A stretch of 41,080 nucleotides of DNA. Origin: a virus. The stretch lies in IMG/VR virus record IMGVR_UViG_3300025674_000104, positions 1 through 41,080 of that record; one strand, written 5' to 3'. Made by a program: the position numbers and the translations under genes. Shown here piece after piece: positions 1 through 41,080 of this stretch; positions within the stretch are counted from its first letter, which is position 1; every line of letters starts with the position of its first letter. The notes beneath the pieces are model-generated. The model saw only the letters and a list, made by a program, of their open reading frames with translations. It made no database searches and was not told the origin of the DNA.

Positions 1-1
1 C

Positions 2-163
2 ACTCTGGTTGATCGTTATGCTGAACAACTGATGGACAGCATGGACATGAAAACCATGGAACAGTTCGTGTTTGATACGTTGGTGGAAAACCTCACCAAC
101 TATACTGAAGAGGAACTGATCACTGAGATTAGTGATCACTATCCTGAACTGCTGGAGGAGTGA
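2..163 (+). CDS. C-terminal part of a small hypothetical phage protein
   Basis: Only the last 53 codons are in the window; the start lies upstream. The frame is open from base 2 to a TGA at 161-163. The peptide is acidic and probably helical, with the stretch MKTMEQFVFDTLVENL followed by a segment rich in Glu ending in LLEE. I recall similar short ORFs (D-R-Y near the start, LEQFVFDTL in the middle) in other T4-like cyanophages, none with a known function. A G-run/C-run hairpin at 184-204 follows the stop. There are no membrane segments or catalytic motifs. No function is proposed. Confidence 0.7.
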   Translation, partial: TLVDRYAEQLMDSMDMKTMEQFVFDTLVENLTNYTEEELITEISDHYPELLEE

Positions 164-183
164 CACTCTAAGAACCTGCACAA

Positions 184-204
184 GGGGGGGATCTCAGTCC
201 CCCC
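184..204 (+). terminator. G-run/C-run hairpin after the first ORF
   Basis: Seven G (184-190) and six C (199-204) flank the 8-nt loop ATCTCAGT. No U-tract follows, so it is not a textbook intrinsic terminator. It could terminate, stabilise the 3' end, or insulate the promoter just downstream (TATACT at 214-219). Confidence 0.5.
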
Positions 205-213
205 TGATGCCTC

Positions 214-219
214 TATACT
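214..219 (+). promoter_or_regulatory. Sigma70-like -10 box for the 57-aa ORF
   Basis: TATACT lies 22 nt upstream of the ATG at 242. No good -35 hexamer is visible 17-18 nt upstream. The following leader (CTCAGTTCAAACG) is nearly repeated before the ORF at 1454 (ATCAGTTCAAACG), which supports a shared promoter/leader cassette. Confidence 0.45.
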
Positions 220-241
220 GATCTCAGTTCAAACGACACCG

Positions 242-415
242 ATGACCCGCTACGACGTGATCTGCCCCTCTGCTCCCTGGGAGAACACTACCACCGATGA
301 GGATCGTGCCTACGACCTCTGCTACTCTCTCAGTGAGGAATATGGTTACTGTGAGATCCGCCAGAATGGCATGGTCATCGCAGACTACGGCAACCCTGCC
401 ACCTTCTTGGGGTGA
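242..415 (+). CDS. Small hypothetical protein (57 aa)
   Basis: ATG at 242, TGA at 413-415. The translation begins MTRYDVICPSAPWENTTTDE, is acidic, and ends with a short hydrophobic strand (GMVIADYGNPATFLG). It looks like a compact single-domain protein and I do not recognise it. G+C-rich third positions match the neighbouring small ORFs and contrast with the A+T-rich late genes. There is no Shine-Dalgarno sequence before the ATG; the leader is A/C-rich. It sits between two G-run/C-run hairpins, each next to a promoter-like sequence, so it is probably transcribed alone. Start choice rests on the fixed promoter-to-ATG distance. Confidence 0.6.
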   Translation: MTRYDVICPSAPWENTTTDEDRAYDLCYSLSEEYGYCEIRQNGMVIADYGNPATFLG

Positions 416-422
416 CACCTGA

Positions 423-441
423 GGGGGTGGCACACACCCCC
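423..441 (+). terminator. GC hairpin between the 57-aa ORF and the DUF6267-like gene
   Basis: GGGGGTG (423-429) pairs perfectly with CACCCCC (435-441) around a 5-nt loop. The base right after the stem is the first T of the -35 box TTGCAA (442-447), so terminator and promoter abut with no gap. Confidence 0.55.
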
Positions 442-470
442 TTGCAATCGGCACCAATCCCTGCCATACT
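442..470 (+). promoter_or_regulatory. Sigma70-type promoter of the DUF6267-like gene
   Basis: TTGCAA (442-447), 17-nt spacer, CATACT (465-470). The ATG is at 477, so the expected transcription start (about 6-7 nt after the -10 box) falls on or next to the start codon, implying a leaderless or nearly leaderless mRNA. Confidence 0.6.
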
Positions 471-476
471 AAGAGC

Positions 477-1379
477 ATGAAAAACACACACCTTGAGCAT
501 CCTGAAGATGTCATCCTCACGGGCAACCTTGACGTTCTGGATTGGTTCGTTAATCGTGGCACTCTCAGTGTTAAGATTGACGGTGCTCCCGCTATTGTTT
601 GGGGCACAAATCCCGCAAACGGTAAGTTTTTCGTTGGCACCAAAGCAGTCTTTAACAAAGTAAAGATCCGCATCGCTCACAATCATGAAGAGATCGATCA
701 ATTCTATGCTGGCGAAGTTGCAGAAATTCTGCACGCTTGTTATGATTGCCTTCCTCATTCAGACTCCATTCTCCAGGGCGATTTTATCGGGTTTGGTGGA
801 TCTTCTGAATACAAGTCCAACACTATCACTTACCAGTTCCCAGAGGTAGTGAATCAAAGGGTCATCATTGCACCCCATACGGTGTATGAAGCAAACGATG
901 ATCTGCGTGACAGTTGGGCACTCCCTCTGATGGAGAATCTGCAGAGCACTGATGACGTTCTGTTTGTGAAACCTGATGCTTACATTGCATACGGTCAGAC
1001 TTCCTTTGCTGATGTAAAGGACATCTGTGATTTTGCCCGTCAGATGTCAACGGCATGTGAGTTTGTTTCTGACAAGGAAGCAGCAAAGATTAAGCAACAA
1101 CTCAATGCTCTCATTCGCGCTGGTGAGCAAATCACTGTGGAGAATGTGAATGAGTTTGATTGTGACCCTAACCTGATCCGTTTGTGGGCGCTGGTGAAGT
1201 CGATCAAAGACGATTGCCTCTACCTGTGCCGCAATGATGGTCCTGCCGCTTACATCAACGGCAACCGTATTGATGCTGAAGGGTATGTGATGAGCAATGA
1301 GTTTGGTATGTTCAAACTGGTGAATCGTGAGGTATTCTCCTATCATAATTTCAACAGCGGGCGATTTCAGATGGCATAA
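477..1379 (+). CDS. DUF6267-like protein with ligase/nucleotidyltransferase-type motifs (300 aa)
   Basis: The N-terminus (HLEHPEDVILTG) and the segment KIDGAPAIVWGTNPANGKFF resemble a T4-like phage family I remember as DUF6267, of unknown biochemical role. What can be seen is an order of motifs like that of covalent nucleotidyltransferases (ATP-dependent ligases, capping enzymes): K33-x-D35-G36 as a candidate motif I with Lys33 as nucleophile, LQGDFIGFG at 99-107 in the place of motif III, E268-G-Y-V271 as motif IV, and FKLVNR with Lys280 as motif V. If this is right it would form an enzyme-NMP adduct and join or cap an unknown substrate, but that is inference. It is the only mid-sized gene in the early-type region and has its own promoter. 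The ATG at 477 is the first in frame. Confidence 0.7.
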   Translation: MKNTHLEHPEDVILTGNLDVLDWFVNRGTLSVKIDGAPAIVWGTNPANGKFFVGTKAVFNKVKIRIAHNHEEIDQFYAGEVAEILHACYDCLPHSDSILQGDFIGFGGSSEYKSNTITYQFPEVVNQRVIIAPHTVYEANDDLRDSWALPLMENLQSTDDVLFVKPDAYIAYGQTSFADVKDICDFARQMSTACEFVSDKEAAKIKQQLNALIRAGEQITVENVNEFDCDPNLIRLWALVKSIKDDCLYLCRNDGPAAYINGNRIDAEGYVMSNEFGMFKLVNREVFSYHNFNSGRFQMA

Positions 1380-1394
1380 GCAACACTAATGGGT

Positions 1395-1416
1395 CAGGGG
1401 GTTGACTTCCCCCCTG
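1395..1416 (+). terminator. GC hairpin downstream of the DUF6267-like gene
   Basis: CAGGGGG (1395-1401) pairs with CCCCCTG ending at 1416. The loop contains TTGACT, which also serves as the -35 box of the next promoter, so the two signals are superimposed. Confidence 0.55.
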
Positions 1417-1430
1417 CCTGCTGCCATACT
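1402..1430 (+). promoter_or_regulatory. Sigma70-type promoter of the 52-aa ORF
   Basis: TTGACT (1402-1407), 17-nt spacer, CATACT (1425-1430); ATG at 1454. The -35 box lies in the loop of the preceding hairpin. Confidence 0.6.
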
Positions 1431-1453
1431 ACTATCAGTTCAAACGGGACCCG

Positions 1454-1612
1454 ATGATTACGACCTCCTTTGCCTACGGCGACTCCTACGGCATCTCCGA
1501 CCGCTACGGCGACGATGAGAGGGAGCATGATGACCTGATGAGCGCCGAGGACTATGATGCCCGCGCTGCCTGGCGTGACGGTTGGGCAAGTGACACACAA
1601 GGTCGCTGGTGA
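1454..1612 (+). CDS. Small acidic hypothetical protein (52 aa)
   Basis: ATG at 1454, TGA at 1610-1612. The protein is rich in Asp, Gly, Tyr and Ser, with near-repeated pieces (YGDSYG, RYGDDE), and ends with an amphipathic segment containing three Trp. It has no recognisable family. The start is supported by the upstream TTGACT-17-CATACT promoter and by a leader (ATCAGTTCAAACG) almost identical to the one before the ORF at 242. Composition is G+C-rich like the other early ORFs. The next gene's -10 box (1628-1633) follows within 20 nt. Its acidic, Gly/Tyr-rich character might suit a host-protein-binding role, but nothing in the sequence proves it. Confidence 0.6.
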   Translation: MITTSFAYGDSYGISDRYGDDEREHDDLMSAEDYDARAAWRDGWASDTQGRW

Positions 1613-1627
1613 CCCCCTCCCTGCCCT

Positions 1628-1633
1628 TATACT
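1628..1633 (+). promoter_or_regulatory. Sigma70-like -10 box for the DUF7249-like gene
   Basis: TATACT 25 nt before the ATG at 1659, with a following ATTCAGTC leader related to those at 220-235 and 1430-1445. There is no convincing -35 box and no hairpin in this spacer. Confidence 0.4.
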
Positions 1634-1658
1634 GATTCAGTCAACCACAGACAACCCA

Positions 1659-1919
1659 ATGGCAACCGCAACCTACCAGACCAACCTCACCGACCGCACC
1701 TACAATGGTTGGACTAACTACGAAACCTGGAATGTTGTGCTCTGGATTGAGAATGATGAGAGCATTCAAGACTACATTCAAGAGCACGAAGTCTGCTGCT
1801 ATGAAGAACTGCTGGATCTGTTCTATGCTTGTGGCAGTACTGAAACCCCTGACGGTGTGAAGTGGGCAGACCCTAAGGTCAACCGCGTCGAAATCAACGG
1901 TGACGTGTTCGATTTCTAA
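1659..1919 (+). CDS. DUF7249-like small protein (86 aa)
   Basis: The core YNGWTNYETWNVVLWI is a hallmark I remember from a widespread family of small phage and bacterial proteins (DUF7249), whose function is unknown. The frame is open further upstream to 1554, but that extension overlaps the preceding ORF and the promoter-like box. The ATG at 1659, 25 nt after TATACT, gives the protein the usual short N-terminus before the NGWTNYETW motif. The remainder is acidic and contains two adjacent Cys (EVCCYEELLDLFYAC). It is followed by a G-run/C-run hairpin and the first copy of the 16-nt repeat. Confidence 0.75.
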   Translation: MATATYQTNLTDRTYNGWTNYETWNVVLWIENDESIQDYIQEHEVCCYEELLDLFYACGSTETPDGVKWADPKVNRVEINGDVFDF

Positions 1920-1929
1920 ACCGTCCACC

Positions 1930-1949
1930 AGGGGGGCAGCGACCCCCCT
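1930..1949 (+). terminator. GC hairpin after the DUF7249-like gene
   Basis: AGGGGGG (1930-1936) pairs with CCCCCCT (1943-1949), loop CAGCGA. It is followed at once by the 16-nt repeat at 1952. Confidence 0.55.
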
Positions 1950-1951
1950 CC

Positions 1952-1967
1952 GACCCTGTAGAATTCT
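1952..1967 (+). repeat. 16-nt promoter-like repeat, copy 1
   Basis: GACCCTGTAGAATTCT. Exact copies occur at 2213-2228, 2671-2686 and 2904-2919. Each lies 20-23 nt before a start codon and holds TAGAAT, a plausible -10 box, and an EcoRI-type GAATTC. Here no good -35 box is seen. Confidence 0.7.
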
Positions 1968-1990
1968 TCCATACCAAACGGACCGAAACC

Positions 1991-2176
1991 ATGAAAGTCT
2001 ACGCTGTTATCGGTGGCGCTGATTATGAAGGCGAGTCCTTTGATTCCCTCCGCCTGTTCGATTGCCGCTCCACTGCCGTCGCCTACCATAAGGCACTGAC
2101 GGAGGATGAGGGATTCGATTATGCTCTGCTGCGTGAGCAGGAGGTCTGCATGGAATCCGCCCTGGCAACCGCCTGA
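1991..2176 (+). CDS. Small hypothetical protein (61 aa)
   Basis: Starts at the ATG at 1991, 23 nt after repeat copy 1. The N-terminus MKVYAVIGGADYEGESFDSLRLFDCRSTAVAYHK follows a pattern I recall from short phage proteins: a beta strand, a G-x-x-Y-E-G turn, a second strand, then a helix with aligned Ala/Tyr residues. This would be a small alpha/beta fold. No catalytic residues are obvious. It has no Shine-Dalgarno sequence and is followed by a hairpin and repeat copy 2, so it appears to be a single-gene transcription unit. Function unknown. Confidence 0.7.
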   Translation: MKVYAVIGGADYEGESFDSLRLFDCRSTAVAYHKALTEDEGFDYALLREQEVCMESALATA

Positions 2177-2189
2177 GCAACTGGCACAC

Positions 2190-2206
2190 GGGGGCTAGGA
2201 ACCCCC
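2190..2206 (+). terminator. GC hairpin after the 61-aa ORF
   Basis: GGGGG (2190-2194) and CCCCC (2202-2206) around a 7-nt loop, directly upstream of repeat copy 2. Confidence 0.5.
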
Positions 2207-2212
2207 TCTCCC

Positions 2213-2228
2213 GACCCTGTAGAATTCT
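2213..2228 (+). repeat. 16-nt promoter-like repeat, copy 2
   Basis: Exact copy of the sequence at 1952-1967, 20 nt before the ATG at 2249. A weak -35-like TAGGAA (2196-2201) lies 18 nt before its TAGAAT box. Confidence 0.7.
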
Positions 2229-2248
2229 CTCACACCGCAAGACACCCC

Positions 2249-2410
2249 ATGCGCTTCGAAGTTCGCTACCAGACCCCCTACAACCACACCGAGTGGCGCT
2301 CCCAGTGGTTCACCAGTAAAGAGGAGGCAGACCGTATGGTAGAATTCTATCGCTCCTGCGGTTCCCCCTCTCACATCGCTCCCTCCTCCCTGGCACAACT
2401 GGAACGCTGA
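2249..2410 (+). CDS. Small hypothetical protein (53 aa)
   Basis: ATG at 2249, TGA at 2408-2410. The translation begins MRFEVRYQTPYNHTEWRSQWFTSKEEADRM: a beta strand rich in aromatic residues followed by a helix that starts with SKEEAD. That layout is common in short phage proteins but gives no function. An in-gene TAGAATTCTA at 2339-2348 resembles the promoter repeat, which may be coincidental or may drive an internal transcript. The start is set by the fixed distance from repeat copy 2. Confidence 0.65.
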   Translation: MRFEVRYQTPYNHTEWRSQWFTSKEEADRMVEFYRSCGSPSHIAPSSLAQLER

Positions 2411-2467
2411 CCCGATGGGAATGGCAGCGCCCCTAAAGACTCCGCCAACCTTTCTACCTGAATTCTG

Positions 2468-2635
2468 ATGACCCGCGACCTGGCACTCTCCCTGCTCCGC
2501 ACTGGCAGCAACGGCGATCAAATCCTCCAAATCCTGGAGACCCTCACCGCCGACATTGAGCAGGCAAATATCGCTGATGCCGCTGCCCACTACGCTGCCA
2601 TCAGCGCCCCGACCCTGCAGGAAGTCCAATTCTGA
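2468..2635 (+). CDS. Small helical hypothetical protein (55 aa)
   Basis: ATG at 2468, TGA at 2633-2635. The N-terminus MTRDLALSLLRTGSNGDQILQILETL is a pattern I remember from many cyanophages (ALSLL, G-x-N-G, ILxIL), where it is a conserved short protein without assigned function. It is predicted to be helical, with a helix-turn-helix-like outline: two helices split by G-S-N-G. The spacer before it (2411-2467) has GAATTCT directly at the start codon instead of a full repeat copy, so promoter use is less clear than for its neighbours. Confidence 0.7.
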   Translation: MTRDLALSLLRTGSNGDQILQILETLTADIEQANIADAAAHYAAISAPTLQEVQF

Positions 2636-2648
2636 AACCGCACACTCA

Positions 2649-2669
2649 GGGGGTTGGCAAACGACCCCC
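2649..2669 (+). terminator. GC hairpin after the 55-aa ORF
   Basis: GGGGG (2649-2653) and CCCCC (2665-2669) around an 11-nt loop that contains TTGGCA (2654-2659), a possible -35 box for the next promoter. Confidence 0.5.
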
Positions 2670-2670
2670 C

Positions 2671-2686
2671 GACCCTGTAGAATTCT
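2671..2686 (+). repeat. 16-nt promoter-like repeat, copy 3
   Basis: Exact copy, 22 nt before the ATG at 2709. TTGGCA at 2654-2659 is 18 nt from its TAGAAT (2678-2683), so a sigma70-type promoter is plausible. The sequence following it (CAAGCAACCG) is nearly the same as that after copy 4. Confidence 0.7.
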
Positions 2687-2708
2687 CAAGCAACCGACAG
2701 AGGGCCTG

Positions 2709-2891
2709 ATGACCTTCCCCGATCTCATCGCTGAAATCACCAACCCTGAGAACGGCACCATCTACTGGATTGAAGCGGCACACGCTGCCAAGCAGCACGG
2801 TCTGTGGGATGACTTCCGCACCGACTATGGCACGACCTCTGCCTTTGGCGGGGTTGACGCTGGTGAGTTCCTGGTGTGGTTGGGGTATTGA
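2709..2891 (+). CDS. Small hypothetical protein (60 aa)
   Basis: ATG at 2709, TGA at 2889-2891; the frame is open upstream to 2556 but that part overlaps the previous gene and the repeat. The translation begins MTFPDLIAEITNPENGTIYW and continues through an Ala-rich helix to a Gly-rich C-terminus (FGGVDAGEFLVWLGY). It is a probable compact soluble protein with no known family. Its stop codon lies inside the -35 box (TTGACC, 2888-2893) of the next gene's promoter, showing how tightly these cassettes are packed. Confidence 0.65.
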   Translation: MTFPDLIAEITNPENGTIYWIEAAHAAKQHGLWDDFRTDYGTTSAFGGVDAGEFLVWLGY

Positions 2892-2916
2892 CCCTGGCGC
2901 CCCGACCCTGTAGAAT
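2888..2916 (+). promoter_or_regulatory. Sigma70-type promoter containing repeat copy 4
   Basis: TTGACC (2888-2893), 17-nt spacer, TAGAAT (2911-2916). It shows that the TAGAAT of the repeated element can stand at the right distance from a good -35 box. ATG at 2942. Confidence 0.65.
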
Positions 2917-2919
2917 TCT
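2904..2919 (+). repeat. 16-nt promoter-like repeat, copy 4
   Basis: Exact copy of 1952-1967, 22 nt before the ATG at 2942 and embedded in the TTGACC-17-TAGAAT promoter. Confidence 0.7.
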
Positions 2920-2941
2920 CAAGCAAACCGCAACCGACCCG

Positions 2942-3112
2942 ATGCGCTTTCCCCTCTCTCAAGCAACCCGCCTCACCGACCGCCAGACCGTGTGGGTCTC
3001 TGCCTCCGACAATGCCAAGAATGCGGACGGTCGCCCCTCTCAGTTCGTTCACTGGGGTGTGCCGACTGCCATCATCGCGGGGCAGTATGCTGAGGCATTC
3101 GCCAAGGGGTGA
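2942..3112 (+). CDS. Small hypothetical protein (56 aa)
   Basis: ATG at 2942, TGA at 3110-3112. The frame stays open upstream to 2876, but that segment covers the promoter. The translation begins MRFPLSQATRLTDRQTVWVS and includes HWGVPTAIIAGQYAEAF near the end. It is basic at the N-terminus, with no signal peptide and no family recognised. The region just after the stop has another G-run/C-run structure (about 3105-3130) of the kind that ends the other small genes. Confidence 0.6.
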   Translation: MRFPLSQATRLTDRQTVWVSASDNAKNADGRPSQFVHWGVPTAIIAGQYAEAFAKG

Positions 3113-3160
3113 GGGGTCCTCCCCCCTTCCCTCTCTACAGATCACACCCCCTCACCGATC

Positions 3161-3385
3161 ATGATGACCCTTCCCACCGTGATGACTCCTGCCGATCTGA
3201 ATGCTGCCATCGCCTCAGGTGCCATGACCTTCCGCCGCCTGCCCACTGCCCATGGTGCTCGCTCCAATCGTTGGGCGGATCGGATCAAAGGCGGCAGCAC
3301 TCGTGTTCGGACCCATGGTGGGGCAGCAGGATCCCGTGGCACCTCTATGACCACTAAGGCATCTGCGCTGGCAGACGTGCGCTGA
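3161..3385 (+). CDS. Small basic hypothetical protein (74 aa)
   Basis: Begins at the first of two adjacent ATGs (3161 or 3164; the choice cannot be settled). The N-terminal half looks helical (TPADLNAAIASGAMTFRRL). The C-terminal half is rich in Arg, Gly and Ser (KGGSTRVRTHGGAAGSRGTS) and so positively charged and perhaps disordered, which could suit nucleic-acid or ribosome contact; that is inference only. It is the last G+C-rich gene before the composition shift, with a large GC hairpin following at 3423-3456. Confidence 0.6.
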   Translation: MMTLPTVMTPADLNAAIASGAMTFRRLPTAHGARSNRWADRIKGGSTRVRTHGGAAGSRGTSMTTKASALADVR

Positions 3386-3422
3386 GGCAGTGGGGCGCTG
3401 TTCGTTCGTTTCAGCAGGCAGT

Positions 3423-3456
3423 GCCCCCCGTATCCGCCGTCCCGTGGCGCGGGGGC
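3423..3456 (+). terminator. Large GC hairpin at the composition boundary
   Basis: Outer stem GCCCCC/GGGGGC (3423 to 3456) plus inner CGCC/GGCG (3435-3438 with 3446-3449). It is followed by GTATTTAAAAT. This is the last GC-rich element; sequence to the right is strongly A+T-rich. It is a good candidate for the end of the early block. Confidence 0.6.
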
Positions 3457-3557
3457 GTATTTAAAATCCAATGGATCCCTAAGGCTATAAAGTGTTACGG
3501 AAGCGCGATAAATCATAAAGGCATTTTGAAATCATAAAAGTAAATACACTCAAAATC

Positions 3558-3581
3558 AAAAAATTTTTCGAAAAATTTTTT
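3558..3581 (+). repeat. Perfect 24-nt A/T palindrome
   Basis: Six A, five T, then CG, five A, six T: each 12-nt half is the exact reverse complement of the other. It lies 68 nt before the AbrB-like gene in a 264-nt non-coding gap (3386-3649). The same gap has a direct repeat AAATCATAAA at 3510-3519 and 3529-3538 and a TATAAT at 3616-3621. It could be an operator or a bidirectional terminator. Confidence 0.6.
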
Positions 3582-3649
3582 AATTGCAAAGTCGATATAA
3601 ATTATCAAAACAATATATAATTTGAAAAACGTAAATTCATATACACAAA

Positions 3650-3826
3650 ATGAAAAAAAATTCCGGAGACATTTTTGAATCTATAGAGGTCGATCCAATC
3701 AGTGGAGAATATTATATTACAATTCCAGAACAAATTATGAATGAACTTTCATGGTACGAAGACACAGAAATCTCCTTTAAAATAGAGGGTGATGAAGTAA
3801 TTCTTACAGAAAAAAGCACTAATTGA
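3650..3826 (+). CDS. AbrB/MazE-like small DNA-binding protein candidate (58 aa)
   Basis: ATG at 3650, TGA at 3824-3826. The central and C-terminal part (YYITIPEQIMNELSWYEDTEISFKIEGDEVILTEK, residues about 21-55) matches the pattern of the AbrB/SpoVT/MazE swapped-hairpin domain: a strand ending in T-I-P, a short helix with E-L, then x-x-G/D-x-E-I/V and two strands ending in hydrophobic-hydrophobic-T/R-E-K. Such proteins are dimeric DNA-binding regulators or antitoxins. No toxin gene is adjacent, which favours a regulator. It sits at the junction between the G+C-rich block and the A+T-rich genes, downstream of a 24-nt A/T palindrome that might be its own operator. Its stop codon overlaps the -35 box of the glycosyltransferase promoter. 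Confidence 0.65.
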   Translation: MKKNSGDIFESIEVDPISGEYYITIPEQIMNELSWYEDTEISFKIEGDEVILTEKSTN

Positions 3827-3851
3827 CAGCATATAGATAATACTGTATGAT
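3823..3851 (+). promoter_or_regulatory. Near-consensus sigma70 promoter of the glycosyltransferase gene
   Basis: TTGACA (3823-3828), exactly 17 nt, TATGAT (3846-3851). It overlaps the TGA of the AbrB-like gene. The predicted start near 3858 leaves a leader of about 16 nt before the ATG at 3874. Confidence 0.75.
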
Positions 3852-3873
3852 ACTGAAGTAACAACTTTCTATT

Positions 3874-4632
3874 ATGGCTAAAGGATTTACAGTAAAAGCA
3901 AAAGTTCCACAACCATCAACAAAAGAAGAAGAGTGGGACTATAATTTGGCAAAGGAAATGGTTAGAGGTAAATCTATCGTTTTCTGTTTACCTGGAAGAG
4001 GGGTTTCTTACACCTATCTGAAAAACTTTGTTCAACTTTGTTTTGATCTAGTTCAGGCAGGAGCAAATATTCAAATTTCTCAAGACTATTCATCAATGGT
4101 TAATTTTGCAAGATGCAAATGTCTTGGAGCAAATGTACTTCGAGGACCAGATCAGATTCCCTGGGATGGAAAACTTAAGTATGATTGGCAGTTATGGATT
4201 GATTCTGATATTGTTTTTAATACAGAAAAATTCTGGCAACTGGTCTTGATGGACAAGGATATTTCTGCTGGTTGGTATTGTACTGAAGATGGTCATACAA
4301 CATCAGTGGCACACTGGTTAGATGAAGAAGATTTCAGAGGAAATGGTGGTGTAATGAATCATGAAACTCTTGAAAGTATTTCAAAGCGTCGTAAACCATT
4401 TACAGTAGATTATACAGGATTTGGATGGGTATTGATCAAGCATGGTGTTTTCGAACATTCTGAAATGAAGTATCCTTGGTTTGCTCCTAAGATGCAAGTC
4501 TTTGAATCTGGAGAAGTTCAAGACATGTGTGGAGAAGATGTATCATTCTGTTTGGATGCAAAGGAAGCAGGATTTGAAATTTGGTGTGATCCTCGCATTC
4601 GCGTTGGACACGAAAAAACAAGAGTTATTTGA
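3874..4632 (+). CDS. GT-A-type glycosyltransferase (252 aa)
   Basis: An N-terminal strand and Gly-rich turn (IVFCLPGRGVSYTYLKNF, 35-52) is followed by D110-S-D112 in WLWIDSDIVF-like context (QLWIDSDIVF), which fits the metal-binding DxD motif of GT-A glycosyltransferases. Further on, GEDVSFCLDAKEAGF (220-234) matches the E-D-x-x-x-x acceptor/catalytic segment, and H246 near the end fits the C-terminal His often seen in this fold. Proteins of this type are common in T4-like cyanophages; the sugar donor and acceptor are unknown. It has no signal peptide or membrane segment. It is the first gene after a strong sigma70 promoter, and its stop is one base before the next ATG, so it heads a compact operon. 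Confidence 0.75.
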   Translation: MAKGFTVKAKVPQPSTKEEEWDYNLAKEMVRGKSIVFCLPGRGVSYTYLKNFVQLCFDLVQAGANIQISQDYSSMVNFARCKCLGANVLRGPDQIPWDGKLKYDWQLWIDSDIVFNTEKFWQLVLMDKDISAGWYCTEDGHTTSVAHWLDEEDFRGNGGVMNHETLESISKRRKPFTVDYTGFGWVLIKHGVFEHSEMKYPWFAPKMQVFESGEVQDMCGEDVSFCLDAKEAGFEIWCDPRIRVGHEKTRVI

Positions 4633-4633
4633 T

Positions 4634-4822
4634 ATGTCTAACGAAACTTACAATATTCTCTGTAAAGGTCGTAGAATATATACAGGACTTACGCAGGAAG
4701 AATATTTCAATGTAATGCAGGACTTGTCAATTGAATATTATCAGACAGGTTCTCCAAGACCTGAAGATCTTGAAACTGAAATTTTAACGGAGAGTAAACT
4801 ATGGCAAAAGGCGGATCGCTAA
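4634..4822 (+). CDS. Conserved small cyanophage-type protein (62 aa)
   Basis: Starts at ATG 4634, one base after the glycosyltransferase stop. The protein (MSNETYNILCKGRRIYTGLTQEEYFNVMQDLSIEYY) has two strands followed by a helix beginning with T-Q-E-E-Y, then an acidic tail with PEDLETEI. I recall very similar ORFs in cyanophages, always unassigned. Its last 22 nt overlap the next gene in another frame. No catalytic motif is visible. Its tight coupling to the glycosyltransferase may mean they act together, but the sequence does not show how. Confidence 0.75.
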   Translation: MSNETYNILCKGRRIYTGLTQEEYFNVMQDLSIEYYQTGSPRPEDLETEILTESKLWQKADR

Positions 4823-4947
4823 AAAATGGTTCTTATATTCCAGGACGTCCTAAGAAGTCTCGTCAAGGAAACGGAGGGGGCACTAAGTATGCTTCGTCTT
4901 CTCGTAATGGAGCAAGGAAGAAATATAGGGGTCAGGGTAAAGGATGA
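4801..4947 (+). CDS. Small, very basic conserved protein (48 aa)
   Basis: ATG at 4801 lies inside the previous gene (22-nt overlap); the TGA at 4945-4947 overlaps the next ATG (4944) as ATGA. GGAG at 4790-4793 serves as Shine-Dalgarno. The protein begins MAKGGSLKNGSYIPGRPKKS and is made almost entirely of Lys, Arg, Gly, Ser and Asn, so it is likely disordered. I remember close relatives in many cyanophages. A strongly basic peptide could bind DNA or RNA or neutralise packaged DNA; this is inference. Confidence 0.75.
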   Translation: MAKGGSLKNGSYIPGRPKKSRQGNGGGTKYASSSRNGARKKYRGQGKG

Positions 4948-5627
4948 TTGATGACGATACGCAAGCATGGGAAGCATATCCAAAATACCGATGGGTGTTC
5001 AACAAACTTGAAGTTGCAATGCGATTTGGATATGAATGTGGACCTGCTTGCGTACCAGTCAAAAAGAAAGGGTCTTATATTATAAGACCGATTTATAATT
5101 TATTTGGTCAAGGAATTGGTGCAAAAAAGCAATTCCTTGACCCTGATTTACATACGGAAGATATGATCCTTCATAAATTTGTTCCTCCTGGTTACTTTTG
5201 GTGCGAATATTTAAATGGAGATCATTATAGTATTGACTATAAAAGAGAAAATAATCAATGGGTCCCTTTTAGTGCAATGATAGGAACTCATGAAAATGAA
5301 AAAAATCTGGTTAGATTTGAAGTTTGGGAGAAAGTGGAGGTTCCAAATTTCGTTCTTCCAGATTTTTTGCACGAAATAGATGTAGAATATTTAAATATCG
5401 AGTCAAAAAATGGAAATCCATTCGAAATTCATTTAAGAACTGGTAATGATCAGATATGGGATTTGCCGATGGGATCGAAATTATATCCTTCTTGGGACGA
5501 ATCTGATCAGATAATGAGAAAAAATCTTAAATTTTCTCCGAATTTGCATTCAGATGCAAGATATTATGCTGCAGATGGATATTTGGATGATGTTAGACGT
5601 GGATATTACATTGAAATTGTAAAATAA
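4944..5627 (+). CDS. Conserved cyanophage protein of unknown function (227 aa)
   Basis: The start ATG overlaps the preceding stop (ATGA), pointing to translational coupling. The N-terminal part (YPKYRWVFNKLEVAMRFGYECGPACVPVKKKGSYIIRPIYNLFGQGIGAK) has paired Cys in ECGPAC and a strand-turn segment RPIYNLFGQGIGA; the latter is slightly reminiscent of ATP-grasp nucleotide-binding loops, but the match is too short to assign. A later part, PPGYFWCEYLNGDHYSIDY, is rich in aromatic residues. I remember homologues in other cyanophages as unassigned proteins. Its place after a glycosyltransferase may hint at a role in surface or nucleotide modification, which remains a guess. Confidence 0.7.
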   Translation: MIDDDTQAWEAYPKYRWVFNKLEVAMRFGYECGPACVPVKKKGSYIIRPIYNLFGQGIGAKKQFLDPDLHTEDMILHKFVPPGYFWCEYLNGDHYSIDYKRENNQWVPFSAMIGTHENEKNLVRFEVWEKVEVPNFVLPDFLHEIDVEYLNIESKNGNPFEIHLRTGNDQIWDLPMGSKLYPSWDESDQIMRKNLKFSPNLHSDARYYAADGYLDDVRRGYYIEIVK

Positions 5628-5666
5628 ATATCTTTTTATATAAAAACTGAATTGGAACTCTTTTCA

Positions 5667-5993
5667 ATGGGCAGACATCTTCTGTTGGAGGTGTATGATG
5701 TTGATTTTGGGGCGATTAATGATGTAGAATCGCTTCAAAATGCAATGTTAAATGGTATTAAGCGTGCAAAAATGACCGTTTTGAATGTATTTTCACACTG
5801 TTTTATACCTCAAGGTTGTACAGTAGTGATTGCACTAGCAGAAAGTCACGTTTCTTGCCATACTTGGCCCGAAAATGGGTGTTTAGCGGTGGATGTGTAC
5901 ACTTGTGGGGAAGGAAATCCAAAATTAATTGCTCTGGAGATACTAAAATACTTAAATTCTGACAATTACACTCTTCGGGAAATAAATCGTTAA
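5667..5993 (+). CDS. speD: S-adenosylmethionine decarboxylase proenzyme (108 aa)
   Basis: The family hallmarks are all present: GRHLLLEVYDVDF at the start, TVLNVFSHCFIPQGCTVVIALAESH, then HTWPE and VDVYTCG. Autoprocessing should occur between Glu59 and Ser60 in AESHVSCHTWPE, turning Ser60 into the pyruvoyl group; His65 and Cys80 sit where the processing/catalytic residues of short bacterial SpeD proteins are found. The usual product is decarboxylated S-adenosylmethionine for spermidine synthesis, though some phage SpeD relatives may have other substrates. Length is normal for the short bacterial class. A TTG at 5652 would add five residues; I prefer the ATG at 5667 because the protein then starts M-G-R-H like the family. 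speD is a known auxiliary metabolic gene in cyanophages. Confidence 0.92.
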   Translation: MGRHLLLEVYDVDFGAINDVESLQNAMLNGIKRAKMTVLNVFSHCFIPQGCTVVIALAESHVSCHTWPENGCLAVDVYTCGEGNPKLIALEILKYLNSDNYTLREINR

Positions 5994-6001
5994 ATAGAAA
6001 T

Positions 6002-6055
6002 AAGGAGATAGCAACCTCCTTTATAAAAGTTCTGTTTTATTCATTAAAACAGGAG
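6002..6055 (+). promoter_or_regulatory. Two successive hairpins before the 78-aa gene, the second touching its ribosome binding site
   Basis: Stem 1 is AAGGAG (6002-6007) with CTCCTT (6016-6021). Stem 2 is CTGTTTTA (6032-6039) with TAAAACAG (6045-6052), loop TTCAT, extendable by a U-G pair. The Shine-Dalgarno AGGAG (6051-6055) of the gene at 6061 begins inside the 3' arm of stem 2. Stem 1 may be a weak terminator after speD. Confidence 0.5.
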
Positions 6056-6060
6056 CTAAA

Positions 6061-6297
6061 ATGTCCAATTTACCCGTCGATAGAGACTCAAACTATATGA
6101 GAGAGATGTGGGGAACTACTCATCTCATTACAGATTATGATAATGTGCCACCAAAAAGAGTGATTCAAGAGGTTATGCATGACCTGGCACCTAAGCATAA
6201 CTTGAAAAAGCAGCAAGAATTACATGAAAAAATTCGTAACGATGAAGATTATGATGATTGGGAGTATGGTGCAGAACCTATATACGGTTCTTTCTAG
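6061..6297 (+). CDS. Small acidic conserved protein (78 aa)
   Basis: ATG at 6061 with AGGAG six bases upstream of it. The protein begins MSNLPVDRDSNYMREMWGTTHLITDYDNVPPKRV and has an acidic C-terminus (EDYDDWEYGAEP). The middle is helical and charged (LKKQQELHEKIRN). I remember related short proteins close to gp25 in cyanophages, with no assigned role. The hairpin covering part of its Shine-Dalgarno suggests regulated translation. There is no membrane segment or enzyme motif. Confidence 0.7.
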   Translation: MSNLPVDRDSNYMREMWGTTHLITDYDNVPPKRVIQEVMHDLAPKHNLKKQQELHEKIRNDEDYDDWEYGAEPIYGSF

Positions 6298-6304
6298 AAT
6301 TAAA

Positions 6305-6312
6305 TATAAATA
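6305..6312 (+). promoter_or_regulatory. T4-type late promoter box before gp25
   Basis: Exact TATAAATA, the T4 late consensus read by the phage late sigma factor (gp55 type). It is only 9 nt before the gp25 ATG (6322), so the transcript would have a leader of just a few bases. Confidence 0.7.
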
Positions 6313-6321
6313 ATTCAAAAA

Positions 6322-6723
6322 ATGGCAATTCAAAGGATATCTAGATCATTTAGAGATATTAGTCTGTCCTTTATACCACATCCTGTAACAAATGATTTGA
6401 CTATATTGAGAAATGAAAATGCTATTGTAAGATCGGTTCGTAATTTAGTTGAAACTATACCAAGAGAAAGATTTTTTAATTCTACGATTGGTTCAAATGT
6501 TAGATCAAGTCTTTTTGATTTTGTAGATTTTGGAAGTGCCGCAAATATAAAAAATCAGATTGAAACTGTAATTGAAAATTATGAACCAAGAATTGATAAT
6601 TTAATTGTAGAAGTTGATCCTAAACCGGATGATAATACTTTCGAAGTTACATTAATATTTGATATTGTGGGACAAGATTTTCCAACACAAACGATAAACT
6701 TTATTCTAGAGGCAACGAGATAG
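6322..6723 (+). CDS. 25: Baseplate wedge protein gp25 (133 aa)
   Basis: The length equals that of T4 gp25 (132 aa) and the sequence fits the GPW/gp25 lysozyme-like family. The N-terminus (FRDISLSFIPHPVTNDLTILRNENAIVRSVRNLVETIPRERFFN) contains the conserved D-I-S-x-x-F start, the N-E-x-A-I-x-x-S-x-x-N-L helix and the R-x-F segment. The C-terminal half is the usual beta sheet (NLIVEVDPKPDDNTFEVTLIFDIVGQ). gp25 joins gp6 and gp53 in the wedge, at the sheath-baseplate interface. It is first in the late unit gp25-gp6-gp7, directly after an exact late promoter, and has gp6 four bases downstream. Confidence 0.93.
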   Translation: MAIQRISRSFRDISLSFIPHPVTNDLTILRNENAIVRSVRNLVETIPRERFFNSTIGSNVRSSLFDFVDFGSAANIKNQIETVIENYEPRIDNLIVEVDPKPDDNTFEVTLIFDIVGQDFPTQTINFILEATR

Positions 6724-6727
6724 TAAA

Positions 6728-8668
6728 ATGCCTTTTACTCAATTTAACAATCTAGATTTTGATCAGATAAGAGATTCTATCAAGGATTATCTTCGTGCAA
6801 ATTCTAATTTTACTGATTTTGACTTCGAAGGATCTAACTTTTCTATTTTAATTGATATACTTGCATATAACACATATATTACAGCATTTAATTCGAATAT
6901 GGTTGCAAATGAGTCCTTTTTGGACTCAGCAACTCTTAGAGAGAATGTAGTTTCATTGGCTAGAAATATTGGATATACTCCAAGATCTAGAAAGTCATCA
7001 AAAGCAGTAGTGACATTCTCTGTGCCATTTGTAGGTGATTCTCAAACATTAACATTAAAATCCGGATTAGTTTGTGTTGGCAATGTTTCTAATAGTTCAT
7101 ATGTATTTTCAATTCCCGAAGATATAACTGTAAATGCACCTTTACTTGGAGGTGTTGGTGAAGATTTTGGTGAAAGAGTAGCAGATTTTGTTAATATTAA
7201 TGTATATGAGGGGACATATTTAACAAAGCAATTTACAATTGACAATTCAATAAAGCAAAGATTTATATTAGATAATCCATTTATTGACACATCCTCAATT
7301 AGAGTCTATATTTCTGAGGAAAATCAAAGTGGTTTAGGTCGAGAGTATCAATTAGTAGATAATATAATTGATGTTAATAAAGATTCTGAAGTATATTTAC
7401 TTCAAGAAATAAAAGATGAAAAGTATGAAATAATATTTGGTGATGGTATTTTTGGAAAGAAACTAGGAAACGGATGGAAAGTAACAGTTTCATATATTGT
7501 AACAAATGGTGAGAGTGGAAATGGCGCATCTAATTTTTCTTTCTCCGGAAGTTTTACGTCTTCAAGTGGTGCTACAGTAGTTCCTTCAGAAACAGTTATT
7601 GTAAGCGCATTACAAAGTTCTCGTGAGGGGTCTAGCATAGAGTCTGTAGATTCTATTAAAAACTATGCACCCAAGTATTATAGTTCTCAAAACAGAGCTG
7701 TAACAGCAAGAGACTATAAAACTATTATTAAAAAAATATATCCAGATACGGAATCAGTTTCTGTTGTTGGTGGGGAAGAATTAGATCCACCTGAGTTTGG
7801 TTCAGTTATTTTATCAATTAAACCAAAAAATGGAACCTTCTTATCAGATTTTACTAAAACGCAGATTATTTCTCAGTTAAAAAATTATTCTGTTTCGGGG
7901 ATAAATCAAAGAATAGTTGACCTTAAGATATTATATGTTGAAATTGATTCTTCAATTTATTATAATAGCTCTTTTGTAAACACTGCCGATACCTTAAAAT
8001 CTTCAGTTATATCTTCTCTCAATACATATGCTGCCTCAAGCGACTTAGGTAAATTTGGAGGAAGATTTAAGTATAGTAAGGTTCAGCAGGTAATTGATAA
8101 CACAGACAATGCAATCACCTCTAACATTACTAAGGTTAGAATGAGAAGGGATATGAAGGCATCATTAAATAATTTTGCCCAATATGAAGTTTGTTTTGGA
8201 AATGAATTTCATATTAAACCTGAGGGTCTGAACATAAAAAGTTCTGGATTTAAAATTGAGGGAGAAGCAGATACTGTTTATTTTACTGATATACCAAATA
8301 AAAATGCAAGTGGTCTTCCTGATGGAAGTGGAATGGGAGTTTTAGCCTTAGTAAAGAGGACTCAGAGTCAAGAAAATACAGAGGTTGTTATAAAATCTGT
8401 AGGAACTGTTGATTATAATATAGGAGAAATTTTAATCAACACAATTAAGATTATTTCAACAGATATTGAAGATGGAATAGTTCAGATACAAGCATTTCCG
8501 GAATCTAATGATGTTATTGGACTAAAAGACCTTTATATTGTATTTGATGTTGGCAGTAGCGTCTCCACTATAAATATGAAGAAAGACACGATTTCTTCAG
8601 GGGAAAGTGTTTCGGGCACAAGATTCCCATCAACATCAAGTTATCCAAACGGTAAATTAACGAGGTAA
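6728..8668 (+). CDS. 6: Baseplate wedge protein gp6 (646 aa)
   Basis: Length is close to T4 gp6 (660 aa). The N-terminus (DFDQIRDSIKDYLRANSNFTDFDFEGSNFSILIDILAYNTYITAFNSNMVANESFLDSATLRENVVSLARNIGYTPRSRKSS) is the strongly conserved helical region of the gp6 / baseplate-J-like family. It includes the ILAYNT segment, the NE-x-FLDSAT loop and the V-x-LA-x-x-x-GY-x-P motif. The middle section has the characteristic YLLQEIKDEKYEIIFGDGIFGKKL. gp6 forms the inner ring that ties neighbouring wedges together. Position between gp25 and gp7 is as expected. GAG at 6717-6719 acts as ribosome binding site. Confidence 0.93.
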   Translation: MPFTQFNNLDFDQIRDSIKDYLRANSNFTDFDFEGSNFSILIDILAYNTYITAFNSNMVANESFLDSATLRENVVSLARNIGYTPRSRKSSKAVVTFSVPFVGDSQTLTLKSGLVCVGNVSNSSYVFSIPEDITVNAPLLGGVGEDFGERVADFVNINVYEGTYLTKQFTIDNSIKQRFILDNPFIDTSSIRVYISEENQSGLGREYQLVDNIIDVNKDSEVYLLQEIKDEKYEIIFGDGIFGKKLGNGWKVTVSYIVTNGESGNGASNFSFSGSFTSSSGATVVPSETVIVSALQSSREGSSIESVDSIKNYAPKYYSSQNRAVTARDYKTIIKKIYPDTESVSVVGGEELDPPEFGSVILSIKPKNGTFLSDFTKTQIISQLKNYSVSGINQRIVDLKILYVEIDSSIYYNSSFVNTADTLKSSVISSLNTYAASSDLGKFGGRFKYSKVQQVIDNTDNAITSNITKVRMRRDMKASLNNFAQYEVCFGNEFHIKPEGLNIKSSGFKIEGEADTVYFTDIPNKNASGLPDGSGMGVLALVKRTQSQENTEVVIKSVGTVDYNIGEILINTIKIISTDIEDGIVQIQAFPESNDVIGLKDLYIVFDVGSSVSTINMKKDTISSGESVSGTRFPSTSSYPNGKLTR

Positions 8669-8669
8669 T

Positions 8670-11600
8670 ATGTTAGACAAAGGGTTTGATGTAAGGGTAA
8701 AGGTTAGTGAAGTTATTGAAAATCAAATACCTGAATTTATTTTAACGGAAAATGAAAATTTCTCAGAATTTTTAAAGCAATATTATATCTCGCAAGAATT
8801 CCAAGGTGGACCATCCGACCTTTCTGAAAATCTTGATCAGTACATAAAGCTTGATAATTTATCTGCGGATATTATTTCTGGCACTTATACTTTAACTAGT
8901 GATGTTTTCGAACTAGATGACGAAATATTTGTTTCAAGTACAGTTGGATTTCCCCCGAAGTATGGTTTATTGAAAATTGATGATGAGATTATTACATATA
9001 CCGGAATTACAACCTCTTCATTTACTGGTTGCATTAGAGGATTTAGTGGAATAGATTCTTATATCAACGATGGTAGTCAGAAAAATCTTGTATTTAAACA
9101 AACCGAAATTTCATCTCATGAAAGTGGATCTGAGGTAAAGAATCTTAGTGCTTTATTTTTACAGGAATTTTTTAAAAAGGTAAAATCATATTATACTCCA
9201 GGGTTAGAGGATACTAATTTTGTATCTAGTTTGAACGTAGGTAATTTTATTAAAGAGTCTAAGTCATTATATCAAAGTAAAGGAACTGAAGAATCATTTA
9301 GAATACTTTTTAATGTTTTATATGGTGTTGATCCAAAAATCATAGACCTTGAGGAGTATTTGATAAAACCTTCAAGTGCAGACTATGTACGTAGAAAAGT
9401 TCTTTTTGGTAGATTGGTCAGTGGTGATCCATTTAAACTAGTAGGACAAACTCTTTTTGGTTATAATGGAACCGCATCTGCACCAATTTCCGAAGTTGAA
9501 ATTATCAATAAGGATGGCGACTATTTGTATAAAATTTTACTGTTTGAAGGGTATGATGATAAAAGTTTAATAGATGGTGAATTTGATATTACACCATCAA
9601 CAAGGGTTATTGGGGAGGTTTTAGAAAATTCTTCAACTATAACTGTAGATTCGACTATAGGATTTCCAGAAAGTGGAACTCTTGTCTCTGGAGATAATAC
9701 TATTAGTTACTTAGATAAAAGTATCAACCAATTTTTTGGATGTAGTGGAATAACATCTAAAATTGAAAACACTCAAAGAATAATTTCAAATCAGTATGCA
9801 TATTCTTTTGAAAATGGAGATGAAAATAATATAGTTTATTTTGAAGTTTGTGGAGTTATTTCCAATACTAAATTAAACGAAAATTTTTCTTTAATTGAAG
9901 AAAAGGATCCAGTAACTATTATATCTCTTGGAGACTATGTTACAAATCCTGATAATAAGTCTTTTAAACAATTTTTATTTAACTCGTGGATTTATAATAC
10001 CAGTGCCCGATATGAAATATTATCATCAAACAGCAATACTTCACACATAACAAAAGAAACAATAGATAAAAGTAGTTTAAAAGTTGGTGATTCTGTAGAG
10101 ATTCTTTTAAGAAATACTAATACAGTTATAGCAAATGCGGTTGTAAAAAATATTAGTGGTAGTGATATTTTATTGTCAAATTTTGTTAATAATAGTTCTT
10201 ATGTTGGTCTTTCAACCATAAACACCGACATTAGAAGAATTCAGAAGTATGCATCATCTTCAACGATTCCTTTTAAATATGAAAATATTTTATCCAATAT
10301 TCAAAACACATATAATGAAAATGATGAGTACATTTATGTCGCAACTAATTCCCTACCAGATTATACTATTGGACAAAATCTAATAAATCAATCAGTTCCA
10401 TCGGGAAATTCGACATATGTAAGTAATAATTCAATAACATTTTCATCATCTTCTTTACCTTTTATTACTGGAGATAGAGTAATATATTCTTGCTCTAATG
10501 AACCAATATCTGGATTGGAAAATGGAAAATCTTATTTTATTAAAGTATCTGGTAATATTGTAAAATTATATCTTTCTAGATCTTTTATATACACTGATAA
10601 TTATGTCAGTATTTCTCCTATAGATGAGAGTGGATCGCACACACTTACTTTATCTGAACAATTTTCTAAAAAACTTACTCCTAGTAAATCTTTAAGAAAA
10701 TTTCCTTTAATAATTAATCAAAATAATGGAGAACAGGAAGAAACTGTACCTGGAAGAACAGTAGGAACTTTGATTAATGGTGTTGATATTGCGAACTATA
10801 AAGGAATTGACAAAGTTTACTATGGTCCAATAAAATCTAAGGTAATTTATAATAAAGGGGAAAATTATGATGTTGTAAATCCTCCATTAATTGAAGTATC
10901 TGCCTCAGTTGGAACAACTTGTTTAGTACAACCAGTTATAGTTGGAAGTGTTAAATCAGTTTTACTAAACCAAAAAGATGCTCCAATAAAAGATATTAAA
11001 TCTATAACAGTAAGTGGTGGAAATGGTAATGGTGCAGTTCTAAGTCCAGTAATAGAAGAAAGATATAGAGAAGTAGAATTCAATGCCAAAACTGGACTAT
11101 CTATTTCAAATGAAGCAATCATATTCTCGGAGAGACACAATTTTTATGATGGACAACAAATTGTATATAACTCAAATGGAAATGACCCTATAGGAATAGG
11201 GTCATTTGGTGGATCAAATACTGATCAAAGCAAAAATCTTGTTAATGGTGCAATTTATTTTGCCAAGATTGTAAATCCAACCTCTATCAATATTTACGAC
11301 AATTTAAATAACTACACAAATGGTATTAATACTGTTGGATTTACTACCATTAATAACTTTGGCATCCATAAGTTCAGAACTCTGGACTTTGAAAGAGTTT
11401 TATCTGATGTAAAGGTTATTTCCGAAGGAAATGGATACACAAATAGAAAGTTAATTGTAAAACCAATCGGTGTTTCTACAGAGTACTCTTATATAACTTT
11501 TAATGATCATGGATTATCTGATGGCGATTTAGTTACTTACTCAAATAACGGAAATCCAATAAGTGGTTTATCTACCGAAAGTCAGTACTATGTTTTAAAG

Positions 11601-14600
11601 GTAGATAATGATAAGTTTAGATTGGCAAATGCTGGAATATCTGGAACTATTAGAACAAATTATATTAGAAAGGAGTATGTGAGATTTTTAACTACTGGAA
11701 CCGATTATCATATATTTAATTACCCAGAAATTAAAGTTGATATAAACGTATCTTATGCAAATACTACAGGTATTATTAGTGCTACTCCAATAGTTAGGGG
11801 TGAAATAGAAGATCTTTATATTTACGAAAATGGAAGTAATTATGGCACGGAAATATTAAATTATCATCAAAAACCAGATTTAACAATAAAAACTGGTAAG
11901 AACGCTGCGCTAAGGCCAATAATATCCAATGGCAGAATAATTGACGTTGAAATAGAATCTTCTGGCACCGAATATTATTCAACTCCAGATGTTATTATTT
12001 CTGGAGATGGTTTTGGTGCTCAAATAACTCTAGATATTAGTAATGGACAAGTAAGAAATGCAATCGTTACTAAAACAGGAATTGGATATTCTGATTCTAC
12101 AACTTCTATTGAGATAAAACCTTCCGGATCTAACTTTAAAGCAGATCTTTTAGTTAGAGATTTAACAATAAACACACAATACCGTTTTGGTGATGAATTC
12201 TTTAACACTAGGGGACCTGTAGGATTATCTTCAGATGAATTAGTTTATCAAATAGTAGGTTATAATGATTTTATTAGATCATCTTTTGATGATAATTTTG
12301 GAACGGAAACGTCTCCAGAACACTCCCCTATTATTGGTTGGGCATTTGATGGAAATCCAATATATGGTCCATTTGGATATTCAAATCCATCGGATTCAAC
12401 TTCAGTAAAATTAATTACTTCTGGATATTCATTGGCACCAGAATTGGTGTCAGATAGACCATCTTTATCAGTATTTCCTTCCGGAATTTTTGTAGAAGAC
12501 TATAGTTTTACTAATTCTGGCGATTTGGATGAATATAATGGTAGATTTTCGAAGACACCAGATTTTCCAAATGGAATATACGCATACTATGCAGGAATAC
12601 AAACAAGTTTATCTGTACCCGATACATATGAATCTATTTTTCCTTATTTTGTAGGAAATTATTTTAAATCAAAGTTTATACCAGAAATAATTGATTTAAA
12701 TCAAGATTTTGATTTCAATAACTCTAACTTATTAAGAAATACTTTTCCACATAGAATAGGGCAAAAATATTCAAAAAATGATTATGTTGATTTTGATTAC
12801 TCTGATAAAGTTTATTCATCTATAGTTGAAGGAACTACTTCTGGAAGTGTAGATAGTTTTGAAATTATTAATTCTGGTCAAGATTATAAAGTTGGTGATA
12901 GATTGTTGTTTAATAATGAAGGAACTTTTGGAGATGGAGTTAGTGCAGAAGTTTCAGAAATAGGTGGGAAAGAAATAACTAAAATAGAAACCAATATAAC
13001 TTCTTATACACAATCTATTGTAACTAAAGAAAGTAACAATTCACTAAAAATATATGTAAATCCTTATCACGAACTTCGTAATGGCGATTATGTCACTATT
13101 AGTGGTCTATCTACTTATATTGATGGAATTACGAATATACATCAAATTAGAGTCTCTACATATTCTTCATACTTATTGAAAAATATCCCAGCAGAGTCTG
13201 TTACTGGTGTAGTAACTGACATCTATATTTCAAATATACCTTCTCAAATTTCTTCAGGAAGTTCTATAGGAATAGGAACGGAAATACTTTCAGTTTTAAA
13301 TATTTTTAATGAAAATAAGATACTTCGTGTTAAGAGAGAAACTATAGGAGTATCCCATACAGAATCTAGTTTAGTTTCATTTTATCCAAATTCATTTATA
13401 ATAAATTTAGAATCAAATGATATTGATTCTAAAACTAATGAAAAAATATATTTTAATCCTCAAAAATCAATAGGATTAGGCACAGAAGTTGGAATCTCTA
13501 CTACAGTATTGTATCCTCTGGGTGAATTAGAAGTGCCTGTCTCTATTCCCACACAGAGCATATATTTACCAAATCATCCATTCAAAACAAATCAGATGGT
13601 TTTGATGGGAGGAAATTCTATAATTTCTGTGGCAAATTCATCAACTGTTCCTCCAGGATTTAATATCCTCAGTGGAGGAACGGAGTATGTTTATGTTATT
13701 AAAAAGTCAAAAGATTATATTGGTATAGTAACTAATGTTGGACTTACTACAAGTTCAAATGGGTTATTCTTTACGACTAATGGTGCAGATAATTATGAAT
13801 ATTATTTCCAACCATTATACAATCAGGTGACAGCAAATGTTGATAGGATTGAAACTACAGTTTCAATTTCAACAGAACACAATTTAAATATTGGAGATAT
13901 AATTTCCTTAAATGTTTTACCCAATAATCAAGTTGGAGTTGGAACTTCGACAAAAGTAAGATTAGAATACAACTCCAATTATAAAAAATTGATAATTAAT
14001 TCTGTTGGATTTACTTCATCATCAGTAAATATTTTAGATGATATAATTACTATAGATAATCATAGTTTTGAGACTGGTAGTAAAGTATTTTATAATTCTT
14101 TTGATCTAGTTTCTTCAGGATTAAGTACGGGAGAATATTACACATATCGTATAGATGATAATAGATTTAAGTTAGGGAGAACCTTATATGATGTCACTTC
14201 CAATCCACCATCTACAGTTAGTATTGCATCTAGTGGTGGATCTAATCAGTACATTGGATTAATTAATCCATCTTTGTCTGTTTTTTCAAATGATGATTTA
14301 AGTTTTGATGTAAGTGATTCTTCTCTAGTCAATAAAAAATTAAGATTTTTTTATGATAATGATTTTAAAAATGAATTTGTTTCTGTAGGATCAACTCAAC
14401 AATTCAATATAATTGGTGTAGGTACAATTGGAATAACTTCAACTGCCGAAGTTACTGTAAACTCTTATGGTGATATTGATTTTGATATTTTCTATGCATT
14501 AGAAGTTGAAGGAAAAATTTTAAATCCAGACACTGATGTTCAAAGTTATTCCAGAATATCTTATAAAAATAGTTTATATAATGGATCTTATAGAATCAGT

Positions 14601-17600
14601 GGATTGGGGCAAACTTCATTTTCAGTAAATCTTAAAAAGATACCTGAAAGAATATCATATGCTTCAAGTGAGGTTGATTCTTTTTCATATTCTACCAATT
14701 CTTTGACAGAATCTGGTGGAATAGTAAAAATAAAGAAAATTTTTGGTGGATCTGGATATAAAAAAATCCCAGAATTTACTGGAGTTGCTTCCTCTGAAGG
14801 ATTCGGATCAATTATAAGATTAGATTCAAATACAATAGGAAAAGTAATAGAATCTAGAATAGAAAATAATGGACATGTATATCCATCGGATAAGACTTTA
14901 TCTCCAAAAGGAAGTCTTCCATATACTTTAAATGTCAATAATAATCAAAGAGTTTCAAATGTTTCAGTTACTTATGGTGGTCAAAATTATTTTTCAGCAC
15001 CACAATTAGTTTTAGTTAATTCTGAAACTAGAGAAACTATTAATAATGGATCAATAACACCAGTAATGGGATCTGGATCTATAATAGGAATTGATATTAT
15101 TTCTCCACCTAAAGGATTGAGTATAGTAAAACATGAAGTTTATTCGGTAAACAACAGTAATGGAATTGGAATAAATTCAATATCTTCTTCAAGTTCTGGT
15201 ATAGTAACTTGTATTTTAAATACACCTATTATTGGATTTTCAACAGTAAATCCTCCATTTTCTGCTGGAGATAAAATATTTGTTGAGGGAATTGAAAATA
15301 TTAGTGGTAATGGATTTAATTCTGAAGATCATGGATATGTATTCTTTACAGTTTTAAATTACTATACAACAAATCCAGCAATTCTCGAATATGATATAAG
15401 TGAATTTACTTCTTCAGTTGGGATTGCAGAGACTAGTCAACCATTTGCAAATGTAATTAATAAAAAAGTTTACCCAACTTTCTCAGTTTCTCAGGAAAAT
15501 AGTCAATTCTTTAACAATGAGATTTTATATGCAAATTCTGGAGCAGGATACTATAAAACTAATTTAAAAGTAAAGGGATCAAAAAATAATTATATTAAAA
15601 TTAGTGGTGGTGACGATATTTTATCTAAAAATGATTTAATTAGAGGTGAAAAATCTGGATCTATAGCTAAAATTCAATCTGTATCTAAAAATGATATTGA
15701 ACATGAAGTTGATTCTTTATATTCAACAACAAATGGGTGGAAAAATGAAATAGGAATTTTGGATATTGATAATCAAGTTATACCTGATAATGATTATTAT
15801 CAAAATCTTTCATATTCTGTTAAGAGTCCCATACCATTTGACGAAATGATAGATCCTGTCAACAGAATGCTTCATACTGTAGGTTTGAAAAATTTTGCTG
15901 ACGTTGGCATTACTTCATCGGTTAAAGTAGGTGTTGGAAGTACATCAGTTTCATCTTTATTAGTCGATTTTGTTGAAGAAGTAAGAGTTGATACTATAAA
16001 CCAATATGATTTAGTTCAAGATTTTGAATCTTTTGGAAACAGAACTAAACTCATTAAATTTAACAATAAAAAACTTGCAGATTTCTTTAAATGTGATACG
16101 AATAGAGTTCTTAGTATTGATGATATTAGCGATAGATTCTCTAGTAAAACATTTTCTCAAGAATCTTATCTGAATTTAGTTCAATATCCAAGATATACTA
16201 ATTATTCTAGATTTTTAGTTCAAAGTATAGGTATTGGAACTAACGAATATCAATTAGATGATATTGTTGTATTGAATAATGATTTTAATTCTTATACAAT
16301 TAACAGAGGATTTTTAGTAAATGATCCGGATCAAAATTATGTCAATCAGTATGCGGAAGTTTCTGGAAATATTGATGAATTTTTAAACCTAACGTTAAGA
16401 TTTAGTCCAAAAGACTTTGAAAATACAAGTTATTTTGTAAAATCATATAGAAATTACTATAATACTTCTTTATCTGGAGTAGGAACTACATCAATTTCAT
16501 TTATATCACTAACTTCTAAATCTCAACAGGTTTCTTCTGGAATAACAACTGAAATCATAGGAATTGACACTTCTAATTGTAATGGATTTATATCTGAAGT
16601 ATTTGTTTATGATGAACAGGAAAATAATATTAACTTCTTTGAAATTGCCATAGATCATGATGGTGTAAATTCTTACATATCTGAATATTATTTTGATACT
16701 TCCGATTATGATGGATTATCATCTACTCCTATTGGTTCTTTCGGAACTTCGATTTCTGGAGGAGTTTTGAATTTATCATTCACAAACAATTCGGGCAATA
16801 ATGTAATAATTAAGTCAAAAGTTACTAACTTTGAAACTCCTTCTGTAGGACTTACAACATACAGATTTAAGTCTGTCGATCAACCAGATGGATCAGAAAG
16901 ATCTTGTCGTTTAGAAGCTAAGCACTCAGTTGTTTCATCTGCTTCTACTATAATTTCAGTAGATGCTGCAACAGTTACTTCGTTTAAATCTTTAATTAAG
17001 ATTAAAAACAATTCAAATACATCATTACATCAGGTTTTATTCTTAAATGCATTAACTGATACACATATTCTACCAAAATATTATATTTCAATAGGAAATA
17101 CCAGTGGAATTGGCACTTTTGGATCAGAATATAGTGGAACAGATGCAGTTCTTAAATTTTATCCAGATCCATCTTTTACTGGATCATTTGAAATTTCTTC
17201 ATACTCCGAAATATTATATACTGACTTAGATTTTGATAATGATTCTTTAGATCTAGATTATGGTACTATTGTTGAGACTATTAATAATGGAAGATACAAT
17301 TCAATTAATGGTATTGGTAATGATCAACTAGAATTTGATTTGGAATATGAAAGATCTCCAATTTTCCAGAAAGTATTTAATCCTTCTGTACCATCAATAT
17401 TAAATTTAAGTACGGGACAATTTACAATTAAAAATCATTTCTTTAGCCCAAATGAAGAGCTGATATACAAAGAAGGTTCTACATTTATTGGTGTCGGTGC
17501 ATCTCCTATTGGTATAGGAACTACTATATTCGGTGGAACGACATTCCGTGGTGATGTAATATCAGGATTTTCTACTATTACAGGAATAACTACAACTAGT

Positions 17601-20600
17601 GATACATTATTAAAAGTTGATCAACTTATTATTGGGGAAAATATTCCATCAGGAACAACTATTGTTAGTATAGGACAAACATATCAATACTTTATTGGTA
17701 ATGTTGTTAGTGGTGGTTCTACTATCATTACTGGAATTGCAAATACTAGTATCTTATCTGTAGGATCTGGAATCTTTTCTGGAAATGGCACTTCTCTGGG
17801 AATAATTCAATCAGTTGGAATTAATTCTATCACATCAAATATTTCAATATCTTCGGGAGTTGGTAGATTATATTATACTGATAAATTGGGAATAGGATTA
17901 TCACTGTCCAGTGTTTCTACAGGAACTACTTTTAGACAATCCTTTAGTTCTGGAATTTTAACTGATAGATGTCCATCAACTGTTTATGCTATTAAAATAG
18001 ATTCTGATAATTTCAAAATAACAGGAACTAAAGGTAGTGGAATTGGATTTACATTTACAACTTATGGTGAAGGTAATGCACATACATTGACGATGAGCAA
18101 GAGAAATGAAAAATCACTTATCTCAATAGATGGAATAGTTCAATATCCAATTTTATATTCTCCAGTAGAACATTTTACAGAATATTCTATTAATTCAACA
18201 GATACACATTTTAAATTGAGTGGAATATCTTCAGTAAATCCTGGAGATTTGTTGAAAATTGATGAAGAATATGTTGGAGTGGTCAACGTTGGATTTGGAA
18301 CTACCTCAGATGGACCTATAAGCGGAGTTGGAACTGAAACTATTGTAAACGTTACTAGGGGATTTGTAGGCACATCTGCAACGAGTCACTCTCCAGGTTC
18401 AAGTGCAAGAGTTTACAGAGGATCTTATAATATTGTCGGAAGTAAAATTTTCTTAACAGAACCTCCAAAAGGTACGGGGAATAATGACGGTAAAAATAAT
18501 TCCAATTTACCTCTCACCAAATCATCTTTTAGTGGAAGAGTATTTTTAAGAAATGATTATTCTACAAATATCATTTATGATGAATTCTCAGATTCATTTA
18601 ATGGAATTGGTAAAACATATACTGTAAAATATCAGGGGCAAGATGTTGATTATGTTGAACCTGGTAGTGGTATTCTGTTTATCAATCAAATATTCCAAAC
18701 ACCAACAACAGAAAATAACCAAGGAAATAATTACGAATTAGTAAGTATAGGTAATACTACTAATATAGTTTTTAGTGGAATTAATAATCCTGATGACAAT
18801 TTACCTTTAATATCTGCAGAAGATGTAAATCAAAATCAACTTCCTAGAGGAGGAATTATAATTTCTCTAGGATCAACTTCAGGACTTGGATTTGCTCCGT
18901 TAGTTGGTGCTTCTGTTACTGCAGTTGTCGTTGGTGGCGTTATTCAATCTGTCGGTCTTGGGACTACAGATATTCTAGGTTCAGGATATAATGGAATAGT
19001 TTCTATTGGTGTTACAGATTCTACAGGAAGTGGTGCAGTTATAAGTGCCTCTGTTGGTGCGGGAGGAACATTGTCATTCACTGTTGATGATGGTGGTTCG
19101 GGTTATAGTTCAAATGCAATTATTGAAATTCCCGAACCTTCTTATGAAAATCTTTCTGTTATAGGTGTTTCTAGATTAGGAATAGGATCTACATCTCAAA
19201 CTGGTATTGGTTTATCAATAACTGTTGATGTTGGTCCTGTCTCAACAACAGGAATAGGATCAACATTATTTGAAGTTAAAACATTCAAAATATCAAAATT
19301 AGGTTATGGATTTAAAAGAGGTGATGTATTCAAACCCGTTGGTTTAGTTACAGATCGTGGATTATCATCTATAATTTCAGATTTTGAACTTACAGTCCTT
19401 AATGTTTTTAATGACTCTTCTGCTTTATGGCAATTTGGAGAGTTAGATTATATTGATAATATTTCCTCATTGCAAGATGGAGTTAGAACTAGATTCCCTC
19501 TGTATAGAAACAATGAATTATTAAGTTTTGAAATAGACGAAGATGATCCAGATTCTAGATTAATTGATTTTAACACTTTATTAATTATTTTTATTAATGG
19601 AGTAATGCAAAATCCAAATACTTCTTATGTGTTTAATGGGGGAACATCTTTTACCTTTAGTCAACCACCAAGACCAGAAGATCAAGTTGACATTTTCTTC
19701 TATAGAGGAACAAGAGATGTTGATAGCTTTTTACAACCTGTAAATGAACTTATAAAAATTGGTGATGATGTACAAATAAAATCAAATTTTGAGCATCCAA
19801 AAACTATATCTCAAGAGAAAAGATTAATTTTTGATATTTTAGAATCCGATTTGATTGAAACAAACATATATTTTGGTGCTGGTATTGATAACTCCAATCC
19901 AAAACCAATAAGTATAATTCCACAAAAAATTGATAAAATTATTAATACAAATATTGTAAGTAAATCTAGGAATTCTCTTTCATCTTTAGTATTTCCAACT
20001 TCTAAAATTATAAAAGATGTATTAGTTGGAGATAGTGAAATATTTGTAGATGATGCAAGATCCTTTTTCTATGAAGAAAATGATCTCGGAACAACAATAA
20101 TATCATTCGGAGCAATAGTAGTTGACGGAGTAGATCAAATCTTCGCAGATATTGAATCTGCAGTATCTTTAAGTTCTTCAATTTCGCTAAGTATCATTGA
20201 TGGAGGACTTGGTTATACTCCAGGATCTACTATTTCACTATCAATTTCAAATCCGGTTAATATGGGCATTGGAATTGGTACTACAGCTCAGGCTACAGCA
20301 ACAGTTTCTGCCGCTGGGACAATAAATTCTATTAGTATTACAAATCCAGGATTTGGATATACTGTTCCCCCCAATGTCATTGCACCTTTACCAGAACCAA
20401 AGATTGAAAATATTAGAAATATAGAATTTGTTCAGGGTTTCTCCGGAATAATAACGGGAATAACAACCACATCTGGTATAGGTACTGATTTAGCATTAAA
20501 GTTTTATTTAAGTAAGGAATCTGGAACCTTTAATGGTTTGTTGAGCACTTATCCAATTTTAATTGTTGATACACAAGTCGGATATGGAGTTACTTCCATT

Positions 20601-20915
20601 GATACGGATGATAATACTGTTGTTGGTGTAGGAACAACTTTCTTAGATAATGTTTATTACATTCATAGTATTACTAGCAGTGGAACTAATGCGGAAATTG
20701 TTTCTAATATCAGATCGAACAGTAATGTAATTGGTATTTCAACCTCTGGAGAAAATCTTGGCAGATTTTCTTGGGGAAGAATATCGTTCTTCCAAAGAAC
20801 TTCTCCAAAAGAGTTTATTGTTTCTGGAAAAACAGTAACCTCAGGATTATCAACTTATCCACAAATTCAGAGAAGAAATTATGGTTTACGTGATACTGGA
20901 TCTCTTGCAAAATAG
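8670..20915 (+). CDS. 7: Giant baseplate wedge protein, gp7 homologue (4081 aa)
   Basis: It follows gp6 and precedes gp8 as gp7 does in T4. Residues 30-60 (NFSEFLKQYY, GGPSDLSENLDQYI) and 201-219 (YQSKGTEESFRILFNVLYG), then LVGQTLFG (257-264), resemble the C-terminal third of T4 gp7 as I remember it (FEAFCEAYIQYL, STKGIEASYKFLFKVLYN, LVGQTIY). T4 gp7 has about 1030 aa, so some 3,800 residues have been added after this domain. The added part is beta-rich and modular: an R-G-containing module (91-145), at least six copies of an H-x-F...G-D-x-V-x-Y...Y-Y-V-x-x-x-D-x-x-x-F-x-L module, many G-x-G-Y turns, a YHYH-like DGNPIYGPFGY segment near residue 1225, and an I-F-I-N-G-V-M-Q-N-P domain near 3650. 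It probably decorates the baseplate periphery and may bind host glycans. It contains hardly any Cys or predicted transmembrane segments. Confidence 0.85.
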   Translation: MLDKGFDVRVKVSEVIENQIPEFILTENENFSEFLKQYYISQEFQGGPSDLSENLDQYIKLDNLSADIISGTYTLTSDVFELDDEIFVSSTVGFPPKYGLLKIDDEIITYTGITTSSFTGCIRGFSGIDSYINDGSQKNLVFKQTEISSHESGSEVKNLSALFLQEFFKKVKSYYTPGLEDTNFVSSLNVGNFIKESKSLYQSKGTEESFRILFNVLYGVDPKIIDLEEYLIKPSSADYVRRKVLFGRLVSGDPFKLVGQTLFGYNGTASAPISEVEIINKDGDYLYKILLFEGYDDKSLIDGEFDITPSTRVIGEVLENSSTITVDSTIGFPESGTLVSGDNTISYLDKSINQFFGCSGITSKIENTQRIISNQYAYSFENGDENNIVYFEVCGVISNTKLNENFSLIEEKDPVTIISLGDYVTNPDNKSFKQFLFNSWIYNTSARYEILSSNSNTSHITKETIDKSSLKVGDSVEILLRNTNTVIANAVVKNISGSDILLSNFVNNSSYVGLSTINTDIRRIQKYASSSTIPFKYENILSNIQNTYNENDEYIYVATNSLPDYTIGQNLINQSVPSGNSTYVSNNSITFSSSSLPFITGDRVIYSCSNEPISGLENGKSYFIKVSGNIVKLYLSRSFIYTDNYVSISPIDESGSHTLTLSEQFSKKLTPSKSLRKFPLIINQNNGEQEETVPGRTVGTLINGVDIANYKGIDKVYYGPIKSKVIYNKGENYDVVNPPLIEVSASVGTTCLVQPVIVGSVKSVLLNQKDAPIKDIKSITVSGGNGNGAVLSPVIEERYREVEFNAKTGLSISNEAIIFSERHNFYDGQQIVYNSNGNDPIGIGSFGGSNTDQSKNLVNGAIYFAKIVNPTSINIYDNLNNYTNGINTVGFTTINNFGIHKFRTLDFERVLSDVKVISEGNGYTNRKLIVKPIGVSTEYSYITFNDHGLSDGDLVTYSNNGNPISGLSTESQYYVLKVDNDKFRLANAGISGTIRTNYIRKEYVRFLTTGTDYHIFNYPEIKVDINVSYANTTGIISATPIVRGEIEDLYIYENGSNYGTEILNYHQKPDLTIKTGKNAALRPIISNGRIIDVEIESSGTEYYSTPDVIISGDGFGAQITLDISNGQVRNAIVTKTGIGYSDSTTSIEIKPSGSNFKADLLVRDLTINTQYRFGDEFFNTRGPVGLSSDELVYQIVGYNDFIRSSFDDNFGTETSPEHSPIIGWAFDGNPIYGPFGYSNPSDSTSVKLITSGYSLAPELVSDRPSLSVFPSGIFVEDYSFTNSGDLDEYNGRFSKTPDFPNGIYAYYAGIQTSLSVPDTYESIFPYFVGNYFKSKFIPEIIDLNQDFDFNNSNLLRNTFPHRIGQKYSKNDYVDFDYSDKVYSSIVEGTTSGSVDSFEIINSGQDYKVGDRLLFNNEGTFGDGVSAEVSEIGGKEITKIETNITSYTQSIVTKESNNSLKIYVNPYHELRNGDYVTISGLSTYIDGITNIHQIRVSTYSSYLLKNIPAESVTGVVTDIYISNIPSQISSGSSIGIGTEILSVLNIFNENKILRVKRETIGVSHTESSLVSFYPNSFIINLESNDIDSKTNEKIYFNPQKSIGLGTEVGISTTVLYPLGELEVPVSIPTQSIYLPNHPFKTNQMVLMGGNSIISVANSSTVPPGFNILSGGTEYVYVIKKSKDYIGIVTNVGLTTSSNGLFFTTNGADNYEYYFQPLYNQVTANVDRIETTVSISTEHNLNIGDIISLNVLPNNQVGVGTSTKVRLEYNSNYKKLIINSVGFTSSSVNILDDIITIDNHSFETGSKVFYNSFDLVSSGLSTGEYYTYRIDDNRFKLGRTLYDVTSNPPSTVSIASSGGSNQYIGLINPSLSVFSNDDLSFDVSDSSLVNKKLRFFYDNDFKNEFVSVGSTQQFNIIGVGTIGITSTAEVTVNSYGDIDFDIFYALEVEGKILNPDTDVQSYSRISYKNSLYNGSYRISGLGQTSFSVNLKKIPERISYASSEVDSFSYSTNSLTESGGIVKIKKIFGGSGYKKIPEFTGVASSEGFGSIIRLDSNTIGKVIESRIENNGHVYPSDKTLSPKGSLPYTLNVNNNQRVSNVSVTYGGQNYFSAPQLVLVNSETRETINNGSITPVMGSGSIIGIDIISPPKGLSIVKHEVYSVNNSNGIGINSISSSSSGIVTCILNTPIIGFSTVNPPFSAGDKIFVEGIENISGNGFNSEDHGYVFFTVLNYYTTNPAILEYDISEFTSSVGIAETSQPFANVINKKVYPTFSVSQENSQFFNNEILYANSGAGYYKTNLKVKGSKNNYIKISGGDDILSKNDLIRGEKSGSIAKIQSVSKNDIEHEVDSLYSTTNGWKNEIGILDIDNQVIPDNDYYQNLSYSVKSPIPFDEMIDPVNRMLHTVGLKNFADVGITSSVKVGVGSTSVSSLLVDFVEEVRVDTINQYDLVQDFESFGNRTKLIKFNNKKLADFFKCDTNRVLSIDDISDRFSSKTFSQESYLNLVQYPRYTNYSRFLVQSIGIGTNEYQLDDIVVLNNDFNSYTINRGFLVNDPDQNYVNQYAEVSGNIDEFLNLTLRFSPKDFENTSYFVKSYRNYYNTSLSGVGTTSISFISLTSKSQQVSSGITTEIIGIDTSNCNGFISEVFVYDEQENNINFFEIAIDHDGVNSYISEYYFDTSDYDGLSSTPIGSFGTSISGGVLNLSFTNNSGNNVIIKSKVTNFETPSVGLTTYRFKSVDQPDGSERSCRLEAKHSVVSSASTIISVDAATVTSFKSLIKIKNNSNTSLHQVLFLNALTDTHILPKYYISIGNTSGIGTFGSEYSGTDAVLKFYPDPSFTGSFEISSYSEILYTDLDFDNDSLDLDYGTIVETINNGRYNSINGIGNDQLEFDLEYERSPIFQKVFNPSVPSILNLSTGQFTIKNHFFSPNEELIYKEGSTFIGVGASPIGIGTTIFGGTTFRGDVISGFSTITGITTTSDTLLKVDQLIIGENIPSGTTIVSIGQTYQYFIGNVVSGGSTIITGIANTSILSVGSGIFSGNGTSLGIIQSVGINSITSNISISSGVGRLYYTDKLGIGLSLSSVSTGTTFRQSFSSGILTDRCPSTVYAIKIDSDNFKITGTKGSGIGFTFTTYGEGNAHTLTMSKRNEKSLISIDGIVQYPILYSPVEHFTEYSINSTDTHFKLSGISSVNPGDLLKIDEEYVGVVNVGFGTTSDGPISGVGTETIVNVTRGFVGTSATSHSPGSSARVYRGSYNIVGSKIFLTEPPKGTGNNDGKNNSNLPLTKSSFSGRVFLRNDYSTNIIYDEFSDSFNGIGKTYTVKYQGQDVDYVEPGSGILFINQIFQTPTTENNQGNNYELVSIGNTTNIVFSGINNPDDNLPLISAEDVNQNQLPRGGIIISLGSTSGLGFAPLVGASVTAVVVGGVIQSVGLGTTDILGSGYNGIVSIGVTDSTGSGAVISASVGAGGTLSFTVDDGGSGYSSNAIIEIPEPSYENLSVIGVSRLGIGSTSQTGIGLSITVDVGPVSTTGIGSTLFEVKTFKISKLGYGFKRGDVFKPVGLVTDRGLSSIISDFELTVLNVFNDSSALWQFGELDYIDNISSLQDGVRTRFPLYRNNELLSFEIDEDDPDSRLIDFNTLLIIFINGVMQNPNTSYVFNGGTSFTFSQPPRPEDQVDIFFYRGTRDVDSFLQPVNELIKIGDDVQIKSNFEHPKTISQEKRLIFDILESDLIETNIYFGAGIDNSNPKPISIIPQKIDKIINTNIVSKSRNSLSSLVFPTSKIIKDVLVGDSEIFVDDARSFFYEENDLGTTIISFGAIVVDGVDQIFADIESAVSLSSSISLSIIDGGLGYTPGSTISLSISNPVNMGIGIGTTAQATATVSAAGTINSISITNPGFGYTVPPNVIAPLPEPKIENIRNIEFVQGFSGIITGITTTSGIGTDLALKFYLSKESGTFNGLLSTYPILIVDTQVGYGVTSIDTDDNTVVGVGTTFLDNVYYIHSITSSGTNAEIVSNIRSNSNVIGISTSGENLGRFSWGRISFFQRTSPKEFIVSGKTVTSGLSTYPQIQRRNYGLRDTGSLAK

Positions 20916-20916
20916 T

Positions 20917-20924
20917 TATAAATA
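20917..20924 (+). promoter_or_regulatory. T4-type late promoter box before gp8
   Basis: Exact TATAAATA beginning two bases after the gp7 stop, 18 nt before the gp8 ATG (20943). It starts a second baseplate transcription unit. Confidence 0.7.
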
Positions 20925-20942
20925 GTAAAAAAATTCATTAAT

Positions 20943-22520
20943 ATGTCTGGCGCAATAGTTACTGATCAGTTTAGAATATTAAACTCCCAAAATGTTATTG
21001 ACTCCATAAGTAATGATGCCGATAAGTATTATGTTTTTGTGGGATTAGCTAATCCAACCTCACCTTCTGCTGGGTTTGGTAGAACTTCGACGTGGAATGA
21101 AAATCCACCCTCACCTATAGATAGTTTTTCATATCAGAATAATGTTAGAGATAACATTTTATTTGGAAAGAAAATATCTGCATCAAACGTTAGAAGAATA
21201 ATTAGAAAAATTGATTGGATTTCGGGAAGAACATATGAAATGTATCGACAAGATTATAGTATTTCTAATTTATCACCGGTAACACAATCTACTAGATTAT
21301 ATGATGCAAATTATTACGTCGTAAATTCTGACTATAGGGTTTACATTTGCATTGATAATGGGTCTTCAGTGGATAATCTAAGTGGAAACCCATCGATCGA
21401 TGAGCCAACTTTTACTACATTGGAACCATCTAGAGCAGGGGAAAGTGGTGATGGTTACTTATGGAAATATCTATATACTATTTCACCATCAGACATTATA
21501 AAATTTGATTCTACAGAATATATTCCAGTACCAAATAACTGGTCAACAAGTGATAGTGTTGATATTAGAGATGTTAGAGAAACTGGAAATTCTGATGTAA
21601 ATAATAATCAAATTAAGAAAATTTATATAAAAAATAGGGGAGCAAATTATCAAACTCCCTCTGGTGGAGGTAGATGTAATATACTGGGAGATGGTGAAGG
21701 AGCAGAAGCTATTATAGAAGTAAATTCCCTTGGAGAAATAACTTCGGCAACTGTTGCTAGTGGTGGTAAAGGATACACATATGGAATTGTCGACCTTGAT
21801 AGTTTTAATGGTTTAGTTGGTGCTGGAGGAGGTTCATATGCAGAACTAATGCCAGTTATACCCCCATCTAAAGGGCATGGATTTGACATTTATAAAGAAT
21901 TAGGAGCTGATAGAATTTTAATCTATGTTAGATTTGATGATTCCACTAAAGATTTTCCATTAGATACAAAATTTGCTCAAATTGGAATAATTAAAAATCC
22001 TTCAGAATTTGATTCTGATTCTATTTTAGATTTAAATCAATTTTCTGGTTTATATGGATTAAAATTAGTCGAAGATGATTTGACAGTTACTGTTGGACAA
22101 GAAATCACACAAACTTATGTTAATACTAATGGTGAGACAGTAAAAGCTAAAGGTTATGTTGCATCTTATGATTCTGAAACTAAGGTTCTAAAGTATTTTA
22201 GAGATAGAACTTTATATTATAATGATACATCAACAGCAAAAGATTATGCAGGTATATCTTCAGAATCTAGAGTTGTAGATTTTGAATCTTCATCAATTTA
22301 TCCTATTTCCCCGATAGGCGCAACAATAGACACTTCATTTACAGGATCTTCTGTTGTAGTAAATTCAAAAACTATAGATCTTGGAACAGAATTTCAATCA
22401 GGAATATCTTTTCCTGAGATAAATAAAAAGACTGGAGAAATAATTTATCTTGACAATAGACCTTTGATTTCTAGAAACTCTAGACAAAAGGAAGATATTA
22501 AAGTAATACTGGAATTCTAA
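20943..22520 (+). CDS. 8: Baseplate wedge protein gp8 (525 aa)
   Basis: Two regions resemble T4 gp8 as I remember it. Residues 168-180 (SGDGYLWKYLYTI, followed by the EYIPVP segment) match the GDGYVWEYLFEI...EYIVVP part of T4 gp8, and the C-terminus GEIIYLDNRPLI...EDIKVILEF matches GEMIYMENRPPI...EEINILFTF. The N-terminus (AIVTDQFRILNS, YYVFVGL, ENPPSPIDS) agrees as well. T4 gp8 has 334 aa; the extra length includes a beta-rich insert at about residues 225-290 with two G-Y repeats (NRGANYQTP, GGKGYTYG). gp8 bridges gp7 and gp10 in the wedge. Its stop codon is one base before the next ATG. Confidence 0.88.
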   Translation: MSGAIVTDQFRILNSQNVIDSISNDADKYYVFVGLANPTSPSAGFGRTSTWNENPPSPIDSFSYQNNVRDNILFGKKISASNVRRIIRKIDWISGRTYEMYRQDYSISNLSPVTQSTRLYDANYYVVNSDYRVYICIDNGSSVDNLSGNPSIDEPTFTTLEPSRAGESGDGYLWKYLYTISPSDIIKFDSTEYIPVPNNWSTSDSVDIRDVRETGNSDVNNNQIKKIYIKNRGANYQTPSGGGRCNILGDGEGAEAIIEVNSLGEITSATVASGGKGYTYGIVDLDSFNGLVGAGGGSYAELMPVIPPSKGHGFDIYKELGADRILIYVRFDDSTKDFPLDTKFAQIGIIKNPSEFDSDSILDLNQFSGLYGLKLVEDDLTVTVGQEITQTYVNTNGETVKAKGYVASYDSETKVLKYFRDRTLYYNDTSTAKDYAGISSESRVVDFESSSIYPISPIGATIDTSFTGSSVVVNSKTIDLGTEFQSGISFPEINKKTGEIIYLDNRPLISRNSRQKEDIKVILEF

Positions 22521-22521
22521 G

Positions 22522-25500
22522 ATGCCACAAAAAACAAATTTAAATATAAATCCATATTATGACGACTTTGATGCCGATAAAAATTTTTATAAAGTATTGT
22601 TTAAACCTGGATTCCCTGTCCAATCCAGGGAATTAACATCTTTACAGTCAATATTACAAAATCAAATAGAGTCTTTTGGAAGATATATTTTTAAAGAAGG
22701 TTCTGTTGTTATTCCAGGATCAATAAATTATGATGATCAGTTTTATGCCGTCAAATTAAAGTCATCACACTTAGGTGTAGACATTTCTTTATATATTGAT
22801 CAATTATTGGGAAAAAATATACGTGGCCAATCATCTCAAGTTAGTGCAACGGTTAGATACATTTTATCATCTACAGACTCAGAGCAAGGATATACTACAC
22901 TATACATAAAATATTTAACAAGTGATAGTAATTTTGAAGTTAAACCATTTTTAGATAATGAAGTTTTAGTACTAGAAGACTCTATTACTTATGGCAATAC
23001 TACTATTGCTTCCGGAGAAACATTTGCATCTACTATAGATTTTGAATCTACTGCAATTGGATCTGCCATATCAATAAGTGAAGGAATATATTTTTTAAGA
23101 GGTTCATTTGTTAAGGTTAATTCAGATACATTGATTCTAGATCAGTATTCTAATTCACCTTCATATCGAGTTGGTCTATTAGTCACTGAAGAAATTATAA
23201 CAGCAAAAAATGATAATTCATTATATGATAATGCAAGAGGATTTTCCAATTACGCATCTCCAGGAGCAGATAGATTTAAGATTTCGACAGTATTGAGCAA
23301 AAAATCTCTTACTGATTATGATGATAGAAATTTTATTGAACTTTTTAGAACGATAGATGGAACTACAAAATTAATACAAGATAAAAATGAATATTCCGAA
23401 CTTTTAAATTATCTAGCAAAAAGAACATATGATGAATCTGGAGACTATTCTGTAATCCCATTTAATATTGAAATACAGAATTCGTTAAATGATCTAGTAT
23501 CATCTAATGGTCTATATTTACCTTCACAAACCACATCGTCAGGAAATTCTCCTAGTGAAGATTTAATGTGCCTTAAGATTTCTCCAGGTAGGGCATATGT
23601 CAGAGGATTTGATATTGATAAACCACAATTAACTATAATTGATTTCGAAAAAACAAGAAAAACAGAATCTATTGATATTACTTCAGTACCATTTGAGATG
23701 GGAAATTTGATAAAGGTAGATAATGTTTCTGGTGTTCCTGCACTTGGTCTCAATAATAACTATTATGTAAATTTACAAAGCGAAAGAAAAAGTGGAGATG
23801 TTGGATCAGGTTCAACAATAGGACAAGCAAGAGTATATTCATTAGTTCCACCAAATAGTGGTTATGGGAATACATCCTCCCAATGGGATCTTTACTTATA
23901 CGATATTCAAACATATGTTGAACTTACTTTAAATACTTCACTATCATCTTTACAATGTCCAATATCATCTTACATTGAAGGTAGAAGTAGTGGTGCTAGT
24001 GGATATACGGTATATTCTCCAAATTCTGATATAATTACTTTGACACAAACTTCCGGCAATTTTATTGTTGGAGAAGAAATTTATATAAATGGAACACTTC
24101 AAAATTCAAGAAGTGTAAAATCTATAAGAACTTATAATACTGAAGACATTAAATCAATATATCAAGACACTAGTTCAATTGTAGGATTTTCAACTTCCTT
24201 TGTTGCTGATGCAGTTTTAGATAGAAAAATTGCAAATAACTTTAGAATTACTGATAATATTTTTATAGACAGTTTAGGAATTGCAACCTGTCCTGGAAAA
24301 ACTTTTGTAGGAATTAAAAGTGATTCTATAATTAGATACCAAAGACCAGGATTAACTGTTGAAACATATAATAAGGTCCTTTCTATATCCTCAGATGGGC
24401 AGACAATGACCTTAGCAGGAATTCCTACAGTTTTTGGAGTTTGTGATGGTGCAATTCCTTCCAGCAATGAGACTGTAACTTTTTCACTTGGAGTTCCATC
24501 AATAAAAAATGAGGAGAATTCATTTTTATATTCCAAATTAAACCATAAAAATATTTCGAACGTTGATATTTCCAACTCAAGTCTAATAATAACCAGACAA
24601 ATAACAGGAAAAACAACGGATAGTAATGGAGATTTGACTGTAACAACAGCGGATGTTGGAATATCCAGTGTGTTTTTCCAACCATTTGATGAAGAAAGAT
24701 ATTCTATTTTTTATGATGATGGATCTATTGAAAATCTAACGGAAGATCAATTTGAACTATCTGGAAATTCTTCTTCAATTACATTTAGAGGATTAAGTCC
24801 ATCTAGGTCAAATATTACGGTAAATACAACTCTTAAAAAATTTGGCATATCTAATAAAAATAAATTTTTACTTAGAAGTCAAAAGATATTAATTGATAAA
24901 ACTAGGAGTGGAGTTTCTACTGAATATGGATTAACTAAGAATGACTATTATGGTCTTAGAATAGAAGATAGAGAAATTTCTTTAAATATTCCAGAAGTTA
25001 CTAATATAGTAGCAGTTTATGAATCCTTAGATCAAAATTCTCCTTCTTTAGATAAATTGACATTTGTTTCATCATTAAATTTGAATACTAATGCAATTTT
25101 GGGTGAGCGTATTAGGGGAAATTCTAGTTCTGCTGTAGCTCAAATAGTAACACTACAATCGGCATCAGAAATAGAAATAGTTTATTTAAATGAAAATAGA
25201 TTTACAGTTGGTGAAAATATAACATTCGAAGAGTCTAATATCAGTGGATATTTACAGCAGATAGATGTAGGTCAATACTTAAATAGGACTTTAAGTTATT
25301 CATTAGATGTTGGAGAAAGAGAGCAGTACTATGATTATTCGAGGATAGTCAGATCCATATCTGAAGAACCTTCCAGAAAACTATTAGTTATTTTCGATCA
25401 ATATACAGTTCCATCAAATGATAGGGGAGATTTATATACAGTTAATAGTTATAATACTTCTTTGGAAAATATACCATCAATTAACTCGGAAACTAGATGT

Positions 25501-28500
25501 TCAGATGTTTTAGATTTTAGACCAAGGGTTTCATCTTTTACTAGTACTACTAGTTCTCCATTCTCTTTTGAGAGTAGAAACTTTGAATCTTCAGGAGTTA
25601 ATCCTCCCCTGTTGGTTTCTCCAAATGAATCACTTGAGTTAGGGTATTCTTTTTATCTACCAAGAATTGATAAACTTGTTTTAAACAAAGATGGTACATT
25701 TAAATTAATAACTGGAGATGCTTCTTTAAATCCTAAAGAACCTTCTAATGTTGATAGTGCTATGCATATTGCAACTATTACAATACCTGCTTATGTATTT
25801 GATGTTAGAGATATAACAATTTCTCTAGCAGATAATAGAAGATTTACTATGAGGGATATTGGAAGACTTGAAGATAGAGTTGAAAATATAGAAAGAGTAA
25901 CTTCATTATCTCTTTTAGAACTAGATACTAAAACTTTACAGATTCAAGACTCTGATGGTCTTTCTAGATTTAAATCTGGTTTTTTTGTAGATGATTTTAA
26001 AGATTTATCTTTATCTGATATTGGAAATGCCGATTTGAAATGTACTGTAATAGCAGAAACACAAGAATTATCTACAAATATAGATCAATTTTCCCTTAAA
26101 GCTCAATTATCTCCAGCAAGTAATTTAAATACAAGTACATTAGATTTTTCTTCGGATTTTGAACTTTTAGATCCAAATGTTAAAAAAACGGGAGATTTAG
26201 TTACATTAAACTATGAAGAAGTTGAATGGACTAATTTAACTCAACCTTTAGCAACTAGAGTTGAAAATGTTAATCCGTTCAATGTGGTTGAATTAACTGG
26301 AAATATTACTCTTTCTCCAGCATCAGATACTTGGACTAGAATTGTCGTAATAAATCGCGGAAGTACAAGATTTACTTGGGGAGGATCAAATACAACATTT
26401 ACCGAAGAGGTTGTTTTTAGTAGAGAACCAGAACGTTTTATGAGATCTAGAAACGTTCATTTTTCTGCAACTGGAATACAACCATTTACTCGCCATTATC
26501 AGTTTTTAGATGGAAACAGCGGTGTTGATATAGTTCCCAAACTTTTAGAAATATCTATGTCTTCAGGTCAATTTGAAGTTGGGGAAATCGTAGATGGATT
26601 TTTTGAATCTGAAAGAATTATTACATTTAGAGTAGCATCCCAAAATCATAAAACAGGAACATATAATGCATCTATTGGATCATTAAATGCTAAATTCTTT
26701 ACTTCTAATCCATATAATAATTCTCTCTCACTTTCTGGATATAGTCCCTCTTCAACAGTTTTAAATGTAGATACATTATCTCTTTCAGATGAAACTGATG
26801 GAAGATTCTCTGGATATACTAGAGTTGGAATGACATTGGTGGGAAGAACCTCTGGTGCCGAAGCAACACTAACAAACAATAGACTTATAACAGATGCTAA
26901 TGGTTTTGTTGCCGGATGCTTCTTTATAAAAGATCCAAACGCAACTCCAGAACCTTTAGTCAAATTTGAAACAGGGACAAAAGTATTCAGACTTTCTTCT
27001 AGTGATATAGATTTGAGTCTTTTACCTGCAGGATATATAGTTTCTTCAGCTCAAGCTTCGTATAGTTCTTCCGGAATTTTGGAAACAAGAGAATTGGTAC
27101 AAGTAACTGTAAGAAGGCCGCCTCCACCACCGCCACCGCCGCCGCGACCTGCACCAAGAGATCCGTTGGCACAAACATTTACGGTTGATGATGAAGGTGG
27201 ATTTTTATCCTCTATAGATCTTTGGTTCCAACAAAAAGATTTGAATCAGGAATTAATTGTTGAGTTAAGAACAGTTGAGTTAGGAACTCCAACAAATAGA
27301 TTACTTCAGGATTATACTAGAGTAATCTTATCTCCCGATGATGTTGTAGTTTCTCAAAATGCTAATGAAAACAGTTATACTAGAGTAACTTTCCCCAGCC
27401 CGGTTTACTTAGAACCTAATACAGAATATGCTATTGTTCTACTATCTCCACAATCAATAAATTATTATGCTTGGATTGCTAGAATGGGTGAAAGAACAAT
27501 AGAAACATCTAATCTTCCTGATGTTGAATCTGTAATATATTCAAGTCAGTATACTGGTGGAAGTTTGTTTAAATCACAAAACGGAACAGTTTGGACTGCA
27601 AACCAATATGAAGATTTGAAGTTTAGATGTAATAAGTGTAGTTTTACTTCTTCAACTGGAACAGCATATTTCTATAATCCATCTTTACAAGAATCTAAAA
27701 TAACAGAAGATTTTAATGTTTATAGTACTGTTCCAGATCCTATTACGACTTTCCCAAGAAAATTAATTGTTGGAATTAATACTACACAATCACTCAATGA
27801 CATTTTAGTCATTGGTACAAAAGTTGGTGCAGGAAATACTACAAAGGGAACAATTGAAAATATTGGTGGACCAATTTCTGGAATTGTCACAACTAATGTC
27901 GGAACGGGTTATTCTCAAGGAACATTTAGTAATGTTTCACTTTATTCTGAAACTGGATATGGAACTACAGTTACAGCAACTGTTGTAATTAATTCCAGTG
28001 GTCAAGTTGGATCCGTTTCTATTGCAAATAGTGGTACTGGATATGTTGTTGGGGATGTTTTAGGAATTAAGACTTCTGATGTAACTAAAGGAAGTGGTGC
28101 TAGAATTACAGTCTCTGAAATTTATGGAATAGACAAGTTATATTTAACTGACGTTTCTGGAGAAACTTTTGCCCCTAATACATCAACAGAACTGATTTAT
28201 TACTCTGATCCCAATACAAGAGTTTCAATATCTGGCACTTATGTACAAAGTAGTCAAGTTTTAAATCAATTATATGAAGGAAATGTGGTACAAGTTTATG
28301 ATTATAGTCATGGAATGCATTCTTCAAATAATATTGTAACATTAGCTAATATTTCTCCAACTACTATTGGAGTTAAAATTCAAAACGAAGTAAACAGCGA
28401 TTCAACATCAATTTCAGTAGAAAATATTGGAATATTTACTTCTTTCGAGGGAAGACCAGTTGGAGCATCAAATACTGGATATGCTATTATTAATAATGAA

Positions 28501-29622
28501 ATAATTGGTTATACAAATGCAAATACTTCAACTAATGATCTTGAAGATATATCGAGAGGAATAGATCAAACTTCATCAAGAACACACCAATCTGGAGACA
28601 TTATAAGAAAATATGAATTGAATGGCATTTCTTTAAGGAGAATAAACACTACTCATGATATGTCTTCTAATTCCAATTTTATCAATAACCTGAAAGAAAT
28701 TGATACTTATTATTTGGAAATAGACAGATCGGGTAGAGCAAATGGTGATTATCAATTATCATTCGTAGACAAGAGAACAGTGGGTGGAGAAAACTGTGTA
28801 TTTTCACAAAATATACAATATAATTCAATTAATCCTATTTTTAATATTTTAACACCAGAACTGACTAGTGTTTCATCTCAAATTCGTACAGTTTCATCAA
28901 CAAGTGCATCTGGAAGTGAAATTTCATTTACAGATCTTGGATTTGAACCAATTCAATTAAACTCTGAAAATTCTTTAAATTCTCCAAGAATGGTTGCATC
29001 TAGAATTAATGAGATTAACAGATTAACTTCATTGCCTAGAAATAAATCTTTAACTCTCGGAATAACTTTGAATAACAATGGAAATACCAATTTATCTCCA
29101 GTAATTGATATTGCAAATTCTGCAATATTTAATTTTAAAAGAAATAGAATTAATCGTCCTATTTCTGACTATACATTAAATTCCGGAAGTAATTCCAACA
29201 TCAATGATCCACATGCTTCAATTTATATAAGTAAAAAAATAGACTTAAAAACTCCATCAACTTCATTGAAGGTTTTAATTTCTGCTTATAGAGATTCTTC
29301 TGCAGATTTTAGAATATTCTATAAGTTATTTAAATCTGACAGTAGTGAAATTACCCAGTCTTACATAGCATTCCCAGGATATGATAATCTTATAGATACT
29401 AATGGTGATGGATTTGGAGATAGAGTAATTGATTCTTCCAAAAATAGTGGCAGATCGGATTCCTTTGTAAAATCTAGTGCTGACAATGAATTTTTAGATT
29501 ATCAATTTACTGCAGATAATCTAGATCAGTTTTCAGGATTTATCATTAAAATAGTGATGAATGGAACTAATGAAGCAAAATCTCCTCGCTTTAAAGATCT
29601 AAGAGTAATTGCATTAGCTTAA
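22522..29622 (+). CDS. Large DUF4815-type baseplate / tail-fibre attachment protein (2366 aa)
   Basis: The N-terminus (NINPYYDDFDADKNFYKVLFKPGFPVQSRELTSLQSILQNQIESFGRYIFKEGSVV) is the signature of the DUF4815 family of phage structural proteins. DVLDFRPRV near residue 997 also fits this family. Nine consecutive Pro (1533-1541) form a likely rigid hinge, followed by RDPLAQTFTVDDEGGFLSSIDLWFQ, the beginning of a separate beta-rich domain. Two G-T-G-Y repeats and one R-G...H-x-x-G module lie in the C-terminal third, and it ends PRFKDLRVIALA. By gene order it takes the place of T4 gp9/gp10, which connect the baseplate to long tail fibres, but I see no direct similarity to either. It is well suited as the fibre-anchoring, host-facing baseplate part. 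Confidence 0.8.
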   Translation: MPQKTNLNINPYYDDFDADKNFYKVLFKPGFPVQSRELTSLQSILQNQIESFGRYIFKEGSVVIPGSINYDDQFYAVKLKSSHLGVDISLYIDQLLGKNIRGQSSQVSATVRYILSSTDSEQGYTTLYIKYLTSDSNFEVKPFLDNEVLVLEDSITYGNTTIASGETFASTIDFESTAIGSAISISEGIYFLRGSFVKVNSDTLILDQYSNSPSYRVGLLVTEEIITAKNDNSLYDNARGFSNYASPGADRFKISTVLSKKSLTDYDDRNFIELFRTIDGTTKLIQDKNEYSELLNYLAKRTYDESGDYSVIPFNIEIQNSLNDLVSSNGLYLPSQTTSSGNSPSEDLMCLKISPGRAYVRGFDIDKPQLTIIDFEKTRKTESIDITSVPFEMGNLIKVDNVSGVPALGLNNNYYVNLQSERKSGDVGSGSTIGQARVYSLVPPNSGYGNTSSQWDLYLYDIQTYVELTLNTSLSSLQCPISSYIEGRSSGASGYTVYSPNSDIITLTQTSGNFIVGEEIYINGTLQNSRSVKSIRTYNTEDIKSIYQDTSSIVGFSTSFVADAVLDRKIANNFRITDNIFIDSLGIATCPGKTFVGIKSDSIIRYQRPGLTVETYNKVLSISSDGQTMTLAGIPTVFGVCDGAIPSSNETVTFSLGVPSIKNEENSFLYSKLNHKNISNVDISNSSLIITRQITGKTTDSNGDLTVTTADVGISSVFFQPFDEERYSIFYDDGSIENLTEDQFELSGNSSSITFRGLSPSRSNITVNTTLKKFGISNKNKFLLRSQKILIDKTRSGVSTEYGLTKNDYYGLRIEDREISLNIPEVTNIVAVYESLDQNSPSLDKLTFVSSLNLNTNAILGERIRGNSSSAVAQIVTLQSASEIEIVYLNENRFTVGENITFEESNISGYLQQIDVGQYLNRTLSYSLDVGEREQYYDYSRIVRSISEEPSRKLLVIFDQYTVPSNDRGDLYTVNSYNTSLENIPSINSETRCSDVLDFRPRVSSFTSTTSSPFSFESRNFESSGVNPPLLVSPNESLELGYSFYLPRIDKLVLNKDGTFKLITGDASLNPKEPSNVDSAMHIATITIPAYVFDVRDITISLADNRRFTMRDIGRLEDRVENIERVTSLSLLELDTKTLQIQDSDGLSRFKSGFFVDDFKDLSLSDIGNADLKCTVIAETQELSTNIDQFSLKAQLSPASNLNTSTLDFSSDFELLDPNVKKTGDLVTLNYEEVEWTNLTQPLATRVENVNPFNVVELTGNITLSPASDTWTRIVVINRGSTRFTWGGSNTTFTEEVVFSREPERFMRSRNVHFSATGIQPFTRHYQFLDGNSGVDIVPKLLEISMSSGQFEVGEIVDGFFESERIITFRVASQNHKTGTYNASIGSLNAKFFTSNPYNNSLSLSGYSPSSTVLNVDTLSLSDETDGRFSGYTRVGMTLVGRTSGAEATLTNNRLITDANGFVAGCFFIKDPNATPEPLVKFETGTKVFRLSSSDIDLSLLPAGYIVSSAQASYSSSGILETRELVQVTVRRPPPPPPPPPRPAPRDPLAQTFTVDDEGGFLSSIDLWFQQKDLNQELIVELRTVELGTPTNRLLQDYTRVILSPDDVVVSQNANENSYTRVTFPSPVYLEPNTEYAIVLLSPQSINYYAWIARMGERTIETSNLPDVESVIYSSQYTGGSLFKSQNGTVWTANQYEDLKFRCNKCSFTSSTGTAYFYNPSLQESKITEDFNVYSTVPDPITTFPRKLIVGINTTQSLNDILVIGTKVGAGNTTKGTIENIGGPISGIVTTNVGTGYSQGTFSNVSLYSETGYGTTVTATVVINSSGQVGSVSIANSGTGYVVGDVLGIKTSDVTKGSGARITVSEIYGIDKLYLTDVSGETFAPNTSTELIYYSDPNTRVSISGTYVQSSQVLNQLYEGNVVQVYDYSHGMHSSNNIVTLANISPTTIGVKIQNEVNSDSTSISVENIGIFTSFEGRPVGASNTGYAIINNEIIGYTNANTSTNDLEDISRGIDQTSSRTHQSGDIIRKYELNGISLRRINTTHDMSSNSNFINNLKEIDTYYLEIDRSGRANGDYQLSFVDKRTVGGENCVFSQNIQYNSINPIFNILTPELTSVSSQIRTVSSTSASGSEISFTDLGFEPIQLNSENSLNSPRMVASRINEINRLTSLPRNKSLTLGITLNNNGNTNLSPVIDIANSAIFNFKRNRINRPISDYTLNSGSNSNINDPHASIYISKKIDLKTPSTSLKVLISAYRDSSADFRIFYKLFKSDSSEITQSYIAFPGYDNLIDTNGDGFGDRVIDSSKNSGRSDSFVKSSADNEFLDYQFTADNLDQFSGFIIKIVMNGTNEAKSPRFKDLRVIALA
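27118..27144 (+). other. Nine-proline hinge in the DUF4815 protein
   Basis: Nine Pro codons in a row, mostly CCG/CCA, make a small GC-rich island inside a strongly A+T-rich gene. It separates the upstream domains from the DPLAQTF domain and is flanked by RR and RPAPR, typical of an exposed rigid linker. Confidence 0.8.
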
Positions 29623-29626
29623 TATT

Positions 29627-29821
29627 ATGATACCAGTAAAAGGACATAAAAACTTATATAGAGATGAAAATACAGGTGCTATCATAAATTGCGACATCAG
29701 TGAATATAATCAATATATTTCTTCAAAATTAGAAAAACAAAATCAAAAGGATGAGATTCAAAATTTAAAAAATGAAATAAGTGAAATTAAATCTTTACTA
29801 AAAGAATTATTAGAAAAATAA
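29627..29821 (+). CDS. Small coiled-coil protein (64 aa)
   Basis: The N-terminal part MIPVKGHKNLYRDENTGAII is a short beta-type segment with the pattern G-x-x-x-L-Y-R-D-x-x-T-G-A-I-I-N, which I remember as conserved in cyanophages. Residues 30-63 (KLEKQNQKDEIQNLKNEISEIKSLLKELLEK) form a clear heptad coiled coil with Leu/Ile at a and d positions, so it is probably a dimer or trimer. It lies four bases after the DUF4815 gene and before a late promoter. It could be a small connector or chaperone in fibre or baseplate assembly; no function is known to me. Confidence 0.8.
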   Translation: MIPVKGHKNLYRDENTGAIINCDISEYNQYISSKLEKQNQKDEIQNLKNEISEIKSLLKELLEK

Positions 29822-29835
29822 TTAATTTGTATATT

Positions 29836-29843
29836 TATAAATA
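29836..29843 (+). promoter_or_regulatory. T4-type late promoter box before the 116-aa gene
   Basis: Exact TATAAATA, 25 nt before the ATG at 29869. It overlaps the left arm of an inverted repeat at 29838-29857, so binding of anything to that palindrome could compete with the late sigma factor. Confidence 0.7.
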
Positions 29844-29857
29844 CCTACAGGTATTTA
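29838..29857 (+). repeat. Perfect 9-bp inverted repeat overlapping a late promoter
   Basis: TAAATACCT (29838-29846) and its reverse complement AGGTATTTA (29849-29857) with AC between them. It may be an operator or, in RNA, a hairpin at the 5' end of the late transcript. Confidence 0.6.
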
Positions 29858-29868
29858 AGCATTAGATA

Positions 29869-30219
29869 ATGGCAGTTTATGTATCTAATATAATTATAGA
29901 GCAGGGGTTTGATTTTTCTAGTTCTTTTGCTTTAGGAGATTCTAGAACAAATTCTAGTCTTAACATTACTGGATATGGTGTTACTGCACAGTTGAGAAAA
30001 ACTTCTTCCAGCACATCATATGTTTCTTTTGAAACATCAATTCTAGATTCTGAAATTGGTATTATTAAACTTTCATTAACAGATGAACAAACATCAAATT
30101 TGAAACCCGGTAGATATGTATATGATGTTATGGTAGAAATTGGTGGTTTAAATTCTGGAGGGACAAAATATAAAGCATTTGAAGGTATGGCTTTAGTAAG
30201 ACCAGGAGTAACAAGGTAA
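29869..30219 (+). CDS. Small virion-type protein (116 aa)
   Basis: Beta-rich sequence beginning MAVYVSNIIIEQGFDFSSSF, with YGVTAQLRKTSSSTSYVSFE in the middle and LSLTDEQTSNLKPGRYVYDVMVEI toward the end. The last part resembles Ig-like or fibre-tip domains in phages (L-T-x-E-Q-T-x-x-L-x-x-G-x-Y-x-Y-D-V-x-V). Homologues are recalled from T4-like cyanophages as small structural proteins. By position it falls where T4 has gp11, gp12 and fibritin. It follows a late promoter and its stop codon shares one base with the next start (TAATG). A tail or neck appendage role is likely but unproven. Confidence 0.7.
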   Translation: MAVYVSNIIIEQGFDFSSSFALGDSRTNSSLNITGYGVTAQLRKTSSSTSYVSFETSILDSEIGIIKLSLTDEQTSNLKPGRYVYDVMVEIGGLNSGGTKYKAFEGMALVRPGVTR

Positions 30220-30698
30220 TGCCAAGTATACCAGACAGAATTGGTGGACAAGGAGTTATAAAAGTCCTTTCAAATATTAGTGGATCTTCAGTATCTAGAA
30301 TTCTAGATTTAAGTGATGTTGATTCATCAAGTCTAGCAGATGGTTATTTTCTAGAATATAATGCCAATACATCTAAATTTATTACAACTGATACTTTTAG
30401 ATTTGTAAAAAATATTAATGTAACTGATACGTTAACTACACAAAATCTTGATGTTACTGGAATTACAACCTTTAGGGGTGACTTATTTGTAGGATCTGAT
30501 TTATATGTAGAAGAATACTTAGTTTATAATAAAAATTTTAACGGTCCAAATGGAATTGGATACTTTGATAATAGTGGCAAATTAGTAAGTACTGGAAATA
30601 CATCAACTGCAATAGAAACGAGTAATTTTATATTAACTACCGATGAACCATCAGGAATCGTTACTTGGACTAGTATTATTGATGGGGGAGAGTACTAA
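30219..30698 (+). CDS. Fibre-like structural protein (159 aa)
   Basis: The start overlaps the preceding stop by one base (TAATG). The N-terminal half (RIGGQGVIKVLSNISGSSVSRILDLSDVDSSSLADGYFLEYNANTSKFITTD) is of a type seen near fibre shafts. Then follow T-L-T-T-Q-N-L-D-V-T-G-I-T-T-F-R-G-D-L-F-V-G-S-D-L-Y-V repeats, the short G/T/V-rich strands typical of trimeric beta-helical phage fibres. It lies where T4 has gp12/wac, just before gp13, so it is a candidate for a short fibre or neck-whisker-type protein. It is too short for a complete fibre and may attach a longer one. It again shares a TAATG overlap with gp13. Confidence 0.65.
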   Translation: MPSIPDRIGGQGVIKVLSNISGSSVSRILDLSDVDSSSLADGYFLEYNANTSKFITTDTFRFVKNINVTDTLTTQNLDVTGITTFRGDLFVGSDLYVEEYLVYNKNFNGPNGIGYFDNSGKLVSTGNTSTAIETSNFILTTDEPSGIVTWTSIIDGGEY

Positions 30699-31543
30699 TG
30701 GCAAAACCTACAAGTAGACAAGAACTTATAGACTATTGTTTAAGGAGATTAGGTGCTCCAGTATTAGAAATCAACGTTGATGATGACCAAATTGATGATT
30801 TGGTAGATGACGCACTTCAGTATTTTCAAGAAAGGCACTTCGATGGTGTCGAGAGAATGTTCTTAAAATATAAGATTACTCAAGAGGACTTAGATAGAGG
30901 AAGGGCCAAAAATACTGAAGGTGTTGGAATTGTCACCACCACTTCAACATCAACAAATATTAGTGGATATGGGACAGTATCATCTTCATTTTATGAAACC
31001 TCCAATTTTATTCAAGTTCCAGATTCTGTAATAGGTATAGAGAAGATATTTAAGTTTGATACCAGTTCTATATCTGGAGGAATGTTTAGTATAAAGTATC
31101 AACTTTTTCTCAATGACTTGTATTATTTCAACTCGGTTGAACTTTTACAATATGCTATGGTTAAAACATACCTAGAAGACATTGATTTTCTTCTTACTCC
31201 AGATAAACAAATAAGGTATAATAAAAGACAAGATAGATTATACCTCGATATTGATTGGGGAGCAGCTTCTTTAGATACTTATTTTGTGATTGATTGTTAC
31301 AGGATTTTAGACCCAAATACATATACAAATGTATATAACGATAGTTTTCTTAAGCAATATTTGACTTCATTGATAAAAAGGCAATGGGGACAAAATCTTA
31401 TTAAGTTTCAAGGTGTAAAACTTCCTGGAGGTATTGAGTTAAATGGAAGACAACTTTATGATGATGCCGAAAAAGAACTTGAAAGTATAAAGCAAAAGAT
31501 GTCCACAGATTATGAATTGCCACCATACGATTTTATAGGATAA
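30698..31543 (+). CDS. 13: Neck protein gp13 (281 aa)
   Basis: The N-terminus (SRQELIDYCLRRLGAPVLEINVDDDQIDDLVDDALQYFQERHFDGVERMFLKYKITQ) is the hallmark of the cyanophage gp13 family. The middle contains NSVELLQYAMVKTYLEDIDFLLTPDKQIRYNKRQDRLYLDIDWG. The C-terminal region (FLKQYLTSLIKRQWGQNLIKFQGVKLPGGIELNGRQLYDDAEKELESIKQKM) is helical and well conserved. T4 gp13 is about 309 aa. It completes the head neck with gp14 after packaging, forming the gate to which the tail joins. The order gp13-gp14-gp15-gp16 is as in T4. A leading TAATG overlap indicates translational coupling. Confidence 0.9.
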   Translation: MAKPTSRQELIDYCLRRLGAPVLEINVDDDQIDDLVDDALQYFQERHFDGVERMFLKYKITQEDLDRGRAKNTEGVGIVTTTSTSTNISGYGTVSSSFYETSNFIQVPDSVIGIEKIFKFDTSSISGGMFSIKYQLFLNDLYYFNSVELLQYAMVKTYLEDIDFLLTPDKQIRYNKRQDRLYLDIDWGAASLDTYFVIDCYRILDPNTYTNVYNDSFLKQYLTSLIKRQWGQNLIKFQGVKLPGGIELNGRQLYDDAEKELESIKQKMSTDYELPPYDFIG

Positions 31544-31545
31544 TT

Positions 31546-33000
31546 ATGGCATTAAATCCTTTTTTTCTTCAAGGTTCTTCTGGAGAGCAAAATCTTGTAC
31601 AAGATTTAATAAATGAACATTTAAAAATTTATGGAATAGAAATTTACTATATTCCAAGAAAACTCTTAAAAACTGATAATATACTCAATGAAGTTCAATC
31701 ATCAAAATTTGATACAAGTTTTGTAATTGAAGCATACTTAAATAATTATGATGGATATTTTCCAGATATTGATGTTATGAGTAAATTTGGAATTACTCTA
31801 AAGAATGAAATATCTTTAGTAATTTCGAAAGAGAGATTTGAAGAATCAATTTCCCCGTATTTGGCAGAAATAATGTCAGTTTCCCAAATATATTATCCTG
31901 GGGAGGATTTAGCATTTGTCGATAGGCCCAAAGAAGGGGATTTAATTTATTTTCCTTTAGGTGAGAGAATATTTGAAATAAAAAAAGTTGAGGTAGAAAA
32001 ACCATTTTACCAACTAGGTAAAAATTATGTATATGAAATATCATGCGAACTATTCGAATATGAAGATGAAGATATTGATACTGGAATTTCTGAAATAGAT
32101 AACGTTATTGAAGATGTTGGATACATTACAGATTTGAAATTGGTCGCTTTTGGTGAAACTGCACAATGCAAAGCATCTATTAGCCCTCTTATGGGTGTTA
32201 GTAGTATTGTATTACTTAATGATGGATATGGATATACCGAAACACCGATGGTTACAATAAGTCCACCTAAAGGAGATCCCGATACAAGTGCAATTATTGG
32301 TGCCACATCAGTGGATAATTTTTCTAAAACCGCAACTGCTGTAGCAATAACAACTTCAGTTGGAGATGGAAAATCTATCAAAGAAATATTAATCACGAAT
32401 CCAGGTTATGGTTACACAGAACCACCTGCTATTACAATTACTGGTGGAAATGGTTTTGGTGCCATAGCAACATGCGTTATAACTTCGGGATATATTTTGG
32501 ATATTGGCGTTATTGATAAAGGAGACCGTTATTATACTCCACCAATAATTACTATAGACCCCCCTGTTGGTGGAGGAACTACAGCAACAGCAGTATCTAG
32601 AATTGAATCTGGTAGGCTTTCGGATATTTTAATAATAAATGCTGGATCTGGATATACCTCAATTCCAAATATTACAGTTTCTCCACCTCCTTCTGTTGGT
32701 TTTGGTACTTATATTGTTTCCGAAACAGTTACAGGATCTCTTTCTGGTACTACTGCTGAAGTTAAATCATGGACTAATCCAGGACAAGATATTGATAAGA
32801 TATTGAGAGTCTCTATAAATAATGGATCATTCAGTGAAGGTGAAAATATTGTTGGGTCCTCTTCATCTGCAATATACACTCTGAAGTCCTATGAGATAGA
32901 TACCTCATCAAGTGATAAATATTCAGATAATGATGATATAGAGGAAGAAGCAAGTAAAATATTAGATTTCACAGAATCAAACCCATTTGGTACGTATTAA
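31546..33000 (+). CDS. 14: Neck protein gp14 with an inserted beta-repeat domain (484 aa)
   Basis: Residues 1-190 agree with T4 gp14 as I remember it: EHLKIYGIEIYYIPRKLL, AYLNNYDGY, FGITLKNEISLVIS, EGDLIYFPLGERIFEIKKVE and PFYQLGKNYVYEISC. The C-terminal end (ESNPFGTY) has a counterpart in T4 too. T4 gp14 is about 256 aa. The additional length is an insert at about residues 210-440, made of four repeats with the pattern G-x-G-Y-T-x-x-P at 226-234, 286-294, 325-333 and 366-374, the same repeat type as in gp7 and gp8. The insert may project from the neck as a decoration. It is last-base coupled to gp15 (TAATG). Confidence 0.9.
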   Translation: MALNPFFLQGSSGEQNLVQDLINEHLKIYGIEIYYIPRKLLKTDNILNEVQSSKFDTSFVIEAYLNNYDGYFPDIDVMSKFGITLKNEISLVISKERFEESISPYLAEIMSVSQIYYPGEDLAFVDRPKEGDLIYFPLGERIFEIKKVEVEKPFYQLGKNYVYEISCELFEYEDEDIDTGISEIDNVIEDVGYITDLKLVAFGETAQCKASISPLMGVSSIVLLNDGYGYTETPMVTISPPKGDPDTSAIIGATSVDNFSKTATAVAITTSVGDGKSIKEILITNPGYGYTEPPAITITGGNGFGAIATCVITSGYILDIGVIDKGDRYYTPPIITIDPPVGGGTTATAVSRIESGRLSDILIINAGSGYTSIPNITVSPPPSVGFGTYIVSETVTGSLSGTTAEVKSWTNPGQDIDKILRVSINNGSFSEGENIVGSSSSAIYTLKSYEIDTSSSDKYSDNDDIEEEASKILDFTESNPFGTY

Positions 33001-33800
33001 TGTTAGGAACATACTATTATCACGAAATTATTAGAAAGACTGTTGTATCATTTGGCACTTTGTTTAATAATATTCACATTAAGCATAAAAATAATTCTGA
33101 CGATGTAATATCCGATATGAGAGTAGGTCTTTCTTATGGACCTATGCAAAAATTCTTAGCTAAAATAGAGCAGCAAGCAAATTTAACAAAACCTGTTGCT
33201 ATTACTTTGCCAAGAATGTCTTTTGAAATGACTAGCATTCAGTATGATACGACAAGAAAGGTGGGTGTAACTCAAACATTTAAAGCAGTTTCAGAGGATG
33301 GAGACTTAAAAAAAGTTTTTATGCCTGTGCCATATAATATCGGATTTGAATTAAATATTTTTACAAAATTGAATGATGATGCTCTTCAAATAATAGAGCA
33401 AATTTTGCCATATTTCCAACCTTCTTTTAATATGACAATTGATTTAGTTGATTCTATTGGGGAGAAGAGAGATATACCTATTGTTTTGGACAATATATCA
33501 TTTCAAGATGATTATGAGGGATCATTTCAAACTCGTAGAGCATTAATTTATACCTTAAGATTTACTGTAAAAACTTATCTATTTGGTCCAGTTGCTGATA
33601 CTACTGATGGACTTATCCGTAAAGTTAAAGTTGATTACTATAATTCAACTGATGTTGCAACTGCTAAGAGGGAAATGAGATATACAGTAACTCCAGATCC
33701 TATTGATGCTAATCAAGATGATGATTTTGGATTTAATGAAACATGGACAGAATTTTCGGATTCTAAATCTTATAGTCCAACTCAACAAAGGGATATTTGA
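33000..33800 (+). CDS. 15: Tail sheath stabiliser / tail terminator gp15 (266 aa)
   Basis: Length agrees with T4 gp15 (272 aa). The segments FGTLFNNIHIKHK, LPRMSFEM, IIEQILPYFQPSFNMT, KRDIPIVLDNISFQDDYEGSFQTRRALIYTLRF and the late DGLIRKVKVDYY match T4 gp15 (for example IVEQILPYFQPHFNTT and AEGLIRTTYTDFH in my memory of it). gp15 caps the tail tube and sheath as a hexamer and connects to the gp13/gp14 neck. It begins on the last base of gp14 and is followed after six bases by gp16. Confidence 0.92.
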   Translation: MLGTYYYHEIIRKTVVSFGTLFNNIHIKHKNNSDDVISDMRVGLSYGPMQKFLAKIEQQANLTKPVAITLPRMSFEMTSIQYDTTRKVGVTQTFKAVSEDGDLKKVFMPVPYNIGFELNIFTKLNDDALQIIEQILPYFQPSFNMTIDLVDSIGEKRDIPIVLDNISFQDDYEGSFQTRRALIYTLRFTVKTYLFGPVADTTDGLIRKVKVDYYNSTDVATAKREMRYTVTPDPIDANQDDDFGFNETWTEFSDSKSYSPTQQRDI

Positions 33801-33806
33801 TAAATT

Positions 33807-34229
33807 ATGACAAATAATTATGACGGTTTAGATTCTGCTCTCAATATTGAAAGTGATATTGTTGAAGTGGAAAAAGTAAAAGAAGATTTGAATATTCAAC
33901 CACTAAAAAGTGAGGATATTCAAAAGGACTACGAATACACAAGAGCAAATTTATATTCATTGATTGAGAAAGGTCAAGAAGCAATCAATGGAATAATGGA
34001 ACTTGCTGGAGAAGGTGGAAGCCCCAGAGCATATGAAGTTGCAGGGCAACTGATTAAAAGTGTTGGTGATGTAACAGACAAACTCATTGACCTACAGAAA
34101 AAGTTGAAGGATGTTGAGGATGAGACGGTTAAAACAACTAACAATGTAACCAACAATGCGGTTTTCGTTGGATCTACTTCAGAATTGTCCAAATTACTCA
34201 AACAAGGTTTTCTAAATAATAAAGAGTAA
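33807..34229 (+). CDS. 16: Terminase small subunit gp16 (140 aa)
   Basis: Position right after gp15 and sequence agree with the cyanophage gp16 family. After an acidic N-terminus comes DYEYTRANLYSLIEKGQEAINGIMELAGEGGSPRAYEVAGQLIKSVGDVTDKLIDLQKKLKDVE, the central helical core that forms oligomeric rings in T4 gp16. The helices contain the conserved Y-x-x-x-R-x-x-x-x-x-L-I-x-x-G-x-x-A and P-R-A-x-E-V segments. gp16 recognises DNA and stimulates gp17 ATPase. In T4 it lies next to gp17, but here three genes (34243-37238) separate them. Confidence 0.88.
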   Translation: MTNNYDGLDSALNIESDIVEVEKVKEDLNIQPLKSEDIQKDYEYTRANLYSLIEKGQEAINGIMELAGEGGSPRAYEVAGQLIKSVGDVTDKLIDLQKKLKDVEDETVKTTNNVTNNAVFVGSTSELSKLLKQGFLNNKE

Positions 34230-34242
34230 TTTTACTATTCTA

Positions 34243-35607
34243 ATGGGTTGGTCGGACAAATATAAAAAATCTATTGATTGCGACAATCCAAAAGGATTTT
34301 CTCAAAGAGCTCATTGTCAGGGGCGCAAGAAAAAAATGAATGAGGAAAGAGGAGGATCTTTACACCACTGGTTTAAAGGTTCTAAATCTAAAGAAGGTAA
34401 ACCTGGATGGGTCCAAGCAGACGGATCACCTTGCGCCAACGAACCTGGTGAAACTAAAACACCAAAATGTTTTAGTAGTGCAAGACTTGCATCACTGAAA
34501 AGAAAAGGAAAAAAAGGGGAGTCAATCATTAGATCGGCAGTTCGTCGTAAGCGTGAAAAAGATCCTGGGCAGCAGGCAAAGAGTGGTGGAGCAAAACCAA
34601 CTCTAGTAAAAACTTTTTCTAAAGGTAAAGAAGACCCAAATTACATTAAACCAGAACCAGGACTTAAAGAAGAAATGGAAATCAACGAAGCACAAAGAGA
34701 CATCAAGGGTAAAGGTAGTGGTAAAAAAGATGCTTGCTACCACAAAGTAAAATCTATATATGATGTCTGGCCAAGTGCATATGCTTCTGGAGCACTTGTA
34801 AAGTGTCGTAAAGTTGGTGCTGATAATTGGGGCACAAAGTCTGAAGAAACTATGGTTGATGAAGCAAAGAAGTGTTGGCCTGGTTATGAGAAGAAAGGAA
34901 CTAAGAAGATGTTTGGTAAAACATATAATAATTGTGTAAAAGTAAAGGAGGAAATGGAAATGAAAAGATATTGCCCTAAGTGCGAAAAGTTCGAAACTAG
35001 AGATGAATGTAGGTATGGACCCAAATATTGGGATATGTTTTCTATTCCAGAACCACTAGCACCAAACCAGAAGAAGTATAACATTGCCACAGTTCATCCT
35101 GGAAATTTCCCAGAATCTTACGATCACGAGCACTCAATGGTGAGGTCTCAACTTTCTACTATTGTTTCTGCAGCGAAGAGACTTCGTAAGAAAATGAAGG
35201 GTGAAGGTAATGTTGAGGCTTGGGTACAATCAAAAATCACCAAAGCATCAGACTATCTAGATTCTGCTGCAGATTATGTTGATAGTGGGGAGATGAAGGC
35301 AGAACAAAAAACATTCTCTGAGTTTATGATTGAAGCGGTTGATAAATCCAAAATGAAGTGCAATAAACCTAAAGCACAAGCACATGGATCTGGTGAGACT
35401 GGAAAGTCTCATATTGTAAAAGCTTGTGAAGGTGGGGAAGAAAAAATTATTCGTTTTGGTCAACTTGGAGTAAAGGGTTCTCCAAAAAAGAAAGGGGAAT
35501 CTAAAGCATATGCAAGTCGTCGTCATAGATTTAAAACCAGACATGCAAAGAACATTTCAAAAGGTAAAATGTCTGCTGCATATTGGGCAAATAAAGTTAA
35601 GTGGTAA
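34243..35607 (+). CDS. Basic multi-module protein, possible prohead-protease substrate (454 aa)
   Basis: At least five modules are joined. Residues 37-110 (GGSLHHWFKGSKSKEGKPGW, CANEPGETKTPKCFSSARLASLKRKGKKGES) and 161-197 (ACYHKVK, VWPSAYASGALVKCRKVG) resemble, from memory, DUF5872-type domains of phages and large eukaryotic viruses. Residues 210-231 hold CWPGYEKKGTKKMFGKTYNNC. Residues 244-256 form a Cys cluster (C244, C247, C256). Residues 294-350 are helical. Residues 371-454 are very basic (KSHIVKACEGGEEKIIRFG, KMSAAYWANKVKW). Between modules stand hydrophobic-x-Glu-Ala sequences: I147-N-E-A, V205-D-E-A and, at 357-365, TFSEFMIEA, which looks like a capsid-targeting sequence. Such sites are those cut by T4-type gp21 protease. 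It may be a polyprotein of capsid-internal basic proteins; that is inference. Confidence 0.65.
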   Translation: MGWSDKYKKSIDCDNPKGFSQRAHCQGRKKKMNEERGGSLHHWFKGSKSKEGKPGWVQADGSPCANEPGETKTPKCFSSARLASLKRKGKKGESIIRSAVRRKREKDPGQQAKSGGAKPTLVKTFSKGKEDPNYIKPEPGLKEEMEINEAQRDIKGKGSGKKDACYHKVKSIYDVWPSAYASGALVKCRKVGADNWGTKSEETMVDEAKKCWPGYEKKGTKKMFGKTYNNCVKVKEEMEMKRYCPKCEKFETRDECRYGPKYWDMFSIPEPLAPNQKKYNIATVHPGNFPESYDHEHSMVRSQLSTIVSAAKRLRKKMKGEGNVEAWVQSKITKASDYLDSAADYVDSGEMKAEQKTFSEFMIEAVDKSKMKCNKPKAQAHGSGETGKSHIVKACEGGEEKIIRFGQLGVKGSPKKKGESKAYASRRHRFKTRHAKNISKGKMSAAYWANKVKW

Positions 35608-35612
35608 AGAAA

Positions 35613-35921
35613 ATGAAAAGTTTTAAGCAATTTATTTCAGAAAGCATCACTATCAACGGTGACTTTAATGGGACCTTAAATGTGGGGTCTTCTCAACCAG
35701 AGCAAGCAACTGAATCATTTTTTGCAGATGTTGTTTGGGAAGGTAAATTGTATCGTCTTGAAGTTGAGGGTAATATTATGGATAAGAATGCTCTTGCAGA
35801 GCAACTTCAGGGAGAATATCCTGGAGCAATTGTACATAATGTATATCCAATGACATCAAATTCAGTAACAGTCAAAAACGCACAAAGATACAGACCAGAA
35901 AGACTATCGTGGAGTGATTAA
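35613..35921 (+). CDS. Possible internal head protein with capsid-targeting N-terminus (102 aa)
   Basis: I choose the ATG at 35613; a GTG at 35601 would add four residues and overlaps the previous gene. The first residues MKSFKQFISES closely resemble the capsid-targeting sequence of the T4 internal proteins (MKTYQEFIAEA in IPI, from memory), which is cut after Glu by gp21. Here the cut would fall after Glu10. The remainder has short strands (ITINGDFNGTLNVGS), then VVWEGKLYRLEVEGN, a helix and a basic end. A similar motif is found inside the preceding protein (TFSEFMIEA). If correct, the mature 92-aa protein is packaged and may be injected into the host. The alternative is an ordinary scaffold or structural protein. 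Confidence 0.65.
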   Translation: MKSFKQFISESITINGDFNGTLNVGSSQPEQATESFFADVVWEGKLYRLEVEGNIMDKNALAEQLQGEYPGAIVHNVYPMTSNSVTVKNAQRYRPERLSWSD

Positions 35922-35924
35922 TTA

Positions 35925-37238
35925 ATGGCACAGTGGAATAAGAATGAACAAGACTTTCTAAACCAAGAAAGAACACTTTTTGAAGTTCCTTTGATTGCAA
36001 CAAGGGATGGAAATGTTGTAGACAATTATAACAGATTTCCAGTAAGTGTAAATCCAGATGCTTTTGGTAGAACTAGAACATCAGAACCACTTACCCTATT
36101 TGATAGTTCTCACAGATATAGAGACAATAATCTTTGGGAAGAATCACTTGTAGGAACTGGAGCTACGGTTGGATTTTCAACTACCGAAGGTTTAGTCAAT
36201 ATTGGAATTGGGACCACCGCTGGTTGCTCTGCAATTAGAGAAACTACAAAGACATTTTCATATCAACCAGGCAAATCTTTGCTTGTGCTGAATACTTTTA
36301 TACCTGCTACACCAAAAGAAAATCTAAGACAGAGAATCGGATATTTTGGTGCTGATAATGGAATGTATTTTGAGATTAATGGCACAACTCCTTATTTTGT
36401 AGAGAGAAGTTTATCTACAGGGACTTCAACTTCAGTAGCACAAGATGATTGGAATATTGATAAGTTAGATGGCACTGGGGTTTCTGGTATTACATTAGAT
36501 ATTACCAAAGCACAAATTCTTTGGATGGATATTGAGTGGTTAGGTCTTGGCACAGTTCGAATGGGATTTGTGATTGACGGTAAGTTTATTCATTGCCACT
36601 CATTCCACCACGCAAACAGAATTCAATCAACTTATATTACAACAGCATCACTTCCTTTGAGATATGAGATTGCTAATACTGGAATTACTACAAGCAGCAG
36701 CACTCTCAAACAAGTTTGCTCCTCTGTAATTTCAGAAGGTGGTTATGAGTTGCGTGGATTGCAGCAGGCAGTGAATACTCCAATTACAGCACCAGTAGAT
36801 TTGCCTTCTCCTGCTGGAACTTATTATCCTGTCATTTCCATTCGTCTCAAAACTTCTCCAAATAGATTAGATGCGATTGTAATTTTGACCGCACTATCAC
36901 TGATGGGCACTGGAAATGGACCACAATATAGTTGGCAGGTAAGAGCATCAGCAACGACTAGTGGTGGCACTTGGGTAAGTGCTGGTGTGGATAGTGCTGT
37001 TGAATATAAGATTGATGGAGGAACTGTGAGTGGTGGAAGAATATTAGCATCTGGTTTCTTCTCATCAGCAAATCAATCTTCAGCAAATGTTGATATTTTG
37101 AAAGAAGCACTATTTAAGTTTCAGTTAGAAAGAAATGGATTGACTGGAACTCCATATGAATTAACACTAGTAGTTGCATCAGATACTGCTGCTGCTGATG
37201 TTTATGCTGCAATGGACTGGGAAGAAATTAGTAGGTAA
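35925..37238 (+). CDS. Virion structural-type protein (437 aa)
   Basis: The N-terminal region (PVSVNPDAFGRTRTSEPLTLFDSSHRYRDNNLWEESL) has the pattern F-G-R-x-R-x-S-E-P-x-T-L-F-D-S, which I associate with structural proteins in marine myoviruses. Later, LRQRIGYFGADNGMYFEINGTTPYFVERS and GVSGITLDITKAQILWMDIEWLGLGTVRMGFVIDGKFIHCHSFHHAN give a beta-jelly-roll impression with exposed His residues. The C-terminal third contains ISIRLKTSPNRLDAIVILTALSLM. No enzyme motif is seen. It starts three bases after the preceding stop and ends five bases before gp17, an unusual place for a structural gene. It could be a head decoration or fibre protein; the choice cannot be made from sequence. Confidence 0.65.
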   Translation: MAQWNKNEQDFLNQERTLFEVPLIATRDGNVVDNYNRFPVSVNPDAFGRTRTSEPLTLFDSSHRYRDNNLWEESLVGTGATVGFSTTEGLVNIGIGTTAGCSAIRETTKTFSYQPGKSLLVLNTFIPATPKENLRQRIGYFGADNGMYFEINGTTPYFVERSLSTGTSTSVAQDDWNIDKLDGTGVSGITLDITKAQILWMDIEWLGLGTVRMGFVIDGKFIHCHSFHHANRIQSTYITTASLPLRYEIANTGITTSSSTLKQVCSSVISEGGYELRGLQQAVNTPITAPVDLPSPAGTYYPVISIRLKTSPNRLDAIVILTALSLMGTGNGPQYSWQVRASATTSGGTWVSAGVDSAVEYKIDGGTVSGGRILASGFFSSANQSSANVDILKEALFKFQLERNGLTGTPYELTLVVASDTAAADVYAAMDWEEISR

Positions 37239-37243
37239 TTTTT

Positions 37244-39928
37244 ATGAGTGATAATGTTTATTTGGGCAATCCGAACCTGAAGAAGGCAAATACGCCTATT
37301 CAGTTTACAGAAGATCAAGTTATTGAGTTTTTAAGGTGTAAGGAAGACCCCGTTTATTTTGCTAGAAACTACATCAAGATTGTTTCTCTTGATCATGGTC
37401 TTGTGCCTTTTAAAATGTATCCTTTCCAAGAAAGGTTAATTCAAAACTTCCACGATAATCGTTTTAATATTTGTAAGATGCCCCGCCAGACGGGTAAAGC
37501 TTTATCATTAGATACTCCAATTCCAACTCCAAATGGTTGGACAACTATCGGAGATCTTAAAGTTGGTGATAATATTTTATCCCCAACAGGAGATTCTGTT
37601 TCAGTTGTAATGAAAACTGAAACGATGTACAATCATGATTGTTATAAAATATATTTTGATAATGGTGAAGAAATAATTGCAGATGCAGATCATTTATGGG
37701 AAGTTAATAGTTCATATTGGAGAACTGGAAATAAAGTTATAACTTCTAAAGATATATTTGATCAATATCAATCAAAAATAAAAAATAAAAGGGGAAAAGG
37801 ATTTCAAGGATCTTTATTTGTAGATAAATCAAGACCAATTAATTTTGTCAAAAATACATTAAATATTGATCCATATCTTCTTGGTGTTTGGTTGGGAGAT
37901 GGATATTCTTCTGATGGAAGAATAATTGCCCATAAAGATGATTATAATTTTTATAAAAGTGAATTTGATGTAGAGCATGAAAGAGAATGTGATAATTGCA
38001 TTAGATTTAAAATTAGAAATTTATATTCCAAATTAAAAAACTATAATTTAATTAAAAATAAGCATATCCCATTAAAATATCTTCGTTCTTCTTATGAAGA
38101 TAGATTGGAACTGCTTCGAGGTTTAATGGATACTGATGGATCCGTTAGAAAAGATAGTAGATCATTTGAATTTTATCAAAAAAATTATGATATGGTATTG
38201 CAGGTTGTTGAGTTACTTTCTTCTCTTGGCATAAAATCAAAGATAAGGCATAAAGAAATTAAGGGCAATTATTATCATACAGTATCTTTTTCAACTAAAG
38301 AAAGAGTATTTAATCTTCCAAGAAAAATTAAAAATATAAATTCAGCAAAGTCAGTTAGAAAGCAAGAAAGTAGACACTATATTCATAAAATAGAAAAAGT
38401 TGATAGTGTACCAGTTGCATGTATACAAGTTGATAGTGAAGATCATTTATTTTTATGCGGTAGAACTTTTATTCCTACACATAATTCCACAACTGTTGTT
38501 TCATATCTTTTACATTATGCGGTATTCAATGATAATGTTAATATTGCGATTCTAGCAAACAAAGCATCAACTGCTAGAGACCTTCTTGGAAGATTACAAC
38601 TTGCTTATGAAAATCTGCCAAAGTGGATGCAGCAAGGTATTGTATCCTGGAACAAAGGTAGTTTAGAATTAGAGAATGGGTCCAAGATTTCCTCTAACTC
38701 CACTTCATCATCCGCAGTTCGAGGTGGGTCATATAATGTGATTTTCTTGGACGAATTTGCGTTTATTCCAAATCATATTGCTGACGACTTCTTTGCATCA
38801 GTATATCCAACTATTTCTTCTGGACAAAGCACAAAAGTTATTATAGTTTCAACGCCACGCGGTATGAATCACTTCTACCGTATGTGGCATGATGCTGAAA
38901 GAGGTAAGAATGAATATGTGCCGACTGATGTTCATTGGTCTGAAGTTCCAGGTAGAGATGATGCTTGGAAAGAGCAAACAATTGCTAATACTTCAGAGCA
39001 GCAGTTTAATGTGGAATTTAACTGTCAATTTTTAGGTTCCACAAATACTCTCATTAATCCAGCAAAACTTAGAAATCTTGTATATGAAGATCCAATCAGG
39101 AGAAATGCTGGATTAGATATATATGAAAATCCCAAAGAACAAAATAACTACTTAATAACGGTTGATGTTGCTCGTGGTCTTGGAAATGATTACTCTGCAT
39201 TTATTGTTTTTGATATTACAGAGTTTCCATATAAGGTAGTAGCAAAGTATAGGAATAATGAAATTAAACCGATGCTATTTCCAAGCATTATTCACGAAGT
39301 AGCAAAGGGATATAATGATGCGTGGTTGTTGGTTGAAGTTAATGATATTGGGGACCAAGTAGCAAATATTTTACACTTTGACTTAGAATATGATAATGTT
39401 CTTATGTGTGCGATGAGAGGTCGTGCTGGTCAAATTGTTGGATCTGGATTTAGCGGTAAAAAATCACAGTTGGGTGTGAGAATGACTGCTGCTGTGAAAA
39501 AGTTAGGATGCTCCAATTTAAAGACTTTATTAGAAGATGATAAATTACTCACTGTAGATTATGACATTATTTCAGAACTAACCACATTTGCACAGAGACA
39601 CAACTCCTTTGAGGCAGAAGAGGGTTGTAATGATGATTTGGCAATGTGTCTTGTAATCTTCTCTTGGTTGGTTGCACAGGACTATTTCAAAGAAATGACG
39701 GATAATGATGTCCGTAAAAGAATTTATGAAGAGCAGAAAAATCAGATAGAGCAGGATATGGCACCATTCGGATTTATTTCTGATGGGCTAGAAGATATGG
39801 AAGTATTTGTGGAAAAAGAAACAGGTGATAGATGGATGTCAGCATCTTCACAGGACCAAAATAATCCCTTAGAAGTTTGGAATTTGGATGAATATGGTGA
39901 TAGATCTTATATGTGGGATTACAGGTAG
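37244..39928 (+). CDS. 17: Terminase large subunit gp17, interrupted by an intein (894-aa precursor)
   Basis: gp17 is the packaging motor: an N-terminal ATPase and a C-terminal RNase H-like nuclease that cuts concatemers. The Walker A sequence PRQTGK-STTVV is split between Lys85 and Ser415 by an in-frame 329-aa intein. After removal, 565 aa remain, normal for this family (T4 gp17, 610 aa). In the rest one sees Walker B VIFLDE (499-504) followed by F-A-F, the coupling motif STP (536-538), and the nuclease segments TVDVARGLGNDYSAF (639-653, Asp641) and LVEVND (696-701). Until spliced, the P-loop is broken, so ATPase activity depends on intein excision. It sits after three genes separating it from gp16 and before gp18, from which a late promoter divides it. 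Confidence 0.95.
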   Translation: MSDNVYLGNPNLKKANTPIQFTEDQVIEFLRCKEDPVYFARNYIKIVSLDHGLVPFKMYPFQERLIQNFHDNRFNICKMPRQTGKALSLDTPIPTPNGWTTIGDLKVGDNILSPTGDSVSVVMKTETMYNHDCYKIYFDNGEEIIADADHLWEVNSSYWRTGNKVITSKDIFDQYQSKIKNKRGKGFQGSLFVDKSRPINFVKNTLNIDPYLLGVWLGDGYSSDGRIIAHKDDYNFYKSEFDVEHERECDNCIRFKIRNLYSKLKNYNLIKNKHIPLKYLRSSYEDRLELLRGLMDTDGSVRKDSRSFEFYQKNYDMVLQVVELLSSLGIKSKIRHKEIKGNYYHTVSFSTKERVFNLPRKIKNINSAKSVRKQESRHYIHKIEKVDSVPVACIQVDSEDHLFLCGRTFIPTHNSTTVVSYLLHYAVFNDNVNIAILANKASTARDLLGRLQLAYENLPKWMQQGIVSWNKGSLELENGSKISSNSTSSSAVRGGSYNVIFLDEFAFIPNHIADDFFASVYPTISSGQSTKVIIVSTPRGMNHFYRMWHDAERGKNEYVPTDVHWSEVPGRDDAWKEQTIANTSEQQFNVEFNCQFLGSTNTLINPAKLRNLVYEDPIRRNAGLDIYENPKEQNNYLITVDVARGLGNDYSAFIVFDITEFPYKVVAKYRNNEIKPMLFPSIIHEVAKGYNDAWLLVEVNDIGDQVANILHFDLEYDNVLMCAMRGRAGQIVGSGFSGKKSQLGVRMTAAVKKLGCSNLKTLLEDDKLLTVDYDIISELTTFAQRHNSFEAEEGCNDDLAMCLVIFSWLVAQDYFKEMTDNDVRKRIYEEQKNQIEQDMAPFGFISDGLEDMEVFVEKETGDRWMSASSQDQNNPLEVWNLDEYGDRSYMWDYR
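37499..38485 (+). mobile_element. Class 3-type intein with LAGLIDADG endonuclease in gp17 (329 aa)
   Basis: It begins with Ala86 (ALSLDTPIPTPNGWTTIGDLKVGD, block A) and ends P-T-H-N before Ser415. No Cys or Ser stands at the first intein position. Instead the Trp-Cys-Thr triad of class 3 inteins is present: Trp152 two residues after the block B His150 (ADADHLW), Cys393 in block F (ACIQVDSEDHLFL), and Thr412 before His413-Asn414. In that class the block F Cys starts splicing, then Ser+1 and Asn complete it. Two LAGLIDADG motifs, YLLGVWLGDG (211-220) and LRGLMDTDGS (291-300), show a homing endonuclease with acidic residues intact. It is probably active and mobile, targeting gp17 alleles without intein at the Walker A codons. 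Confidence 0.93.
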
Positions 39929-39949
39929 GTTATTGTAATTGCAGTAATT

Positions 39950-39957
39950 TATAAATA
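39950..39957 (+). promoter_or_regulatory. T4-type late promoter box before gp18
   Basis: Exact TATAAATA between gp17 and gp18, 35 nt before the ATG at 39993. A good Shine-Dalgarno AGGAG (39981-39985) lies downstream. This fits strong expression of the tail sheath. Confidence 0.75.
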
Positions 39958-39992
39958 AAAATAGATATTTCTGGAAACATAGGAGAGAAAAG

Positions 39993-41080
39993 ATGCCGCT
40001 AAATTTAGCATCTCCTGGTATTGTAGTAAGAGAAGTTGATTTAACTAGTGGTAGAATTGACCCTACATCTGATAGTGTAGGTGCTATTGCCGGACCATTT
40101 GAAAAAGGACCAATCAATACCCCAACAACTGTATTAAATGAGGATGATCTCGGAAGAGTATTCGGAGATCCTTCATCAACAGATAAGCACTATGAGTATT
40201 GGATGTCCGCTTCATCATTTTTAGCTTATGGTGGATCTTTGCAGGTTGTAAGATCTGATGGAGATGGTTTAAAAAATGCTAAGGCTGGAACTGCATCAAG
40301 TATAAAAATTTCAAGTTCCCAAGATTATAATGATAAAGGTTATGATGAAAACACAATTTCAGGTATAACTTTTGCAGCAAGAGATCCAGGTTCATGGGCA
40401 AATGGAGTTAAAGTTGCAATTATCGATGCAAAAGCAGATCAAATATTAACTTTAAATTCAGTATCAGGTCTATCTGTAGGTCTTGGTGTTTCTCAAACTG
40501 TCCCATCTGGAACAGTTGTTGCCGGAGCAGGAACTACATCATCTCTAACTGGATATTTTAAAGGTATAATTACCGAAGTTGATGAAACCGCGAACAAAGT
40601 TTCCGTAAAATTATTGAGTCATGTAAGCACTGCAGGAACTGAAACTTCTGTAGATTATCAACCAAGAGGTGTATATAAATTTAATTCTGAAAGTTCGGTC
40701 ATTAATTTTATTGGTGCTGGAGCAGGTTCAACTAGTTTTGTTGGAGAAAGAGGTTCTTTAGGATTTTCTGCAGGTTCTATTTCAGCAGGAACAGAAATCA
40801 CCTCATATTACTTGTCTGATACTCTAGAATTAGACATGTCTGGAGGACAAACCTTAGGTGCTGCTGATACTGAAATTGGAATATCAACTTCGGGTATTTC
40901 AACAGGATCAGGAAAATATCTGTTAATCGATAATGAGTTAATTTCTTTAGCCGATGCATCTATCGGTGCTGGAGTTATTACTCTTGGAAGCGGAAGAGGA
41001 TCTGTTGGCACAACAGCAGCATCTCATACTGATGGATCTACAACATACTATTTGCAAGAATTTGCAGGAATAGCAACTGT
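39993..41080 (+). CDS. 18: Tail sheath protein gp18, 3' part beyond the window
   Basis: Begins MPLNLASPGIVVREVDLTSG, the standard N-terminus of T4-like sheath proteins, continuing with DSVGAIAGPFEKGPINTPTTVLNEDDLGRVFGDP and WMSASSFLAYGGSLQVVRS, all strongly conserved in gp18. SGITFAARDPGSWANGVKVAI follows. It then enters a variable surface domain, which contains a module YLLIDNELISL...GRGSVGTTAASHTDGSTTYY also seen in gp7 and the DUF4815 protein. About 362 codons are visible; the conserved C-terminal domain involved in contraction lies outside. gp18 forms the contractile sheath around the gp19 tube. A late promoter and strong ribosome binding site precede it. Confidence 0.95.
   Translation, partial: MPLNLASPGIVVREVDLTSGRIDPTSDSVGAIAGPFEKGPINTPTTVLNEDDLGRVFGDPSSTDKHYEYWMSASSFLAYGGSLQVVRSDGDGLKNAKAGTASSIKISSSQDYNDKGYDENTISGITFAARDPGSWANGVKVAIIDAKADQILTLNSVSGLSVGLGVSQTVPSGTVVAGAGTTSSLTGYFKGIITEVDETANKVSVKLLSHVSTAGTETSVDYQPRGVYKFNSESSVINFIGAGAGSTSFVGERGSLGFSAGSISAGTEITSYYLSDTLELDMSGGQTLGAADTEIGISTSGISTGSGKYLLIDNELISLADASIGAGVITLGSGRGSVGTTAASHTDGSTTYYLQEFAGIAT

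Follow-up and report, generated by a model that had tools for sequence, protein, structure and literature searches.

The terminase large subunit gene (gp17) of a T4-like cyanophage very probably carries a mobile class 3 intein with a LAGLIDADG homing endonuclease, lodged at the GK/S step of the ATPase P-loop. The window analysed here is a stretch of 41080 bases, in which the insertion occupies positions 37499-38485; a preliminary description had placed it there, and the open frame and junctions show these limits to be exact to the base. The kind is not new, related inteins being present at the same site in Synechococcus phage B23, Klebsiella jumbo phages and RB49-like phages, and P-loop inteins of phage terminases (TerL) having been published. 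With approximately 60 carriers and 74 empty alleles, this one gene of T4-like cyanophages provides a well sampled set for studying natural intein homing, and a case in which to test whether P-loop inteins regulate their host proteins.

The insertion and its gene

The gp17 precursor (37244-39928, plus strand, as are all parts of gp17 and its intein given below) encodes 894 amino acids in one open frame, stop codon included, and is assigned to phrog_2 and phrog_36964. The Pfam domains Terminase_6N and Terminase_6C lie downstream of the insertion, which itself contains LAGLIDADG_3, at residues 287-347. The N-extein (37244-37498) comprises gp17 residues 1-85 and ends with the Walker A letters RQTGK, while the C-extein (38486-39925) comprises residues 415-894 and begins with the Walker A Ser at position +1. 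Between them lies an in-frame, stop-free insertion of 329 amino acids with Ala first and Asn last. At the upstream junction PRQTGK is followed by ALSLDTPIPTPNGW, the intein beginning ALSLDTP, and at the downstream junction FIPTHN is followed by STTVV. The insertion thus separates Walker A Lys85 from Ser415 (MPRQTGK/A...THN/STT), and the P-loop is split between Lys and Ser just as had been proposed.

Assignment to class 3

Class 3 inteins are defined by Trp at B:12, Cys at F:4 and Thr at G:5 (the WCT triad), with Ser or Thr at +1 and no requirement at residue 1 (PMC5222942). The present intein has the WCT triplet and Ser at +1, and with Ala as its first residue it dispenses with a nucleophile at position 1. 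Trp67 (codon 37697-37699, block B:12) stands two residues after His65; Cys308 (38420-38422, block F:4) is the predicted initiating nucleophile; and Thr327-His328-Asn329 (38477-38485, block G) supply the triad Thr, the penultimate His and the terminal Asn. In precursor numbering these are Trp152, Cys393, Thr412 and His413-Asn414, with Ser415 at +1, as the preliminary description had numbered them.

When phmmer was run against PDB sequences, class 3 DnaB inteins came first (E 5e-27 to 2e-24), led by Mycobacterium smegmatis 6bs8 (E 4.8e-27) and followed by M. chimaera 6rix and 6riy and then by the related gp41-1. The alignments with the DnaB inteins cover both ends and keep the triad in register, and a profile built from 32 relatives again ranked 6bs8, 6rix and 6riy first. 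Each residue of the triad (Trp67, Cys308, Thr327) falls opposite its counterpart in class 3 inteins of solved structure, which bears out the class 3 features, WCT triad and Ser +1 of the earlier reading. That reading had also named an alignment check, on whether Cys393 and Trp152 might fall outside blocks F and B; they match Cys118 and Trp67 of M. smegmatis DnaBi1 (PMC6195587). Its view of class 3 as a minor class did not hold, 1701 class 3 inteins having been counted in one database survey (PMC7891396).

The splicing blocks align without any shift to those of M. smegmatis DnaBi1 and M. chimaera DnaB1 (6bs8, 6rix), to the point that Cys48, Asp62, His65 and Trp67 bear identical numbers (PMC6195587, PMC7664689). 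A catalytic Cys in block F and a THN end are shared, and DnaBi1 is likewise sited in a P-loop; however, both are mini-inteins without an endonuclease, in a bacterial helicase. The cyanophage-like gp41-1 intein (PDB 6qaz) has a related splicing domain and the triad Thr, but belongs to class 1 (Cys1), and grafting the WCT residues onto it did not yield a class 3 intein (PMC7664689).

Among 55 distinct relatives in the alignment His65, Cys308, Thr327, His328 and Asn329 are invariant. Trp67 is kept in 54 of the 55 and in all 47 gp17-type rows (47/47), the single exception coming from a distant Vibrio phage. This is the terL intein of Vibrio phage VCO139 (L072:3001-4014), which has Asn at the Trp position while keeping the Cys and Thr; it may be a deviant or belong to another class.

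From these residues we infer class 3 splicing chemistry, which would start from the Cys at F:4 and pass through a block F branched intermediate. After translation, Cys308 would attack the bond between Lys85 and Ala1, and the N-extein would then be transferred to Ser +1. Asn329 would cyclise and the two halves of gp17 would join as GKSTT, restoring the ATPase, each step being modelled on residues whose roles are known in homologues. Given the insertion point, unspliced gp17 would be expected to lack ATPase activity; loss of ATPase before splicing has been shown for another P-loop intein, that of Pyrococcus RadA (according to PMC6195587).

Endonuclease and predicted structure

Blocks B and F of the insertion flank an endonuclease fold, and both LAGLIDADG motifs have their acidic residues. 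Motif 1 (LLGVWLGDG, 37877-37903) supplies Asp134, which is Asp in 55/55 rows, and motif 2 (LLRGLMDTDG, 38111-38140) supplies Asp213, Asp in 54/55, so that the motifs are intact as first described. An AlphaFold2 model of the intein has a mean pLDDT of 87.6 and a pTM of 0.86. In Foldseek searches the full-length model matched the complete intein-endonucleases PI-SceI (E 1.9e-17) and TliVMA (E 1.3e-15), and the splicing domain matched class 3 DnaB inteins with TM-scores of 0.80-0.84, normalised by target length. Over pairs of sequences, the endonuclease has a median dN/dS of 0.13, the N-terminal splicing part 0.14 and the C-terminal part 0.03; the low value for the endonuclease indicates that it is maintained by purifying selection.

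Empty alleles, distribution and mobility

Scanning IMG/VR with the intein returned 62 loci, and every locus in which the junction is present has the insertion at the same site, between GK and S or T; a scan with the C-extein returned 80 loci. A comparison with gp17 of related phages had been suggested in search of intein-free alleles, and these are abundant: 74 IMG/VR loci lack the intein at exactly this junction, where 0 bases separate the N-extein from the C-extein, and gp17 of the isolates S-SRM01 and P-SSM2 is uninterrupted there. Carriers and non-carriers are interleaved on a C-extein tree, a quick build in which many forks are weak and some rows are long. This tree requires at least 10 changes of state, five of which well supported branches make unavoidable; 23 changes result when carrier labels are shuffled. 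Carriers are clustered, yet there have been several gains or losses.

When the window is compared with one other carrier (L009), silent sites differ by 0.25 in the intein but by 0.58 in the extein, a sign that the intein passed from one lineage to another after the gene had diverged; most pairs, however, are close to saturation at silent sites, and the comparison depends on few of them. The sequences thus combine precise empty alleles and an interleaved distribution with an intein less diverged than its extein in this pair, the pattern of a homing intein. No co-conversion tract was visible: in bins of 60 bp and 12 bp, flank identity of carriers relative to non-carriers does not rise towards the junction. 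The fourth residue past the junction (38495-38497) is Val in 46/59 carriers and Cys in 18/25 close intein-free genes (Fisher p 1e-7, kinship not corrected), a difference that we leave uninterpreted because shared ancestry can yield it.

Judged from its sequence, this is a homing intein that is active now or was until recently, homing being deduced from the scattered distribution, the purifying selection on the endonuclease and the incongruence of intein and extein. In a mixed infection, gp17 genes without the intein would be cut by the endonuclease and would then receive a copy of the intein. The choice of site is best accounted for if the P-loop offers a conserved target from which imprecise loss would be lethal, and any gating of packaging would then be a by-product or a secondary use.

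Could the intein be a redox switch?

An alternative account of its persistence is that the intein is retained because it serves as a regulatory switch: oxidation would link Cys48 to Cys308 in a disulfide and hold back gp17 activity until conditions in the cell turn reducing, and packaging would be delayed until the redox state of the photosynthetic host suits it. We regard this as unlikely. Its attraction derives from DnaBi1, the closest solved relative and also P-loop-sited: a Cys48-Cys118 disulfide, found by mass spectrometry, inhibits this intein (PMC6195587). The codon for the equivalent Cys48 lies at 37640-37642; the residue, redox-trap partner of the catalytic Cys in DnaBi1 (PMC6195587), is Cys in 51/55 relatives, and Cys320 is also found in 48/55. 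However, splicing was abolished in every Cys48 mutant of DnaBi1 that was tried (PMC6195587), so that a need for splicing alone explains the conservation of Cys48, which is hence not proof of regulation. Furthermore, many close-relative gp17 genes have no intein, and the switch must be dispensable, while the relatives in Klebsiella jumbo phages have Met48.

The more particular notion of a redox-timed safety catch on the cyanophage packaging motor, with the Cys48-Cys308 pair holding gp17 unspliced under oxidising conditions and releasing it when the cell is reducing, is by analogy with DnaBi1 conceivable but distinctly improbable. The two cysteines do give the redox idea a concrete residue pair, although conservation for splicing explains the pair equally well. 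The coupling of packaging to redox or temperature proposed in the preliminary description is not borne out by these data, and for control by temperature nothing speaks. If splicing were redox-controlled, the redox state of a photosynthetic host would be linked to phage DNA packaging.

Cys48 of DnaBi1 has been termed non-conserved (PMC6195587), in contrast to its retention in 51/55 of the phage class 3 inteins aligned here, where the exceptions include the Klebsiella jumbo phages. Cys320 (38456-38458) lies twelve residues past the catalytic Cys and is present in 45/47 gp17-type rows, with Ala in its place in several other class 3 relatives.

Other explanations of the insertion

It is very improbable that the intein belongs to class 1 or class 2 and has its WCT letters by coincidence, or that it is degenerate and has lost the ability to splice. 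Ala at residue 1 would by itself also fit class 2, and two relatives (L024, L026) have Ser there. Class 1, however, needs Cys, Ser or Thr at this position, which is Ala in the window, A, S, P or G across the 55-row set and Met in one further relative (L135); the +1 residue is Ser here and S or T in gp17 relatives. A variable residue 1 beside an invariant Cys308 is the pattern expected if Cys308, and not residue 1, is catalytic. The conserved WCT residues and the strong matches to class 3 sequences in the PDB point the same way, and on these grounds together the class 1 and class 2 readings were rejected. As for degeneration, if the insertion stayed in place the P-loop of an essential ATPase would be disrupted, whereas the frames are open and dN/dS is low. 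That the class 3 homing intein is an assembly artefact or chimera, conceivable in that the source is a metagenomic virus record, has practically no chance of being correct. It is refuted by an identical intein in a separate contig (L001), by dozens of independent samples with relatives at this junction, and by the isolate genome of Synechococcus phage B23, which has one there too.

Related inteins in other phages

A close counterpart in an isolate is the intein of the terminase gp267 of Synechococcus phage B23 (MN695335.1), annotated in its record as terminase only. It is 67% identical and shares the gene, the site between GK and S or T, the length class, the WCT triad and the LAGLIDADG endonuclease; it differs in having Thr at +1 and a more diverged extein. 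Within the open-access papers searched, we found no published intein report for phage B23 or for gp17 of another T4-like cyanophage. A tblastn search with the intein found matches in 796 phage records, including B23 and gp17 of RB49-like Escherichia phages.

The large terminases of Klebsiella phages RaK2 and K64-1 and gp17 of Escherichia phages kvi and ECD7 (RB49-like) contain inteins that have the class 3 residues and LAGLIDADG in common with this one, those of RaK2 and kvi at the same GK/T site of a T4-type gp17. They are 37-40% identical to it, and RaK2 has Met48. The LAGLIDADG-bearing terminase intein of RaK2 and K64-1 has been mentioned previously (PMC5259590). A more distant gp17 intein (L135:395-1381) is 44% identical and occupies the same site, with Met first and Ser at +1.

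Mycobacteriophage TerL proteins have inteins in the ATPase domain, including one at the 'classic' P-loop site between Lys and Thr (TerL1-a), and class 3 members with conserved WCT are among them; splicing and endonuclease assays have been published (PMC5050341). These inteins differ in belonging to other terminase families and other phages.

The host virus and its gene order

The gp17 C-extein is 91.5% identical to that of Synechococcus phage S-SRM01 and 84% identical to that of P-SSM2, which upholds the initial identification as a cyanophage gp17; by this gene, the nearest isolates are Synechococcus and Prochlorococcus myoviruses. Upstream of gp17 lie genes for head closure, a sheath stabiliser and the terminase small subunit (phrog_445), and a tail sheath gene (phrog_23) is just downstream, which is the T4-like order. 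On sequence similarity of this kind the virus is assigned to the T4-like cyanophages. Two very long open frames, at 8670-20915 (4081 amino acids) and 22522-29622 (2366 amino acids), lie in the structural cluster and adjoin baseplate wedge genes. In the GenBank record of S-SRM01 (L157, MW015081.1) the genes for the terminase large subunit and the tail sheath apparently bear each other's names.
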